A stretch of 64,000 bases of DNA from Microcoleus sp. FACHB-672. Its GTDB lineage: Bacteria; Cyanobacteriota; Cyanobacteriia; Cyanobacteriales; Oscillatoriaceae. The first letter of the stretch is position 1, and the number at the start of each line of letters is the position of its first letter. The notes beneath the pieces are model-generated. The model saw only the letters and a program-made list of their open reading frames with translations, had not been told where the DNA came from and searched no databases. Position numbers and translations under genes: made by a program. The stretch covers positions 1-64,000 of the forward strand of contig NZ_JACJOU010000016.1 of NCBI RefSeq assembly GCF_014695725.1, written 5' to 3'. This document shows, one piece after another, positions 1 to 64,000 of the stretch.

Positions 1-509
1 CCGACTAAGGCTGGGTAGTTGTTGTTGCCCTCTGCGTTAAACTCGCCCCCATTAAAGCCGATGCGGTTAGCGGTTGTGGCGGTGAACGCTGCGGGCACGT
101 TTAATGATGCGTTTGGGCCAAATACGATGCCGGCTGGGTTGATTAAAAATAAGTTTGAGTGGCCGCCGGTTATTTGTATTAATCCGTTAATGATTGATGC
201 ATCTCCGCCAGTAACTCTACCTAAAATATTTAGAATGGCTGGGTTTGATTGAAAGTTGGCAATTTGACCGGCACTGAGGCCAAATTGGGTAAAGCTGTGG
301 AAAAGATTAGTTCCATCTTTAGATAGATTGCCACCAGTGATATTAAACCCATTGCCTTGGGGCGTTACCACCGTACCTGTGCCATCGGATGCCGGCACAA
401 CCTGTTGTGCAGCTATAGGGTATGGGAAAAATAAAAAGTAAGAACTAAGAACTAAGAAAAGTTTATCTTTTGCCTGTTGACAGGTTTTTTTTAAAATAAC
501 TGATTTCAT
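1..509 (-). CDS. Filamentous hemagglutinin N-terminal (TPS) domain exoprotein, partial
   Basis: The reading frame begins at an ATG at 507-509 and runs off the left edge, giving about 169 residues with no stop. A ribosome site (GGGAGG) lies 8-13 bases upstream. The N-terminus has a basic stretch, then a hydrophobic signal peptide ending near PIAAQQ. What follows fits the TPS domain: a [13 protein letters not shown] segment, then [16 protein letters not shown], a [18 protein letters not shown] segment and [17 protein letters not shown]. In this family the domain steers the protein to a TpsB outer-membrane transporter in two-partner secretion, and the missing part would be a long beta-helix, often with a CHAT protease in cyanobacteria. 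The partner gene is not in view. Confidence 0.85.
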
Positions 510-1481
510 AAGATGTTACCTCCCAGATGTCGCTAGCTGCGGTATATGCAACCCTACTCTGTCTGCTTTCCCTCACATTGCTAGCTCTCTCACCAAGATT
601 AACCTTGTCAGCAAGCAATGTGATTTTTTTTACAGCTTTTTTCTACACCCGTCGGCTTTTCAGCTCATTTTAGTTTAACTAACGAAGACCCTAAAGTTCC
701 CTCTTCCGAAGGAGTGATATCAAGGTTGTTCGGCAAAAGTTTACAATCAAGAATTCTGAGCTTTTTCTACAAAATTATTAAAAATATACAACAATTATTC
801 TTGTTATAATCTAAAATTTGTTTTTTGAAATATTTCATGGGTTAAAATTTCAATCAAAAAGCTATGCACTAAAATAAGGTTTAGTATGTTTTGAAAGAAA
901 TTTTTAATTAAAAACTTGATAAATTTTTAATATAATTAACAAATAAAGTTTACACCTGTTAAAATAGATAAATTGAGGAATTTTCAGGTAATATAAGTAG
1001 CTGCAATTAGTCAAAATATTTAAGAGTGAAAACCTAAGCAATAAAATGAAATGAAAGCAGAAAGTTGAATAAAATTTGTAATTTTAATGTTTAAAGTTAT
1101 CCCAGAACAGCTTAAATGACTCTCTCTTCAGGAAGAGTGATTTGTGACAAAAGAACACCGGACAACGTTCCCCTCGAAGTGGTAAACACATGACCCAGGG
1201 TAGATGCACTAAACAATAGAGGTGTTACGCTTACCTAAGCCTCAGGACTTAATTTCAAGGTGAGTGAAAATTTTAGGGTGCTTTTGATCGTCCGGCTGAG
1301 GTGAAACCGGCCTGAAGTCAAATGGATAGGTTAAGACTGGATGTGCGACCCTAGGTACGTTACTCTAAAACCTAGGACTTCTGCGGCGCTTGCTAACCGT
1401 AGCCTTAGGTTGATCGCCCAATCTACCTAAAGGTAGGAGCTTTCCTGCGCTGCTTCTATCCCATTCTCGATAACCCGACTC
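510..1481. other. Long spacer with structured leader of the P-type ATPase gene
   Basis: No credible coding frame is present. Bases 700-1100 are very AT-rich. Bases 1110-1481 are more GC-balanced and rich in complementary segments: CCTAGGT (1350-1356) pairs with ACCTAGG (1370-1376), and CTACCT (1423-1428) pairs with AGGTAG (1431-1436). Similar words near 700 (CTCTTCCGAAGGAGTGAT) and 1122 (CTCTTCAGGAAGAGTGAT) look like two copies of one element. I could not match it to a riboswitch class by eye. Confidence 0.4.
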
Positions 1482-4400
1482 ATGTCATCAACTTCTCCGC
1501 CGGATTCAGCAGTAGCTTGGCACACCCTGGAAATTGATAAATCTCTGGAAAGACTCCAGAGCAATCGAGACGCTGGCTTAACGTCACAAGAAGCGTCACA
1601 ACGATTGCAGCGCTATGGACCCAACGAACTACAAGAAACTGCCGGTCGCAGCCCGCTGGCCATCTTTATAGATCAGTTCAAAAACATCATGCTGTTGATG
1701 CTGATCGCTGTGGCAATCGTCTCTGCAATTCTGGATGTGCGTGCACAGCGGTTTCCCAAAGATGCGGTCGCGATTGTTGCAATTGTTGTTCTCAACGGCA
1801 TCCTAGGCTATCTCCAAGAAAGCCGCGCCGAAAAAGCCTTGGCAGCCCTAAAACGTCTCGCTTCGCCCCTAGTACGCGTGATGCGCGACGGCAAGGTATT
1901 TGAAGTCGCAGCCAAGGAGTTGGTGCCTGGGGATGTGATGTTGCTAGAAGCCGGCGTGCAGATAGCAGCGGACGGACGCCTGATCGAAGAGTCTAACTTG
2001 CAAGTGCGTGAGTCGGCTCTCACCGGCGAAGCTCATGCAGTGCAAAAGGATGCGCCACTCCATCTGTCGCAAGAGACGGCCTTGGGAGATCGGCTCAATC
2101 TAGTATTTCAGGGAACAGAAGTTGTTCAAGGACGGGCTAAGGTGCTCGTCACTAATACTGGAATGCAGACAGAACTCGGTCGAATTGCGGCCCTGTTGCA
2201 GTCTGTAGAAAGCGAACCGACACCGTTGCAGCAGCGGATGACGCAACTGGGCAACGTTCTCGTCTCCGGCTCACTGATCCTCGTCCTCCTCGTAGTCGTA
2301 GGAGGTTTGCTTGATTTCACCGGCGATGGCGTTCGCTTGGTATGGAGCCGGTTTGAAGAACTGTTAGAAGTCTCTCTGAGTATGGCCGTTGCCGTCGTTC
2401 CAGAAGGCTTGCCGGCAGTCATTACCGTAACCCTGGCGTTGGGAACTCAGCGCATGGTTAAGCGCAACGCCTTAATTCGCAAACTGCCGGCTGTGGAAAC
2501 CTTGGGTTCAGTCACCACCATCTGTTCAGATAAAACCGGCACCCTGACTCAAAACAAAATGGTCGTGCAGTTGGCCCACACTGCCAGCCAAAGTTTCAAT
2601 ATCACCGGCGAAGGTTATGCGCCCATCGGCGACTTTAAAATAGACAACCACACCGCCGAGCCAGAAAAATATCCAGAACTGCAAATTTTGCTAATTGCCT
2701 GTGTCGTTTGCAATGACGCCTTTTTGCAGCATGAAAAAGAGCAGTGGTCAATCCTAGGAGATCCAACCGAAGGTGCATTGCTCTCCTTTGCAGGGAAAGC
2801 CGGCATCAATAAAGACAGGTGGTCGCAAAAAATCCCTCGCGTTGCCGAGTTTCCCTTTTCCTCAGAACGCAAGCGCATGAGCGTGATCTGTCAGAAACAA
2901 GGGACAGGAGAGTGGGGGCTGCAGCTTCAGGCGTTTTCCCAATCCCCCTTCTTGATGTTCACCAAAGGCTCTCCAGAATTAGCCTTGGAGCGTTGCAATC
3001 ATATTTTGGTGGGCGATACCATCAAACCGATCTCGGCTGAGCAGCGCAGCACAATCCTGGAACAGAATAACCAAATGGCCGCTCAAGGGCTGCGCGTGTT
3101 GGGTTTTGCCTACAAGCCATTAGAAACCTTGCCGGCACAAAACTCCGAAGAAAGAGCTGAGCAAGACTTAATCTGGTTAGGGTTAGTCACGATGCTCGAT
3201 GCACCCCGACCAGAAGTGCGTGATGCAGTGGCCAAGAGCCGGCTGGCGGGAATTCGACCGATCATGATCACCGGCGATCACCAGTTAACCGCCCAAGCAA
3301 TTGCTCAAGACTTAGGCATTGCCAAAGCAGGAGATCGCGTCCTCACCGGCCTAGAGTTAGAAAGATTTACCCAAGACGAACTCAAGGAACAAGTGAGCGA
3401 CGTTAGCGTTTACGCACGCGTCTCCCCAGAACACAAACTTCGCATTGTCCAAGCGCTGCAAAGTCAAGGGAAATTTGTAGCGATGACCGGCGATGGAGTG
3501 AACGACGCCCCCGCTCTTAAACAAGCCGATATCGGCATTGCAATGGGCATTACCGGCACCGACGTCAGCAAAGAAGCCAGCGACATGGTGCTGCTAGACG
3601 ATAACTTCGCCACCATTGTCGCCGCCACCGAGGAAGGCCGAACCGTTTACACCAATATTCGCCGGTTTATTAAGTACATCCTGGGCAGTAACATCGGTGA
3701 AGTTCTCACCATTGCCGCCGCCCCGATCATGGGTTTACCAGGGGTTCCCTTGTCGCCACTGCAAATTTTGTGGATGAACTTAGTTACAGACGGCGTGCCG
3801 GCACTCGCACTCGCAGTCGAGCCGGCGGAACCCAATGTCATGCAGCGCCCTCCCTTTAACCCCCGCGAAAGCATTTTTGCCCGGGGTTTGGGTGCTTACA
3901 TGATTCGCATTGGCATTGTTTTTGCCATTATCAGCATTACCCTGATGTGGTGGGCTTACAACCATTCTCTCGCAATGGGTCCAGCCTACAAAGACCACTG
4001 GAAAACGATGGTGTTCACCACCCTCTGTCTTGCTCAAATGGGCCACGCGATTGCGATTCGCTCCAATACTCAGCTAACGATCGAGCTAAATCCCTTCTCC
4101 AATCTCTTTATTTGGGCAGCGGTGATCGTAACCACTGCGTTGCAGCTGATGCTGGTTTACGTTCCGCCTCTGCAACAGTTCTTCGGCACCACATGGCTTG
4201 ACCCAATCGAACTGGCCATCTGTTTTGGCTTCAGTGCCTTAATGTTTGTTTGGATTGAGTTGGAAAAGCTGTTTATACGCTGGTACTATTCCAAGGGGCA
4301 TGGACACACATCAGCCCAGGAAAAACTCAATTGGCTAATCCCGGTATTGCTCTTCCTCCTATTAGGAATCGCCACGGCTTATGCCGCCGGCAGCATTACC

Positions 4401-4580
4401 TGCGCTGGGTTCCACAAATGCTCTCTGGTGTTAGGAAATAGCGCTCTATTCCCACGCAACATCCCCATAAACTCCGGGATGGCTCAAGTCATTAAGTCAT
4501 TACCCTCCGCCTTTTTTGGCCTATCAGCGGCTTTCTTAATCGGGTGGGCAATCAAATCAAATCAAAACCAAAAAACTTAG
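1482..4580 (+). CDS. P-type cation-transporting ATPase (PacL / type IIA-like)
   Basis: This is a membrane pump that couples ATP hydrolysis to cation transport, most likely Ca2+ or another divalent metal. The phosphorylated aspartate is D350 in [11 protein letters not shown]. The hinge motif TGDGVND lies near 669-675, the M4 motif PEGLPAV at 307-313 and the M6 motif NLVTDG at 766-771; the last two resemble SERCA-type Ca2+ pumps. An N-terminal cation-ATPase domain and about ten membrane helices are present. At 1032 residues it is roughly 100 longer than common bacterial PacL proteins; the extra part is a C-terminal tail with a hydrophobic segment, two cysteines and a final predicted helix. It stands alone, preceded by a long structured leader and followed by an inverted repeat before recF. 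The substrate is inferred from motifs only and Mn2+ or Na+ cannot be excluded. Confidence 0.93.
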
Positions 4581-4610
4581 TACCGCTAACCAGAATTTAA
4601 TTTAAGAGTC

Positions 4611-4660
4611 TAGGAGTCAGGATGAAGGTTGAATGCACAATTCACCACTCCTGACTTCTA
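4611..4660. repeat. Inverted repeat between ATPase gene and recF
   Basis: TAGGAGTCAGGA (4611-4622) and TCCTGACTTCTA (4649-4660) are complementary at 11 of 12 positions around a 26-base loop. The structure sits 30 bases after the ATPase stop and just before recF, so it may act as a terminator or attenuator. It lacks a U-run, and may simply be a copy of a dispersed repeat. Confidence 0.5.
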
Positions 4661-4672
4661 ACTGTTTGGGCT

Positions 4673-5806
4673 ATGTATCTTAAAACATTACATCTGCGAC
4701 AGTTTCGCAACTACTTTGATCAGCAGGTTGAATTTGGTGCCCCTAAAACAATTTTGGTGGGCGACAACGCTCAGGGAAAATCTAACCTGCTGGAGGCAGT
4801 CGGGTTACTGTCAACGCTCAAAAGTTATCGAGCGGGACGCGATCGTGATTTGATCCGGGAGGGGGAAGCAGCCGGCCAAATTAATGCCACCCTCCACCGG
4901 CAAAACGGGCCGGTAGATTTAGCTTTAACTCTGCGTCACGCCGGCAGTCGCACTTGTGCGATAAACGGTTCATTTTTGCGTCGCAAAGTAGACTTTTTGG
5001 GCGTACTAAATTCCGTGCAGTTTTCCAGTCTCGATCTCGATCTGGTGCGCGGTGGGCCAGAACATCGCCGACACTGGTTGGATGGTTTACTGGTGCAGCT
5101 CGAACCCATCTACGCCCATATTTTGCAGCAATACAATCAAGTTTTGCGACAGCGCAACGCGCTTTTAAAGAAAATACACAATTCAGAATTTGGCAACCAC
5201 ACTGAAGAATTGGCCCTTTGGGACGCTCAGTTAGCGACCGCCGGCTCTCGTGTGACGCGACGCCGCGCACGGGCGCTTGAGCGATTAACTCCGTTGGCGC
5301 AAGCGTGGCATTCGGCAATCAGTGGCAGAGTTGAAAGACTGGAGATTCGATACGCACCCAATATTGGGGCGGTTGATGAGTTGTCAATCCGCGATGATCC
5401 CGAACGCGTGCGACAGGCTTTTTTAGAGCAAATTCAGCATAAAGCGATTGCAGAACAGCACCAAAGCACTAGCCTCGTGGGGCCACACCGGGACGAAATA
5501 GAGTTTACGATTGATCGAACGCCGGCCCGGATTTATGGCTCTCAAGGTCAGCAACGAACGCTTGTTTTGGCGCTGAAGTTGGCAGAACTAAAACTGATTG
5601 AAGAAGTGGTGGGAGAACCGCCGCTGCTGCTGCTGGATGACGTTTTAGCTGAGTTAGACCCTCATCGGCAAAACCAACTCCTCGACGCCATCCAGGAACG
5701 CTTTCAAACCCTAATCACCACCACCCATTTAGGTGCTTTTGAACGAGCATGGTTGAAGGAATCTCAAATTCTCTCTGTTCAAGCGGGGCAAATATCTGTT
5801 GCTTAG
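4673..5806 (+). CDS. recF: DNA replication and repair protein RecF
   Basis: RecF is an SMC-like ATPase that binds gapped DNA and helps load RecA in the RecFOR recombinational repair pathway. The Walker A motif is at residues 30-37 (GDNAQGKS). The ABC-type signature appears as YGSQGQQRTLVLALKLAEL and the Walker B as LLLLDDVLAELD near the C-terminus. The length of 377 residues is normal. The ATG at 4673 gives the typical MYLKTLHLRQFRNY start. It is not next to dnaA or dnaN, as is usual in cyanobacteria. Its stop overlaps the stop of the convergent DUF3172 gene by a few bases. Confidence 0.97.
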   Translation: MYLKTLHLRQFRNYFDQQVEFGAPKTILVGDNAQGKSNLLEAVGLLSTLKSYRAGRDRDLIREGEAAGQINATLHRQNGPVDLALTLRHAGSRTCAINGSFLRRKVDFLGVLNSVQFSSLDLDLVRGGPEHRRHWLDGLLVQLEPIYAHILQQYNQVLRQRNALLKKIHNSEFGNHTEELALWDAQLATAGSRVTRRRARALERLTPLAQAWHSAISGRVERLEIRYAPNIGAVDELSIRDDPERVRQAFLEQIQHKAIAEQHQSTSLVGPHRDEIEFTIDRTPARIYGSQGQQRTLVLALKLAELKLIEEVVGEPPLLLLDDVLAELDPHRQNQLLDAIQERFQTLITTTHLGAFERAWLKESQILSVQAGQISVA

Positions 5807-6300
5807 AATTTATCGGATTCTGGTGCCGTCACGCCTGCACCCGGTTGATTGATGAAGAAGTTCTTGGCGGCCTCATTTTGATAAATACAACTAATATCTG
5901 GTGAACCTTCTAACGCGCCGGTGAAGCCAAATGTATTCATGCGATTCTTACAATCCCGTACTTGCTCGGATTTGAGTAATCCTCTTTGCTCCAAAATCGA
6001 CCAGTTATTCGTCCGCAGCACGCATCCAGGTCTCATGCTGGGCTGAGAAATATAAACATTAAAGGGATTGAGGGTCATAAAAATCCGGGCGTCCATGACG
6101 ACAGCGCTAGCTCCATACTGAACGCAAATCTCAGGGTTTGGTGCACTGCGGTCAATCACTTCACGGGATGCGACGTTTTCCGGGCTGAGGTTGGCTGTTG
6201 AGCTAACGCCAATGCCGATCCCAATACCCAAAACAAAAACACCGCCAAACAGTGCTAGGGATGTGTAATTAAAAGCGGAGGAGCTAGATTTACGGTTCAT
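5803..6300 (-). CDS. DUF3172 family protein
   Basis: A 165-residue protein resembling the cyanobacterial DUF3172 family, of unknown function. A basic N-terminus is followed by one hydrophobic helix (about residues 14-32, glycine-rich GIGIGIGVSS), so it is probably anchored in the membrane with the rest outside or in the thylakoid lumen. Four cysteines are spread through the soluble part (IC near 60, GC near 92, DC and SC near 115-140), which could form disulfides. It converges on recF with stop codons overlapping. Confidence 0.85.
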   Translation of the reverse strand: MNRKSSSSAFNYTSLALFGGVFVLGIGIGIGVSSTANLSPENVASREVIDRSAPNPEICVQYGASAVVMDARIFMTLNPFNVYISQPSMRPGCVLRTNNWSILEQRGLLKSEQVRDCKNRMNTFGFTGALEGSPDISCIYQNEAAKNFFINQPGAGVTAPESDKF

Positions 6301-6656
6301 GCTTTCAGTAGACTCCAGAGTCTTGGGGAAATGAGGATCGAGGTAATACTATTTTAGATTTTAGATTTTCGACTGGGAGAGAACTGGATGCAACCCAAGA
6401 AAGTGAGGATTTTTCAGACGGGATTGGTTTCCCGATTTCGGGCAAATTTACCGCAAGTTAGCCGGGGGAATTTTGCCGGCGCTTTTATATCAATGCCTCA
6501 GGAGTCAGACTAGCGCAGCCGTAAGTCATGAATCTTTCGGTTAGAATAAAGTTTTTTTGCTAATTTCTTAATCAAGAATGATATAATGCTATGCCCTGTA
6601 TATACCTATATTCAGCTTTCAATTTCAAGAAATAGCGTTTAAATACACCGGCTGTT
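6301..6656. other. Spacer with divergent promoter region
   Basis: Separates the divergent DUF3172 and CHAD genes. No coding frame is credible. It contains a likely promoter for the CHAD gene at 6557-6587. Confidence 0.5.
6557..6587 (+). promoter_or_regulatory. Candidate sigma-70-type promoter of the CHAD gene
   Basis: A perfect -10 hexamer TATAAT at 6582-6587 is preceded by TTGCTA at 6557-6562 with 19 bases between. The gene starts 70 bases downstream. The -35 match and spacing are only fair. Confidence 0.45.
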
Positions 6657-7688
6657 ATGAAAAAATCACAAATAGTAAAAGCCCAAACTTTGGGCGACTG
6701 GGCTTACCTGGCGATTGAGCAACATTCCGAGAAAACATTTGAATATGAATCTGATGTCCTCAAAGACCGCGATCCGGAAGCTTTGCATCAAATGCGAGTG
6801 GGGATGCGTCGGCTGCGTTCAGCGGTAACCGGCTTTGCAGTAGCTTTGGATTTACCCAAGGCAGCAGAAGAGGAAAAAATTGCTAAAATCGCCCGCCAGC
6901 TCGGAATGCTGCGAGATTTAGACGTTCTGCTAGAAACGCTTGAACGTGACTGCAAACCGGCTTTACCTACCGCAGAACAAGATGCGCTCGACACCGCAGT
7001 GAAATACTTACGCAAAGATCGGCGTAAGGTTCTGCAAGTTGTACAAACAACCCTAAAACATAACCGCTACAAAAAACTGAAGCAAGCTTTTAAAGACTGG
7101 CTGAAACAGCCGGCTTATCAAGAAATTGCTCAGATGCAAATTCAGGATGTTTTACCCGATTTACTAATGCCGCAAGTGAGCCGGTTGTTTCTTCATGCCG
7201 GTTGGATGGTGGGAGATAAATTAGAAGAAACAGAAGTTCCTGTGCCTGAAGAGTTTCAGTATAAAGTTTTGAATCGAGAATTATCCGCTCACGGGCCGGC
7301 TCTACACAGCCTGCGGAAGCAAGTGAAGCGCGTGCGATACCAGATGAATTTGTTTAGCGATCTCTATGGTTCTACCTATGACGCTTATGTGAAAGATATG
7401 AAAGAGATCCAGGAAGTTTTGGGTGAAATTCAAGACAGCCAGGTTTTAGAAGAAGTGTTGAAAGAGACTTTGGAATCAGAAATTGAAAGTTCGCTGCCGG
7501 CATTGGCTGAGCACATTGGAAAAACTCGCCAAAAGGCGTGGCAGCGGTGGAAACCCCTACAGGAGAGGTATTTGAACCCAGCCGTGCGGCAAGCATTTCA
7601 CTTGCAATTACTCCAGCCATTACCGCAGGGAGCCAATGGTCAAGTTGGTACTCAGAGCGAGTCTGCTGATAAGGCGATGGATATCTAA
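6657..7688 (+). CDS. CHAD domain-containing protein
   Basis: A CHAD domain (conserved histidine alpha-helical domain) protein of 343 residues. The domain is all-helical and known members bind inorganic polyphosphate and locate to polyphosphate granules. The hallmark HxxR pattern is seen at ALHQMRVGMRRLRS, followed by LGMLRDLDVLLE, and a second half-domain with SLRKQVKRVRYQMNLF and LGEIQDSQVLEE. Many lysines and arginines give the basic face expected for polyphosphate binding. No fused CYTH triphosphatase domain is present. The C-terminal 25 residues are low in structure. It is monocistronic behind a TATAAT promoter. Confidence 0.92.
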   Translation: MKKSQIVKAQTLGDWAYLAIEQHSEKTFEYESDVLKDRDPEALHQMRVGMRRLRSAVTGFAVALDLPKAAEEEKIAKIARQLGMLRDLDVLLETLERDCKPALPTAEQDALDTAVKYLRKDRRKVLQVVQTTLKHNRYKKLKQAFKDWLKQPAYQEIAQMQIQDVLPDLLMPQVSRLFLHAGWMVGDKLEETEVPVPEEFQYKVLNRELSAHGPALHSLRKQVKRVRYQMNLFSDLYGSTYDAYVKDMKEIQEVLGEIQDSQVLEEVLKETLESEIESSLPALAEHIGKTRQKAWQRWKPLQERYLNPAVRQAFHLQLLQPLPQGANGQVGTQSESADKAMDI

Positions 7689-8016
7689 ACTGCAATAGAG
7701 CCGGCTTTGGAGAGAAGAAATATTTTCTCTAAACGCTATCGTTTAGATTTGTCAAATTGCAAGGCGTTTCAGTAAAATCATAACGAGTATGGTTAATTGC
7801 CGGCCATCAATTTCTTTGCCGGCAAGCTGTTTCCCTCAAAATCACAGGCGTTGACAATAAACCTAAAATAGTCGCTCTGTTTGGCGTAATCAAAAATTGC
7901 AGGTCAATGCCAGAAAATTTAGTGTTTCACTAAACTTTTGATTACCTAAATTTTACCTTAACCCTTTACACTGAAGCGGAGTTCTTGCAACCAGTGTTTC
8001 TTTACTGGGGTTTACA
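7689..8016. other. Spacer upstream of the Crp/Fnr gene
   Basis: No coding frame seen. Apart from a 17-bp palindrome at 7918-7934, it holds only AT-rich sequence and several CCGGC words. Confidence 0.5.
7918..7934. promoter_or_regulatory. 17-bp palindrome, candidate operator
   Basis: TTTAGTG-TTT-CACTAAA is a perfect inverted repeat with 7-bp arms, 82 bases before the start of the Crp/Fnr gene. Size and position suit a dimeric regulator, possibly autoregulation. It is not the NtcA consensus (GTA-N8-TAC). Confidence 0.45.
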
Positions 8017-8661
8017 ATGTTTTCAACTTCCCATAGCCTTCTCGAAACAGACCGGCACGACGCCAGCGAGGAGCGTCGTTTGCATTTTTATGCCAAAGGG
8101 GAACTGATTCCTTCAATGCCTGAAGGCGTTTGGCAGGTCTGCAAAGGTATAGTACAGCTGAGTACGTTGTATCCTAGTGGCGAAGAAGGACTCCTGGGAT
8201 GGGTTGGGCCTTCGATGTGCTTTGGCCCTTGGTTGAGTTTTTTAGAAACCTATCAGGCTAAGGCACTCTCAGATGTTTATGTGATGTGGTTTTCTCAAAG
8301 TGAGATAGACGCATCACCGTGTCTGTGTCAGCAATTGTTACCGCAACTCAACCGCCGGCTGCGGCAAATGGAGGCTTTGTTAGCAATTGCCGGCTTGCGT
8401 CGAGTTGAGGAGCGCTTGCAGCAACTGTTGCTGCTATTAAAGCAGGAAATTGGTCAACCTGTGCCACAAGGAACTCGCCTGAGCATTCGCCTCACCCACC
8501 AGGATCTTGCCGGTGCCATTGGCACCAGTCGCGTGACTGTAACGCGAATTTTAGGCCAGTTAAAGCAACAGGGGAGGATCACTCTAGATCCTAAGCGCTA
8601 CATCATTATCAAAGACACCAGTTGTGTGAGTTCTGCTGATCCTGCGGTTCTGCGTGTATGA
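8017..8661 (+). CDS. Crp/Fnr family transcriptional regulator
   Basis: A 214-residue regulator with an N-terminal cupin-like sensor domain (roughly 20-120), a dimerisation helix (LNRRLRQMEALLAIAGLRRVEERL) and a C-terminal winged helix-turn-helix. The recognition region LTHQDLAGAIGTSRVTVTRILGQL is very close in form to NtcA. The sensor half is divergent: it lacks the conserved cAMP-binding glutamate-arginine pattern and the Fnr cysteine cluster, so the ligand is unknown. A 17-bp palindrome just upstream suggests autoregulation. It is a single gene. Confidence 0.9.
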   Translation: MFSTSHSLLETDRHDASEERRLHFYAKGELIPSMPEGVWQVCKGIVQLSTLYPSGEEGLLGWVGPSMCFGPWLSFLETYQAKALSDVYVMWFSQSEIDASPCLCQQLLPQLNRRLRQMEALLAIAGLRRVEERLQQLLLLLKQEIGQPVPQGTRLSIRLTHQDLAGAIGTSRVTVTRILGQLKQQGRITLDPKRYIIIKDTSCVSSADPAVLRV

Positions 8662-8733
8662 GCCGGCGATCGGCAGTTAGAAATAGGCCGGGATAGGGAA
8701 TGGAAACTTGCTTTTTCCCCTACTCTTCTGGCT

Positions 8734-9177
8734 TTAAGAGCTAGATAAATTTTTCCTCATTTTAATATGGGGAATTTCACCTTCTAAAAAAGTTTCTCCC
8801 TCTTCCACAAATCCTAGCTTTAGATGCAGACCTTTGACATATTCTTGAGCGTGAATCACCACGTCTTGAATGTTTCTGTGAGCGGCTGCATCTAAAGCTT
8901 TTTCCATAATCTTCTTGCCAATTCCCCGCCCTCTGGCTGCCGGTAAGAGCGCCAGCCTTTCAATCTTGGCAGTTTTACTATCTAAATATCTAATTCTGGC
9001 AGTTCCCACCGGCACGTTATCTAAATAAGCAACAATCTGCTCAGCCGTTTCATCTTGCCCATCAAAATCTAATGTGGGATCGACGCCTTGTTCTGCTTGA
9101 AAAACTGAGCGCCTAATTGCTTGAATGACAGGGCTTTCTTCAGAGTAGGTAACAGTTTTAATTATGAGATCGCTCAT
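8734..9177 (-). CDS. GNAT family N-acetyltransferase
   Basis: A 147-residue GCN5-related acetyltransferase. Motif A (acetyl-CoA pyrophosphate loop) is seen as IERLALLPAARGRGIGKKIMEKAL with the RGRGIG signature; motif B follows at VVIHAQEYVKGLHLKLGFVEEGETF. The whole protein is one domain, similar to the ElaA/YitI branch. The substrate is not predictable. The start is the ATG at 9177 (MSDLIIKTV). Confidence 0.9.
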   Translation of the reverse strand: MSDLIIKTVTYSEESPVIQAIRRSVFQAEQGVDPTLDFDGQDETAEQIVAYLDNVPVGTARIRYLDSKTAKIERLALLPAARGRGIGKKIMEKALDAAAHRNIQDVVIHAQEYVKGLHLKLGFVEEGETFLEGEIPHIKMRKNLSSS

Positions 9178-9308
9178 TTTTAAACTTACTTTATTAATTA
9201 CAGAAATCTTTATGAGATAAAAATTTTTATTAAAAGGTAAAATGATTGTCTAATTTGTGAGGGCAGTTTCATCAACTTCCCCACCCTCACTTCTAAATCA
9301 ACCGCGAA

Positions 9309-10190
9309 TTAAGATTGCCGCAGAAAATCCAACAGCTCTCGATTTACTGTTTGGGGAGCTTCTTGCTGAATCCAGTGACCACAATTAGGCACTAATTTCA
9401 GTTTGAAAGGAGCCGAAATCAGATGTTCCAAACCTTCTGTAAGTTTATGGCTTAAGAAAGAATCTTCTTCACCCCACAACACTAAAGTTGGCACCGTCAC
9501 CGGCACAGGCGGTTGCCCCCAATGGGAGAACCAGTGTTGAGGTGCCAGCATTTGCCGGTAGTAATTAAGCGCTGCCGCCAACACTCCAGGCTTTTCGAGT
9601 GCTTGCTGGTATATATTCGTTTCGTCAGTCGTAAAAGCAGCTTGGCGAACTGCTGTTTGGCGAAATAAGTTTTTGACCCAATCCTTTAAGTTTTGCTGAA
9701 TGACCCATTCTGGCAATCCAGGGATCTGAAACGCAAACACATACCAGCTACGGCGCAGTTGATCAACATTACTGGCAAGTTCTTGCAAAAACCTTTGCGG
9801 GTGCGGTGCGTTTAATATTGCCAGCCGGTTTAAATACTGGGGAAATTTTTGAGCCAAATGCCACGCGATCGCCCCGCCCCAATCGTGACCTACAATGTGG
9901 GCTTTGACATATCCTAAACTTTCAATCAAACCCCGAATATCTGCGCTCAGGGTATCAAGATCATAACCACTTGCCGGTTTATCAGAGTCGTTATAGCCGC
10001 GCAGATCCGGAACCACAACTTTAAAATGTCGAGCCAATGCTGGGATTTGATACCGCCAGGAATACCAAAACTCTGGAAACCCGTGCAGAAGGACAACCAG
10101 CTCTCCTTCTCCTTGGGTTACACAGTGCAAACGAATCCGGTTCGTTTCAACAAAATGGTGTTGCCATCCAATTTCTTCTAGGGCACTCAT
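9309..10190 (-). CDS. Alpha/beta hydrolase, epoxide hydrolase / haloalkane dehalogenase-like
   Basis: A soluble alpha/beta-fold hydrolase of about 293 residues. The oxyanion-hole motif HGFPEFWYSW and the nucleophile elbow VGHDWGGAIA (nucleophile Asp near residue 103) are both typical of epoxide hydrolases, which use Asp rather than Ser. The acid is likely in LVLWGEEDSFL and the base is the His of VPNCGHWIQQEAP. A helical cap lies between. The ATG at 10190 is preferred over an in-frame GTG six bases earlier. The substrate is unknown. Confidence 0.9.
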   Translation of the reverse strand: MSALEEIGWQHHFVETNRIRLHCVTQGEGELVVLLHGFPEFWYSWRYQIPALARHFKVVVPDLRGYNDSDKPASGYDLDTLSADIRGLIESLGYVKAHIVGHDWGGAIAWHLAQKFPQYLNRLAILNAPHPQRFLQELASNVDQLRRSWYVFAFQIPGLPEWVIQQNLKDWVKNLFRQTAVRQAAFTTDETNIYQQALEKPGVLAAALNYYRQMLAPQHWFSHWGQPPVPVTVPTLVLWGEEDSFLSHKLTEGLEHLISAPFKLKLVPNCGHWIQQEAPQTVNRELLDFLRQS

Positions 10191-10393
10191 TAACACTCCC
10201 GCAATCTCCTGCGCTTTCAGCGCCTCACACAGAGTTAATCATCAAGTACATGGTTAAGAGGCTTGACGACGCGGGTTGGTTAAAATTGCGGCTACACTTG
10301 CGCTGCTTTCGCCCCAAAAGCCTGGTGATGGTTTACGCTGGCGTCTCAAGCCCCCATCATTCAGACTAACATTTTGGGGATCAAATCTGATCC

Positions 10394-10465
10394 CTTGTCT
10401 CCTAGAGCTTGCTGGTGTCCCCTCAATGCACAGGACACCAGTCACGGCAAGCTACCTGAGACAAG
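10394..10465. repeat. 72-bp imperfect inverted repeat (long hairpin)
   Basis: Three nested complementary segments form one long stem: CTTGTCTC (10394-10401) with GAGACAAG (10458-10465); AGCTTGC (10406-10412) with GCAAGCT (10447-10453); TGGTGTCC (10413-10420) with GGACACCA (10433-10440). In total 23 perfect base pairs with a 12-base loop. It lies just downstream of the DUF1815 stop and upstream of the hydrolase. It could be a terminator, small RNA or miniature element; no U-run follows on either strand. Confidence 0.65.
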
Positions 10466-10483
10466 AAGAGTTTTCTCAACGTC

Positions 10484-10828
10484 TTATGCCCCTTGGGCAA
10501 CGGTTGAACGAGATTCAGAGGGGATAATTTGGTATTTCACCAAATTGGCCAATTCCTGTAACTGCGAGATGGCTTCAGCACCTTCTAATTTCATTAGTTC
10601 GCGGTCATCCCGCATTTCAGTCCAGGTAATGCCGTAGTCCGACACCAGAAACCGGATGAGATGGTTGTCACCAAGGCTCACCATAAAAGAGGCGCTGTTC
10701 ATTTGACCGCCACAGGTATAGCAGGAAGCTAAATATCCTCGCCGCTCTAGCACGATGGCGAGGGCTTGGAGATTCATGACTAAATCCTGGACGAATTGAC
10801 GATGTTGGGCTGCAAGTCTGAGAAACAC
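10484..10828 (-). CDS. DUF1815 family protein
   Basis: A 114-residue soluble protein of the cyanobacterial DUF1815 family, with unknown role. It has a CYTCGG motif in the middle (ASCYTCGGQMNSASF), and otherwise alternating helix and strand. The start is GTG at 10826-10828, chosen because a perfect AGGAGG ribosome site lies at 10835-10840, six bases before it. A frame overlapping its 5' end (to 11043) has no such support. Confidence 0.85.
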   Translation of the reverse strand: MFLRLAAQHRQFVQDLVMNLQALAIVLERRGYLASCYTCGGQMNSASFMVSLGDNHLIRFLVSDYGITWTEMRDDRELMKLEGAEAISQLQELANLVKYQIIPSESRSTVAQGA

Positions 10829-11622
10829 GATTGTCCTCCTATCACCACACTTAAGATTTTAGTGTGTTTTTTATATTTTTTTAACAATTCTACGCTTTGT
10901 GGCAGCATCTGCGCTCCTAATGCCCGGAGATTTGAAACTTTGAGTGCGAACGCTTCCCCTGCCAGTGTGGGTTTGTAAGTTATTCGGGTCAGCAAGCGGG
11001 GTTCAGGAAGGCGATGAGCCGACGTTGAGCGTTTATCGAGCACCCTTCATCCTTTATTTTTCGCGCTCAGCCTTCGTGTGACAGATGATAGAACAATTTC
11101 CAGGGGAAATATGTCGTGAACCTTGGGGACAAACTAGGGAGAGAAGCGCAAAGCCATACACCCTAAAAAAAGTCTGAATTTGGACTTCGGACTTTTAACT
11201 CCGGACTTTGGTTTTTTACTTCCAGTAATACCCGCCCTCCCGAAAGACTTACACCTAACTATTTAGCTACCTTACTCTTAACGAGCCTTGTGGCTAGAGA
11301 AATCCCTCTCAGGATATATCTATTCACCAGCTTAACTTATTAGCAGAGTCTGCATTAAATTAACTGACTCTCTTTGAGAGCAAAGTATCACCAAGCACAC
11401 TTATTCAATTCATTAGTTTTCCTGACTTAAGTAGGTAAAATAGGGTTCCCTCTCTAAGATGTTTTGAATGTAACGCAGTTAACCCATAAAAAAATAGGCT
11501 CAGCCGTAGCTGTACCCAAAAGTTGCCGGATTTCGCCGGCTTTATTTGTTCGCAATTTGTTATGAAAGGTATTGGAAATTTGTATAGATTTTCCGCTAGC
11601 TCAGTTAACAAATTAGCAAGCG
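10829..11622. other. Long spacer between DUF1815 and DUF2839 genes
   Basis: No recognised gene. A 68-codon frame at 11405-11611 on the minus strand has no family resemblance, so I do not call it. Near 11170-11215 a short word (TGGACTT / CGGACTTT) repeats three times. Otherwise I see nothing. Confidence 0.4.
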
Positions 11623-11835
11623 TTAGTTAACTTGCCACCAGCCTAGCAACGGGCCAATGAATAGTACCGTCAGCCAGATAGCAACTAGGGTTCCAATACC
11701 GATCCAAGTAACGCGGTTGCTCAGTTTCATAAACTGCCCAGCCTGGCTTTTAGTAATCGGCAGCCAGGGTAAAATATTAGACTCTTTGCCGTAGTCTTCA
11801 CCGAGTGCGGCTTTGCGACGTTTAGATTCGCCCAT
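11623..11835 (-). CDS. DUF2839 family small membrane protein
   Basis: A 70-residue protein matching the cyanobacterial DUF2839 pattern: N-terminal MGESKRRKAALGEDYGKE, then LPWLPITKSQ, then one membrane helix (WIGIGTLVAIWLTVLFIGPLLGWW). The basic N-terminus and single helix suggest a small membrane protein with a cytoplasmic or stromal-side head. Function unknown. The start is the ATG of MGESKRRK. Confidence 0.88.
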   Translation of the reverse strand: MGESKRRKAALGEDYGKESNILPWLPITKSQAGQFMKLSNRVTWIGIGTLVAIWLTVLFIGPLLGWWQVN

Positions 11836-12027
11836 AACTTTAGAGAAGTAATCTGTTTAGTTCAGATTGATGATAGCGCTTACATTTGCGTGAAAAGCGA
11901 GTTGCTTAACAAAATTACAGTTACGAGGCCGGCTGTGAGGTTTCCCTGTATTCTTGATGGGGTCAAGATGGCTGTGAACCGTTATCGCTATGGACGCAAA
12001 GCGCAAGACAGCCGCTCGCTCCAAAAC

Positions 12028-13611
12028 TTAATAATCCGGTTGAGCAAATAAACTGGGATCAAGATAGTCAATTCTGGCCAAGGGACTCAGGGCAGCAAGG
12101 ACTTGATGGCCATAGCTGCGGTGGAGGACACGAGTATCGAGGAGGGCGACAACCCCCTGACGTTCGCGCACCGGCATGATCGCGCGTTGCAACTCACTTA
12201 AGGCTACTGGCAACAGGTATAAGCGAAACCAGTCTAAGCGCTGTTGCTTGTAGTAAGCCACCCGACCGGCAACCAGAGGGTTTTCTAGGGAGGGAATGGG
12301 TAAAGTCGCAATAGCGAGTAATTGGGGGGCCGGCAGCACTCCCTGATGCTGACGCCAGAATTCCCAGCCGGTGACTAAAATGCCATTGCCGTCGAGACAA
12401 GTTTTTTCCACCTGAACCCGCGAACCAAACTCAGCGGCTAGGACAGCACCGACCTGAGCTTTAAGAGGGACATCACCCACTAAAACCACTGTAAGTCCGC
12501 CCGCCAAAGCGCTGGCATTCAATAAGGTGCGGATTTCTTGGATTAAAGCGTCTTGAAATTGGGGTGTGTTGGGCAGAGGTAGCCGGTCTGGTAAATACAG
12601 ATGAATTAATTCATTTTGCCGGTCTGGGGAGAACTTCAGGCAAGTCATTTCTGGCAACCCAACCCGCTGCCGATAAACGGTCGCCTCGGTTTCTAAATCT
12701 ACATTTCCGCCAATTAACACCACCGGCTGCTGTGGCCAAATTTTGCTTAAAGCTGAAGCAACCTCAACCGGGCCGCAGTACAACGTGAATTGACCCTGCC
12801 GGCGCTCAATTTCCGCCCAGCTCAAATGTCCCTCCGTTTGCCAGCGTTGCCAAAAGTTGCGCCACGCAGTCGGCAAACTTGAAAAATCCGTGATAGAGGG
12901 CGAAGGCTCAACAGTTTGGGCGTTCCCGTACCCCGCAGGAGTTGCCGATTTCTGTAGCGATAGGAAAAGACGCCTCAAAATTTCTTGTTCTGGAGCGTCG
13001 AGCAGATTACATTCGTAGGGATTGACAGGATGCTGAAAGAAAGCCCGTGTCAGCCGCACGCGGGCGTTGCGGATAGCATCTGCGCGATGTGGACACGCCA
13101 GCATCAGTTCGTTCCAATCAGCCGGTTGAATGCCGGCAGTTAACTGCTGGTGCGCCCATGTTTCCAGATCATCAACGCCATCAATGACGGTCGGAACGCC
13201 ATTTTGAAAGCGGTTTCCTTGTTCCAGCCGGTCTGCTAGCCAAGCTTCAGGAGAGGTGATTAGCAGCCCTTGGAAGCCGTCATAAGGCCAGTGATCTCCG
13301 GTGCGGATTGCTTTTGGCGTTTTAATCCACTGTTGCAGTTGGGGGATTTCTACCATAAGCAAACGCTGCCGCACATCCTCTCGTGCGACTAAGATGGCCG
13401 GCTCATGCCACATTAAAGCCGGCATCAAATAGCTCAATCGATATCGTCCGTGAGAGCCACCAGGAGCGATGCCAGTCTGCATCAGGGCGCTGCGTCCCAA
13501 GCGCAACGCCCGCGCCACCAACCGCGCCATCGTCAAATGATGAGGCCAGTAAGGTTCGCCTGACGAGCGCAGAAAGGTACGGAGTGAGTTATGGACTTCT
13601 ACCTCGATCAC
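12028..13611 (-). CDS. DinG/Rad3-like helicase-related protein with degenerate Walker A
   Basis: A 527-residue cyanobacterial protein with the overall layout of DinG-type superfamily 2 helicases. The N-terminal part (SGEPYWPHHLTMARLVARALRLG) fits the usual Q-motif region, but where DinG has GTGTGKT this has QTGIAPGGSHGRYRLSYLMP, with no GKT. The Walker B region is VIDGVDDLE rather than DEAH. The C-terminal part (YYKQQRLDWFRLYLLPVALSELQRAIMPVRERQGVVALLDTR) resembles the DinG helicase C-terminal domain ending in the usual aspartate-arginine. No iron-sulfur cysteine cluster is seen. It may have lost ATPase activity and serve as a DNA-binding accessory. The family assignment is moderately secure; activity is doubtful. 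Confidence 0.7.
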   Translation of the reverse strand: MIEVEVHNSLRTFLRSSGEPYWPHHLTMARLVARALRLGRSALMQTGIAPGGSHGRYRLSYLMPALMWHEPAILVAREDVRQRLLMVEIPQLQQWIKTPKAIRTGDHWPYDGFQGLLITSPEAWLADRLEQGNRFQNGVPTVIDGVDDLETWAHQQLTAGIQPADWNELMLACPHRADAIRNARVRLTRAFFQHPVNPYECNLLDAPEQEILRRLFLSLQKSATPAGYGNAQTVEPSPSITDFSSLPTAWRNFWQRWQTEGHLSWAEIERRQGQFTLYCGPVEVASALSKIWPQQPVVLIGGNVDLETEATVYRQRVGLPEMTCLKFSPDRQNELIHLYLPDRLPLPNTPQFQDALIQEIRTLLNASALAGGLTVVLVGDVPLKAQVGAVLAAEFGSRVQVEKTCLDGNGILVTGWEFWRQHQGVLPAPQLLAIATLPIPSLENPLVAGRVAYYKQQRLDWFRLYLLPVALSELQRAIMPVRERQGVVALLDTRVLHRSYGHQVLAALSPLARIDYLDPSLFAQPDY

Positions 13612-13780
13612 GAGTCTGCCGCGCTTGAACTACTGCGACTTTATTCTGACACAGCTAACAAAAGGGGTATTGGGAAATGGGGCCAGGGACATTGAGAATT
13701 AAGAATTAAAAATTTTCTACATTTTCACGCCTTCTTCCCCTCTCTTCTCCCTAGCCCCTAGCCCCTAAGAATGTGACGCT

Positions 13781-14641
13781 CTAGCGGCGTCGGCGACCGC
13801 TCGATCTTGCCGGACGGGAGGAACGTCCGCTGCCAAAACTACCGGAACCGGGTTGGACTCGGCTGGGACGGGATTGGCCAGATGATTTCAAGTTACTAGA
13901 TCCAAAACCAGAACCACTTGGCCTGTTGGAAGTGGATGGTCTGGTAGATGGGCGATTGGAGGTTGCAGGCCGGTTCGAGTTAATACGCCCTGTGGTGCGT
14001 AATTGATTTCGGCGATTTTGCACGGCTGGCGGTGGAGCTTGGTAGCGGCTTTGGTATCCCTGAACCGCTTGATTGTATGTACTGCCATGTCCGCCATAGC
14101 CAGTTAAAATGACACCAGGCTGATAGACCGGCGGTACATAGTACCGAGGTGCAAACAACATATTACCTACGACTTGGCCGGCTAAGGCACCGGCAAAGGG
14201 AGTCCAAAAACTAGATTCCCGACGCACAACAACTGTTTGTTGTTGGCCGGATTGGGGGTCGGTTTGTGTCTCGGTGACGGCGTGGACGTACTCAATCTTG
14301 AAATCTTCGCTCATGTGCAGGTTAGCTTCACCGCCATTAACCTGTAAATAACTCTTTTGGCCATTGGCGATTTCGGCCTCTGTCAGCTGAGCCATCTTTA
14401 AATCAGTGGTGTTAAAGACTGCCGGTGAGGCGTTAAGCAAAAACAGGCTATATTCCCCATTAGCATCGTTATAGCTAGCTTGCTGCACTGGATACAGGCC
14501 ATCAGCCAGCCTTGTTTGAGGGGCTGAAGTGCTGGCGTTTCGGGTTGCAGGAGATTGACTAACGGAAGAAGAACTGCCGCAGGCAACGGTTGTCCACGAG
14601 AGGGACAAGACCATAAACAAGGTTATAAATTTACGCAACAT
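13781..14641 (-). CDS. Putative lipoprotein with Arg/Ser-rich tail
   Basis: With the ATG at 14641 (MLRKFITLF) the protein begins with a signal peptide and a lipobox ending in TVAC-GSS, so it should be lipid-anchored. An in-frame start nine codons earlier is possible. The N-terminal 190 residues form a domain I do not recognise (VQQASYNDANGEYSLFLLN; ESSFWTPFAGALAGQVVGNMLF). From about residue 200 it becomes low complexity, rich in Ser, Arg, Gly, Asn and Pro, ending RSSRPARSSGRRRR. A strongly basic disordered tail outside the membrane could bind polyanions such as cell-wall polymers. Similar lipoproteins seem common in filamentous cyanobacteria. Confidence 0.7.
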   Translation of the reverse strand: MLRKFITLFMVLSLSWTTVACGSSSSVSQSPATRNASTSAPQTRLADGLYPVQQASYNDANGEYSLFLLNASPAVFNTTDLKMAQLTEAEIANGQKSYLQVNGGEANLHMSEDFKIEYVHAVTETQTDPQSGQQQTVVVRRESSFWTPFAGALAGQVVGNMLFAPRYYVPPVYQPGVILTGYGGHGSTYNQAVQGYQSRYQAPPPAVQNRRNQLRTTGRINSNRPATSNRPSTRPSTSNRPSGSGFGSSNLKSSGQSRPSRVQPGSGSFGSGRSSRPARSSGRRRR

Positions 14642-15003
14642 GGAGCCGGTGAATGACTGCAAAAACAACTGTTAAGCGTGCCGGTGTCGCAGGCGCTGGT
14701 CACTGGCACTCTCTCTCATCTTAGAAGAGAAAAGCAATCGCCATCTGAGTATGACCCACGGCTATGATTTTCCCGATAATGTTCAGAGTGTAATAGTTTG
14801 AGTAATTTTTGATAGGCTAAATGAAGTGAATGTCCAGCCGTTTGCAGAGCCTCTGTCAAATCTGGAGTCACGCAAACAGCCAGAGTTCGGAAAAAACATT
14901 GTCCGGATCTCTTCAAGTTTTGCTCGGTTAAAAATATTTTTTTTCAGCAGGAAGTTTTGCAATACTTGACAGTGAGCGAAATGCTAGTGAGCCTTTCTAA
15001 AGC
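14642..15003. other. Divergent spacer, lipoprotein / hybrid kinase
   Basis: Holds the promoters of two divergent genes. No clear -10/-35 pair, terminator or coding frame stands out. Confidence 0.35.
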
Positions 15004-17502
15004 ATGGAAGAGATTCTCAAGATCCTCGTAGTTGATGACGATGAGGTAGACCGCATAGCGGTGCGACGTGCACTGAAGGCTGCCGGCGTACAAATGCAAC
15101 TGTTGGAGGCCGGCGACTGTGCGACAGCGCTGGCTACGATCCAACAGCACACCTTTGACTGTGTCTTTCTAGATTATCTTCTGCCCGATGGCGACGGCTT
15201 GACGCTGGTACAACAAATGCGGCAGGCTGGGGTCAAGGTGCCTTTAGTAGTCTTAACAGGTCAGGGAGATGAGCAAATCGCTGTTGAGCTAATGAAAGCC
15301 GGAGCCTCAGATTATCTTTCTAAAGCAAAAGTTTCACCAGAAAATCTCTCGAAAAGTCTCCGGAGTGTGATTCGCCTCTATCAAGCTGAAAAGGAGGCAG
15401 CCTTGGCTAACCAACGCCGGCAAGAAAGCGAAGAACGCTATCGGCTGGTGCTAGAAGGAGCCAACGACGGGATTTGGGACTGGTATATACCTGATAACAA
15501 AATTTATTGGAACGACCGGCTATTTGAAATTACAGGTTTGTCCCTTGAGCAATTTGAGGGAACTTATGAAGCGTTTTGCTCCCTAATGCATCCAGAAGAC
15601 AAACCAGGAGTTATGGATGCTGTCCATGTTCACCTAGAGCATAACGTGGCATTTAACGTCGAGTTACGACTGCGTCATGTTTCTGGAGAATACCGTTACT
15701 GTATCGCCCGCGCCAAAGCTCAGCGAGATGCTTGGGGAGTGCCTTTCCGGATGTCCGGCACCATTACCGACATTACTGAGCGCAAGCAGGCTGAAGAAGC
15801 GCTGCGATTTTTAGCTGAAGCCAGTTCTGTGTTGGCAGCTTCTCTCGATTACAAAACCACACTCGCCAGTATTGCTCAGTTAGTGGTGCCAACTCTGGCA
15901 GACTGCTGTTTTTTTGATGTCTTGACTGCCGATGAAAAAAGTCAGCGCGTGGCGTGGCAGCACGTCGATCCCAAGAAACGGGAATGGTTTGATCGGGTGC
16001 AACGTTACGTGCCGGCCTATCCTTTTAAGCACCATCCTGCTGCTAATGTCTTGTTAACCGGCAAAGCAACTTTTGTGCCAGAAGTCTCTCATGCCTGGAT
16101 GCAAGAAGCGGCAACCAGTGAGGAGCATTTTCAGTTTATGCGCGATCTCGAGTTGCGCTCTTTGATGACAGTGCCGCTGATTGCTCATGATCACAAGCTG
16201 GGAACTCTGACTTTCTGCTTAGTTGCCGAATCGGGCCGCAATTACACTAAAGCGGATCTCGCTTTGGCTGAAGACTTGGGGCGACGGGCTGCGATTGCGA
16301 TTGAGAATGCAAGGCTTTACCGCGAAGCCCAAGAGGCTAATCGCATGAAGGATGAGTTTTTGGCCACGCTCTCTCACGAGTTGCGAACGCCGTTGAATGC
16401 AATGCTAGGTTGGGCGCAACTGCTGAAAAGCCGCAAGCTTGACGAAGAAAAGACGGTTCGCGCTTTGGATACGATTGAGCGCAATGCCCGATCCCAGACG
16501 CAGATGGTCGAAGATTTGCTGGATGTGTCTCGAATTATTACCGGCAAGCTACGCCTGAATTTCCGCGCCTGTGAACTGTTGCCGGTGATTGAGACGTCAC
16601 TCGATAGTGTGCGTCCGGCGGCTGCAGTCAAGTCAATTGAGATTCAATCTTGTCTTGACCCAAAAGTGAGCGTAGTTGCCGGCGATTCTAACCGCTTGCA
16701 GCAAATTATCTGGAATCTGCTCTCGAATGCAGTCAAGTTTACGCCAAATGGAGGGCGAATAGAGGTTCGCCTAGAACAGTTTACAGATGAATTTTTGGGT
16801 CGCTCTTATGTCCAGATCCAAGTGAAGGATACCGGCATTGGCATCAGTCCTGACTTTCTACCGTATGTGTTTGAGCGCTTCCGCCAGGCGGATAGCACGA
16901 CATCAAGGGCTTACAGCGGATTAGGGCTGGGACTAGCAATTGTGCGCCATTTGGTGGAACTGCATGGGGGGACTGTCTATGCAGCAAGTCCAGGCGAAGG
17001 CCACGGCTCGACGTTTACTGTGCAGATGCCAACCACTTTTCAGCCTTCTACGGCTCCCCCGCAGCCGGCTGTGGTTTCTATTCCACCCTCGGTGGTGAAT
17101 ACTCAACCGTATTCTTTAGACGGCTTGCGGGTGCTTGTCGTTGACGATGAAGCGGATACGAGGGAGTTGCTGAGCGTGATGCTCAAGCAATATGGGGCTG
17201 ATGTGAAAGCGGTTAGCTCAGCCGGCGAGGCGCTTTTATCGCTGGAACAGTTAAAACCGGATGTTTTGGTGAGCGATATCGGGATGCCCTTTGAAGACGG
17301 CTACTCCCTGATTCGCCGGATTAGAGCGCTGGAAGCCCAGGATGGTGGGCAGGTGCCGGCTGTGGCTTTGACGGCTTATGCCAGAGAGTCAGACCGCTCT
17401 CTGGCTTTGAAAGCCGGTTTCCAACTTCATGTGTCTAAGCCGGTGGAGCCAACTGATTTAGCGGCAGCGGTCGCTAAATTGGTCGGACGAAGTGCTAGTT
17501 GA
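15004..17502 (+). CDS. Hybrid histidine kinase (REC-PAS-GAF-HisKA-HATPase-REC)
   Basis: An 832-residue cytoplasmic signalling protein. In order: a receiver domain (phosphoacceptor D57 in FLDYLLPDGDG), a PAS/PAC domain (about 145-265, ending GTITDITERKQAEE), a GAF domain (about 275-435), a HisKA dimerisation domain with phosphorylated H458 in LSHELRTPLN, an HATPase_c domain (NLLSNAVKFTP, DTGIGI, GLGLGL) and a second receiver with D758 in VSDIGMPFEDG. There is no membrane segment, so the signal is internal. The PAS pocket could bind a small ligand, but no chromophore cysteine typical of phytochrome or cyanobacteriochrome GAF domains is seen. No partner regulator gene is adjacent. Confidence 0.95.
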   Translation: MEEILKILVVDDDEVDRIAVRRALKAAGVQMQLLEAGDCATALATIQQHTFDCVFLDYLLPDGDGLTLVQQMRQAGVKVPLVVLTGQGDEQIAVELMKAGASDYLSKAKVSPENLSKSLRSVIRLYQAEKEAALANQRRQESEERYRLVLEGANDGIWDWYIPDNKIYWNDRLFEITGLSLEQFEGTYEAFCSLMHPEDKPGVMDAVHVHLEHNVAFNVELRLRHVSGEYRYCIARAKAQRDAWGVPFRMSGTITDITERKQAEEALRFLAEASSVLAASLDYKTTLASIAQLVVPTLADCCFFDVLTADEKSQRVAWQHVDPKKREWFDRVQRYVPAYPFKHHPAANVLLTGKATFVPEVSHAWMQEAATSEEHFQFMRDLELRSLMTVPLIAHDHKLGTLTFCLVAESGRNYTKADLALAEDLGRRAAIAIENARLYREAQEANRMKDEFLATLSHELRTPLNAMLGWAQLLKSRKLDEEKTVRALDTIERNARSQTQMVEDLLDVSRIITGKLRLNFRACELLPVIETSLDSVRPAAAVKSIEIQSCLDPKVSVVAGDSNRLQQIIWNLLSNAVKFTPNGGRIEVRLEQFTDEFLGRSYVQIQVKDTGIGISPDFLPYVFERFRQADSTTSRAYSGLGLGLAIVRHLVELHGGTVYAASPGEGHGSTFTVQMPTTFQPSTAPPQPAVVSIPPSVVNTQPYSLDGLRVLVVDDEADTRELLSVMLKQYGADVKAVSSAGEALLSLEQLKPDVLVSDIGMPFEDGYSLIRRIRALEAQDGGQVPAVALTAYARESDRSLALKAGFQLHVSKPVEPTDLAAAVAKLVGRSAS

Positions 17503-17617
17503 TTAATGCATCTACTTTGCATTTTAAGATGCTTGTTCTAACACAAAAAACTTGATGCTTAAGATTTTCATCTACTGACACACTTTCAGTTTATGAAATT
17601 TAAATGCTTAAAACAAG

Positions 17618-18223
17618 TTAAAGTGGGATTAATTCGGGGAAATGTTCGATGAGCTGATCGTCGGTGAGTTCATCTCCCAACTGAGCCGGCGAGAAATGCA
17701 CTTGAATGGCGCGGAAGCTGCCTCGATACTGTAGATCGATGAGGGCTTTCAGACCAGCTCTTAGGGTCTCATCTTGGGAGAGGTCGGTTTCGAGTGCCGG
17801 CACTTCTCCCTCGCACGCCACTGTAATCATGACCACTAAGTTATGAGTGATCGGCAAAGATAAGGGTCCATCCGCTATTGGTGCCGCTCCGGTTTCATAG
17901 GGTTCGCTCAAATAGCGTTCCGCCGAATCGGTAAACAGTTCGCTGACATAGTCGCCGGCTTCTGCCTCGTCCCAAAAAACATCCCCTTCATTAGCCGCTG
18001 AGCGCCAATAGGCATCAGATTGCAGCAGACTGTGACAAATTTTAACGAGTTCTTCACCCATCACTTTGAGGTCTCCCTCAGATTCAATCGCCTCTCTAGC
18101 TGCGTGATTGAGGACTCCTAATAAAGGAGCCACTTCATCGCCGGCCAAATGAATAAACAGCCGGCTGACCACAAACCGAGTGCGGCCTCTCATCTGGTTA
18201 AAGCGATTGCCCAAAGTGTTCAT
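17618..18223 (-). CDS. DUF1517 domain protein (soluble form)
   Basis: About 201 residues from the ATG at 18223, chosen because GGGGAG lies eight bases upstream; the longer frame needs a GTG inside that site. The protein resembles DUF1517, which in cyanobacteria and plants often comes with a membrane helix, but this copy has none and looks soluble. Seen: FVVSRLFIHLAGDEVAPLLGVLNHAAREAI, ITHNLVVMITVACEGEVP and a C-terminal DLQYRGSFRAIQVHFSPA. The function is unknown. It stands alone, convergent with the hybrid kinase gene. Confidence 0.8.
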   Translation of the reverse strand: MNTLGNRFNQMRGRTRFVVSRLFIHLAGDEVAPLLGVLNHAAREAIESEGDLKVMGEELVKICHSLLQSDAYWRSAANEGDVFWDEAEAGDYVSELFTDSAERYLSEPYETGAAPIADGPLSLPITHNLVVMITVACEGEVPALETDLSQDETLRAGLKALIDLQYRGSFRAIQVHFSPAQLGDELTDDQLIEHFPELIPL

Positions 18224-18435
18224 TCTGATTTCTCCCCTTTGCACGAAATTAAGTATATCACGCGTATATTTTGAAATCTTCGCCCTTGGCTAATCTTATA
18301 AATTTATCAGCCGTCAAGAGTTTATTAAATAATGTCAGTAATGAAGTATTTTTTAGACATTTTTTTTAGCGAGTATAAAATTGCAATTTTTAGAATTTCA
18401 TTATTTGATTTAATGCCTAATTATTCCTTTAAGTT

Positions 18436-20004
18436 CTACTGAACGTCGATAGAATAAAAGCCTCTGATGAAATCAACAACGACATTAATTGGTGGGATAG
18501 CAAACAGTTGAGAATTTCCCTGGCCGGCACTCATTTTCGGATTTGTAGCGCTCGCTGAGTTCATAAACCGTTTTCCAAAACTGGGATCGTGATAAACACT
18601 CAAACTTTGATCGCTGGAATTGAGCAAAATTGTGTGAGTGGGAGCGTTGAAAAAACTAGCTCTGCGCTCCATCGCCGGAAAAATTTTTGACAGCTCAATC
18701 GCATTAACTTGGTTCAGTGTTTGACTCAGTGCTGTGCTTAACTGCTGGATGCGCCTGAGTTCTGGGATGCTGAGGTGGCTAGTTGCGTGCGCCCGGATCT
18801 GCTTGATCAGTGTGATGATATTTCGTTGAGTCGCAGCAGCGTTTTCAAAGGGAAGAATGGCGATATAAGCGGTGGGAAATAATTGCTCATCGTTGTCTAC
18901 CCGAAATGTCAGTACAGTTCTGCGGTAGCCAACTGTAATACTCGGAGGTTGGCTCAAGCCGGCATATTGCAGAGCAATTTGATAGTAAGCATTTGCTAAA
19001 GCAAAATTCGCCTCTTGATCCAGGGGTGCATCGATGACAATTCGTACAGTCGGGGGCGTTTGATTAAAAAACTTTTTAGAGTCTTCTGGCTCGAAGCGGT
19101 GGAGTTGGGTGTGATCGCCATGCGGACTCACGTCAACCCACTCACAAATCATCGCGTCTGTTTTTAAGCCAAATCGTGAAACTCCATAAAGTTTTGCGCC
19201 GGTTAAGGTAGCACCGCTGAGATCGGCTCCCACCCATTCCGCTCGGATCAAATTGGCTTGGGTGAGATCGGCATGAACTAAACTGGCATTTAATAAATTG
19301 CTGTTGCTCAAGTCTGCGCCAATTAAATTTGCCCCACTCAATTTGGCATCACTGAGGTTGGCCCATTGGAGATTAGCCCCGCTGAGAGCGGCCCATCTTA
19401 GGTTCGCGCCACTGAGGTCGGCTCCACTGAGGTTAGCCCGATTAAAGTTAACGTGTCTGAGTTCAGTGTTGCTCAGATTTGCCCCGCTAAGATCGGCCCC
19501 ACTGAGGTCGGTTTGGTTCAGTTTGGCTTGCTCTAAGTTGGCACCGGCAAGAGATGCGCCCCTAAGATCGGCTTCACTTAAGTTTGCTCCACTCAAATTG
19601 GCTTGTCTAAGTTTGGATTCTCTTAAGTCTGCTGCGTTTAGGTTCGCCTCGATCAGGTTGGCTCGGCTCAGCTCGGCACGGATTAGCTCAGCTCGAATGA
19701 GGGACGCTTGAATGAGTTCGGCGTCGCTGAGGTTCGCCCGCACGAGGTTGGCTACATTGAGAATCGCCCCGTTTAATTTAGCTTTGCTGAGATTGGCTCC
19801 ACTCAATCGGGTGACATTGAGTTTGGTGCCGGAGAGGTTGGCACCGCTCAAATTCGCTCCACTCAGATTGGCGATACTCATGTTCGCCTGACTAAAGTTG
19901 GCTCCACTCAGGTTGACTCTGCTTAGGTTAGCTTCACAGAGGTTGACGCCGGTAAACTCTCTTTCACCGGCTGCATATCTTTTTAGGAGTTCCTCAACTT
20001 CCAT
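18436..20004 (-). CDS. Pentapeptide-repeat protein 1
   Basis: About 522 residues. After a short head (MEVEELLKRYAAGEREF) come some 50 pentapeptide repeats of the A(N/D)LSG type up to about residue 290, which fold as a right-handed square beta-helix. The remaining 230 residues form a globular C-terminal domain (FFNQTPPTVRIVIDAPLD, TVLTFRVDNDEQLFPTAYIAILPF) with no family I can name. The start is set at 20004 because the neighbouring paralogue begins at the same point; an in-frame ATG four codons earlier is the alternative. No transmembrane segment is seen. The repeat fold is sometimes a DNA mimic, but here only the fold is supported. Confidence 0.9.
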   Translation of the reverse strand: MEVEELLKRYAAGEREFTGVNLCEANLSRVNLSGANFSQANMSIANLSGANLSGANLSGTKLNVTRLSGANLSKAKLNGAILNVANLVRANLSDAELIQASLIRAELIRAELSRANLIEANLNAADLRESKLRQANLSGANLSEADLRGASLAGANLEQAKLNQTDLSGADLSGANLSNTELRHVNFNRANLSGADLSGANLRWAALSGANLQWANLSDAKLSGANLIGADLSNSNLLNASLVHADLTQANLIRAEWVGADLSGATLTGAKLYGVSRFGLKTDAMICEWVDVSPHGDHTQLHRFEPEDSKKFFNQTPPTVRIVIDAPLDQEANFALANAYYQIALQYAGLSQPPSITVGYRRTVLTFRVDNDEQLFPTAYIAILPFENAAATQRNIITLIKQIRAHATSHLSIPELRRIQQLSTALSQTLNQVNAIELSKIFPAMERRASFFNAPTHTILLNSSDQSLSVYHDPSFGKRFMNSASATNPKMSAGQGNSQLFAIPPINVVVDFIRGFYSIDVQ

Positions 20005-20065
20005 CAGGGTTACCATTCCAATATTTCTTACAGTTAAAACTCTGTTCTCAAGGGGGTTTAGTTCA

Positions 20066-21589
20066 TTACTGGCTCGGTAAAAAATGCAAGCCTTGTATAA
20101 AACTCATCACGACACTTATCGGGGGGAGGGAAAATTGCTGACCGTCCTTTAAAGTGCCGGCAGCAAGCTCGACTACTTCAGCGCTGTTCATCCAGCGTTT
20201 GCCGAACCCCGCGTTATGGTGGACATCTAATGTGCGATTCCCAGAGTTGGTAACGATCGTCAGTGTAGGCGCTTGGAAAAACTTTTCTCGCTTGATCAGC
20301 CGTGAAAATGTTTCTACTTTTTTAATTTCTTGCAGCTTTCCCATCGCTTGATTGAGGAGATTACTCATTTCTGGGGAGTCGATCATTTGCACTAAATGAA
20401 CAATTTTTTCTTGATTGATTAGCGCATCCTTAAAGGGAAGGATAGCGACATAAGCGGTAGAAAATAATCGTGTATCGTTACTTATCCTAAATGTTAATGT
20501 TGTTCGGCGACCGCTCACTTCTATATTGGGAGGGTGGATCATGGCCGGATATTGGTGAGCGATTTGATGGTAGGCAACCGCTAAGGCTAGATGAGCGTCC
20601 GGGTTGAGAGGCGCATCAATGATGATTTTGACGGTTGGCAGTGTTTGGTTGAAAAACTTTTTAGATTCTTCTGGGCTGAGCCGGTATATCTGAGAACGAT
20701 CACCGTTCTCGCTCATGTCCACCCATTCACAGATCAAGCCTTCAGTTTTTAGTCCATAACGTAAGACTTCATACAGCTTTGCGCCGGTTAAGGTGGCTCC
20801 CGATAAATCGGCTCCCATCCAATCAACTTCTATTAAATTTGATTGGCTTAGATCCGAGTAAACTAAGCTGGCATTGAGTAAGTTGGCGCTGCTTAAATCT
20901 GCCCCTCTTAAGTTCGCTCCGCTCAATTTTGCTTCACTTAAATCTGCCCATCTCAGGCTTGCCCCGCTTAAATCTGCCCATCTCAAATTGGCTCCGCTGA
21001 GATCGGCTCCAACGAGTTTGGCTTGAGAAAGATTGGCGCGTCTGAATTCTGCGTTTCTGAGGTTGGCTCCGCTTAAATCCGCACCTCTTAAATCGGTTTC
21101 TCTAAGGGTTGCTCGCTCTAAGTTGGCTGATTTTAGGGAAGCATTCGTGAGATCTGCTTCGCTCAAGTTGGCACCGGCAAGGTTTGCTTGCCTGAGTTTG
21201 GCTTCTCTTAAGCTGGCACCGTTGAGGTTCGCTTCGCTAAGGTTGGCGCGACTTAGTTCCACTCGAATCAGTTCAGCCCGAATTAAGGCAGCTTGAACGA
21301 GCGTAGCATCGCTGAGATCGGCGCGGATCAGGTTTGCAACGTTGAGATCTGCCCCGTTTAGGTTCGCGCCGCTGAGATTGGCACCATTGAGTTTGGCAAC
21401 GTTGAGTTTGGCATGACTTAAATTTGCTCCACTTAGATTTGCACCCCCTAAATTGGCGATACTCAGGTTCGCCTGACTCAAATTGGCTTCACTTAGATTG
21501 ACTCGACTCAGGTTGGCTTCACAGAGGTTAACAGCAGTAAAGTCCCTGACTCCAGATGCGTATTTTTGTAGGAGTTCCTCGGTTTCCAT
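20066..21589 (-). CDS. Pentapeptide-repeat protein 2 (tandem paralogue)
   Basis: A 507-residue paralogue of the next gene downstream, with the same head (METEELLQKYASGVRDF), a similar run of pentapeptide repeats and the same C-terminal domain (FFNQTLPTVKIIIDAPLN, TTLTFRISNDTRLFSTAYVAILPF). The two clearly arose by tandem duplication and lie 61 bases apart on the same strand, so they may be co-transcribed, this one first. Preserved length of head, helix and tail suggests both are functional. The C-terminal domain ends with QFSLPPISVVMSFIQG in this copy and LFAIPPINVVVDFIRG in the other. Confidence 0.9.
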   Translation of the reverse strand: METEELLQKYASGVRDFTAVNLCEANLSRVNLSEANLSQANLSIANLGGANLSGANLSHAKLNVAKLNGANLSGANLNGADLNVANLIRADLSDATLVQAALIRAELIRVELSRANLSEANLNGASLREAKLRQANLAGANLSEADLTNASLKSANLERATLRETDLRGADLSGANLRNAEFRRANLSQAKLVGADLSGANLRWADLSGASLRWADLSEAKLSGANLRGADLSSANLLNASLVYSDLSQSNLIEVDWMGADLSGATLTGAKLYEVLRYGLKTEGLICEWVDMSENGDRSQIYRLSPEESKKFFNQTLPTVKIIIDAPLNPDAHLALAVAYHQIAHQYPAMIHPPNIEVSGRRTTLTFRISNDTRLFSTAYVAILPFKDALINQEKIVHLVQMIDSPEMSNLLNQAMGKLQEIKKVETFSRLIKREKFFQAPTLTIVTNSGNRTLDVHHNAGFGKRWMNSAEVVELAAGTLKDGQQFSLPPISVVMSFIQGLHFLPSQ

Positions 21590-22221
21590 CGGGGTTCCCT
21601 GTTCAACATCCCGACTTTACAGTCATAGGACTGGGCATTACCATGCTAGCGTTAAGGCTCAACATAAAGCTCACTCGCTTGCCGCAGGTAATAAATGAAT
21701 ATAGGTATTGTCGGGCTAGGGCTGATCGGTGGCAAGGAGGCGGTTTAAAGAAGTAGGCGTGCGCTACCCTATTTTGGGGAACTTTGGTTGCCAAAAACCT
21801 GCCTGCCGGCGATAAGACATGAAATTGTAGATGACGCTGACCTTGAGCTGACCCTAATGACAGCAGATAGAATGTGTATTGGTTTACACGGCGCTATCTG
21901 CGATTGTACCAATGGTTGTACCACTGATCCCCTATGTTTCCCCGCAGTTGTTTTCACTCCTGTGCTACCAGCTGCTAGCCACTGTGTAACAGAACCGCCC
22001 GAAGAACTGTAACTGAGATGTGGCTTGGCTTTTTTGCTGGCCAGCGATTGGGGCTGCTAGTTTGTTTGCTGCTGTGATGGGTCAGACCAATCGGGCTTGG
22101 CTAATATAGCATACATTTATTTTGCTTTCTCTATGCCGCCGGCATTTGGGAAGCTAAAAGGTAATATGTAAATTTTTTGCTTAAGCTTTTATTTGCTTAT
22201 CGCCATTTTTCATGAATTTTA
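21590..22221. other. Spacer without recognised gene
   Basis: Frames on both strands (for example 21788-22012 plus, 21769-21957 minus) overlap each other and show no family features. I see no RNA gene or clear repeat here. Confidence 0.4.
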
Positions 22222-22737
22222 TCAAGTGCCGGCTCCTCTATCGTCAACAGACATAATTTTATTTTTTGATTTGCTCCAATCACGCAGTAAATATAAAAAG
22301 ATCGCTACATTCACAAGAAACACGGTGAGCTTGAGTGTGGAAAAGCCTTGGCTTAACTCAAAAATTTCTGGCGGGATACTAATGCCAACTAATCCCATCA
22401 CTAATATACTTGCCCAAGCTTTATGCTGCCACAACCCAATTGCTTCAATTACTGTTACACCTGAATAAATTGCTGCCGCCATTCCACTAAATTTTAAGGT
22501 CTGTGGCGTGAGATTTAAAATTTTATTTAAAAATAATTTAATAATTTCTTGTTTGCCGATTAAAATATAACAATTAGAATATTCTGCTAACTGTTGATAA
22601 TTTTTTACTGCTAGCAATAAAGCAATAGCAGTCACAGCCAGCAAGGAAGCGCTGAAAGCTTTATAACAAACTATCGCAATTAAACCTGCTGAGCGCTTGT
22701 GATCTTGGTTCACGGGATTCGTTGCCGGCCTCATCAA
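22222..22737 (-). CDS. DUF2127 family membrane protein
   Basis: A 171-residue integral membrane protein resembling DUF2127. Four hydrophobic helices are seen, near residues 18-45, 85-105, 110-127 and 135-155. The loop after helix 2 has the family-like pattern AIYSGVTVIEAIGLWQHKAWA and the following GISIPPEIFEL. Role unknown. The start MMRPATNPVNQDHKRSAGLIAI has two adjacent ATG codons and either could be used. Confidence 0.82.
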   Translation of the reverse strand: MMRPATNPVNQDHKRSAGLIAIVCYKAFSASLLAVTAIALLLAVKNYQQLAEYSNCYILIGKQEIIKLFLNKILNLTPQTLKFSGMAAAIYSGVTVIEAIGLWQHKAWASILVMGLVGISIPPEIFELSQGFSTLKLTVFLVNVAIFLYLLRDWSKSKNKIMSVDDRGAGT

Positions 22738-22807
22738 TAAATTAATACTATCAATGATATTTTAGTTCAAAAAGATGCTTCCTTGAAAAGAGCCGGTAAA
22801 CTTTGTA

Positions 22808-23071
22808 CTACTGCGGAAATTGAGAGAGTACCCAAGCAATAACTTGACTTTGATTCATCTGACGAGTCCGCTGTAAAGCTTCTTTTAACAGAGAAATACC
22901 CAATCCTGGCAATACTTGAGACCCAGTAATGCGTTTACTTCCACCATCAGCAATGGAAACCGCAATTATTTGGATATTTTGCACATCAACAATCCAGGAT
23001 TCAGCAACTTTTAAATCTTCATATAAAAGACGTTTTTCTCCTTTGTCATCTGTGGCTGAAGAATTTATCAA
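22808..23071 (-). pseudogene. Uma2 family endonuclease, C-terminal remnant
   Basis: An 87-codon frame that starts only with TTG and matches the last third of Uma2 (DUF820) proteins: DDKGEKRLLYEDLKVAESWIVDVQN, then GSQVLPGLGISLLKEAL and SQVIAWVLSQF. Complete Uma2 proteins are about 190-230 residues with a PD-(D/E)XK nuclease core whose catalytic residues lie mostly in the missing part. No N-terminal half is found upstream in any frame, so this is a 5'-deleted remnant. A second Uma2 piece is at 55110-55376. Confidence 0.7.
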
Positions 23072-23354
23072 GCACTGTAGGGACGGCTTAGCAGATAACC
23101 TTTGATACTTACAGATGTGTTAACAACAAAACCCGCCCCAGCTTGGGGAGAATGGGAAGTAAACAACCTAAAAATTTATGCAGTAGAAAAAAGTTTATAG
23201 TGGTTAATTGTTACAATCTCAAGTTTGCCAGTCTGCTTTTTAGACCGGACTGATGCCAGTGCTATGTATTGCAAAGCCAGAACAGGCAAGGCTTGATGAG
23301 ATCTGACCGGAATACAAATCTTGAGAATCTTCTAAAAGCCTTATATGTTACACT

Positions 23355-24626
23355 TCACAAGTCTCGACGCGAGAGAAGAACAGCCTCGGCCCCAACCCCG
23401 AAAACCCAATCAAAAAACGGAAGGTGGCCCTCTGGTGCTTTGAGAGAGAAAGTTAGCTCATTGTAGTATTTCTTCGCACCATTCACACGCCATCCCACTA
23501 AGTCGCCCAGGTGAGATTCATTTCTATAATCGATTTTACCACCAGCCTCGAGCCAAAAGCGCTTTTGTACAGAAAAACCAAAATGCCCGTTGCTGTATTT
23601 TACCCAAAGTTGATCGATGGTGCGGAGGTCAGTGCAGGGAAAATTATGAATGTCTTCGCCTCTCAGCCAGCCTTCCTTTTCTCGGTTGCCAGCTTTTAGC
23701 ATCAGTTGCGCTGTTTCTTTATCTGCTTCTTTCCAACTTCCCGCTTTTAAGTAATCCCGCAATTGGCGATAATCTATGCCTTTTTCTGAACGTAGATCAT
23801 CCGTGTCTAATTTAAATAATTTCAACCAGTCCTGCACTGATTGAGGGCGATTTTCTGCGTGTAGCGCCATGCCTGCCAGAATTGCATCATTCATCGGCCC
23901 ACTAATTCTCTGATTGAAATGTGCCGGTGGCTGTAATGAATCTCTGATACTTCTCTTCCAAGCAGGAAGCGGCACCTGCCCCGTCAGCAAGTAATAAAGC
24001 GTTGCTGCTAAGGCATAAACATCGGTAAACTCTCCCCGCCTTTCTCGCTTCTCATACTGCTCAATAGGTGCATAACCTTGAGTACCACCTACAGTATGAG
24101 TCTGAGTCAAATCTGGGATAAACTCCCGGGCAATGCCAAAATCAATCAGAACGGCTTCCGAAAGATGAGAGCGCACCATGATATTTTTTGGGTTCAAATC
24201 CCGATGCAGCAAACCTTTATCGTGGACAATTGTTAGTGCTTCACCAATTTGCTGGATATATTGCAAGGCTTCCATTTCCGACAAAACACCACAAGTTTTG
24301 ACGCGCCGAGATAAATCTTCCCCCTCGATATATTCCATTGCAATACAGGGAAGCGACTCGTGATGGAAGACATTTTCAATCTGGACAATGTGAGGGTGCC
24401 GACATACAGCTAGCCGTAGTGCCTCATCCCGAAAGTCGTGTTTATATTTGTCTCGGAAATCAGCGAAATCTGGGTTGTCCATCACCTCATCTTTTAACGT
24501 TTTGATGACAACCGGCTTACCCTGTCTGTCTTTGGCGAGATAGGTGATGCCAAAACCGCCCTGGCCTAATTTCTTTTCAATAACGTAGCGATTGCCATAT
24601 AACTGGTGCCCAGGATGCCAAACCAT
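23355..24626 (-). CDS. Ser/Thr protein kinase fused to a GUN4 domain
   Basis: A 423-residue fusion. Residues 1-270 are a Hanks-type kinase: P-loop LGQGGFGITYLA, ATP lysine in VVIKTLK, catalytic loop HRDLNPKN, metal loop DFGIA, and GYAPIEQYE in the activation region. The catalytic-loop lysine normal in HRDxKxxN is Asn here. Residues 290-423 form a GUN4 domain (DYRQLRDYLKAGSWKEADKETAQLML, LRTIDQLWVKYSNGHFGFSVQKRFW). Free-standing GUN4 binds Mg-protoporphyrin and stimulates Mg-chelatase; the kinase-fused forms may sense porphyrins but this is not shown. The gene lies 96 bases downstream of the DUF350 operon on the same strand, with no clear terminator between. Confidence 0.93.
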   Translation of the reverse strand: MVWHPGHQLYGNRYVIEKKLGQGGFGITYLAKDRQGKPVVIKTLKDEVMDNPDFADFRDKYKHDFRDEALRLAVCRHPHIVQIENVFHHESLPCIAMEYIEGEDLSRRVKTCGVLSEMEALQYIQQIGEALTIVHDKGLLHRDLNPKNIMVRSHLSEAVLIDFGIAREFIPDLTQTHTVGGTQGYAPIEQYEKRERRGEFTDVYALAATLYYLLTGQVPLPAWKRSIRDSLQPPAHFNQRISGPMNDAILAGMALHAENRPQSVQDWLKLFKLDTDDLRSEKGIDYRQLRDYLKAGSWKEADKETAQLMLKAGNREKEGWLRGEDIHNFPCTDLRTIDQLWVKYSNGHFGFSVQKRFWLEAGGKIDYRNESHLGDLVGWRVNGAKKYYNELTFSLKAPEGHLPFFDWVFGVGAEAVLLSRRDL

Positions 24627-24722
24627 AAGAGAAGATCTCTCGACAACTGCATTAATTTTCGCACATTGGTTTAAAGGGCATCACTTACGCATCAAAAACC
24701 TTATTGGCTTGCAGAGACTGCC

Positions 24723-25589
24723 TCAAAAAGCCCAAGCAATTAAAAAAGAAGCCGCAATATAAGCAAACGCTTCAATTAAACCGGCTCCTAAATTTGGTAC
24801 TTCCTGATTCACAATCTCATCAGATATTTTTACCCCTGGAACTAATATCAAATCAGCCAGCCAGCGAATGGCAATCAGGGAAAGTAAGCAAAATACTAAA
24901 ATTAATCCATACTGACTAAAACTGACAACCCAGCCTTCAAACTCTGGAGAAAATGCTACTCGAACAATATTACCGGTGGCAATTAATAAGCCGGCAAGGG
25001 CGACTCCTGCGGCGGGGTTATTGCGTTTTTCAATTTCTCCGAATACATCGTATTTTGTGACAATAGGGTAAACAACACTCACTAAAACCAGTACCGCTAA
25101 ACCGATTAACCAGCAAACAAACCCAACCAGCCAACTGCCGCTATCTCCTGCCAGCGCAGCGTTAAGAATTAGCCCATTTGCAATATGACTGCCGGCTTCT
25201 ACAGCAGCAGCCCCAACATTACGTTCTTGGATAATTTCACGCACACAATCAAACCGACGCAAAATTAAGCGATCAGCCACCCAAGCGCCAGCCAGCATCA
25301 ACAAAATAACCGTTGCACCATAGGATGCTAAATTCAATAATTTGTCTTGCCAAGTCCCTAAATTTTTGTCTAAAGCACCCCCCAAGGCGAGAACAATACC
25401 GAGATAGTAACCCACTAATGCAATGGCAACGGCTGGATTATCTTTAACAAACAGTTCCAGATTTAATTGGATTCGCCGAAATAGCTTTTGGTAAGCAAAT
25501 TGTCCTAACCAAAACACAGTAAAGCCCACAGCTAATTCTAGAATAATTAGTCCTGATTGATTGAGTTTATCCAGCATCCATTGGTTCAT
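24723..25589 (-). CDS. DUF350 family membrane protein (two repeats)
   Basis: A 288-residue integral membrane protein with about eight helices arranged as two internal DUF350 repeats; each carries the N(P/V)..A(I/V)A.....G family pattern, seen as KDNPAVAIALVGYYLGIVLALGG and KRNNPAAGVALAGLLIATGNIV, with a further ERNVGAAAVEAGSHIANGLIL. DUF350 proteins are found with PspA-type envelope-stress and polyamine-linked gene sets in other bacteria. The ATG overlaps the stop of the Fem-like gene by four bases (ATGA), so translation is coupled. It closes a four-gene run. Its molecular function is unknown. Confidence 0.88.
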   Translation of the reverse strand: MNQWMLDKLNQSGLIILELAVGFTVFWLGQFAYQKLFRRIQLNLELFVKDNPAVAIALVGYYLGIVLALGGALDKNLGTWQDKLLNLASYGATVILLMLAGAWVADRLILRRFDCVREIIQERNVGAAAVEAGSHIANGLILNAALAGDSGSWLVGFVCWLIGLAVLVLVSVVYPIVTKYDVFGEIEKRNNPAAGVALAGLLIATGNIVRVAFSPEFEGWVVSFSQYGLILVFCLLSLIAIRWLADLILVPGVKISDEIVNQEVPNLGAGLIEAFAYIAASFLIAWAF

Positions 25590-26650
25590 TTGCTATCTCC
25601 TTCGAGGTTGCGTAATAGGCTAATTAGTGTATCGGCTAGACGATCATAAAAAAAGTAATCATGAGCGCCAATTGTCGTTACCGACACTCCGCCAAATTGA
25701 CTTTTAAACTTAGAAAAATTCGCATAAGCATGATTAGGTTCGCGGCTAAACCCATAAAAATCATAAACAGTGCAACCCCGTGCTTTTGCCCGTTGCATCG
25801 CCGCCCAATGTAGGGCGTAAGTTGCCATCACTTGCCGGTGTTCAAAACTACGCCCACCATAGAGATATGTTGCGCGATTTCCCCAATATACAACTAAGAT
25901 TGCTGCTAAAACTTTTCCTCGCCAAGTGGCTAAGCCAATCTCTGCCATATTAGCGGCAAATAAACTTTGACAAAGGTTAATAAAAAATCCGTAAGGTTCG
26001 CCAAAAAATTGCTGGCGCTGCACTGTTTCCCAAAAAATATCGTAAAATAGTGGAATTGCTTGTGAGTTATCGGTGAATTCAGTTTCCACACCATGCCGTT
26101 TACTTAGCCGCAAATTGTATCGGCCTTTTGGTTTCATCGCTGCTAAAATTTCTGCCTCATTTGGGCGCAAATCAATGAGGAGAGTTTCAGAGGGTAATAA
26201 ATCTGCCGGTGCCCTCACAAACTCTTCAAGGCAATCTGGTTTTTCAGTCCATACTGGTTCAATCCGCAGGGCGATTGCACCTACTTCTTTTGCTAAAATA
26301 GCGGCTGTTTCTTTGAGTAGTTGCATTCCTTCATCCGCATAAGCCGGTGGAAGTAGAGGACCACCTTGGGCAATTAATAAATTCGCTTGGCCTGAATGGG
26401 GATAGTAATAGAAAATGCACCCACCTACTAAGCTTTGTTCTAAAAATAAACCGTAACGAAAGGTTTTGTACCCTTCTAGTTCCTTGAAATTCGCCCATGC
26501 CCAGGATTGCATAAAACAGCCTACCGGCAGAGCTTTAGCGAGAGTATCCCACAAATTGCGTTCTGCTAAACTTAGTTGCCTGATTGTTAACGTTATCTCT
26601 TTTTTAGGAATAAGATTTTGTTCAGGTGAACCTGTTAGCTCATTCATCAT
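25586..26650 (-). CDS. Fem-like (FemABX/GNAT-fold) peptidyl transferase
   Basis: About 354 residues. The fold is the double-GNAT FemABX type: an N-terminal GNAT half (WDTLAKALPVGCFMQSWAWANFKE, GCIFYYYPHSGQANLLIAQGGPLLP) and a C-terminal one with PKGRYNLRLSKRHGVETEF, ATYLYGGRSFEHRQVMATYALHWAAMQRAKARGCTVYDFYGF. These are characteristic of lipid II:glycine or alanine transferases that use aminoacyl-tRNA. In this setting the substrate is unknown; cyanobacterial peptidoglycan normally lacks an interpeptide bridge, so another acceptor is possible. The start ATGATG at 26650/26647 overlaps the TGA of the upstream gene, so a longer frame to 26698 is unlikely. Confidence 0.88.
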   Translation of the reverse strand: MMNELTGSPEQNLIPKKEITLTIRQLSLAERNLWDTLAKALPVGCFMQSWAWANFKELEGYKTFRYGLFLEQSLVGGCIFYYYPHSGQANLLIAQGGPLLPPAYADEGMQLLKETAAILAKEVGAIALRIEPVWTEKPDCLEEFVRAPADLLPSETLLIDLRPNEAEILAAMKPKGRYNLRLSKRHGVETEFTDNSQAIPLFYDIFWETVQRQQFFGEPYGFFINLCQSLFAANMAEIGLATWRGKVLAAILVVYWGNRATYLYGGRSFEHRQVMATYALHWAAMQRAKARGCTVYDFYGFSREPNHAYANFSKFKSQFGGVSVTTIGAHDYFFYDRLADTLISLLRNLEGDSK

Positions 26651-28133
26651 TGTTGCTATCCGATGGATTGAAAATGTTAGAAAGCCAACTTCCTCCAATT
26701 CCTATAAGAACTAAACCTAAAATCTTAAGTTCCCAGTTAATGTAGCCGTCTGCATAATAGATGCTACTGCCCGAAGAATATCCACTGCTTGTTCCTGAAG
26801 AATACCCACTGCTTGTTCCTGAAGAATACCCTTTAGCAAACACTGCATCTGGCGTCAGTAGGTTTGCCATTAACAGCGTTACTGATAACATCATTAAAAA
26901 TTCAGCGGTTTTGGGAGGAAGGTTGACAATTGGCTGGCCGGCACGAATTTTTTCAGCTAATTGTTTGAGTTCACCGGCAATCTTTGGCGGAAGTTCCTGA
27001 GAACGCTCTAACAAAGTGTTCAATAAACGCGAAAGGTCGATTTCTCCTAACAGATGCCTGAGATATGCTAACCCTTCCCTTGTCATTTTAGGGCTGTGAT
27101 AGCGATGCTGCACCGGCAGCAATTTACTAATATTTGGTTGAGCATCAGGTGAAGCAGAAGATTCATACATTTGCTCTAGCCATGCCTGTGCCATTGATTC
27201 CAGCTTGAGCAAATCACGAGAACCTAATATCGCTGTCCCAGATTCCTGAATATCTAAAAAATTTATTGTCTTGCCGGCATTCTCTTTCTCTGTCAATTCA
27301 AACGAAGGATTGAGCAAATAATAAAATAGCTGGGGACACTCCAGTGTGTGAATCGTCACATCATGACGGCTGTTGGCAATTTCCTCTGAAAATACAAAAG
27401 TTTGAAATAGCTTTTCGTGAGTTAGCGTCTCTAAATCTTCAGGAAAGACGATAGCTTCTATCTCAGAAGCAATAATTTGTGCCTGAGAACCCAAAAAAAA
27501 GCCCCAATTTCCATAGCCATGACTGTGAAAAGAAGGAATCTCTAATTGTAATGGCTTGGCTTTCAATCCAGCCGATAATAAAGTTTGATACAAACACCAA
27601 AAACCGTTTGAGCGATTTTCAGGAGAAACCCCGTTGGTGCTAATAGTTCCGCCTGAGATGAGAACCCGATTGATTTGTTGAAACCATTCCCTACTGTAGA
27701 TAGTTGTATCTTCTGGACAAGTCGGATAAGTAAAATCGCAAATGATAGCGTGATAGGAATTATCTGCAACCGTCGAGACAAACTCTAAGGCTTCTTGAGG
27801 GTAAACTGTTACCCGATCATTTTCTAAGCTGCCGGTATTATAAGGCTTAAAAGCTGTATTTGCGAGTTCTAAAACTTCCGGGTTACAGTCCACTAAATCT
27901 ATATGACTGACTTGCGAAAACCTTAAGACATCTCGTGCGGCTAATCCATCCCCACCGCCACAGATGAGAACACGTAGATCGTTTTCTGGAAATCTTTGAA
28001 CGGCTAAAGCAATCGTTGGAATAACCAAATATTCATGATAAAGTGCCTCATCAGCAGTATCAAACTGCAAATCGCCATTGATATAGAAAGCGAGGCCGTT
28101 CGCGTGATGTTCAATAAATAGGGAAGTTGCCAT
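26640..28133 (-). CDS. Spermidine-synthase-like protein with C-terminal membrane helices
   Basis: A 497-residue protein. Residues 1-240 are a Rossmann domain of the spermidine synthase type: ADEALYHEYLVIP, the SAM-binding GGGDGLAARDVL, the acid of LVDCNPEV, and CDFTYPTCPEDTTIYSREWF at the position of the catalytic DSTDP motif. The first aspartate is kept, the second is Tyr, so the amine pocket differs. Residues 240-410 are a helical middle part unlike usual spermidine synthases. Two membrane helices follow (near 415-435 and 468-487), separated by a low-complexity GYSSGTSS repeat facing the other side. It lies seven bases after DUF4178 and overlaps the Fem gene. Aminopropyl transfer on or near the membrane is an inference. 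Confidence 0.85.
   Translation of the reverse strand: MATSLFIEHHANGLAFYINGDLQFDTADEALYHEYLVIPTIALAVQRFPENDLRVLICGGGDGLAARDVLRFSQVSHIDLVDCNPEVLELANTAFKPYNTGSLENDRVTVYPQEALEFVSTVADNSYHAIICDFTYPTCPEDTTIYSREWFQQINRVLISGGTISTNGVSPENRSNGFWCLYQTLLSAGLKAKPLQLEIPSFHSHGYGNWGFFLGSQAQIIASEIEAIVFPEDLETLTHEKLFQTFVFSEEIANSRHDVTIHTLECPQLFYYLLNPSFELTEKENAGKTINFLDIQESGTAILGSRDLLKLESMAQAWLEQMYESSASPDAQPNISKLLPVQHRYHSPKMTREGLAYLRHLLGEIDLSRLLNTLLERSQELPPKIAGELKQLAEKIRAGQPIVNLPPKTAEFLMMLSVTLLMANLLTPDAVFAKGYSSGTSSGYSSGTSSGYSSGSSIYYADGYINWELKILGLVLIGIGGSWLSNIFNPSDSNNDE
26770..26832. repeat. 24-bp tandem repeat in the spermidine-synthase-like gene
   Basis: Two full units (26770-26793 and 26794-26817) and a partial third (26818-26832) encode the GYSSGTSS loop. 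The unit is CCTGAAGAATACCCACTGCTTG plus TT, read on the plus strand. Copies differ at two bases. Confidence 0.85.
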
Positions 28134-28140
28134 CTGTTGA

Positions 28141-28785
28141 TTATCCGAATATTAGCAGATAAAGTCCCACAAGTAGGAACAAAGATGCTGCCACCACTTG
28201 CGCCACGGAGATTGAACGCGAATCTTGTGTTTGAGTGGGAGTAAAAACTCCTTTTTCAATATCAGAAAACTCTTCGGGTTTTACGACTTTAGACGTGTAA
28301 ACGTGCAATTCCCTATCCGGCCACGCTTCAATTGCTAAATTCCACTGGTGCGAACGATCCCAGTAATCCCAAGTGATGCGAGACGTGTTTTCCTCTTCTC
28401 CCTCATAACTACCTTGAGTTTGAGACTCAAAGTAGTAGTTTTTACCAAAGCATCGCAATTCTGGGTAAGGTGTTTTTTGCCCCTGCATATCCCCCCAAAG
28501 ATTGAGCAGCACGTTATCTTCAGAGTTTGGCTGGAAAAGAGCGGGATGAGCAATTTCTGAAGCGAGATACCAGTGGACGAGTGTTTCTGGATTTTGAGGA
28601 TCGACTTCTCGAAGCAAGTAATATTCTGTACCGCCTCCAGATCGCAGCAACCACTCGGCTGTTTCATAGCCATTGGCGTCTTGGTAGGTACTGTAATCTG
28701 TAACCTGCCATTGAAGGCCATGACACTTTACGCGATCACCGGCACGTAGCTGTTCGAGTTGATCTTGAATAGAAACAGAAACCAT
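28141..28785 (-). CDS. DUF4178 protein with C-terminal membrane anchor
   Basis: A 214-residue protein, first gene of the run. Residues 1-180 resemble DUF4178: IQDQLEQLRAGDRVKCHGLQWQV, WLLRSGGGTEYYLLREVDP, a paired tryptophan stretch ITWDYWDRSHQWNLAIEAWPDRELHVYTSK. The last 25 residues (ISVAQVVAASLFLLVGLYLLIFG) are one membrane helix ending at the C-terminus, so it is tail-anchored with its domain in the cytoplasm. DUF4178 commonly accompanies DUF350 and spermidine-synthase-like genes. Its exact job is not known; a beta-rich binding domain is likely. It is preceded by a strong inverted repeat at 28820-28894. Confidence 0.85.
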   Translation of the reverse strand: MVSVSIQDQLEQLRAGDRVKCHGLQWQVTDYSTYQDANGYETAEWLLRSGGGTEYYLLREVDPQNPETLVHWYLASEIAHPALFQPNSEDNVLLNLWGDMQGQKTPYPELRCFGKNYYFESQTQGSYEGEEENTSRITWDYWDRSHQWNLAIEAWPDRELHVYTSKVVKPEEFSDIEKGVFTPTQTQDSRSISVAQVVAASLFLLVGLYLLIFG

Positions 28786-28819
28786 AGAAGCGCAGTGAAT
28801 GTTCTAAGGGTTTTCATTC

Positions 28820-28894
28820 CGGGATTCGTACAGCGAGCGTTATGCAGCCTGGGATTATCTCAATAGGGCATAGGGCTGTGCTGTATGAATCCCG
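28820..28894. repeat. 15-bp-arm inverted repeat upstream of the DUF4178 operon
   Basis: CGGGATTCGTACAGC (28820-28834) and GCTGTATGAATCCCG (28880-28894) are complementary at 14 of 15 positions, spanning 75 bases. It sits 35 bases upstream of the first operon start. It may be an mRNA leader structure, a regulator site or a miniature mobile element. Confidence 0.65.
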
Positions 28895-29001
28895 AGAAGA
28901 GAGTGAAACGATATTATTGTGTCATAGAGGTGGGTTTGTGTACCGGCAGTCGCAAACATTCGCAAACATTACTGCCAAACAAGCCACACTTCAACTGCCA
29001 A

Positions 29002-29025
29002 TAAAAAAAGCCCGCCTAAGCGGAC
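29002..29025 (-). terminator. Rho-independent terminator
   Basis: On the minus strand GTCCGC-TTAG-GCGGGC forms a six-pair stem (one G-U) directly followed by seven T. It lies 35 bases after the stop of the exported-repeat protein gene. Confidence 0.85.
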
Positions 29026-29059
29026 TTAATGGGTAAAGTTAAGGTCTCAATCGCCCGAA

Positions 29060-30220
29060 CTATCTAGCCGCAATTTGATTCCAGACTAGAATAATCTCTT
29101 GCAAATTTTTAGGTAGCTGGTCTTGAATGCTATCTGCATAACGCGTAGTGCCGGCAGATCCAGTCAACGTCACTGTGATAAAATCAGCAGAGCCTTGGGC
29201 GGCTGGATAATTCAAACCCTTAAATTGAGAAAAACGCTGCTGCTCTAAAAATTTCTGAAACTGTTTCACTTGTTGGGTAGAAAGTCGGCGAATCTCGGTT
29301 TCATTGGTTGCGCCACTGTTATTAATCTCAACCTGAACGACTCGCCCATTCCGCTTGAGAATTGTTTCATAGGTACGACCGGCAAAACCACCAGTTGAGA
29401 TCGCCCGAAAAATCTCATCTTTCCCCAAAGCCGGCGGCATTTCACCGCTAGGGATCTGGGTTGCTTTGATGGATTTGCTGCCGCCGGCATCACCAATGTT
29501 GCTAGCAGACTCATCCAACACAACGACAGAACCCGTGTCATTGGTGCGATAAACCCACTTTTCTTGTCCGCTTGTCGCTTCTCCATCGTCCCTGACAACC
29601 GTCACTTCCCAACCGGGGACAATCGCTTCGGTGCACATCATATCAGGCTTATCGATACCGAGACAGCCATTGGGCCAATCCCGGCGTTCCGCCTTCACAA
29701 TTAGCAACACATCAGCGGGCACCCCCAACCGCTTGGATAAATCGCGCTTCACCGCATCGCCAACCGCTCCGGGCACATTCACCCCAGTCCCAGGCGGGGT
29801 ATTGGGCATCCGTACAGTCTTGCCGGTGCTATCGGTGCGGTAAATCCACTCTCTGGCACCGTCAGAGACAACAACTTGCCAACCTTCTGTCTGCACTTGA
29901 GCGCATAATTCGTCAGGACGAGACACTCCCAAGCACGGATCTGGCCACGTTTTGCGTTCTGCCTTGACAATGCGAAGCCTGCCCACAGGAATGTTCTGTT
30001 GGCGAGACAAGTCTTGGCGCACAGCGTTAGCAATCTTAGCCGGCAACCTGTTGTTGCGATCTGGGCGACCATTCAGGTTTCCCGGTGTGGGTTGGGCTTG
30101 TTTAGGGGCAGAGGTCGCCGCATCCATTAATATGATGCCGGCACCAAGAGACAAGATGCCGGTTAGCACCAGAGAAGAGACAAATTGAGAGTGCCGGTGA
30201 GAATTCTTAATTAATTTCAT
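29060..30220 (-). CDS. Exported protein with duplicated WP-x-x-CLG modules
   Basis: From the ATG at 30220 the protein has 386 residues: a basic N-terminus and hydrophobic signal (SSLVLTGILSLGAGIIL), then two copies of a roughly 75-residue module, LRIVKAERKTWPDPCLGVSRPDELCAQ...GWQVVVSDGAREWIYRTDSTG and LLIVKAERRDWPNGCLGIDKPDMMCTE...GWEVTVVRDD...WVYRTNDTG. Each module has one pair of cysteines that could form a disulfide outside the cytoplasm. The last 130 residues are a third domain (IFRAISTGGFAGRTYETILKRNGRVVQVEI). The longer frame starts with GTG at 30319 and would place a long, atypical extension before the signal. I do not know the family function. A shorter paralogue follows upstream. Confidence 0.75.
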   Translation of the reverse strand: MKLIKNSHRHSQFVSSLVLTGILSLGAGIILMDAATSAPKQAQPTPGNLNGRPDRNNRLPAKIANAVRQDLSRQQNIPVGRLRIVKAERKTWPDPCLGVSRPDELCAQVQTEGWQVVVSDGAREWIYRTDSTGKTVRMPNTPPGTGVNVPGAVGDAVKRDLSKRLGVPADVLLIVKAERRDWPNGCLGIDKPDMMCTEAIVPGWEVTVVRDDGEATSGQEKWVYRTNDTGSVVVLDESASNIGDAGGSKSIKATQIPSGEMPPALGKDEIFRAISTGGFAGRTYETILKRNGRVVQVEINNSGATNETEIRRLSTQQVKQFQKFLEQQRFSQFKGLNYPAAQGSADFITVTLTGSAGTTRYADSIQDQLPKNLQEIILVWNQIAAR

Positions 30221-30559
30221 AACTGAAAAAGGATATTGAGAATTGCGTTGCCTAGCAAATTTGAAGCAGTGGTTAAACGTAAATGATTTTCCGAACATTT
30301 CACCAGACGTTACAGACACATTGACGGCTTTTTTGTTCCATCTAAGCTACTGGATTCAGGTTGACGAATTCCCGACCGGGACAAAACATAAAAAAATTCT
30401 GTCAGCTAAAGATCCCAAGTAGAATTATTTTCAGTATAAAATCGGCTAATTGAATTCTACATCACCTTTTAGATTCACCCATTCAGGTGAGTTTGAAAAC
30501 TTGGAGGAACAAACCCCTGCTTTTAAAAGTCGTGCGAATGCTGTTGGCAACCGACCACA

Positions 30560-30665
30560 CCTCTAAGTAGGTTGGGTTAATCACCCTCCGTTTCACTTCA
30601 CTCAACGTCCCAAATTCCTGTATCTGTTGAATTTCAGGCTGCTTTACCCAACCAACCCATCTGTT
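30560..30665. repeat. Dispersed repeat, copy A
   Basis: It begins GTAGGTTGGGTTAATCACC, continues with TCCGTTTCACTTCACTCAA, and ends TTTACCCAACCAACCCATCTG. The left GGTTGGGT and right ACCCAACC are inverted. Near-identical left parts occur at 42861 and a diverged copy near 37080. Confidence 0.65.
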
Positions 30666-30940
30666 GAATTCTATTCTAAAATTAGTATTATCAACACCAA
30701 CAAAAACTGCTATAGCAATTTTCAATCCGTTTTTCTAACACAAACGATTAAAATGCCGATACAACATTCTTTGCTTACAAGTATTAACAGATTAGAGAAA
30801 ATCAGTAGAATTAAAACACTGTAATCGTAAAATTTAAGTGAAATAGAAAATTTTCAGAACAATATAAATTATTTGATTGCCTAAATAGATAAAGTTAGCA
30901 GCTAGAAAAATTTACTTACATAAGTTAAACAAAAAACTCA

Positions 30941-30963
30941 AAAAAAAGCCCCCTAAAGGGGAC
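30941..30963 (-). terminator. Rho-independent terminator
   Basis: On the minus strand GTCCCC-TTTA-GGGGGC forms a six-pair stem followed by a run of T. It lies 57 bases after the stop of the short exported paralogue and is built like the terminator at 29002-29025. Confidence 0.85.
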
Positions 30964-31019
30964 TTAGTTGGTCTAGCCCAAAACTATGTAAGTGCCTTCA
31001 TTTAGCCGATCACGCTCTC

Positions 31020-31502
31020 TTACTGGTGAGGCAATGAAGGCAATCCACTCACAATTTCTGTGAAAACCGGCATAACTGTTCCTTGATGTAGCTTGACTAG
31101 AGAGCCGGTTGCATTCGTGCGATACACCCACCGGCGAGGCCCACCGGCAACAATGACTTGCCATCCAGATACCCGCAATTGCGTGCAATCAGCACGATGA
31201 CCTTGCCGTTCCAGACACTCATTTCCCCAAGTATGGGGTTCTGCATGGACGATCCGCAGTGCCGAGGCCGGCATCTGTGCTCGTTCCGAGACATCTTCTA
31301 ATACAGCGTTGGCAACGGAAGCAGAAACGCTAGCGCTCACCTGAGAAGCCCTCGAAAAAGGGCCGGCGGTACGCGGCAAGGTGGAACCAACGCTGAAGTA
31401 TAAAATTGCAGTTAGCGCAACCGCCAAAACAAATGGACGAGGCTGGGTAGCAATTGGCTCGGAGGTGGCTTCGGCAGAACCATTGGTAATAATAGATTTC
31501 AT
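31020..31502 (-). CDS. Exported protein with a single WP/CLG-type module
   Basis: About 160 residues from the ATG at 31502 (MKSIITNGSAEA). A membrane segment or signal (PFVLAVALTAILYFSVG) is followed by one copy of the module present twice in the downstream paralogue: LRIVHAEPHTWGNECLERQGHRADCTQ...GWQVIVAGGPRRWVYRTNATGSLVKL. The WP is WG here and the two cysteines are kept. Gene, module and terminator shape all match the paralogue, so this is a duplication with loss or gain of a module. Function unknown; location probably periplasmic. Confidence 0.72.
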   Translation of the reverse strand: MKSIITNGSAEATSEPIATQPRPFVLAVALTAILYFSVGSTLPRTAGPFSRASQVSASVSASVANAVLEDVSERAQMPASALRIVHAEPHTWGNECLERQGHRADCTQLRVSGWQVIVAGGPRRWVYRTNATGSLVKLHQGTVMPVFTEIVSGLPSLPHQ

Positions 31503-31962
31503 AGTCAGCATCTTGAATCAGAGATATCAACTAAAAGTTCAATAATTAAAATTCAGTTGCACCCTGACTCACACCGTCTCCGGAACACCCTAAAACTTTT
31601 TTCCAGGGGGTTGCGCTGTTATAAGTTTTGGTAGAATATATACTTATTACTTATTGCGCTTAAGCAAGCGCACGGAGTTCTCTATCAGAAATTTGACGCT
31701 TGCCTACAGGGCATGGGTTCCACAAACCGTCTTATGCTTATAAGACTTGAGTAACCCCCTATTTCTTATTCTGCCGCTCTCGCTTCAATTTTTACACCCA
31801 GAAAATACTGAATCATCGTCAGTTACAAACCCAGGCGTATTACAACTTGTTAAGCGCTTGCTCATTAAGCAAACGCTTTCATTGATCATCTGGCGCTAAA
31901 CATCCCCTCTAACTGAGGGTAAAAACAATCACACCACGCCCCAATGCTTCACCGGCATCGTC
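31503..31962. other. Spacer with several hairpins
   Basis: No gene seen. GTCTTAT/ATAAGAC pairs at 31729-31746, and GCGCTT/AAGCGC near 31657-31672. Words of the type AAGCGCTTGC recur at 31852 and 31870. None has a U-run that would make a convincing terminator. Confidence 0.4.
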
Positions 31963-32202
31963 TTAGCCCAGCCGGCGCTCATTGCGTAGGTAAATCCGCT
32001 CAATCCCCAGCAAAATCAGCAACAACAACAGTTGCAACTGCCAGGGTGCCAGAGCGAATCCCCAGATCAGGCAAATAATTGCCGTGCCGGCTGAAAGAAT
32101 TGTATAAACATCTTCAGAAGTTTTAGAAAATACCCAGCTTGCTCCCAGAGCCACTGCCAGTGGTATCAAATAAATCGGGAACATAATTATCACTGCTCTC
32201 AT
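31963..32202 (-). CDS. Small two-to-three-helix membrane protein
   Basis: A 79-residue (or 73 from the internal ATG, MFPIYLIPLAV) hydrophobic protein. Helices run about 8-26, 34-52 and 54-70, ending in a charged RNERRLG tail. The core ALAPWQLQLLLLLILLGIE is similar to LAPWPIQMLILMLVLF of the 74-residue protein at 32759-32983, so the two are paralogues. No known family recognised. Confidence 0.6.
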   Translation of the reverse strand: MRAVIIMFPIYLIPLAVALGASWVFSKTSEDVYTILSAGTAIICLIWGFALAPWQLQLLLLLILLGIERIYLRNERRLG

Positions 32203-32448
32203 TTGGAGCGCAAATTATGGGAGTAAATCGACGCTTTTAGCCTAACATCGAACTCGGTAGTAACTCGGTAGCATAGAAGACATTGGATGCAGCAATTTAC
32301 TTTTTCTCTAGCAAACGCACGCTCATCGTTTGCAAATAACACGACGTTCTCAATTTTGCTATGAGGGGTCACACACTTCTTAATGCTTCAATTTCGACCA
32401 TACAGCTATGGCATTGATAGGTGAGGGCGCAACACCACCGTCAAGCGC

Positions 32449-32640
32449 TTATTCGGGAGAGTAACGCAAACCTCTCACCGTTGCTACCGTCAAAGCCAGT
32501 AAAACTACCGTCCAAGTCCACTCAGGAATATACTTCAAGAACATCAAGCAGCCACTCACTGCCAGAGCCAGAAGAGTCGTTATATATGTGATCGCTACGA
32601 TGGCAATCACCAAAATAAAAATAAAAAGAACTTCCCGCAT
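32449..32640 (-). CDS. Small membrane protein
   Basis: A 63-residue protein made almost wholly of two hydrophobic helices (FIFILVIAIVAITYITTLLALAVSGCLMFL and WTVVLLALTVATV). It lies between two paralogous small membrane proteins on the same strand. Not recognised; coding is supported by the clean helical pattern and conserved setting only. Confidence 0.5.
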   Translation of the reverse strand: MREVLFIFILVIAIVAITYITTLLALAVSGCLMFLKYIPEWTWTVVLLALTVATVRGLRYSPE

Positions 32641-32758
32641 AACGCCGCTATCGTTTACCTTAGCTTGCTTCGCAACTTCAGCTTGTCATACCCAAACCCA
32701 AAACGTCACTTAATTGAGAGCAAAGTTAATGAATATATAACTACGGCAAGCGGCGCAC

Positions 32759-32983
32759 TTATCCCCACCAGCGCTGATTCGGCAAAGCAACGTTGCGAGT
32801 GCTAAACAAAACCAGCATCAAGATCAACATCTGGATAGGCCAAGGTGCCAAGACCAAATCTAAAACAAAGCAGATCGCAACAATGGTTAAAGCCATGATG
32901 CGGGGAATTTCTCCTGATGTGTTCAGGTAGACGAAAGCAGCCCCTAGAGCAGTAAACAGCGAAATGAAAAACAAAGACGACAT
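32759..32983 (-). CDS. Small membrane protein, paralogue of 31963-32202
   Basis: A 74-residue protein with helices near 3-20, 28-46 and 48-63 and the tail NQRWWG. It shares layout and the LAPW(P/Q)(I/L)Q core with the protein at 31963-32202. Function unknown. Confidence 0.6.
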   Translation of the reverse strand: MSSLFFISLFTALGAAFVYLNTSGEIPRIMALTIVAICFVLDLVLAPWPIQMLILMLVLFSTRNVALPNQRWWG

Positions 32984-33406
32984 ATGGCATCCTCTCCTAG
33001 ATAGGGAGCATAAGCACGCTGATTTAATCGTTAAAAAGTATTCTTAGTACAACCTAATAATATAACTCATTTTTGCTGATGAGCGCCATTCCTAAATTCA
33101 GTGATCGTGATCACCTTCCTAAAGAAGCCGGTGATTTTGCGCTTTAAATCTTGACGGTTCTGGGAAAAACTTAAGTTGCGTTACGAATCGGCTAAAGTGC
33201 TTTGAGCAATCCTTTTACAGAAATCTTAAAAGTCCATTGTGAAGGGTACTGAACTGTCGATTTTATCTGCGTTTATCGGTGCTATGAAAACCCAAAACTC
33301 AATTGATGTTATAGACACTTATGAACGATGGCTCACAACCGGCAATGAAAGGAGACTTTTAAGAAAGGTAGGGTAAGCGGGTGAAATCGTCTATTTATCA
33401 AGCGTC
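32984..33406. other. Spacer
   Basis: No gene, repeat or convincing hairpin seen. Confidence 0.4.
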
Positions 33407-33607
33407 CTAATCTACAATCTTAAGCCATCCTCTTCTGACCGCGTAAAGCAGCCGGTCAATAGCAGCGCGATCTTCTTCAGTCAGCCAATCCTCTAATAAA
33501 GCTGACATCAGTGTAGAGCGCTGTTTACGAGTGATGAGGCCAGAAGAGGAGCTGTGACTTAAAATTTCTGAGATCGTGATGGGTTGAAACAGTAGTTTTA
33601 GTTGCAT
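33407..33607 (-). CDS. Small conserved cyanobacterial protein
   Basis: From the ATG at 33607 a 66-residue soluble protein: MQLKLLFQPITISEIL, SGLITRKQRSTLMSALLEDWLTEEDRAAIDRLLYAVRRGWLKIVD. I recall similar short proteins (ISEIL...GLITRADR..LM.ALL...LTEEE...I.RLL.AVRRG) in several copies in filamentous cyanobacteria; function unknown. The longer frame to 33688 adds an atypical stretch and is less likely. Confidence 0.7.
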   Translation of the reverse strand: MQLKLLFQPITISEILSHSSSSGLITRKQRSTLMSALLEDWLTEEDRAAIDRLLYAVRRGWLKIVD

Positions 33608-34012
33608 GATGACGCCTGAATAGTCTGTCAAATAAGTTGGCAAGACAGTCACATTCTTGCCGGCACCCAACTTGGATGTCACTGGCAATCAGAGGAATTC
33701 ATGAAATCTTTAAGAAAGACCAAAATAAATATAAAGTTTTTGTAAGCTTCTTGGGTCTTGGCAGGGAAAAATGTTGGCTCAATCCTTAAAAACGCCCGAA
33801 TAATATGAACTTTCTGCCAACACTCACGTTTGAGCCGGCTGTTTCAACGGATATGATTCTTCCTTCCTTACCAATCTAAAGTTACTGCAGTTTCAGTATT
33901 TTTTTTCGCAAAAGCTATAAGACAACAATTAAATTGCCTAACTATTGCCTTTGCCAATAGATAAAATCGCGCTAAATCGCCTCGTAATTATGTAACTTAT
34001 ATGCCGGGGGAG
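33608..34012. other. Spacer
   Basis: No gene recognised; AT-rich with no clear hairpins. Confidence 0.4.
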
Positions 34013-35140
34013 TTACTTAATTCCCAATTGTTGCCGCATCTGGCTGGGGATAGCCGGCACAACTTTTTGCTGCCACACCGGCATCACCTGTTTTTGCCAA
34101 AACACGTTGAAACTTGCCGGTTGGGCCAATTGCCAGATGATTCCCGCCGCCACCACCAGTGCAACCAGCGCGATCACCCCAGAAATTAACGAAACGAATA
34201 AATTCGGTTTAAAAGAGCGAACGTGAGCCACACTACGCGGACGTTGGCGGATAAAAACCGACTCAGACTTGTCCTTCTTTACCGCCGTTGCATCGGCTGT
34301 TCGTGATTTAGTTGTTGAGGCCGGTTTTGGGGCACGCAGCCGGCTAGAACTGCCTGAAGATCCTGAAGAGACGGGTCCAGACGAGCGAGTTGATGAGGTT
34401 TGGGAACTGCTGCGTTGGTTTTTCCCGAATGTGGAATGGGTATTACCGTTGGAACTGGTGCCTGGGTTCTTCCCGAATGAGGAATGAGTATTACCACTGG
34501 AACTACTGCGTTGGTTTTTCCCGAATGAGGAATGCGTATTTCCACTGGAACTGCTGCGTTGGTTTTTCCCGAATGAGGAATGCGTATTTCCACTAGATGA
34601 GAATCCGGATGCTGAGGAAGTTGCTAACGCCTGATTTAAAACTTGCATCTGCTGCGTAACTGCTGGCGGGCGCTGGCCGGTTCGCGCCCACTGCAACAGC
34701 GCAGTCGAGGTAATGCAACAAAGATTTGGAGCATTTAAAGATTGCATCCGTTTCAAGAGCGATAGACTCGTAGAAACAAAAACCACCAGCTTGCCTGGTT
34801 GCTCTTGCGACACACCGTAGGCGGATTGAGCCACTGCAACCACCAGTCGCGCTTGCCCGCTCAACTCTGCACTGGCTGCGGGTTGTAGGGATGGATGGCT
34901 AGTATGAGCATTCGTCAGATGCCACCCACTCTTTGGCCAAAACCGCATAAATTCCCGCGCCACTTGCTCTTGGGCCGGTTCTGGGGCACTATCGCACAGC
35001 AATTCAATTTGCTCGTAAACCACTTGGGGCACATAGCAGGTGCCCGCCCGGGAATAGGTTTCCCAATCCCGCGCTCTGCCGGCCATCAAGGCGAAGATAT
35101 CTAAAACCACCACAACCGGAGGAAGTGCACCTGATTTCAT
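34013..35140 (-). CDS. PIN-like domain protein with minisatellite-coded linker and membrane helix
   Basis: A 375-residue protein. Residues 1-160 resemble a PIN nuclease domain (VVVVLDIFALMAGR at the first acidic site, YVPQVVYEQIELL, then GQARLVVAVAQSAY and KLVVFVSTSLSLLKRM), but the third and fourth acidic residues are not evident, so catalysis is doubtful. Residues 180-250 are Ser-rich with four 16-residue repeats of the type SSSGNTHSSFGKNQR. A basic linker (RAPKPASTTKSR...RQRPRSVAHVR) leads to one membrane helix (LFVSLISGVIALVALVVAAGIIWQL) and a 40-residue C-terminal tail. The PIN-like domain should be cytoplasmic. Confidence 0.75.
   Translation of the reverse strand: MKSGALPPVVVVLDIFALMAGRARDWETYSRAGTCYVPQVVYEQIELLCDSAPEPAQEQVAREFMRFWPKSGWHLTNAHTSHPSLQPAASAELSGQARLVVAVAQSAYGVSQEQPGKLVVFVSTSLSLLKRMQSLNAPNLCCITSTALLQWARTGQRPPAVTQQMQVLNQALATSSASGFSSSGNTHSSFGKNQRSSSSGNTHSSFGKNQRSSSSGNTHSSFGKNPGTSSNGNTHSTFGKNQRSSSQTSSTRSSGPVSSGSSGSSSRLRAPKPASTTKSRTADATAVKKDKSESVFIRQRPRSVAHVRSFKPNLFVSLISGVIALVALVVAAGIIWQLAQPASFNVFWQKQVMPVWQQKVVPAIPSQMRQQLGIK
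34403..34594. repeat. 48-bp minisatellite, four units
   Basis: Units at 34403-34450, 34451-34498, 34499-34546 and 34547-34594. The last two differ at one base while the first two are more diverged. All keep the reading frame of the PIN-like gene. Confidence 0.92.
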
Positions 35141-35355
35141 ATCATTAACGTTTAAATTAATCCACTTTTATAATAATCCCGAACTCAGTCTCGCTTCTGT
35201 AACAGGTTTTTCATCATTTTCACAATAAATTTTTCTCCTCAGGCTGTTTATTTATAAAATTGTCCAGGTTTATTGACGGTCGTCGTAGGGCACGGCAGTG
35301 CAGTGCCCTGGAGATCGTCCCCAACATTAAAACCGAAGTAGATGGATCTGAGCGA

Positions 35356-36882
35356 TCAGCCGCCGATGCCCAGACGACCGGCAAAGCTCGGAGCGAAGGG
35401 AATCAGAGTTGCTAGCATCAGAAATAAAGCCAGCAAACCCAAAGCCGCACGGGCATCATCAGGTTCTGTTAGCTCATTTAGACTAGGGCGTTCTAAATTC
35501 CGTTGCAGAAACACGATTGCAAGTGCCCAATATAGGGCTAAAGGATTTACGAAAGATGTGAGTGCTAGCACAATTAAAGTTGCGACAGTCGTGCGACCGG
35601 CAATTTTGCGACCGTAGATCGCTTGCACAACACGACCCCCATCCAACTGGCCGGCGGGCATTAAGTTAATTGCGGTCAGCAACAACCCCAACCACCCAAT
35701 GATTGTCAGTGGGTGAACATCAACGAGGGGCTGTTGCAAGGCGGAACCCAAAACAACTCTTGCCAAACTACCCACTAGAATAGAGCCTTTGAAAAACTCA
35801 GAAGGAACTTGAAATAAACTTCCTTGATGAGAAAGTACCAACCCGACGAGCAGCATCCCCAAAGAAATAACTCCACCAGCAGCCGGCCCTGCAAAGGCAA
35901 CGTCAAACAGCACCTGCCGGTTGGGTAACAGCGACTCAAATCGGTTCAAAGCCCCAAACGAGCCAAGTTGCCAAGCTGGAATGAAGAAAGGCCAACTAAA
36001 GCGAACGTTGTGACGTTTGGCTAGCACTTGGTGGCCAATTTCGTGCGCTAATAAAACTGCCCAGATGCCGAGGCTGAAGGGGAGAATTTCCCCAAAACGA
36101 CTCGTGTTATTAAAAAAATCAAAATTGAGAAACAATCCGCCCATCTCAAACGTGGTGGCTATTGTGGCCAGCAGTAGGACAAGCGCCAAAACTTTTTGAC
36201 TTAAAGTCAACGGTTGCGGATCATTGCTGCTGGGTAAAACAATCACAACCGGCTTATCTTCTTGATTGGGAACCATAAACAGCCGATAGCGCTCACCCAA
36301 TCGCTGCTGCAACTCAGCAGCTAAGCGGGCGTAAACTTTACCTGGTTCTCCGCGCAGATTGCCCTTGAAAATTGCTCCATTTTGATAGGAGATCGTTTCA
36401 GTTGCAAAAAACGTATCAATCCCAAAAATTCCTTGGATCATTTTGAGATCCTCGGATGGGATGGGAAGTACATCTGCTGGACGGTTTGCCGGCAGCGGTA
36501 CTGAGATAGAGGGTTCACTGTTGGTGAAATTCTCAGCCGGCTTCTCGCCGGTGGCATCCAAATCTTCACTCGACTTCAACATGGACTCAATCCGCTCTCG
36601 CAGCGCCTCATCCTGGCCGGCTGCTCGCAACTGATTGCCTAAGAAGATGTACAGTCCAGCTGAGGCGACCAACAAAAATAGGATGCTGACGAGGTTAAGG
36701 TACAGGCCGGCAGCGAACAAACCAAAAAATATCAACCAGGGAGCCATTAATGATACCGACTGCAACCAGGCTATAATTCCCAGTTTGCCGAATGGCTTGG
36801 CCCGATAATACCCCCAGCCCAATATGCCTACAGCAATTAGTAAAATTGCAATCGTTGCGGCATTCTCTGTTGCAATACCCAT
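35356..36882 (-). CDS. Site-2 protease family (M50) metalloprotease, EGY-like
   Basis: About 508 residues from the ATG at 36882 (MGIATENAATIAIL). An intramembrane zinc protease: the HExxH site is AHEIGHQVLAKRH and the second metal/catalytic site is NLMPAGQLDGGRVVQAIYG. Several helices flank each. The N-terminal 220 residues have two helices and then a soluble domain (PIPSEDLKMIQGIFGIDTFFATETISYQNGAIFKGNLRGEP) like that of plant EGY1-type proteases of chloroplasts. Such enzymes cleave membrane-bound substrates, for example anti-sigma factors; the target is unknown. The longer frame to 36948 adds an unlikely 22 residues. Confidence 0.92.
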   Translation of the reverse strand: MGIATENAATIAILLIAVGILGWGYYRAKPFGKLGIIAWLQSVSLMAPWLIFFGLFAAGLYLNLVSILFLLVASAGLYIFLGNQLRAAGQDEALRERIESMLKSSEDLDATGEKPAENFTNSEPSISVPLPANRPADVLPIPSEDLKMIQGIFGIDTFFATETISYQNGAIFKGNLRGEPGKVYARLAAELQQRLGERYRLFMVPNQEDKPVVIVLPSSNDPQPLTLSQKVLALVLLLATIATTFEMGGLFLNFDFFNNTSRFGEILPFSLGIWAVLLAHEIGHQVLAKRHNVRFSWPFFIPAWQLGSFGALNRFESLLPNRQVLFDVAFAGPAAGGVISLGMLLVGLVLSHQGSLFQVPSEFFKGSILVGSLARVVLGSALQQPLVDVHPLTIIGWLGLLLTAINLMPAGQLDGGRVVQAIYGRKIAGRTTVATLIVLALTSFVNPLALYWALAIVFLQRNLERPSLNELTEPDDARAALGLLALFLMLATLIPFAPSFAGRLGIGG

Positions 36883-37850
36883 TTCCAAACCTTTGCTCCT
36901 GAGACAAGGCCCGACGCAGTCAGGCATTAAAATCGCTGCTCCTACCACAGAGGGAGTTGCGACAATTACATCTAATCTTACCTAGTGGCAACCACTAAGA
37001 CGACATCGAATATGGCAAAGACAATGGAAAGGGGGAGAATGAGAGAGTGGGAGATGGGGAAATCAGTGCTATATGATGTTGGTTAGGTTGAGAAACCTAA
37101 CACCTCAAATGCTTATCTGTGTTGAGTTTCGCCTTGCTCTACCCAACCGCCCCATCTGTTCCATTCTTTGCTGAAATAGGTCTGAGGGGGCAACCCGCGT
37201 CTCACAACCTTTGATCTATCGAGGTTTAAGCGAATTTTGGTGAAAAAAGATAGGTCAGCCATTGTCAAGAAAACCTATCTATTAAAAATTATTCTTCAAT
37301 TTGTTCAAACTTAGTTAGAAAATCAACTGTGCCGATATTAATTATTGTTTTTGAACAAAATACTCTACGTCCAACATGATATTAAATAAATTAGCCTAGA
37401 AAAAATTGCAAGTGCCTTGCCTTACTCATTATGTTTGAAAACAGACGCAAAAAAGTCCACCAATTTTCATTATTACCAAGCCTAAATATCAAAAAATTTT
37501 AGGTTCTTGACCCAAAATATTGGCTATATCAGACTTTTCAAAATTAGCAAAATATAAAGAAATTAAACTTTAATCATTTTGATAGAACGACTAATCTTTG
37601 TAAAATTCAAAAGATAAAATATCACAAATATGTTTATCAAAATCTAACAATCATAAATTCTTTCATTTGAATTTCATTAACAATTTGGGAGCAAGATTAA
37701 AAGAATATTTGTTTTTAGTTGAGAGCAGTAGCCGCAAAACCTTATAAGTTGAAGACTGAGAATAGATTCCATTTTATCAATCTCAAAAACATTAGAGTCT
37801 GCTTTATTTTTTGCTATTATTGTACCTAATTCAGCCGGCAACGGATATCA
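36883..37850. other. Long AT-rich spacer
   Basis: No gene seen. It carries a diverged copy of the dispersed repeat near 37080-37160 and a possible AGATAGGT/ACCTATCT inverted pair near 37248-37272. Bases 37280-37780 are very AT-rich. Confidence 0.45.
37080..37160. repeat. Dispersed repeat, diverged copy B
   Basis: TTGGTTAGGTTGAGAAACC on the left and CTACCCAACCGCCCCATCTGTTCC on the right, split here as two parts of the same element ends seen at 30560 and 42861. The middle differs. Confidence 0.45.
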
Positions 37851-38609
37851 ATGAAATTAGAGATTCCTAAACCGCCCAAATTTGATCGCATCGAGGATGA
37901 ACGCCGGCACCGGCAGGAACGCTTGGCGGCAGCCTTCCGCTTATTTGCCTGATATGGATTCGATGAAGGAGTAGCCGGCCACATCACTGTGCGCGATCCC
38001 GAATTTGAAGATCACTTTTGGGTAAATCCATTCGGAATGTACTTCGGGCATATCCGAGTTTCTGACCTCCTGCTAGTTAACCATCACGGCGAAGTGGTTA
38101 AGGGTAGCCGGCCTGTAAACGCAGCAGCTTTTGCGATTCACTCGCAAGTTCATGCAGCGCGGCCTGATGTCGTGGCAGCCGCTCATGCCCATTCAATTTA
38201 TGGCAAAACCTGGTCAACTCTTGGTCGTCTCCTCGATCCTCTCACGCAGGATGCCTGCGGTTTTTACGAAGATCACGCTTTGTTCGATGACTACACCGAC
38301 GTTGTTCTTGAGTTAGAAGAAGGCAAACGCATCGCAGAAGTTTTGGGCGAAAACAAAGCTTTGATTCTGCGTAACCACGGGTTATTGACAGTCGGGCATA
38401 CAGTGGATGAAGCTGCCTGGTGGTTTATTAAGATGGAACGGTCATGTCAAGCGCAGTTAATGGCGGAAGCAGCAGGAAAGCCGGTGTTAATTCAACCCGA
38501 TAGCGCCCGTCTTGCCCAAACTCAAGTGGGTTCCCACCAGATAGGGTGGTTTAGTTTTCAACCATTGTATGAAATGATTGTGCGCCAGCAACCGGATCTG
38601 TTGAGCTAA
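37851..38609 (+). pseudogene. Class II aldolase/adducin family gene with in-frame TGA
   Basis: The full frame starts at ATG 37851 (MKLEIPKPPKFDRIEDERRHRQERLAAAFRLFA) and is interrupted by TGA at 37950-37952 (codon 34), then continues in the same frame with YGFDEGVAGHITVRDPEF to the stop at 38609. Relatives read straight through this point. The downstream part keeps the zinc histidines (AAHAHSIYGKTW and LRNHGLLTVG) and full length, 253 codons in all. The only start after the TGA is a GTG at 37989, inside the conserved core. Class II aldolases act on phosphorylated sugars; this one resembles the catalytic, not the adducin, group. Either a very recent pseudogene, a sequence error or readthrough. 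Confidence 0.85.
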
Positions 38610-38710
38610 GGAACATAAATTTCTGCTAAGTAGAACTCTGTTTATTTACCTTGCTAGTAAGCATAAAAATTTCTATTTTCTAAATAAAAGACCTACCCTT
38701 TACGCCATCC

Positions 38711-40189
38711 TCAGTAACCAGATGGGCGTTGAAGACCCCCATGAATTTCAGTAAGTTGTTGGGCGATGGCTAGCAATTCCATTTCTTGCCATCGCTTACC
38801 AATAATTTGCACCCCAATGGGTAATCCAGTTTGTGTCTGTGCGATGGGAACCACCACAACTGGATGTCCGGTGAGATTAAACGGCATGGTATAAGCACCA
38901 GAAGCTAGCAAATAAGGTACTTTTCGACCATCTACCTCAACGGCTATACCTTTAGCGCGATGCGTAAATGCAGCCGTCATCGCAACAGGACACAACCACA
39001 CATCCCACGGTTTCAAAGCTTCATCCATTTGAGAAATTAAGCGATCACGCTCTGTTAAAGCCTCAAAATATCCCTTCAGGGTTGGATTCAACATAGGAAG
39101 TAACAGCTGACTCGCGTTGCTCAAATTTCTGAGTATTTTATCGCCTTGAGTCGCTTCACGAAATATGAAGGACAAAGTTTTGCGAACGGCATCCAGATCA
39201 ATCGGTTGAGCGCAGAAACTATTAAAAGCAACAACTTGATTGTAGAGTTGAAGCGTTTCTTTCAAATCAAAGTGTTTTGGAATCCAGCGTTCTAGATGAA
39301 CACCGGCTTGATCAAGATCCTTCACAAATGATTGAATCGCCGCTTGAATTTCTAAGGCAACCGGCACTTCATCCCAGCCATCCATCCAAGCAATCCGCAG
39401 GTTTTTTAAAGGCTTTTGAGAGGGTGTATCCAAGGGAACCGGCGGAACGTCTGGCTGTAGTGGATCGGCACCGGCAATCAGCGCAAAACATAACCGCAAA
39501 TCTTCAATCGAACGGGCAAAACATCCCACCGTCAAGATTTGACGAATACACTTAGGCTGCCCTGGAACTTCAGGAATATGACCCCGCGTTGATATGCGGC
39601 GATCTGTTGGTTTTAAGCCAAAAACACCACAGAAGTGAGCGGGTTGACGAATTGAACCGGCAATATCATTGCCTAAATCCAACGGCGAAAAACCGGCAGC
39701 AACAGCAGCAGCACTGCCGCCCGAACTCCCTCCTGCCGTGTAATCTAAATTCCAAGGATTGTTGACGCGGGGAAAAAGGTCATTTGTAGTTTGGAAATCT
39801 GCGGCGAGTTCAGCCGCATTCGTCTTACCCAAAATAATCGCCCCAGCCCCACGAAGCCGTGCAACCACCGTTGCATCTTGCTGGGGAATGTAATTTTTGA
39901 GCGGTTTATAGCCGGCAGTGGTGCGAAGTCCCGCTGTTTCAAAAATGTCTTTGATGGTGATCGGTACACCGTGAAGCACTCCCCAGTTTTCACCTTTAGC
40001 GAGGGCTTCATCCGCTTGTTTTGCCCGTTGACAAGCGTGTTCTTCATCAAGTGTACAAATCGCGTTCAGCTTGGCGTTATGCTTGGAAATTTGGGTTAAG
40101 TGTGCATCTAGAACCTCGACAGCAGAGACAGTGCGCTCTCTGATCATCTGCGCGATTTGGTGTGCGGGGCGAAAAACTAGATCGCTCAT
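38711..40189 (-). CDS. Amidase (amidase-signature family)
   Basis: About 492 residues from the ATG at 40189 (MSDLVFRPAHQIAQMI). The amidase-signature triad Lys-cisSer-Ser is visible: KDIF within VPITIKDIFETAGLRTTAGYKP, the glycine/serine loop AGGSSGGSAAAVAAG and the nucleophile region GNDIAGSIRQPAHFCGVFGLKP. It belongs with free-standing amidases rather than GatA of the GatCAB complex, since no gatC or gatB is near and the C-terminal region (LTGHPVVVVPIAQTQTGLPIGVQIIGKRW) is typical of single enzymes. The substrate amide is unknown. A GTG eight codons earlier is a possible alternative start. Confidence 0.9.
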   Translation of the reverse strand: MSDLVFRPAHQIAQMIRERTVSAVEVLDAHLTQISKHNAKLNAICTLDEEHACQRAKQADEALAKGENWGVLHGVPITIKDIFETAGLRTTAGYKPLKNYIPQQDATVVARLRGAGAIILGKTNAAELAADFQTTNDLFPRVNNPWNLDYTAGGSSGGSAAAVAAGFSPLDLGNDIAGSIRQPAHFCGVFGLKPTDRRISTRGHIPEVPGQPKCIRQILTVGCFARSIEDLRLCFALIAGADPLQPDVPPVPLDTPSQKPLKNLRIAWMDGWDEVPVALEIQAAIQSFVKDLDQAGVHLERWIPKHFDLKETLQLYNQVVAFNSFCAQPIDLDAVRKTLSFIFREATQGDKILRNLSNASQLLLPMLNPTLKGYFEALTERDRLISQMDEALKPWDVWLCPVAMTAAFTHRAKGIAVEVDGRKVPYLLASGAYTMPFNLTGHPVVVVPIAQTQTGLPIGVQIIGKRWQEMELLAIAQQLTEIHGGLQRPSGY

Positions 40190-40395
40190 CTTCTTATTTG
40201 TTGAAGCAACCACTCAGTATGCCACTTTAAACGTAAAGCAATCTAAATCCATCATTGCCGGCTCTTGCTAAGAAAGCTACGCCTACAAGAATGCTTGCTT
40301 TAATCGTTAACAGAGGAACTTTCAAAAGCATAAAAATGCGATGCCGGCAAAGGACATCGCAAATGACTAACCATAAATAATCAGAAGTCAAAAGA

Positions 40396-42369
40396 CTAGG
40401 GGCACAGACTCCACATCTTAATCGTGTCGTCAAAACTACCACTAATCAGGGTTTGACCTTGGGGGCTGAAAGCCAGTTTCACCCAGGATGAATGCCCTTT
40501 TAAGGTGCCAACCAGACCGCCGGTGCCCAACTGCCACAGCTTGATCGTGCCGTCCATATCGCCACTGGCGAGGGTTCGGCCATCGGGGCTGAAAGCAACT
40601 GATTGAATTTGGTCGGAATGACCGATAAAGGTATTTACTAACAGTCCACTGTCTAAATCCCACAGCTTGATTGTGTTGTCCCAGCTGCCAGTGGCGAGGG
40701 TTGCACCATCTGGGCTGATGGCAACTGACCAAACGGCGTCTGAATGACCTTTGAGGGTGTGACGCAGTTGTCCTGTGCGCCAATTCCATAGCTTAACCGT
40801 GTCATCAGAACTGCCACTGGCTAAAGTTTGGCCGTCTGGGCTGAAGGCAACTGATTGAACTTCTTCAGAGTGTCCCTGCAGGGTTCGCTGCTGGTTGCCG
40901 GCCCGCCAGTTCCACAATTTAATCGTGTTATCTTCGCTGGCGCTGGCTAGGGTCTGGCCATCTGGGCTAAAAGCGAGGGAAAAAATGGCTTCTGAGTGAC
41001 CGTTCAAGGTGTCCCGCAGTTCGCCGGTGCGAAGATCCCAGATTTTGATGGTTTTGTCTTCACTGCCGGTAGCCAGGGTTTGCCCATCTGGGCTAATGGC
41101 AACTGTCCAAACTGCACCGAAGTGGCCGGCTAAAATGGTTTTCAGTTGGCCGGTGCCCAAATCCCACAATTGAACGGTGCCGTCATAACTGCCGGTGGCC
41201 AAGGTTCGGCCATCGCCACTGACGGCGACTGACCAAAATGGGCCGCTATCAACGGCAAAAGTTCGCAGGGGTTGAATGTTGCTGTCCAGACGCGGGGCTG
41301 AGTAGCTAAGGTCTGGCAGGGTAATGGGCATTTCTTGGGGGTTGTAAGCGGTGTGTGGCACAGGAGCCGGCACACGAGCGCTGAGTGTGGCCATCAAAAT
41401 TGCGATCGCTGCACCACCGATGGCACCTGCGGCTAACCGCGTTTTTTGAGGGGTTGCCGGCGACACCAGTATCCAAGAATTCAGGTCTTTGAGGACTTGG
41501 GCGGCTGATTGGTAGCGCTTTTTGGGGCTACGTTCCAGCAGTTTGTCGAGGATCACGCCCAGGTGGGGATTCACCGGCGCACTCAAATAATCCCGCCACA
41601 CCCAAGTTTCTGTTTTAATATCGAACAGATCAAAGGGAGATAGCTGAGTCAGCAGGTGAATGCAAGTGACGCCTAAGCTGTAAAGGTCGGTGCTGGGAGT
41701 GGCTTTGCCTTGGGTTTGTTCTGGGGCAATGTACTCAGCAGAACCGCTAACGCGTTTTTCTGCCGGCAGACTGGTGCCGGTCAGTGTCACATCCCCATAA
41801 TCAACTAAAATCAGCTTGCCATCAGGGCGGCGAATGATATTTTCTGGTTTAATATCACCGTGAACGATTTGGTGGTTGTGCGCGAAGCTGAGAACCGGCA
41901 GCACATCTTTCAATAATTCGCGGATTTGGGGTTCGCTGAACGTGCCGATATCTGCGACTTCTAGGGCTAAGTTTTCCCCTTCTATATACTTTTTCACCAA
42001 ATATTGGTGGCCATCTTGCTCAAAAGATGCCCACAACTCAGGAATCAAAGGATGCTTGCCTAATTCATCTAGCTGTTTTGCGGTTTGGGAAAACGTTTTT
42101 GAATGTCGGTGTTTTATCCCTTGTGTTGAAGGTGAGGAAACAGCGGCGTCTGTGACGTTTTCACCGAAAAACTGCTTAATTACGCAGCGCGGTTGAGAAG
42201 GTTGATCTTCGTCAACTGCGAGAAAGGTTCGCCCTGTAGCGCCTTGACCTAGGAGTTGTATGACCTGGTAGCGATCTTTGAGCAGCAATTTTGCTCCGCA
42301 GCTCTGGCAAAAACCTGTACCATTATGATTCTGGGGATTCTGGCAATCGGGATTGAGACAATAACTCAT
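40396..42369 (-). CDS. Ser/Thr kinase with seven WD40 repeats (non-RD variant)
   Basis: A 657-residue protein. It starts with a zinc-ribbon-like CLNPDC...CQSC motif, then a Hanks-type kinase (about 30-310): LGQGATGRTFLA, CVIKQF, catalytic loop HGDIKPEN, DYGDV in place of DFG. A membrane helix (LAAGAIGGAAIAILMATLSA) follows near 315-335. The C-terminal 290 residues are seven WD40 repeats (SPDGQTLATGSEDKTIKIWDL and similar), forming a propeller on the far side of the membrane. The catalytic loop has HGD rather than HRD, so activation should not depend on loop phosphorylation. A paralogue is at 51585-53717. Confidence 0.94.
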   Translation of the reverse strand: MSYCLNPDCQNPQNHNGTGFCQSCGAKLLLKDRYQVIQLLGQGATGRTFLAVDEDQPSQPRCVIKQFFGENVTDAAVSSPSTQGIKHRHSKTFSQTAKQLDELGKHPLIPELWASFEQDGHQYLVKKYIEGENLALEVADIGTFSEPQIRELLKDVLPVLSFAHNHQIVHGDIKPENIIRRPDGKLILVDYGDVTLTGTSLPAEKRVSGSAEYIAPEQTQGKATPSTDLYSLGVTCIHLLTQLSPFDLFDIKTETWVWRDYLSAPVNPHLGVILDKLLERSPKKRYQSAAQVLKDLNSWILVSPATPQKTRLAAGAIGGAAIAILMATLSARVPAPVPHTAYNPQEMPITLPDLSYSAPRLDSNIQPLRTFAVDSGPFWSVAVSGDGRTLATGSYDGTVQLWDLGTGQLKTILAGHFGAVWTVAISPDGQTLATGSEDKTIKIWDLRTGELRDTLNGHSEAIFSLAFSPDGQTLASASEDNTIKLWNWRAGNQQRTLQGHSEEVQSVAFSPDGQTLASGSSDDTVKLWNWRTGQLRHTLKGHSDAVWSVAISPDGATLATGSWDNTIKLWDLDSGLLVNTFIGHSDQIQSVAFSPDGRTLASGDMDGTIKLWQLGTGGLVGTLKGHSSWVKLAFSPQGQTLISGSFDDTIKMWSLCP

Positions 42370-43096
42370 ATCACAAAGGAATCATAGGACTGATATCTAT
42401 AGTAAGTCTTCCACAGAATTTTCCGGGTTCCGGGAGTGAGGAGTCTGAGAAAAATGATTGAGGGTTGAGCCACTAATATCGCTGCTAGTGGCCTGCCGGC
42501 ATCATTTTAAGAATAGAAAGTCAAAAAAATGTTAGGAAAGTAACAAAAACGTTCTTAACTATTATTTTTTCTTCTTCATTATTCTTTATTTTCTTTTTTC
42601 GCCTCAAAGTCGTGCCGGTTAAGTTAGCTAAGTGTCAATCATTTTAGATTTTAAATTTAATATTTCCTGAGAGACTTGACGTTTGGGTAGGAGTTAAGTT
42701 ATTAGAAAATCACCTTAGAATCAGTCGGATTTAATGCCGGTGATCAGCCAGAGTTTACATCGTTCCAGAATTTAATGTTGCTATCCGTCGTGCCGGCAGC
42801 CTAGCGACACAGTTCAATTGCGACAGAAGGGTTGAGCAGATGGGCAAATGTAGGTTGGGTTGATCACCTTCCGTTTCACTTCGCCCAAAGTTTTTAATAC
42901 GTGCCGGTGTTTAGTTTGACGTAGTCCCACCCAAACTACCCATCTGTCGCCTTCTTTTTTGCAGTTGGTATCAAATTGCTCACTTCGCCTACCCTAAAAA
43001 ATTGGATATAAGTGAGAGTGCCGATGGGAGCGTTCATTATCCTAAAAAGCCACTAAACCCAGCTTGCCCCACCGTTAAACATCAAAAAAATTCTTC
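42370..43096. other. Spacer with dispersed repeat copy
   Basis: No gene seen. It contains repeat copy C and several isolated TGCCGG words. Confidence 0.5.
42861..42955. repeat. Dispersed repeat, copy C
   Basis: The left part GTAGGTTGGGTTGATCACC with TCCGTTTCACTTCGCCCAA matches copy A (30560) at nearly every base; the right end CCCACCCAAACTACCCATC is inverted to the left end. Confidence 0.65.
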
Positions 43097-45469
43097 CTAA
43101 GCTACGCTATATTTTTGGCTGATTTGTCGAAGCAATCTAGTCAATTCAACCTTGTCATTTTCATGGTATAAAGTATTGACTATTTCTTGCATTTCAGACA
43201 AATCCTGCTTGTACTTCTCATCAGATAGCATGGAAACTATTTCTGCCGGCAAAAATTTTGCCAACTCAGGTTCATACGATAATATGTTGACTGCTTCTGT
43301 CAACTTAGACACATCTGTTTGATGAGTTTCGTTAGATAAAACATCCACAACCTTTTTCAACTTAGACAATTTACTTTTGTACTTGTCATTAGATAACAGT
43401 TCAGACAACTCAGCTTTATCAGATACAATTGTCAGTAAATCTTTCAATTTAGATAAATCTGTCTTGTAGTTTTCGTCAGATAAAATATCGATAATTTTTT
43501 TCACCTTAGACAATTTATCTTTTTGCGTCTCCTGAGATAGCAACGACGCTAAATTTGTTTCTTCCTTGAAGTATTTCGGTAGATAGTCATAGCTGATAGA
43601 GTTACTTTTCCAGCATAACCTGGAATTGGTAAACACAAGACCATTTTTCCCATCATCGTTAATACTGGTATCTATCAAAGCCATAACTTTTTCGTCACGG
43701 CTAGGCGACAGCCATGTAGACAAAGCATTTGACAGTTTATCTAAAGGAATATGAGGAGCAGAAAAACCTTCATCAAAGTTATATTTTTGATGTACGTTCT
43801 TTTGAAGGAATTCTCCCAAAGAGTCTGGGATTGGATCTTCAGTCAAGGTGTAAGTTCGAGTTTCTAACTGGCTCAGGATCGACTGATCACGTTTCTCTCC
43901 ACCTTTCAGAAATGACCAAATCAAAAATGCTGTCGCTGATGCCACAAGGGCAGCGCCACCAGTCATCACAGTCAGTCCACCAAGAGCCGACATTGTAGCA
44001 GTGATCGCAGCAGCACCTGACAATGTACCCGTCACTCCCAAGGCACTTGCAGCAGTCCAAGCCGCTAAAACAGTGACAGCACCGGCTATCGTTCCCGTAC
44101 CTACCGCAATTCCCAGATTTGTTTTGTCTTCACTGTCCATTTGCGAGACTAAAGCAATGGATAGCAGTCCTGCGGCTCCAATTAGCGCCGCTCCTCCTGT
44201 TGCGACGGCTAACCCACCCAGCATTCCTAAACCACCGGATGCTACGGAACCACCGCCTAAAACGGCTAAAGTCGCGTTTGTTGCCGCTGCTCCAGACAAA
44301 CTGCTAATGCTGACACCCGTTGCTGTTTCCACTCCAATATGAGTCAGCACTCTGGTAGCTTTGGGGACAACGGCAGCCCCTCTGCTTTGAGCCTTCTCTA
44401 GTTGTTTTTTGAGTTCTCTTGCATCCTGTACAACACCATCTACTGTTTCGGCAAAATTTTCTGCATTGTCCAAATCTTGCTGCCTTGCTAGCGCGTAAAC
44501 AAACTTGACGTTTTCTAAAACGTCCGCATTGCTGATGAATGAGTCTAGGGACTTCAAGGTTGCTTGATACTCGACTGTCTCGCCATCGCGCACCTGCTGA
44601 TAAACTGACAAGTAATTTGCCTTTTGTTGAGCAGTTAACTTCTGGGTTTCATTAATCAGTTTTACCAGAATAAAGTCAACCGTTAATGCTCTTGAGTTAG
44701 CACTTGCTATAGAGTAAGTCTGCTTGAGTTCTAAAGGTAATGCTGAGCTTGCCACAATCGTGTCAAGATCCGTGAGTGCCTTAAAATCAGGCACAGGTTC
44801 GCCGGCACGGACGTATGCGTAAGTTCCCTGGATCAGTTTTTTTTCTATATCAGTCAGTTCAGATTGCGCTAAGGCTGATTCAACTTCTCGGTGAATTGCG
44901 AGAAGACGCGAGTTTGTACTAGCGATTTTGTAACGCTCTTGAATTTGAGTCTCTAGCTTTGAGGAGTATATAATATAATCCAGAAAATCTAAGGTGGTTA
45001 GGTCGTCAATGTAGTCTGCATTCTCAACTTTATTGCACACAGCTATACATTTGGCTTTGCTAGCTTCTTCAATAAATTGTGTATTATAGTAAATTTCTCT
45101 ATGAATTTGCTCATCTATTCTTAATTGGGGGTCGTATAAGGTATGCAAAGTAACAATAATATCTTGCTGATTTTGACCTTGTCCTTGAATAATAATTTCT
45201 TGGTTGTCTTTAGATCGAGGGATAATTCGTACTAGGCAAGTGTTGCCTGAGCGCAATATAAATGTTTGTGTCCCTCCCACCCTTGCTATTTTAGAAGGAA
45301 CAAAAATATGATATTCTTCTACTACCAAGGAATTATTTTGTGATAGCAGGTTATCAGCCCTCGCAATAGCTGGATTAATTAAGTCTTTTGTCAACAAACT
45401 TAAAGTCCCTAAAGCCAGACCACTGAGAAAATTACGCCGACTTAAGGTGAAAATACTTACTTTAGACAT
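43097..45469 (-). CDS. Tat-exported protein with glycine-rich membrane segments and coiled C-terminus
   Basis: A 790-residue protein with no family I recognise. The start shows a twin-arginine signal: SRRNFLSGLALGTLSLL with R11-R12, then cleavage near PAIARA. Residues 35-380 look mostly helical and soluble. Residues 385-545 hold two similar glycine/alanine-rich segments (SGAAATNATLAVLGGGSVASG...LIGAAGLLSIALV and LSGAAAITATMSALGGLTVMTGGAALVASATAFLIW) that look like paired membrane hairpins with glycine zippers. The last 150 residues are a run of about 22-residue helical repeats with a (K/T)-SKL-K pattern (DLSKLKDLLTIVSDKAELSELLS, KLSKLKKVVDVLSN). Tat export of a folded protein with a membrane-inserting core is unusual. 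Confidence 0.75.
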   Translation of the reverse strand: MSKVSIFTLSRRNFLSGLALGTLSLLTKDLINPAIARADNLLSQNNSLVVEEYHIFVPSKIARVGGTQTFILRSGNTCLVRIIPRSKDNQEIIIQGQGQNQQDIIVTLHTLYDPQLRIDEQIHREIYYNTQFIEEASKAKCIAVCNKVENADYIDDLTTLDFLDYIIYSSKLETQIQERYKIASTNSRLLAIHREVESALAQSELTDIEKKLIQGTYAYVRAGEPVPDFKALTDLDTIVASSALPLELKQTYSIASANSRALTVDFILVKLINETQKLTAQQKANYLSVYQQVRDGETVEYQATLKSLDSFISNADVLENVKFVYALARQQDLDNAENFAETVDGVVQDARELKKQLEKAQSRGAAVVPKATRVLTHIGVETATGVSISSLSGAAATNATLAVLGGGSVASGGLGMLGGLAVATGGAALIGAAGLLSIALVSQMDSEDKTNLGIAVGTGTIAGAVTVLAAWTAASALGVTGTLSGAAAITATMSALGGLTVMTGGAALVASATAFLIWSFLKGGEKRDQSILSQLETRTYTLTEDPIPDSLGEFLQKNVHQKYNFDEGFSAPHIPLDKLSNALSTWLSPSRDEKVMALIDTSINDDGKNGLVFTNSRLCWKSNSISYDYLPKYFKEETNLASLLSQETQKDKLSKVKKIIDILSDENYKTDLSKLKDLLTIVSDKAELSELLSNDKYKSKLSKLKKVVDVLSNETHQTDVSKLTEAVNILSYEPELAKFLPAEIVSMLSDEKYKQDLSEMQEIVNTLYHENDKVELTRLLRQISQKYSVA

Positions 45470-46191
45470 GAATGCTCTCTTGAATATTTGGGTCGTGAAT
45501 GAAAGGCTGAAGCGGAAGAAGGAAATCCGAGTTCCACTCTATCAACGTTGATCAGGTTCGTCAATTCCCGAGCAAATTTAAACCCAATCTAGGTAAGAAA
45601 TCTTTACCTGATAGCGTTGCATAGTTATCTAATATTTCGACTCCCGGTTATTTTCGATAAAGTTATAAATTTTTATTTTTCGATGAAGCAACCAAGCTCA
45701 ACAATTGTTGTTTCCCAAGTATTCTTTCATCTTGGCTTGCAAGCAAGAATCTTGAATTTTGATATAAAAATTTACATTGAAGAATAGAAGAATCTAGAAG
45801 CAAAGAACAGCGGATGACGTGTTAATCACGGATCAATAGGTAAAACCGGCTTCTGCTTGCGTTTAAAACTGTACAGACACGCCGGCGGAAACGTGAATGC
45901 CGGCAAGTCAGTTTATCCCATTGCTAAATATCTGCCATTCTCAAAGGCGTCTAGCAGCGCTTCCTCAAGATAAAACTTTAAGCTGGGGTTGTCTTGCAAT
46001 AACCGTAAACTCTGGCGGCGTTGTCCGCGAATTGTTGCTAGCCAACTACAGCTTGCATTTGGAGAAAGTGACTTATGTCAATCAAAGTTTATAAAAAATT
46101 ACATAACTAAAAAGCTTTCACCGGCACTGAAATCAAGTACACCGGCTTGCTTCTTGAATGCTGCGATCTCCTAATGGCTAACCTCCTACGC
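45470..46191. other. Spacer
   Basis: No gene recognised. Short frames on the plus strand (45897-46094, 45989-46174) overlap and lack family features. Confidence 0.4.
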
Positions 46192-46416
46192 TTACAGGGC
46201 GGGGGCCACTTCTTGGCAAGGCCGGTGTGATCCGCTTAATTCGCGAGACAGTTGCTTCACACGTCCAGAGATGACAGCGTGCTGTAACAGCATAAAAGCG
46301 TTGAGGTCTTCTAAATCGTATTTACTAGCTAACAGATGCCGCAGCTCATCTTCTGCTTCCATAGTCAGATAACCAGTTTTCAAAGCTTGTTGGACAACTT
46401 CACGAATCAGTATCAT
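46192..46416 (-). CDS. Small conserved cyanobacterial protein
   Basis: A 74-residue soluble protein: MILIREVVQQALKTGYLTMEAEDELRHLLASKYDLEDLNAFMLLQHAVISGRVKQLSRE. I recognise the pattern (EVIQQAL..GYLT.EAE..LR.LL..KYD.EDLNAFM.LQ.A...G.V.Q.SRE) from cyanobacterial hypotheticals. It is likely all-helical. Upstream lie four spaced TGACGC words. Confidence 0.72.
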   Translation of the reverse strand: MILIREVVQQALKTGYLTMEAEDELRHLLASKYDLEDLNAFMLLQHAVISGRVKQLSRELSGSHRPCQEVAPAL

Positions 46417-46480
46417 AATTGCGTCTCACCATTTGCTCGCTTGCTATTGGTAGTATCTGACCTTTCCTGAGGCCGCTTGG

Positions 46481-46597
46481 TGACGCAAATTGCTTGATCT
46501 CGTGATGTTGCAAGAACTTTTGGGTGACGCCTCAATCCAGCTTGTAGTGACGCCTTAGAGGACTTTTTGTGATCGGCTAAGGAGTTGGGTATGACGC
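46481..46597. promoter_or_regulatory. Four spaced TGACGC direct repeats
   Basis: TGACGC occurs at 46481, 46525, 46548 and 46592, with spacings of 44, 23 and 44 bases, close to multiples of about two DNA turns. A fifth copy is at 47213, 89 bases upstream of the Rrf2 start. Possible binding array in front of the small gene at 46192-46416. Confidence 0.4.
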
Positions 46598-46680
46598 AGA
46601 TCACTAAACTGACAGCAATTGATTTCAATTTGAGCGAGAACGATTGATATCAAACCTGAAGACACGTACAGATTGTCGGC

Positions 46681-47124
46681 TTAAATGACAAAGCTGGCTT
46701 CTTCTCCTTGGGCTGCTTGCCAACTGCGAGCATCATAATAAAGGTCTTCTAGGGAAATGCTGTAGAGTGCTTCTTTGAGTTTTTGGTGCAGCCGGTTCCA
46801 CACCGTATAAGTCACCCAATCTTCGGCTTGTTCTGTGTCGGGAGAGTGGTGCGGTAGCGGTTCGATGGTTTCTCCGACGGCTTCAAGAATTTGTCCCAGA
46901 CTGATGTGCGCCGGCGGTTTGGCAAGCTGATAGCCACCTTGAACACCGCGCACAGATTCAACCAAGCCGGCTTTTCGCATCTCTATTAACAGTTTCTCTA
47001 AATAAGGTGCCGGTAAATCTTGTCGCTGTGAGATGGCTTTTACTGAGGCAGGGCCAAAGTTGGGTTGCAGACTTAAATCCAACAGTGCTTTGACGCTGTA
47101 GTGTCCGCGAGTGGTTAGTTTCAT
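46681..47124 (-). CDS. Rrf2 family transcriptional regulator
   Basis: A 147-residue Rrf2-type repressor. The winged helix-turn-helix is MKLTTRGHYSVKALLDLSLQ, VKAISQRQDLPAPYLEKLLIEMRKAGLVESVRGVQGGYQLAKPP. No cysteine is present, so it lacks the three cysteines that hold the iron-sulfur cluster of IscR and NsrR; it resembles CymR-like members that work through a partner protein, or others that sense without a cluster. The C-terminal helix region (DWVTYTVWNRLHQKLKEALYSISLEDLYYDARSW) is typical of cyanobacterial copies. The regulon is unknown. Confidence 0.92.
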   Translation of the reverse strand: MKLTTRGHYSVKALLDLSLQPNFGPASVKAISQRQDLPAPYLEKLLIEMRKAGLVESVRGVQGGYQLAKPPAHISLGQILEAVGETIEPLPHHSPDTEQAEDWVTYTVWNRLHQKLKEALYSISLEDLYYDARSWQAAQGEEASFVI

Positions 47125-47896
47125 TGCCGGTAGTTATTCATCGACCGCTTCAAACTTCCCCTAAAGCATACGTGAGTTCAACAAAAGTGTAGCAACAGGA
47201 ATCAGTTTGGGGTGACGCGTAATTCTGCCAAGGGTGAGTAGCTGGTAACGGTTCTTTACTTATCCCTCAGCATTTCTTCTGTGTCACTTCTAATATATAG
47301 AGTGATGTCAGTCGATCTCTATCCCCGGCTCTCTGTTCAGCCATAGAAGTCGAAGCTATTCCTTTGCACTTTTATCAATTAAATGTCACTAAGGCTATCC
47401 CCCTTTGGAGGTAACTATTTGCTTTAGTGGCGGTAAATTTTCTGTAACATTGAGTTTTTTAGAAGCGATAAGTCAGTGTGGAAAACCAGCTCGTTGTCCG
47501 CACTGAAAGACTCCTAGGCTTTTTTGTTACTACTATAGACACTTTAATCTTCCTGTTGCCGGCAGCCAACTCAATGGTTGTCGATTCTAGATTTATTCCC
47601 GATGAGCTGTTAAGCATCTTTTCTTATCTTTAGTTTTTTTTAAATACACCGCTTAGAGAACGCTAGCTATACCGGCATACCGCTTAGTCACTCAGAGGAG
47701 AGATAGTTTAGGCTTTGCCCGTACTCAGCCGTAAAGATTGCCTCCCAACCGCTTCCGGGTAGCGGATGAACCCCTGACTCATGAATTTGTAATATAGTGT
47801 CACAAGCTGATATAAAGCTCTAGTTTATTTTTCTACCAAATGTCAGCTAATATAGAATTCTGTACACCTCTCGTTTATGATTTAGAGAAAAGTAAG
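47125..47896. other. Long leader / spacer before cyAbrB
   Basis: No coding frame is convincing. A hairpin at 47474-47505 followed by a T-rich stretch suggests a small transcript or terminator. Otherwise AT-rich. Confidence 0.4.
47474..47525 (+). terminator. Hairpin with downstream T run
   Basis: CAGTGTGGA (47474-47482) pairs with TCCGCACTG (47497-47505), one G-U pair, and GGCTTTTTT lies 15 bases later. It could end a short RNA transcribed from within 47280-47470, or attenuate cyAbrB. The gap before the U-run weakens the case. Confidence 0.3.
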
Positions 47897-48289
47897 ATGA
47901 GCAAAAAGAAAAAAATAGAACCCCTAACCGGCGAAGGGCTTCTCCAGAGAGTTAAAGACCTGGAAAACCTAAGTAAGGAAGAAAAAGCCAAGGCGTGCGG
48001 CTACTACACCGTTACAAAAAATGGTGTAGAACGTGTCAATATGATGAAATTCCTAAATGCTCTGATTGATGCTGAGGGAATCGAATTAGATGGCAAGCAA
48101 AACGGCAATGGACGTGGCGGACGCAGCGCTAGCTACCGGATTAGTGTGCAGTCTAATGGGAACTTGCTGATTGGTGCCGCTTACACCAAACAGATGGAAC
48201 TCCATCCGGGAGATGAATTTGAAATTTCTTTGGGACGCAAACATATTCATCTGAAACAACTTGACTCGGAGCAAGAGGAAGCAGCCTGA
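47897..48289 (+). CDS. cyAbrB family transcriptional regulator
   Basis: A 130-residue regulator of the cyanobacterial AbrB-like (cyAbrB) family, which controls carbon/nitrogen and hydrogenase genes in several cyanobacteria. The family pattern is clear: LTGEGLLQRVKDLENLSKEEKAKACGYYTVTKNGVERVNMMKFLNALIDAEGI, then a C-terminal GRGGRSASYRISVQSNGNLLIGAAYTKQMELHPGDEFEISLGRKHIHL that is the AbrB-type DNA-binding beta fold. The start at 47897 (MSKKKK) is preferred because GAGAAAAG lies just upstream; an in-frame ATG at 47840 adds 19 non-conserved residues. More similar, to my memory, to the CalA (cyAbrB1) branch. Confidence 0.92.
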   Translation: MSKKKKIEPLTGEGLLQRVKDLENLSKEEKAKACGYYTVTKNGVERVNMMKFLNALIDAEGIELDGKQNGNGRGGRSASYRISVQSNGNLLIGAAYTKQMELHPGDEFEISLGRKHIHLKQLDSEQEEAA

Positions 48290-48761
48290 GCTGCCTAGGT
48301 TGCTAAGCGCGAACAGGTGTACTATACCTAACCCTTAAGTGCCTCAGCTAAGCGTTAAGTTAATGATTGATGGCAGTGGTCTTTGATTTACCATTGCCAG
48401 CTTTCTTTGGCCGGCTGTTTAAGCCAAGCTGTATTCTTGAACACAGTGATGTCTTTGATCTTTTTCTGGGTGCCGGCTAAATTGGAAAAAACCTGTAGCC
48501 AGAAACAAGCGAAAACCGGCTCAGGCACAACTCATTTTTCGTGCCGGCATCAACTGATTTGTCTGCTGTCTCCGAGTCCAATGTCGCACCAAGCGCACTG
48601 ATGACAAATTTGCTACTAATAGTAAACCCCCATCCAACCGGCGGCGGTGTCGATGGGGGTTTAATAATATGAACTGCTGAAAGAAATGCAAGTAGACTTG
48701 GCATCTGTCGCCGTCTGGATCTTTTAACGGTGAGTGACTTTAAACAAGACCCAGCGAGTAT
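48290..48761. other. Convergent spacer, cyAbrB / Dps
   Basis: No gene recognised. Contains a strong bidirectional hairpin terminator at 48624-48662. Confidence 0.5.
48624..48662. terminator. Bidirectional terminator between cyAbrB and Dps genes
   Basis: AAACCCCCATC (48624-48634) and GATGGGGGTTT (48652-48662) are perfectly complementary over 11 bases, with an inner ACCG/CGGT pair. T-rich sequence follows on both sides. It can end both convergent transcripts. Confidence 0.85.
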
Positions 48762-49298
48762 TTAGCGGAACACCACCAAGGTATCAGGGGCGAGGAAGTG
48801 GGCAAGATGGTAAGCCCGTTCTTCGGTTTTGAGCAAGATTGTTTCATACAAATAGCGGGTGGCGCGATCGCCCAAACTTTCTGCTTGGCCGGCTTGACGG
48901 CGGATCAGCCCGATCATGGCTTGCTCAGCTTCTAAGTCATGTTCAACCATCTGGCGGCAGGTGTACACGCCATCCGGTTCTGGAGTGAAGCAGCATAACT
49001 CCGCTAATTTGCTAAAGCTGGCTGCCGGTATTCCACCCAAGCCGTTCAAGCGTTCACCTAGCTCATGAACGTGCTCTTGAACTTCCTCATAGCTTTCTTG
49101 GAAGAAGTTGTGCAGGGAATAAAACTCCGCACCCTCTACGACAAAATGATGCTTTTGATATTGCAAGTAAAGCGCTTGAAAACTCGCCAAGACGGCGTTC
49201 ATCCCTTCACAGACTGGCGCTGTTACAGAATGTTCAAGCAAAACCACATTTTCTGCCATGTGGCCGAAGGGACGCAATGCACTCTGAGTTTCAGCCAT
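48762..49298 (-). CDS. Dps family DNA-binding ferritin-like protein
   Basis: A 178-residue protein of the Dps ferritin-like superfamily, which stores iron and protects DNA against peroxide. The dimer-interface ferroxidase motif is visible as [36 protein letters not shown], where His and acidic residues correspond to the Dps iron ligands; the usual Trp (KHHW) is Phe. A C-terminal DTLVVFR tail is short. The second half ([57 protein letters not shown]) completes a four-helix bundle. A ribosome site AGGAG lies just before the ATG. It ends at the shared terminator with cyAbrB. Confidence 0.9.
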
Positions 49299-49571
49299 TG
49301 TTGTGTTCTCCTCTCATTAAGCAGTGCTTTTTGCTAATGGACACAGTCTAACACCCTCAATCCGGGATTCCAATGTCATTTGAGGGGGTACAGTTGCAAT
49401 AAGCTGCTGTAGCTGACAGCTCTTGCCAGGATGGAAAATTTTTTGAGAAAACTATTGAGAATTATTCGCACTTGTTTTATGCTGGTAACAACGCCAGAGC
49501 CTCTGGGGATCTCCCGGAATGGGTGGAGAAGTGCCAGAGAGAATAAGTGCAAATAAGTTTCATTTGAAAAA

Positions 49572-49832
49572 ATGATGAATCAATCCGAGCTAGAACCACA
49601 GATTGGCGAAATTGTTGAGATCAGTTGGCCAGACCGCTGGCAAGTGTATCAGCGCCTACAGGAGCTGGGTATTCCTTGTTACTGTGCCATTGACCAGCCA
49701 TTACGAGTTCAGGTCAACAATGCAACCACTGCCGTTCAACTCCAGAGTGTTTTAAAACAGTTAACAACGCCGCGTGTTGAGCTAGCAAGCTGGTTAGATG
49801 GCTGCTGGCTGCTCAGCTGTAAAAAGCTTTGA
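49572..49832 (+). CDS. Asr1405/Asl0597 family protein
   Basis: An 86-residue cyanobacterial protein. The pattern IVEISWPDRWQVYQRLQELGIPCYCAIDQPLRVQVNNATTAVQLQSVLKQLT....LASWLDGCW is typical of the Asr1405/Asl0597 family of filamentous cyanobacteria. It appears soluble, alternating strand and helix. Two adjacent ATGs (49572, 49575) are possible starts. Function unknown. Confidence 0.85.
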   Translation: MMNQSELEPQIGEIVEISWPDRWQVYQRLQELGIPCYCAIDQPLRVQVNNATTAVQLQSVLKQLTTPRVELASWLDGCWLLSCKKL

Positions 49833-49950
49833 GTGTTATTAAGCCTGTGCCGGGTAAAAGACCGGCTGAAAACTTTCCCCGCTTGGATGGTGCTATCTAG
49901 GGGTGCCGGTTCTCAAACACTGACCACTTAATAATAGAGTTTGCATAACA

Positions 49951-50547
49951 ATGGGAAAATCTAATAAACAAATCTCCGATTTCAGCATTGAGGGACGCTT
50001 CCTCAGTTTTGTTTTAGAAGATGGTTATAAAATTAAGTACCTGCGACTGGGGACTGGAGAGGGTGAATTGTGGATTAAACTCTCCAAACCGTTAAGGGGT
50101 TCTGTGGAGCAATCTTTGATACCGGGTAGCTGGGTGCGGGTTGCCGGCGAGAAGAAACTCGAGTACGACACCGGCAAACTCAAGTTGAAGGCGCATCTGG
50201 TTGAGCCGGCATATCCCGCTACTCAATTTCAAACTTCTGTCCCCAAGCCGGCACCGGCTGCTAAACCCAAAGCCACTATTTTGGTCTGTCAAAAATCAGA
50301 TTGTTGCAAGCGTGGTGCTCAGCAAGTCTGCCAAGCTTTAGAAAAAACGATATGCGATCGCGGGTTAGAAGGCGAAGTGACGGTTAAAGGCACCGGCTGC
50401 ATGAAACTGTGTAAAGCAGGGCCAGCCGTTATGGTGTTGCCAGATAAGACTCGCTACACGCGGCTTCACCCTTCAGAAGTTCCGGCACTTGTAGATAAAC
50501 ATTTTTCTGGTAATTTAACGCCAGAAGTTGCCAGCAAATTTCACTAA
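49951..50547 (+). CDS. Thioredoxin-like [2Fe-2S] ferredoxin domain protein
   Basis: A 198-residue protein. Residues 1-85 form a beta-rich domain (FSIEGRFLSFVLEDGYKIKYLRLGTGEGELWIKL) resembling an OB-like fold. After a Pro/Ala linker, residues 108-190 are a thioredoxin-like 2Fe-2S domain, with cluster ligands in VCQKSDCCKRG and GTGCMKLCKAGPAVMVLPD. Such domains are close to the NuoE/HoxE-type ferredoxins. Likely an electron-transfer or redox-regulatory partner; none is adjacent. Confidence 0.88.
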   Translation: MGKSNKQISDFSIEGRFLSFVLEDGYKIKYLRLGTGEGELWIKLSKPLRGSVEQSLIPGSWVRVAGEKKLEYDTGKLKLKAHLVEPAYPATQFQTSVPKPAPAAKPKATILVCQKSDCCKRGAQQVCQALEKTICDRGLEGEVTVKGTGCMKLCKAGPAVMVLPDKTRYTRLHPSEVPALVDKHFSGNLTPEVASKFH

Positions 50548-51584
50548 ATGTCTTCTTTTTGCGAGGTTTGGCGATAAGAGTTTGGGTTTTGTTTTAATAA
50601 CCGCAGATAAAGGCAAATAAATATAAGTTGCTCAGTAAAAGTCAACTGTTGCTCTTATGATTTTTGCTAGGAAACTTCTGCAAATCAGTCCTCATTTCTG
50701 CGTATTGAGGTTCTTATCGCAATATTAGAATGTTTTGCCGACACGGGTGCGGGACATTTGATCGATAATTTTTAATTGACGCTGCTCTAGAACGGGAAGG
50801 TTGTTCTAAGCGTTTCTATTACAATATCGTTGTTGCTACTGTTATGACCGGGTGCTGCGAGCCAGATCGCCCCAGATGTAGTGGAAATATTATTTGAGAG
50901 TGGGTATCTGTAGAGAGCTTCAAAACGAGGATTTCGCAAATTTGGCCGGCTGTAGAATTTCTGAGAAAACGATGCCGGTGGCGAGAGTCTAACTTCAGAC
51001 GCCCAGAAAATCATGGAAAATTAGGACACAATGCCAAATTCGATTCATTTCTTCGTTTTTCTACCTGTGTTTTAGATGTTTAAGCAGGGCCAACTTTTCA
51101 TAGAATCGGTAAGTTTACCCAATCACATTGAGAAGACTGCACACCTTTAAAATAAAGCTTCGCGCAAATAAGACAGCGTCGTTACAGCCTCAAAATTCAA
51201 GTCATGCCATAATGCAGACAAGTGTGCCGATAATCATCCATAAGGGCGATAGGCAAAAAATCAAAATAGCATCCAAGATAGAAATTACAGCCCTCACCGG
51301 CTCCTCATATCCTGGGAAATTTTAGGTTAGAGGTTTAGTGATAAACCGCTCGATAGAAAATAATGCACTGTGCCAGTGATCGCATTTTTGCCGTGTTTGC
51401 AGCAAAATATTATCTGAAACCCCTACAGAAGGTTATTTGTTTGAATTTGGCCCATTAAAGCCCCAGGCCGGCCACAACATTGTTTTAATGGATGTGTCAA
51501 TCTAAAAAAAGATAAGCAAGCCTCCTGACAAGAGACTGTTTGAGCGCATCCTATATTGTGGGTTTATCCATCCCGTAGCCATCC
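50548..51584. other. Long spacer with a porin remnant
   Basis: Apart from the remnant at 50787-51014 there is no gene. The stretch 51340-51580 directly upstream of the WD40 kinase is likely its promoter region; no clear hexamers stand out. Confidence 0.5.
50787..51014 (-). pseudogene. C-terminal remnant of an iron-uptake (OprB/SLH-type) porin
   Basis: The end of this 75-codon frame, NPRFEALYRYPLSNNISTTSGAIWLAAPGHNSSNNDIVIETLRTTFPF, resembles the last two beta-strands of cyanobacterial outer-membrane porins, which close with FYRY.L.DNISITPG.IWLTAP.HN...DD..IG..RTTF.F, including the terminal aromatic. Complete porins are about 500-600 residues. Nothing upstream of the frame continues the porin, and the N-terminal 20 residues are unrelated. 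So only a 3' piece survives. Confidence 0.65.
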
Positions 51585-53717
51585 ATGAGCTATTGCCTGA
51601 ATCCTAACTGTCCCAAGCCGGCAGATCCGTTGCACAACACAAATCGCATTTGCCGGCACTGCGGCTCTCAGTTAGTGCTGCAAAATCGCTATCGGGTCAC
51701 TCGTCTGTTAGGGGAAGGTGGGTTTGCCAAAACGTATGAAGTGGATGACCGAGGTCAGCCGAAGGTGCTGAAAGTTCTCTTCCTCAATGAACCCAAAGCC
51801 GTTTCCCTATTTAAGAACGAAGCAGCCGTCTTGATGCGGCTGAAGCATCCAGGGATTCCCAAAGTAGAGCCAGATGCCTACTTTAACTTTTTGCCCAAGC
51901 ATAGCAAAGCGGTTTTGCACTGCCTGGTGATGGAAAAAATTAATGGCCCAAACCTGGAGCAGTGGCTCTACAGCCGCAACAACAAACCCATTCCCCAAGA
52001 AATAGCCCTCGACTGGTTGCTACAGCTGGTTGATATCTTGCACAGAGTTCATCAGCAGCAATTTTTTCACCGAGATATTAAGCCGGCTAACATCATGGTG
52101 CGGCCTAATGGCCAAATGGTGTTGATTGACTTCGGCAGTGCGCGGCAAGTCACCGGCACCTATTTGGCAAAAATGGGCGTCGGGCAAAAAGGCACGGTAA
52201 TTGCTTCTAAAGGCTACACCCCACCGGAACAAGACAGTGGCCATCCGGTGCCGCAATCAGATTTCTTTGCTTTAGGGCGCACATTTGTGCATTTGCTCAC
52301 CGGCAAGCATCCCCTAGATTTTTACAACGCTCTCACGGATGAGCTGCACTGGCGATCTAATGCGCCGCAAATCAGTAAGCCCTTTGCAGATTTTATCGAT
52401 CACTTAATGGCCCGTCTGCCCGGTCAGCGCCCCCCCAGCACCGAGGTCATGTTGCAACGCTTGGCAGAAATTAAGCAACTTAGGCAGCAGCCATCTCAGC
52501 GCCAGCGCCGCAGGTTGCAGTTTGACCCGTTGGTGAAGTTTAGACAGAAATGGTTGACGGGTAGTGTTTTTGTGCTGGTGGCAGGCGTGGGAGTGGCTCA
52601 AGCTGTGTTCTATGGTTATTTTGCCCCTCGCCTAATGAGTAATCGGAGTGTGCCGGTACCGCAGCAATTAGCGATTCAAACTCCCGCCCTGGCTGAATCT
52701 TTGGATGCCGTCACTGAAGCAGAACGCCCGAAGCTGATGGCCGGTTCTACCCCTGAAAAAAGTGCCGAGGTAGCGAAAAACAGTTCCTTTGAAAAGATGT
52801 CTTTAGCAGAGACACTTTCGGGGCATTCTCTAGACGTTCGTTCTGTCGCCATCAGTCCGGATAGCCGGACGCTGGTGAGTGGCAGTTTGGATGGAACGAT
52901 TCAAATTTGGGATTTGTCCACCGGCGCACGCAAAGCCACACTGAACGAGCATTTAAAAGCACAAGAATTGGTTTCCTCTGTTGCCATCACTCCAGATGGT
53001 CAAACGCTCGTCAGTGGCAGTAACAGTTATGGTGGCACGATTAAGATTTGGAATTTAGCCACCGGCGAACTTTTGCAAACGCTACCCAAGCAAATAGAAG
53101 GCGTTTCTGTCGTGGCGATCAGCACAGATGGCAAAACGCTCGCCAGTGGTAGTGAGGATATGACTGTCAAGTTGTGGGATTTAGCCAGTGGGGTTCAGAT
53201 GGGCACCTTGGTCGGGCATTCCGGGCCAATTCGCGCCGTCGCTTTTAGCACAGATGGTAAGACGGTGGCGAGTGGCAGTGAGGACACGACGATCAGGCTG
53301 TGGAATCGCAATACGGGTGAATTAATCAGCACCCTATCTGGCAATTCGGGGAATGTGTATTCAGTTGCCTTCAGTCCAGATGGGCAGACAGTTGCCAGCG
53401 GCAGTGGTGACAACATGATTAAGCTATGGGATCTGCAGGCCGGCTGTGCGGCAGGAAAGCGGTGTTATGCGACGCGCAGTTTATCTGGCCATTCAGGGAC
53501 GATGTATTCGATTGCCTTCAGTTCGGATGGGAAAAAGCTTGCCGGTGGCGGTTTGTCTGGCAGAATTAATATTTGGGATGCCGGCACGGGTGAAATACTG
53601 CAGACGCTAGCCGGTCATTCCCGGTGGGTTGAAGCGGTTACATTTAGCCCGGATGGTAAAACCCTTGCTAGTGGCAGTGGAGATGCGACTGTCAAGATTT
53701 GGCAAGTGGGAGAATAA
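51585..53717 (+). CDS. Ser/Thr kinase with seven WD40 repeats
   Basis: A 710-residue protein, paralogue of the gene at 40396-42369. N-terminal zinc-ribbon-like CLNPNC...CRHC, then the kinase (about 32-300): LGEGGFAKTYEV, PKVLKVL at the ATP lysine, canonical catalytic loop HRDIKPAN and DFGSAR. A membrane helix (WLTGSVFVLVAGVGVAQAVFYG) lies near 325-345. The C-terminus has seven WD40 repeats (SPDGQTVASGSGDNMIKLWDL and similar), one with an insert containing CAAGKRC. All catalytic residues are present, so it should be active. It stands alone, with the DUF488 gene converging. Confidence 0.95.
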   Translation: MSYCLNPNCPKPADPLHNTNRICRHCGSQLVLQNRYRVTRLLGEGGFAKTYEVDDRGQPKVLKVLFLNEPKAVSLFKNEAAVLMRLKHPGIPKVEPDAYFNFLPKHSKAVLHCLVMEKINGPNLEQWLYSRNNKPIPQEIALDWLLQLVDILHRVHQQQFFHRDIKPANIMVRPNGQMVLIDFGSARQVTGTYLAKMGVGQKGTVIASKGYTPPEQDSGHPVPQSDFFALGRTFVHLLTGKHPLDFYNALTDELHWRSNAPQISKPFADFIDHLMARLPGQRPPSTEVMLQRLAEIKQLRQQPSQRQRRRLQFDPLVKFRQKWLTGSVFVLVAGVGVAQAVFYGYFAPRLMSNRSVPVPQQLAIQTPALAESLDAVTEAERPKLMAGSTPEKSAEVAKNSSFEKMSLAETLSGHSLDVRSVAISPDSRTLVSGSLDGTIQIWDLSTGARKATLNEHLKAQELVSSVAITPDGQTLVSGSNSYGGTIKIWNLATGELLQTLPKQIEGVSVVAISTDGKTLASGSEDMTVKLWDLASGVQMGTLVGHSGPIRAVAFSTDGKTVASGSEDTTIRLWNRNTGELISTLSGNSGNVYSVAFSPDGQTVASGSGDNMIKLWDLQAGCAAGKRCYATRSLSGHSGTMYSIAFSSDGKKLAGGGLSGRINIWDAGTGEILQTLAGHSRWVEAVTFSPDGKTLASGSGDATVKIWQVGE

Positions 53718-53733
53718 TATTATTTATCAGTTT

Positions 53734-54156
53734 CTATTCCAGGTGAATGACTGAAGTATTGACTAATTTACTCAAACAATTTGCCACATCTGTGCGGTGG
53801 CATCGATGGTGATCCATTTCTGCACATAGCAATAAAAGTGTGCCGGTTTGAGCTATTTCTGCTACTTCACGCAGAGCAACCTCAGCATTGTCTCGATCTG
53901 GAGGTATCCAGTTTTCTTTTCCAGATGTATTTCCTAAAGGAGGTTTAGAGATATATTCAATATTATTTGACGAACAGAATTCTTTGATTTTATCTGCATA
54001 CCATTTACGACTCCAAGCACGAGGGCTTATCCGCACATCAACAACACACTTAACCTCAAAATTTTGCAAATAGTGTAGCAATTCATCATAATTTTTACGA
54101 TTGCCATAGCCAAACGTAAGAATATATTTGCATTGCTCTATATATGAAGAATTCAT
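53734..54156 (-). CDS. DUF488 family protein
   Basis: About 140 residues from the ATG at 54156 (MNSSYIEQCKYILTFGYGN); a TTG four codons earlier is possible. The DUF488 marks are clear: ILTFGYGNRKNYDELLHYL, VVDVRISPRAWSRKWY, and LLLLCAEMDHHRCHR near the C-terminus. It lies directly downstream of, and overlaps the expected reading of, a gene broken by two TGA codons with which it forms a pair. The biochemical role of DUF488 is not established. Confidence 0.88.
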   Translation of the reverse strand: MNSSYIEQCKYILTFGYGNRKNYDELLHYLQNFEVKCVVDVRISPRAWSRKWYADKIKEFCSSNNIEYISKPPLGNTSGKENWIPPDRDNAEVALREVAEIAQTGTLLLLCAEMDHHRCHRTDVANCLSKLVNTSVIHLE

Positions 54157-54168
54157 TGAGTACAACAA

Positions 54169-54966
54169 CTAAAACAAGCTAAGCTGGACAGATGGGATAA
54201 AAGGTGGGTAAAACAGACCAATAATCATAAAGTTTTGTCTATGATTTTTGAGATTACCCACTATAAAGTATAAATCTTTATGGGCTAAAAATTCTATTTC
54301 TAGCTTTCTTTTAACTTGTTCGATAGCTTCTTGTTCTCTATGTTCTAGAGCTGCTCCCTGAGATTTTTCCCTACAATTTCTATAAAGCTGCGAGATTTCT
54401 CAATCACTGATGGAATAGCGACGTTCAAATCCATCTTCTTCAATAAACTTATAACCAAATTTATAAGGAATTTTTTCTAGCTCCACAGAAGGTTCAAAGA
54501 GATCCATCTGATCTAATATTCCTTGCTGTTGTGGATTCCACTCACGCTCAGTTGGCTCGTAATAGTATTTAGTGATAGCTTTAGGTTTAATGAGGCCAAG
54601 AGATTTACCTTGATCTTTTATATCTTGAGTAGAGGAAAATTGAAGTGGGAAAACAAATTGTTTTCGTTCAGCCCAGTGATTCTCTGTTCCTATTTTTCTA
54701 ATAACTTCTATGGAAGAATCATCTATGCGATAGCTTTCAGGCCGAGAATCTTTAGGATTTTTTTCTATATTAGCATTGATGATAGATCATCTTGGATAGC
54801 GCCGGTCAAAATCTAAGGATCGAAATCTGATAGGATAAATGCGAACCCACTCAACTGGTTGCTCGTCATCATCCAGTAAAATGCCGGCTGTACAAACGGT
54901 TTCTCTATATTTGGTGCTAATAGAAGGATATGTTTTAGTTGCAATCAAGATTTTGCGTTTTACCAT
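54169..54966 (-). pseudogene. DUF488-linked conserved protein, interrupted by two in-frame TGA codons
   Basis: One continuous frame of 266 codons runs from ATG at 54966 (MVKRKILIATKTYPSISTKY) to TAG at 54169, broken by TGA at codon 60 (54787-54789, in RRYPR-stop-SIINANIEKNPKDSRPES) and codon 189 (54400-54402, in RRYSISD-stop-EISQLYRNC). Everything between is well-formed coding sequence with no frameshift. In relatives, as I recall them, both points look like tryptophan positions (KW.I, DWE..QLY.NC), and each is one G-to-A step from TGG. The family is a 250-300-residue protein typically found next to DUF488; its function is not known to me. Its last residues overlap a copy of the dispersed repeat end. 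Confidence 0.8.
54184..54218. repeat. End fragment of the dispersed repeat, minus orientation
   Basis: On the minus strand GTTTTACCCACC...ATCCCATCTGTCC resembles the right ends at 30645-30665 and 42940-42955. It lies at the 3' end of the broken DUF488-partner gene. Confidence 0.35.
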
Positions 54967-55109
54967 ACCTAACCGTCCTGATAGCTGAATATAAGTATGC
55001 TTTTTAATATAACATCATCAAATAAAATGATTAGCAAGCTATTTTACTGGCTTTTAGTATAGTAGTAGCTACAGATAAAGCAGGATAATGGCGATGAATT
55101 ATAAGAGCT

Positions 55110-55376
55110 TTAGCGAAACGCTCGAAGTGTAGCTCTTTGATCGGCAGTTTTACTTTGTTTGATAAATTCAGGAATTTTAGATGCCGGTGCGTCATAAGCA
55201 ATTCTCCAAGCTCTATCATCACCGGCATCTGCAAGCAAAGCTTTAAAAGTTTCCCAGCTAATCCGGCTTAAAATAAATCTGGAGTTGGCCGGCACTTGCT
55301 GCGGTGGAGGAGGAGTTGCCGGCACTGTTTGCATATTCATGATTTTTGTTACCCCTAATTGCCCGAAATTTTGCAC
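55110..55376 (-). pseudogene. Uma2 family endonuclease, N-terminal remnant
   Basis: The first part of this 88-codon frame ([31 protein letters not shown]) matches the N-terminus of Uma2/DUF820 proteins, which continue with a (R/Q)G.LEIM.P segment. Here the sequence turns to APASKIPEFIKQSKTADQRATLRAFR and stops, with no nuclease core in any frame downstream. So the gene is truncated or rearranged after about residue 60. It is divergent from metH and overlaps its upstream region. Confidence 0.6.
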
Positions 55377-55446
55377 AATAGATAAAGCTGAATATCCAAA
55401 GCTTAACCTAAAACTTATTTGCCAACCTTTTCGTCTGATATCACCT

Positions 55447-58400
55447 ATGAATAGCCCCTTCCTCGAACGCCTTCATCACCCTGATCGCCCTGTCATCGTC
55501 TTTGATGGGGCGATGGGAACGAATATCCAAAGCCAGAACTTGACAGCCGAAGACTTTGGGGGTGCGGAATACGAAGGCTGTAACGAATATCTGGTGTTCA
55601 CCAAACCCGAAGCGATCGAGAAAGTGCATCGAGACTTCCTTGCTGCCGGCGCAGATGTGGTTGAAACCGATACCTTTGGCGCGTCCTCGTTTGTCTTGGC
55701 AGAGTATAATCTCGCAGACCAAGCTTACGCACTGAACAAGACAGCCGCAGAACTCGCTAAGCGCGTTGCAGCAGAGTTTTCCACCCCAGAAAAGCCGAGA
55801 TTTGTAGCCGGCTCAATTGGCCCAGGCACCAAACTGCCGACGCTGGGACATATCGACTTTGACACCCTCACTGCCGCCTTTGCAGAGCAAGCTGAGGGGC
55901 TGTATGATGGCGGCGTTGACCTGCTAATTGTCGAAACTTGTCAGGATGTACTGCAAATTAAAGCCGCATTGAATGGTATTGAACAAGTTTTCCAGAAAAA
56001 GGGAGAACGCCGGCCTTTAATGGTGTCGGTGACGATGGAAAATTTTGGCACAATGCTGGTGGGGTCAGAAATTAATGCGGCGCTAACGATTTTGCAGCCT
56101 TATCCGATTGATATTCTCGGACTTAATTGTGCCACCGGCCCGGATTTGATGAAGGATCACATTCGCTATTTGTCTGAGCATTCGCCGTTTGTGGTTTCTT
56201 GTGTTCCGAATGCCGGTTTGCCAGAAAATGTTGGCGGACAAGCGCATTACAAGTTGACACCGATGGAACTGCGGATGGCGCTGATGCACTTCATTGAAGA
56301 CTTGGGAGTGCAAATTATTGGCGGGTGTTGCGGAACCCGACCGGCACATATCGAACAACTAGCAGAACTGTCTAAAACGTTAAAACCAAAACAGCGAAAT
56401 TTCTATTTTGAACCGGCAGCATCATCGATTTACAGCGCTCAACCTTACGACCAAGATAACTCGTTTTTAATTGTTGGTGAGCGGCTGAATGCTAGCGGTT
56501 CTAAAAAGTGCCGCGACTTGCTGAATGCTGAAGATTGGGATGGGTTGGTGGCGCTGGCGCGGGAACAGGTGCGCGAAGGTGCCCACATTCTTGATGTCAA
56601 CGTGGATTATGTGGGACGCGACGGCGTGCGAGATATGCACGAGGTAGTGTCTCGTGTGGTGACAAATGCCAAGCTGCCATTGATGCTGGACTCTACGGAA
56701 TGGGAGAAAATGGAGGCCGGTTTAAAGGTTGCCGGCGGCAAATGTCTGCTGAATTCCACTAACTATGAAGATGGGGAACCGCGTTTTTATCAAGTGTTGG
56801 AATTGGCGAAAAAATACGGTGCCGGTGTTGTCGTTGGCACGATTGATGAAGAGGGAATGGCGCGAACTGCTGAGAGAAAATTTGAGATTGCCCGTCGTGC
56901 TTATAATGATGCGCTCGCTTATGGTCTCCCCCCCTATGAAATCTTTTTTGATCCCCTCGCGTTGCCAATTTCCACCGGCATTGAAGAAGATCGCGCAAAT
57001 GGGAAAGCAACCATTGAAGCGATTCGCCAAATTAGGCAAGAATTACCGGGATGTCACATTATTTTAGGAGTTTCTAATATTTCCTTTGGCTTAAACCCGG
57101 CGGCGCGACAAGTGTTGAATTCGATGTTCTTGCATGAAACGATGCAAGTGGGGTTAGATTCGGCGATTGTCAGTCCGAATAAGATTTTACCGCTATCGAA
57201 AATCGAACCGGAACATCAAGATATCTGCCGCAAATTGATTTATGATGAGCGCAAATTTGAGGGGGATGTGTGTGTTTATGATCCCTTGGGCGAACTGACA
57301 ACGCTGTTTGAAGGGAAAACAACGAAACGGGATCGCTCTCAAGATGAAAACAAGCCGGTGGAAGAACGGCTGAAACAGCATATCATTGACGGCGAACGCA
57401 TTGGACTTGAAGAACAACTCACTAAAGCATTAGAAAAATATCCTCCCCTCGATATTATTAATATTTTCTTGCTGGATGGCATGAAAGTTGTGGGTGAGTT
57501 GTTTGGTTCGGGTCAAATGCAATTGCCGTTTGTGCTGCAATCAGCGGAAACAATGAAGGCGGCTGTGGCTTATTTACAACCTTTCATGGAAAAGGAAGAA
57601 GCGGGGGAGAGTAATGCCAAAGGAACGGTGATCATTGCAACTGTTAAAGGGGATGTTCACGACATTGGGAAAAATTTGGTTGATATCATCCTTTCTAATA
57701 ATGGATATCGGGTGATTAACTTAGGAATTAAGCAGCCGGTGGATACCATTATTGAGGCTTACGAAAAGTATAAGGCTGATTGTATTGCCATGAGTGGACT
57801 GCTGGTGAAGTCTACGGCGTTTATGAAGGACAATCTGGAGACGTTTAATGAGCGGGGAATTACGGTGCCGGTGATTTTGGGCGGTGCGGCGCTAACTCCT
57901 AAATTTGTCTATGAGGATTGCCAAAATGCTTACAGAGGTAAGGTGATTTATGGCAAAGATGCGTTTTCTGATTTGCATTTCATGGATAAATTGATGCCGG
58001 CTAAGGTTGGAGGAAAATGGGATAATTTCCAGGGCTTTTTGGATGAGCTTGCAACCGCAGATGACAGCAAATTAACGCAGATAGAAGAGAAAAATCTGGG
58101 TTCATCTGAGACTGCCGGCAATTCTGAAGCCGATCAAGTGCCGGTGGAAATAGATACACGCAGATCTGAAGCAGTGGCAGTAGATATTGAGCGCCCAACT
58201 CCACCTTTTTGGGGAACGCAAATATTGCAGCCGGCAGATATTTCTTTGGAAGAAATCTTCGGCTATTTAGATCTGCAGGCGCTGATTGCAGGGCAATGGC
58301 AATTCCGCAAACCAAAAGAACAATCGCGCGAAGAGTATGATGCTTTCCTAGCTGAAAAAGTTTATCCGGTTTTGGCGGAATGGAAGCAGCGCGTGATTGC

Positions 58401-59019
58401 TGAAAATCTTTTGCATCCGACAGTGGTTTACGGATATTTTCCCTGTCAGTCTGAGGGCAACTCCCTTCATCTTTATGATCCAGAAGTCATGAAAAATGGG
58501 CAAGCTGCTGACAATCTGACACCTGTTGCAACTTTCAATTTCCCCCGACAAAAATCGATGCGTCGGCAGTGTATTGCTGACTTTTTTGCTTCAAAAGAAT
58601 CGGGGAAAATAGATGTTTTCCCAATGCAGGCGGTGACGGTTGGCAATATTGCAACGGAGTACGCACAAAAGCTATTTGGCAATAACCAATACACCGATTA
58701 TCTCTATTTTCACGGGTTAGCGGTGCAGACGGCGGAAGCGGTAGCAGAATGGACTCATGCGCGAATTCGTCGGGAGTTGGGATTTGGTAGTGAAGAACCG
58801 GCAAATATTCGGGATATGTTAGCCCAGCGATATCGCGGTTCGCGCTATAGTTTTGGCTATCCCGCTTGCCCGAATATGTCTGATCAATACAAGCAGTTAG
58901 AATTGTTGGGTTCTGATCGCATCAATCTCTTGATGGATGAAAGTGAGCAGCTTTATCCTGAACAATCTACGACTGCAATCATAACTTATCACCCTGCTGC
59001 GAAATACTTCAGCGCTTAA
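55447..59019 (+). CDS. metH: Cobalamin-dependent methionine synthase MetH
   Basis: A 1190-residue enzyme that transfers a methyl group from methyltetrahydrofolate via methylcobalamin to homocysteine. Domains in order: homocysteine/zinc domain with zinc ligands C228, C294 and C295 ([17 protein letters not shown]); folate domain ([39 protein letters not shown]); cobalamin-binding cap and Rossmann domain with base-off His 738 in [14 protein letters not shown]-terminal SAM reactivation domain ([22 protein letters not shown]). The ATG at 55447 ([15 protein letters not shown]) is the real start; the frame extends upstream to 55285 with unlike sequence. No cobalamin riboswitch is seen just upstream. 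Methionine-linked mtnA is 1.3 kb away. Confidence 0.98.
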
Positions 59020-59081
59020 TTTTTAGGGTGGGCATTTGCTCACCCTATTATTTTGGCAAAAAATCATAAAGGACAAATAAC

Positions 59082-60320
59082 ATGAAAAGTTTTGATGTCG
59101 TTGTTGTGGGTGCCGGCCCCTCTGGAGGTCAGTGTGCTAGACTCTTAGCAAAATCGGGTAAAAAAGTTTTACTCGTCGAGCAATATGAGAATTTTTATAA
59201 AAATAATTTTTCCAGCGCCGGCACACCCATAGAAACGCTGAATCAATTCGATTTACCTGAAGACGTTGTCGGTAGTTTTTGGGACAAAATTGTAATTGTT
59301 ACAACTAAAGCCAGTCAAACTTGGCAATCTGAAAAGCGCTTAGGTGCTGTTTTGAATTTTGCTAAACTTCGAGAATTCTTAGCGCGTGAAGTTGAATCTC
59401 AGGGTGGCGAAGTTTGGATGGGCTATCGTTATATTAGAAATGAACAAAACGACGGTAAAACAATTGTTGAGTTCAAGCAGCGTACCGGCGATGAAATTCT
59501 CCAAGTTAGTACTCAAGTTCTGGTTGATGCCACCGGCCCCGTAAGAGCGCTTATGTACGAAAAGGAAAGTGATAAGCCTGATTTCTTGAGTGGAACCGGA
59601 ATTGAGTATTTAATCGAAGTCTCCGAAGAAGATTATAACAAATATTCGCAATCTTTAATCTTTTTCTTGGGGCATAAGTGGATGCCTAAAGGATATTCTT
59701 GGATTTTTCCAATGGAAAATAATTTACTCAAAGTCGGTGCAGGCCGGTTAAATGAAACGCATAAAATTGTTACAGAGAAAGCAACCTTTAAACACTATAT
59801 TGAACTAATAATTAAAGAGTATATTCAAGCCAAGGAATACAAAATTGTCGAAATACACGGGGCAACGCTGCAATATTCAAAGGGGTTGCAAGATATCTAT
59901 TACAAAAATAATATAATCGCGATTGGAGATGCGGTCTCAACGGTTAATTTTTTAGGAGGTGAAGGCATCCGACACGGGATGTACAGTGCGGAGATCGCTT
60001 GTGATTATATTAGTAAGTATTTAGATAATCAAATTCCCGACTTTGCCGATTATCAAAAACAGATGCAGCAGCACTTTGCAACCAAGTGGAATCTGTCGGA
60101 AAGGCTGGGAATGAAGAAATATTTAGAAGATAGCGACGAACTCATCGATAAAGGTGTCAGTTATTTGAGTTCCTTGACAGCGGAGGATTTGATGGAAATT
60201 CTGTTTCACTATAATTTTAGCAAACTGTATAAAGGGTTTAGCCGGCTCTTGAAGCGCAAAATTTATTCATTATTTCAAGGCGTTCGCAAAGCAGTTAACT
60301 GGAAATTCAAGATACAATGA
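59082..60320 (+). CDS. Geranylgeranyl-reductase-like FAD oxidoreductase
   Basis: A 412-residue flavoprotein. The N-terminal dinucleotide fold has VVVGAGPSGGQCARLLAKSGKKVLLVEQ, and the FAD ribityl site is GDAVSTVNFLGGEGIRHGMYSAE. The centre has DATGPVRALMYEK. The layout matches the geranylgeranyl reductase/digeranylgeranylglycerophospholipid reductase superfamily, but the sequence is unlike ChlP, so an isoprenoid or other quinone-like substrate is only possible. It follows metH by 62 bases on the same strand and precedes mtnA by 50 bases, so all three may be co-transcribed. Confidence 0.88.
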   Translation: MKSFDVVVVGAGPSGGQCARLLAKSGKKVLLVEQYENFYKNNFSSAGTPIETLNQFDLPEDVVGSFWDKIVIVTTKASQTWQSEKRLGAVLNFAKLREFLAREVESQGGEVWMGYRYIRNEQNDGKTIVEFKQRTGDEILQVSTQVLVDATGPVRALMYEKESDKPDFLSGTGIEYLIEVSEEDYNKYSQSLIFFLGHKWMPKGYSWIFPMENNLLKVGAGRLNETHKIVTEKATFKHYIELIIKEYIQAKEYKIVEIHGATLQYSKGLQDIYYKNNIIAIGDAVSTVNFLGGEGIRHGMYSAEIACDYISKYLDNQIPDFADYQKQMQQHFATKWNLSERLGMKKYLEDSDELIDKGVSYLSSLTAEDLMEILFHYNFSKLYKGFSRLLKRKIYSLFQGVRKAVNWKFKIQ

Positions 60321-60370
60321 CAAGAAGGAAATTAATGTTTTCCTTGTCCTTTTACTCTTGAACCGTTGAG

Positions 60371-61429
60371 ATGTCTAATACAAACCAGGTGTATCCCGTT
60401 ATTTGGCAAGAAGATCGCGTTGTACTGATCGATCAAACTCGCTTGCCGGCTGAGTATACGGTTGTCGAAATTAGCCGCTATGAAGACATGGCAGAGGCTA
60501 TTGTAACGATGATTGTGCGAGGTGCACCGGCAATTGGTGTCGCGGCTGCTTATGGGGTGTATCTGGGTGCGCGAGAAATTCAAACAGAGGATCGTAGCGA
60601 ATTTTTAAATCAGCTGGAAAAAATCGCTGAAATATTGCGTTCAACTCGTCCGACAGCCGTTAATTTGTTTTGGGCGATCAGCCGGATGTTAAATACGGCG
60701 CGTCAAACGCTGGGTCCGGTTGATTACCTCAAACAAGTCTTGCTAGAAATGGCACAAACCATTCAAGCGGAAGATTTGCAAACTTGTAAAGATATTGGTG
60801 ATCGCGGTTTAGAAGTTTTGCCTCGAACCCCGGAAAAATTGCGAATTTTGACCCATTGCAATGCCGGCGCTTTGGCAACTGCCGGCTACGGAACTGCTTT
60901 AGGTGTGGTGCGATCTGCATGGAGTGCAGGACGTTTAGAAAGGGTTTATGCAGATGAAACTCGCCCCCGTTTGCAAGGCGCAAAATTAACAGCTTGGGAA
61001 TGTGTACATGAAGGAATTCCTGTTACGCTAATCACCGATAATATGGCGGCGCACTGCATGAACCAAGGGCTAATTGATGCCGTTGTTGTAGGCGCAGATC
61101 GCATTGCTGCGAATGGTGATGCGGCGAATAAAATTGGCACATACAGTTTAGCAATTGTTGCCAAAGCTCATAAAATTCCCTTCTTTGTGGCTGCACCGCT
61201 TTCAACGATTGATTTTCAGTTGACTGACGGCAGTTTGATTCCGATTGAAGAACGTGATCCCTCTGAAGTTTACCAAGTGGGTGAAACGCGGCTGACGCCA
61301 GTGGGAGTTGAATTTTACAATCCTGCCTTTGATGTGACGCCGGCAGAATATATTACGGCAATTGTGACCGAATATGGCGCAGTCGCTCCTAGTGAGTTAC
61401 AACAGTTTCAGACTAAACAAGCGGTTTAA
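60371..61429 (+). CDS. mtnA: S-methyl-5-thioribose-1-phosphate isomerase
   Basis: A 352-residue enzyme of the methionine salvage pathway; it isomerises the aldose MTR-1-P to the ketose MTRu-1-P. The catalytic residues are C163 in [18 protein letters not shown] and D243 in [31 protein letters not shown] near the N-terminus and [16 protein letters not shown] are further signatures separating MtnA from eIF2B. It sits 50 bases after the flavoprotein. No other mtn genes are in view. Confidence 0.97.
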
Positions 61430-61515
61430 CTGGAACTAATACCAACTCCGGTTTACCTAGGCTTTTTTGATCCTGAAACAACTATCAGCCTTTGATTAGA
61501 ACTTGATTTGGTATT

Positions 61516-61533
61516 AGTCCTCTTTAGAGGACT
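61516..61533. repeat. Palindrome AGTCCTC-TTTA-GAGGACT
   Basis: A perfect 7-bp-arm hairpin next to the 80-bp duplication. It may act as mtnA terminator or, with the adjoining sequence, be the end of a miniature mobile element. Confidence 0.6.
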
Positions 61534-61540
61534 TTCGCAG

Positions 61541-61700
61541 TCAGCCAGGGATTTAAATCCCTGGCGGGTAAGCGGTATAGCTAATTAAAATTGACTAAAA
61601 AAGAATATTTTTTCTCGCAGTCAGCCAGGGATTTAAATCCCTGGCGGGTAAGCGGTATAGCTAATTAAAATTGACTAAAAAAGAATATTTTTTCTCGCAA
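61541..61700. repeat. 80-bp tandem duplication carrying a 22-bp palindrome
   Basis: 61541-61620 and 61621-61700 are identical apart from the final base. Each unit has a perfect 22-bp palindrome (61544-61565 and 61624-61645) centred on ATTTAAAT. A CGCAG word precedes the first unit and ends it. Confidence 0.95.
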
Positions 61701-61815
61701 AAATTTTTTATAAAAGTTCTGCCGACCGCGAATCTATCCCGCAATGTTTGGAGTCTAAAATTTTAGAGATAGGGTGGATTTCAATTGAGGTAATGGGATT
61801 TTTTTGAGTGCTTTT

Positions 61816-62940
61816 CTACACCGGGTAAAGCAGATCACCGGCAGACGGATCGAATACAAAAAGTTGGGTGAGATCGAGTTGCACAGAAATTCGATCATCC
61901 GGACGTCCACGCCAATTTGCTGGGGCTTGAATATTTAAGAAACTACTTGACCCGGCCAACCCAGCACGAATTAAAGTTTCCCGTCCCAAGGGTTCTACGA
62001 CCTTCACTTCAACGGTTAATCGTGCTGAGTGAAGTGTTTCATCTTTTTTTAGGTAATTATCAGTTAAGTTGGAATTTTCAATTTGGATGTGTTCTGGGCG
62101 AATTCCTAAATCAAAAGCTTGCCCTTCAGTTGGTCGGATTTTGTCTCGAATTGCCGGCACACAAGGGATAAATTGCTCATTTACCTGAAACCCGCTTTCA
62201 GTATAGATTGCCGGCAAAATATTCATCGGGGGATTGCCTAAAAATGCCGCTACCATGCGGTTAGCCGGTCGGGCATAAATTGTTTGGGGGTCGCCAATCT
62301 GCTGAATTCTTCCCCGGTTAAGCACCACAATTTTATCAGCCAGCGTCATTGCCTCTACTTGATCGTGGGTGACATAAATTGTTGTAATGCCAAGCCGGTG
62401 GTGCAACTGTTTTAATTCTGCCCGTGTATCATCCCGTAATTGCGCGTCTAAATTTGACAACGGTTCATCTAACAAAAATACCTTGGGTTCCCGTGCGATT
62501 GCCCGTCCTAATGCAACCCGCTGTTGTTGTCCGCCTGATAGTTGTTTTGGTTTGCGGTTCAGGAGGTGATCAAGGTTGAGTGACCGCGCCACAGTCTCAA
62601 CTCGTTCCCGAATTTTTGTGGAGTCAGTTTTTCGCATTTTTAAGCCAAATGCGAGGTTGTCTGCTACCGTCATGTGGGGATAAAGTGCGTAATTTTGGAA
62701 CACCATTGCCACATCTCTCGCCCTCGCCGGCACTCCATTTACCAGCGTATCACCGATATAAAGATTGCCGGTTGTTGCAGATTCTAAGCCGGCAATTGTC
62801 CGCATAATTGTAGACTTGCCGCACCCAGAGGGACCCACTAACACCCAGAATTCACCATCAGGGACTTCAAAGGTAATCTCTTCAATTGCAGTGACGCCAC
62901 CAAAGCGGCGAGTGATTTCTTCTAAACGAACGTTTGCCAT
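61816..62940 (-). CDS. ABC transporter ATP-binding protein, UgpC/MalK type
   Basis: A 374-residue ATPase of the carbohydrate-uptake ABC type. Walker A is GPSGCGKST, the Q-loop FQNYALYPHMTV, the signature LSGGQQQRVALGRA, Walker B VFLLDEPLSNLDA and the H-loop YVTHDQ. The C-terminal 140 residues are the MalK/UgpC regulatory OB/TOBE domain (DLGIRPEHIQIEN). Such a subunit can serve several sugar or glycerol-phosphate importers. No permease or binding protein is next to it, so it probably works as a shared ATPase, as often seen in cyanobacteria. Confidence 0.93.
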   Translation of the reverse strand: MANVRLEEITRRFGGVTAIEEITFEVPDGEFWVLVGPSGCGKSTIMRTIAGLESATTGNLYIGDTLVNGVPARARDVAMVFQNYALYPHMTVADNLAFGLKMRKTDSTKIRERVETVARSLNLDHLLNRKPKQLSGGQQQRVALGRAIAREPKVFLLDEPLSNLDAQLRDDTRAELKQLHHRLGITTIYVTHDQVEAMTLADKIVVLNRGRIQQIGDPQTIYARPANRMVAAFLGNPPMNILPAIYTESGFQVNEQFIPCVPAIRDKIRPTEGQAFDLGIRPEHIQIENSNLTDNYLKKDETLHSARLTVEVKVVEPLGRETLIRAGLAGSSSFLNIQAPANWRGRPDDRISVQLDLTQLFVFDPSAGDLLYPV

Positions 62941-63069
62941 TTTTAGTTTTGCAGCGCAGCAACCCCAATATCTATGATAAATCTTCTTGATAAATTTGCT
63001 TTAGCTTCACCGCTCACTGATAAAATTTTCTTGTATTTTTTTAGCCAATTAACTTGAATAAATAATAAC

Positions 63070-63642
63070 TTAAATTTTATTCACGAGCTGTTCTATCTGG
63101 GAAACCACCCGGTCTAATTCTTCAACTAAAGGCGTTGAGCCGGCTTTGCGGAATGCCTCTACTAAAGATCGATAATACCAAAGAGAGCCATCTTTTCCTC
63201 CTTTAAAGCGCTCCCAAAGTGATTCTCCCACGACGCGATAATCTTTAAGAATTGAGCCGGCATTGTATAGTTTATCAGCTGATGAGACAAGTCGCACCGA
63301 AGCCGAAGCTGTGGCAATGTGGGCAATATAAGCTTCTTTACGCTGCCGCCACGGGGGTTTGGGAGTCATGTCGCTGTCTGTGCAGCCGTCTACAATTTCT
63401 GTCACGTTATCTCCAAACCGGCGGCGAATTTCTTCCCGCGTCGCAGCACCCCCTTGATCTTCAATTGCATCATGAAGCAATGCGGCGATTGCTTCATCTT
63501 CATTCGCTCCATATTCAAGCGCGATACTTGCTACGCCTAATAAATGAGCAATGTAAGGAATACCACTACCCTTGCGAGTTTGGGTAGCGTGCAACTGGGT
63601 TGCAAAGGTTAAGGCTTCGGTAAATCGTTTTGAGAGTATCAT
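63070..63642 (-). CDS. HD domain hydrolase, small alarmone hydrolase-like
   Basis: A 190-residue HD-superfamily metallohydrolase. The (p)ppGpp-hydrolase-type motifs are visible: THATQTRKGSGIPYIAHLLGVASI, HDAIEDQGG (HDxxED), and KLYNA in the last conserved site. In length and motifs it resembles MESH1/small alarmone hydrolases, without the synthetase, TGS and ACT domains of RelA/SpoT. Whether it acts on ppGpp or another nucleotide is not shown. It is alone, downstream of a weakly conserved ribosome site. Confidence 0.85.
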   Translation of the reverse strand: MILSKRFTEALTFATQLHATQTRKGSGIPYIAHLLGVASIALEYGANEDEAIAALLHDAIEDQGGAATREEIRRRFGDNVTEIVDGCTDSDMTPKPPWRQRKEAYIAHIATASASVRLVSSADKLYNAGSILKDYRVVGESLWERFKGGKDGSLWYYRSLVEAFRKAGSTPLVEELDRVVSQIEQLVNKI

Positions 63643-64000
63643 TTTCAGGGTGTTTCTCCGGCAATTACACTTTAGCTTAGAACTTTAAAATGCGCTTAAT
63701 GGATTTTTTTGCTATTGTCAATTAGTTTGTTTTATAGTCAATTTAGCAAAATGCGTTGATTACAGGTTTAAAGTAGTTAATCTCTATTTTTTATTAAATT
63801 TATATTGGCTTCTTAAGCCCTATTCTATTATCTACTAATAGATGTAAAAAAAATACTCAGCACTGCTTTGACTTCCTTAGAGTTGCAGAAAATCAATAGA
63901 GTGCTGAGACAAGGGGATTGTTAGTAATGACCCATGAGTTTATTGACATTCTATGCCGCCAATCGTTGTTGCCGGCATAAATTTGTCAATAAAGGTGTCA
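63643..64000. other. Terminal spacer
   Basis: No coding frame. AT-rich, with the two-part inverted repeat at 63939-63993 at the window edge. Confidence 0.5.
63939..63993. repeat. Two-part inverted repeat at the window edge
   Basis: Outer arms TTTATTGACA (63939-63948) and TGTCAATAAA (63984-63993) and inner arms TATGCCG (63952-63958) and CGGCATA (63973-63979) are each perfectly complementary. It could be a terminator or the end of an element whose remainder lies beyond the window. Confidence 0.6.

What the first reader, a model, noticed from the sequence alone, without database searches (positions are those of the whole stretch)
23355..28785. Translation-coupled DUF4178 / membrane spermidine-synthase-like / Fem-like / DUF350 operon, with a kinase-GUN4 behind it
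Four genes run on one strand with gaps of 7 bases or overlaps of a few bases, and a fifth follows at 96 bases. A SAM-binding aminopropyltransferase-like domain has gained two membrane helices and a SAM-independent Fem-type aminoacyl transferase is directly coupled to it. DUF350 and DUF4178 are known from genomic surveys to accompany PspA-type envelope stress genes and polyamine enzymes, but the Fem partner is, as far as I recall, unusual. The catalytic DSTDP-like site is changed to DFTYP. Inference: an envelope-linked conjugation system that adds an aminopropyl, amino-acid or similar group to a lipid or protein.
Basis: partly seen in the sequence, partly recalled or inferred. Interest (0 to 1): 0.75.

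Follow-up and report, generated by a model that had tools for sequence, protein, structure and literature searches.

The report
Spermidine-synthase-like and Fem enzyme gene cassette
A conserved cyanobacterial gene set pairs a probably membrane-tethered relative of spermidine synthase with a Fem-type enzyme of a family that elsewhere takes amino acids from tRNA, and the changed active sites suggest that the pair modifies something at the cell membrane that is still unidentified.

Summary
The four-gene run DUF4178 – SpmS-like – Fem – DUF350 is real and tightly packed and is a conserved unit: of 388 genomes of the class, 33 carry a strong Fem orthologue; 31 of these 33 have DUF4178 and SpmS directly upstream in this order, and 21 of the 31 also have DUF350. 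The kinase-GUN4 gene is probably only a neighbour (within one gene of 5 of 35 cassettes). In 37 of 37 Fem-type SpmS proteins (one clade, support 0.997) the donor-site and catalytic Asp are kept, but the acceptor-binding Asp of DxxDP and a nearby Gln are lost. Fem has Glu where FemX has Arg211. Best reading: a membrane-bound relay that aminopropylates an unknown acceptor, which is then aminoacylated. Against one uniform donor: 15 of 35 cassettes lie in genomes with no detectable SpeD. The DUF4178/DUF350/SpmS core is known (PMC11237479); a Fem partner was not found in the open-access searches. New variant of a known kind.

The parts
28141..28785 (-). DUF4178 protein, 214 aa, one C-terminal membrane segment (194-212); first gene
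   Evidence: PF13785 2.9e-17; hydropathy 2.44; first gene in 35 of 35 cassettes
26640..28133 (-). Spermidine-synthase-like protein (SpmS), 497 aa: catalytic domain about 1-230, linker, hydrophobic stretch, PDAVFAKG motif, Ser/Gly/Tyr-rich stretch, second hydrophobic stretch
   Evidence: PF01564 3.9e-22; PDB aminopropyltransferases to 7.4e-24; residue pattern
27723..27737 (-). DFTYP (residues 133-137), counterpart of DxxDP: catalytic Asp kept, acceptor-binding Asp replaced by Tyr
   Evidence: position checked; alignment of 57 SpmS/SpeE proteins
26829..26852 (-). PDAVFAKG (residues 428-435) right after the first hydrophobic stretch
   Evidence: position checked; PDxx[FY][AG]KG in 37 of 37 Fem-type SpmS
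25586..26650 (-). Fem-type (double GNAT) aminoacyltransferase-like protein, 354 aa from the ATG at 26650
   Evidence: PF02388 3e-32; S. aureus FemX 6snr 1.9e-18, W. viridescens FemX 5.4e-06; start
24723..25589 (-). DUF350 (YjfL-type) multi-pass membrane protein, 288 aa
   Evidence: PF03994 5.8e-47, two stretches; hydropathy; in 21 of 31 cassettes of the class sample
29008..29027 (-). Terminator-like hairpin with T-run between the upstream gene and DUF4178
   Evidence: consensus match only (12 found in the region, 6.0 expected)
23355..24626 (-). Kinase-GUN4 gene, 96 bases downstream: judged a neighbour, not part of the cassette
   Evidence: immediately downstream only in the window and L050; a 31-38% relative one gene away in L172, L174, L175; kinase domain only, 4.8 kb away, in L051

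Best explanation
A membrane-associated two-enzyme modification cassette. Shown: the gene unit, its co-inheritance, the linked SpeD, the residue pattern. Inferred: SpeD supplies decarboxylated SAM (a linked copy at 15 of 35 cassettes; a canonical SpeD elsewhere in the window's genome). SpmS, held at the cytoplasmic face of the membrane by its C-terminal tail, transfers the aminopropyl group to an acceptor that is not a free diamine. Fem then puts an amino acid from aminoacyl-tRNA onto an amine of that product, most simply the primary amine that the aminopropyl group provides. DUF350 and the one-pass DUF4178 hold or regulate the enzymes at the membrane; DUF350 is dispensable in part of the family. 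The acceptor is unknown: a membrane peptide (including the fused Ser/Gly/Tyr tail) or a lipid.
For: Order kept in 31 of 33 Fem-bearing genomes of 388. In G044 and G053, of another class by the tool's grouping (bins with 7 and 9% contamination), SpmS and Fem are an adjacent pair; neither genome has a DUF4178 match. Fem-type SpmS is one clade, 37 of 37, support 0.997. Pairwise distances of SpmS and Fem correlate at 0.96 over 561 pairs of 34 loci (species relatedness not removed). Divergent SpeD beside 15 of 35 cassettes; in 8 of these 15 genomes, all that were searched, the cassette SpmS is the only PF01564 protein; Ser, His and Cys columns of SpeD invariant in the 8 linked copies aligned. D62 and D133 kept 37/37; second Asp of DxxDP lost 37/37 but kept in 12/12 classical and 5/5 canonical; Gln to Asn167 37/37. 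Roles of the Asp residues: passages of PMC6514230 on Arabidopsis spermidine synthase. Fem: Glu at the FemX 211 position and K332 in 38 of 38 with a residue there. Fem-like enzymes that aminoacylate small-molecule amines from aa-tRNA exist (passages of PMC12945691).
Against: 15 of 35 cassettes (family f29) lie in genomes without a detectable SpeD; a profile of linked and canonical copies finds nothing better than E 0.7 in 16 f29 genomes. So dcSAM cannot be the donor there unless made otherwise. Two of 33 Fem genes stand without SpmS in the stretch read (L161, L162); one is split over two frames (G507). G185 has a cassette-type SpeD but no PF01564 or DUF4178 match. The SpmS hydrophobic stretches are marginal. 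Order of the reactions, tRNA use and acceptor are untested.
Confidence: 0.4

Rival explanations
1. Polyamine variant: SpmS makes a polyamine from an unusual free amine, and Fem N-acylates it (acyl-CoA or aa-tRNA), giving a soluble polyamine conjugate.
For: Similarity to polyamine aminopropyltransferases; PF13480 GNAT hit of Fem, 3e-17.
Against: Loss of the amine-binding Asp and the Gln in 37/37; membrane partners; FemAB scores better than the GNAT model (3e-32 against 3e-17).
Confidence: 0.2
2. SAM-dependent enzyme: the Fem-type SpmS transfers a methyl or 3-amino-3-carboxypropyl group from SAM itself, at least in the SpeD-less f29 clade.
For: No SpeD in the genomes of 15 cassettes; residue 25 is His and 21 is Glu in exactly those 15 and in none of 22 others (common descent explains it as well); a 7TM spermidine-synthase-like enzyme is a methyltransferase (passages of PMC10349129).
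Against: The GGGDG Asp, whose replacement marks that methyltransferase, is kept 37/37; SpeD is linked to 15 other cassettes.
Confidence: 0.15
3. Protein substrate: the modified group sits on the Ser/Gly/Tyr-rich tail fused to SpmS (invariant PDxx[FY][AG]KG), which stands in for the separate small peptide ending in Gly-Lys of the other DUF4178 cassettes.
For: Motif 37/37; peptide ending in GK in 18 of 21 non-Fem DUF4178 loci read in long form, and in none of the 37 Fem-type loci with a GK-end filter.
Against: By hydropathy and charge, judged by eye, the Lys should be outside while the enzymes are inside; the peptide also occurs with DUF4178 and DUF350 without an adjacent SpmS (L087, L144, L145); no residue is shown to be modified.
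Confidence: 0.15
4. Conventional peptidoglycan bridge Fem that happens to sit beside an unrelated SpmS.
For: Closest solved structures are FemX enzymes; the FemX Lys36 counterpart is Lys or Arg in 39/39.
Against: Pairing in 31 of 33 and in a second class; the Arg211 counterpart is Glu; cyanobacterial peptidoglycan is generally held to lack such bridges (recalled).
Confidence: 0.07

Closest known systems
CesT/Tir-PspA operons with 7TM spermine-synthase, DUF350, DUF4178 and a lipoprotein (PMC11237479; passages)
   Same: DUF4178, DUF350 (8TM) and a spermine-synthase domain tied to the membrane; SpeD in related variants
   Different: Window type has a Fem gene, no N-terminal 7TM part, a C-terminal tail with PDxxFAKG, no second Asp in DxxDP, and no GK-ending peptide; no PspA recognised by eye nearby (no profile search made)
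Spermidine synthase / polyamine aminopropyltransferase (PF01564)
   Same: Sequence family, GGGDG donor-site Asp, catalytic Asp
   Different: Acceptor-binding Asp and Gln replaced; C-terminal linker and tail; below the NCBIfam cut-offs of all six models hit
FemX/FemAB aminoacyltransferases (PF02388) and the GNAT-fold aa-tRNA-dependent enzymes VlmA, DhpH-C, PacB, Orf11 (PMC12945691; passages)
   Same: Fem domain, FK motif at K332
   Different: Glu instead of Arg211; paired with an aminopropyltransferase-like enzyme
Fungal 7TM N-terminal histidine methyltransferase (PMC10349129; passages)
   Same: Membrane-tied spermidine-synthase-like domain, which there modifies a protein
   Different: It has Ile at the GGGDG Asp position; the window enzyme keeps Asp

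Membership tests
Spermidine synthase / polyamine aminopropyltransferase | Sequence family membership (PF01564 above cut-off) | tested here: met
   79.1 bits vs 22.9
Spermidine synthase / polyamine aminopropyltransferase | Donor-site Asp/Glu of GGG(D/E)G and catalytic Asp of DxxDP | tested here: met
   D62 and D133, 37 of 37
Spermidine synthase / polyamine aminopropyltransferase | Amine-binding second Asp of DxxDP and the later Gln | tested here: not met
   Y/F/C/S/W/L at 136 and Asn at 167, 37 of 37; Asp and Gln in 12 of 12 classical and 5 of 5 canonical
Spermidine synthase / polyamine aminopropyltransferase | NCBIfam equivalog score | tested here: not met
   TIGR00417 84.5 vs 249.55 bits, PRK03612 199.8 vs 472
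FemABX aminoacyltransferases | PF02388 above cut-off | tested here: met
   112.4 vs 24 bits
FemABX aminoacyltransferases | Catalytic Lys (Lys305 of W. viridescens FemX) | tested here: inconclusive
   K332 in 38 of 38 with a residue there lines up with a Lys of S. aureus FemX, but the W. viridescens FemX alignment ends before 305
FemABX aminoacyltransferases acting on UDP-MurNAc peptides | Arg211 (its phosphate-binding role is recalled, not read) | tested here: not met
   E234 aligns with position 211 of chain 1ne9 by my count of the printed alignment; Glu in 38 of 38
FemABX aminoacyltransferases | Use of aminoacyl-tRNA | not testable with these tools
   needs an assay
DUF4178/DUF350/SpmS envelope-stress operons | DUF4178, DUF350 and SpmS encoded together | tested here: met
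   in the window and in 21 of 31 cassettes of the class sample
DUF4178/DUF350/SpmS envelope-stress operons | SpmS fused to an N-terminal 7TM domain | tested here: not met
   window SpmS starts at the catalytic domain
DUF4178/DUF350/SpmS envelope-stress operons | PspA and CesT/Tir partner genes | not tested
   no profile search was made for them
AdoMet decarboxylase (the linked SpeD genes of relatives) | Cleavage Ser in ESH, His and Cys (roles recalled) | tested here: met
   E60, S61, H62, H66, C81 invariant in 11 of 11 aligned: 8 linked, 3 canonical; 8 of the 15 linked copies were aligned

The most novel reading that the evidence does not exclude
A two-step relay that I found described nowhere in the open-access searches: a membrane-held aminopropyltransferase plants an aminopropyl amine on a membrane peptide or lipid, and a tRNA-dependent Fem enzyme caps that amine with an amino acid. 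In one clade the relay has switched its donor from decarboxylated SAM to SAM (Asp25 to His, SpeD lost).
Probability: 0.25. Interest if true: 0.85.

Novelty: new variant of a known kind. Interest (0 to 1): 0.62.

Why it matters
DUF4178, DUF350 and membrane spermidine-synthase operons are reported in bacteria (PMC11237479, passages) without a known product. The Fem variant gives a testable handle: two enzymes with readable donor and acceptor sites; a linked SpeD that, in eight searched genomes, accompanies a cassette SpmS which is the only spermidine-synthase-family protein there, so its deletion should hit this pathway; and a natural contrast between SpeD-bearing and SpeD-less clades. If the relay is real, it joins polyamine-type chemistry to tRNA-dependent aminoacylation at the bacterial envelope.

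Tried and rejected
Kinase-GUN4 as a member: rejected, with a reservation. It lies immediately downstream in 2 of 35 cassettes (window, L050) and one gene away on the same strand in 3 related f29 loci (L172, L174, L175; 31-38% identity). Eighteen cassette genomes hold 3 to 17 GUN4 matches each, so some nearness by chance is expected, but a loose link is not excluded. SpeD presence by itself as evidence: rejected, 229 of 292 genomes of the phylum have PF02675; only linkage and the sole-copy SpmS pattern are used. A Fem/SpmS pair in other phyla: the best plasmid Fem hit (Methylobacterium nodulans, 32.7%) lies by an ABC exporter, with no SpmS annotated within 5 kb; of three plasmid SpmS neighbourhoods opened, the one with annotation (Novosphingobium) has SPFH, two DUF4178, DUF350, SpmS, an oxidoreductase and SpeD but no Fem, the other two records carry no annotation there. 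Chromosomes outside Cyanobacteria were reached only by one GTDB scan for close relatives (4 loci). A hidden SpeD in the f29 clade: none convincing. The GK peptide as the SpmS substrate: weakened by loci with DUF4178, peptide and DUF350 but no adjacent SpmS. Weak Fem matches (9 of the 42, E 1e-10 or weaker, among them a short fragment in G491) were not opened; of the 3 weak genomes none was opened at the weak match. Li et al. 2019 on SpeD (10.1042/BCJ20190561) is not held.

Literature basis: searches (open-access PMC only). DUF4178 occurs in one held paper, PMC11237479; its text has no 'FemAB' and its three 'Fem' strings are a journal name. Nothing is claimed about subscription papers. Papers seen as passages only: PMC11237479, PMC10349129, PMC12945691, PMC11107197 (not used in the argument), PMC6514230.

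Full report
Observation. The first four are tightly packed: 7-base gap, 11-base overlap, 4-base overlap. For the 11-base overlap I take the Fem start at the ATG at 26650 (354 aa), which matches the starts in L035 and L051. Fem residue numbers below count from the TTG at 26698 used in the alignments; subtract 16 for the ATG start. The kinase-GUN4 gene follows at 96 bases. A terminator-like hairpin at 29027-29008 lies upstream of DUF4178, and none was listed in the DUF350-kinase gap, so the kinase may be read through in this strain.

Conservation. In 292 genomes spread over the phylum, DUF4178 occurs in 28 and a strong Fem orthologue in 9 of the 12 with any match: seven in this cassette, and two (G044, G053; another class by the tool's grouping, bins with 7 and 9% contamination) as an adjacent SpmS-Fem pair. 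Neither has a DUF4178 match, and no relative of the window's DUF350 was found beside the pair. In 388 genomes of the class, 42 have a Fem match at E 0.001 and 33 a strong one (best E below 1e-95). I read the neighbourhoods of all 33: 31 have DUF4178 and SpmS immediately upstream in the same order, 21 of these 31 have DUF350 downstream (in L168 in two pieces; in L173 the contig ends 0.7 kb after Fem), and two (G472, G351) have Fem without SpmS. With four further loci (L035, L050, L051, L052) there are 35 distinct cyanobacterial cassettes; L053 and L151 are the same contig and count once. Gaps: DUF4178 to SpmS, median 6 bases, 24 of 35 at most 20; SpmS to Fem, median 15, 19 of 35; Fem to DUF350, median 53, 9 of 24. 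Tight packing is thus typical of the first three genes and less so of DUF350. A kinase-GUN4 gene is immediately downstream in the window and L050 and one gene away in L172, L174 and L175, 5 of 35; L051 has a kinase domain 4.8 kb away. GUN4 matches number 3 to 17 per genome in 18 cassette genomes.

A missed partner. A divergent SpeD gene lies beside 15 of 35 cassettes: upstream on the same strand in some (L036, L053), convergent downstream in others (L031, L052), 2.2 kb away in L051. The eight copies aligned keep the ESH motif, His and Cys. Three more genomes hold such a SpeD elsewhere (G298, G392, G507); two, the window's own and L050's, hold a canonical SpeD and a second PF01564 protein elsewhere. 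In eight of the 15 genomes with linked SpeD, all that I searched, the cassette SpmS is the only PF01564 protein; G060 has a second, weak SpeD match. SpeD presence as such is common (229 of 292) and is not used as evidence. The remaining 15 cassettes, all of family f29, lie in genomes with no SpeD match, and a more sensitive profile finds nothing better than E 0.7 in 16 f29 genomes.

SpmS. In an alignment of 57 proteins (37 Fem-type, 15 of the classical 7TM group, 5 canonical) the GGGDG Asp (D62) and the first Asp of DxxDP (D133) are kept in 37 of 37. The second Asp is lost in 37 of 37 (Tyr 23, Phe 8, Cys 3, Ser, Trp and Leu one each) but kept in the 12 classical and 5 canonical sequences counted. 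Three of the 15 classical rows were left out of the count: L002 and L007 are short copies from the genomes behind L038 and L042, and the L086 frame ends early. Gln at 167 is Asn in 37 of 37. In Arabidopsis spermidine synthase the counterparts of D62 and D133 hold the aminopropyl amine of the donor, the latter also deprotonates putrescine, and the second Asp of DxxDP binds the amine of the substrate (passages of PMC6514230). So the donor side looks intact and the acceptor side remade. All 37 Fem-type enzymes form one clade with support 0.997; inside it the f29 group is monophyletic but poorly supported (0.165). Exactly the 15 SpeD-less sequences have His at 25 and Glu at 21, against Asp at 25 in the other 22. 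This may mark a donor change; common descent explains it as well.

Tail. After the catalytic domain come a linker, a hydrophobic stretch, an invariant PDxx[FY][AG]KG (37 of 37), a Ser/Gly/Tyr-rich stretch of variable length and a second hydrophobic stretch; in G044 and G053 the part after the motif is a long extra domain. The motif resembles a signal-peptidase site (my reading, untested). Hydropathy is marginal: both stretches reach 1.4 in 19 of 35. In the other DUF4178 loci a short membrane peptide ending in Gly-Lys sits in the cassette: 18 of 21 loci read in long form (not L037, L045, L049), and none of the 37 Fem-type loci with the GK-end filter (the two calls used slightly different filters). 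I looked for it after seeing the first examples. In three loci checked (L087, L144, L145) it occurs without an adjacent SpmS.

Fem. Sequence profiles match S. aureus FemX (1.9e-18) and W. viridescens FemX (5e-06). FemX position 211 (Arg; also Arg in S. aureus FemX) aligns with E234, which is Glu in 38 of 38 orthologues with a residue there (the gap is the split gene of G507); the Lys36 counterpart is Lys in 30 and Arg in 9 of 39; K332 of the FK motif is kept in 38 of 38. The phosphate-binding role of Arg211 and Lys36 is recalled; the search for an open text gave none with 'Arg211' in the rows listed. Fem-like enzymes that load amino acids from tRNA onto small-molecule amines are known (passages of PMC12945691). 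An acyl-CoA-using GNAT role is not excluded (PF13480, 3e-17).

Mechanism. I hold it most likely (0.4) that SpmS puts an aminopropyl group on an acceptor at the membrane and Fem then adds an amino acid, most simply to the new amine. Gene unit, SpeD linkage and residue pattern are shown; both reactions, their order and the acceptor are inferred. The SpeD-less clade is the strongest result against a uniform dcSAM reading.

Known or new. The DUF4178/DUF350/SpmS set with 7TM-SpmS was described with PspA (PMC11237479, passages). A Fem partner was not found in the searches (open-access papers only). I file the window's cassette as a new variant of that kind, not as a spermidine synthase or a bridge-forming Fem, since an acceptor-site feature of each was tested and not met.

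Noticed in passing
L038 7369-7599, L040 7438-7689, L044 10651-10845, L046 11675-11938, L145 10283-10540 and 13 more; L183 3840-3986: Short membrane peptide, Gly/Ser/Tyr-rich, ending in Gly-Lys, in 18 of 21 non-Fem DUF4178 loci read in long form; the Novosphingobium counterpart also ends in Lys. No Pfam or NCBIfam family above cut-off for the three tested in both libraries.
   Followed up: partly
L034, L163-L176 (family f29): Cassettes in genomes without a SpeD match; SpmS has His at 25 and Glu at 21 in all 15; DUF350 not found downstream in nine of the 15.
   Followed up: partly
L078 10761-13883, L079 5592-8234: SpmS with a long extra domain after the KG motif, followed by Fem, in genomes without a DUF4178 match, in another class of the phylum.
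   Followed up: partly
L172 8587-10107, L174 4536-6062, L175 8845-10371: Kinase-GUN4 proteins of 506-508 aa, one 227-aa gene away from Fem on the same strand, in three f29 cassettes; a loose recurrence of the window's fifth gene.
   Followed up: partly
L177 6895-7945: Fem of G507 reads in two overlapping frames: broken gene or assembly error.
   Followed up: no
L140 9807-10154: Cassette-type SpeD in G185, a genome with no PF01564 match and no DUF4178 match.
   Followed up: partly
window 29060-30319 and 31020-31511: Two minus-strand proteins share a repeated stretch of the type RIVKAE-x-WP-x-C-LG or similar, twice in the first and once in the second (by eye); no Pfam match above cut-off.
   Followed up: no
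window 18436-20016 and 20066-21589: Two adjacent, similar pentapeptide-repeat-like proteins of 526 and 507 aa, a likely tandem duplication (by eye).
   Followed up: no
window 40396-42369 and 51585-53717: Two kinase-like proteins with C-terminal WD40-like repeats (by eye).
   Followed up: no
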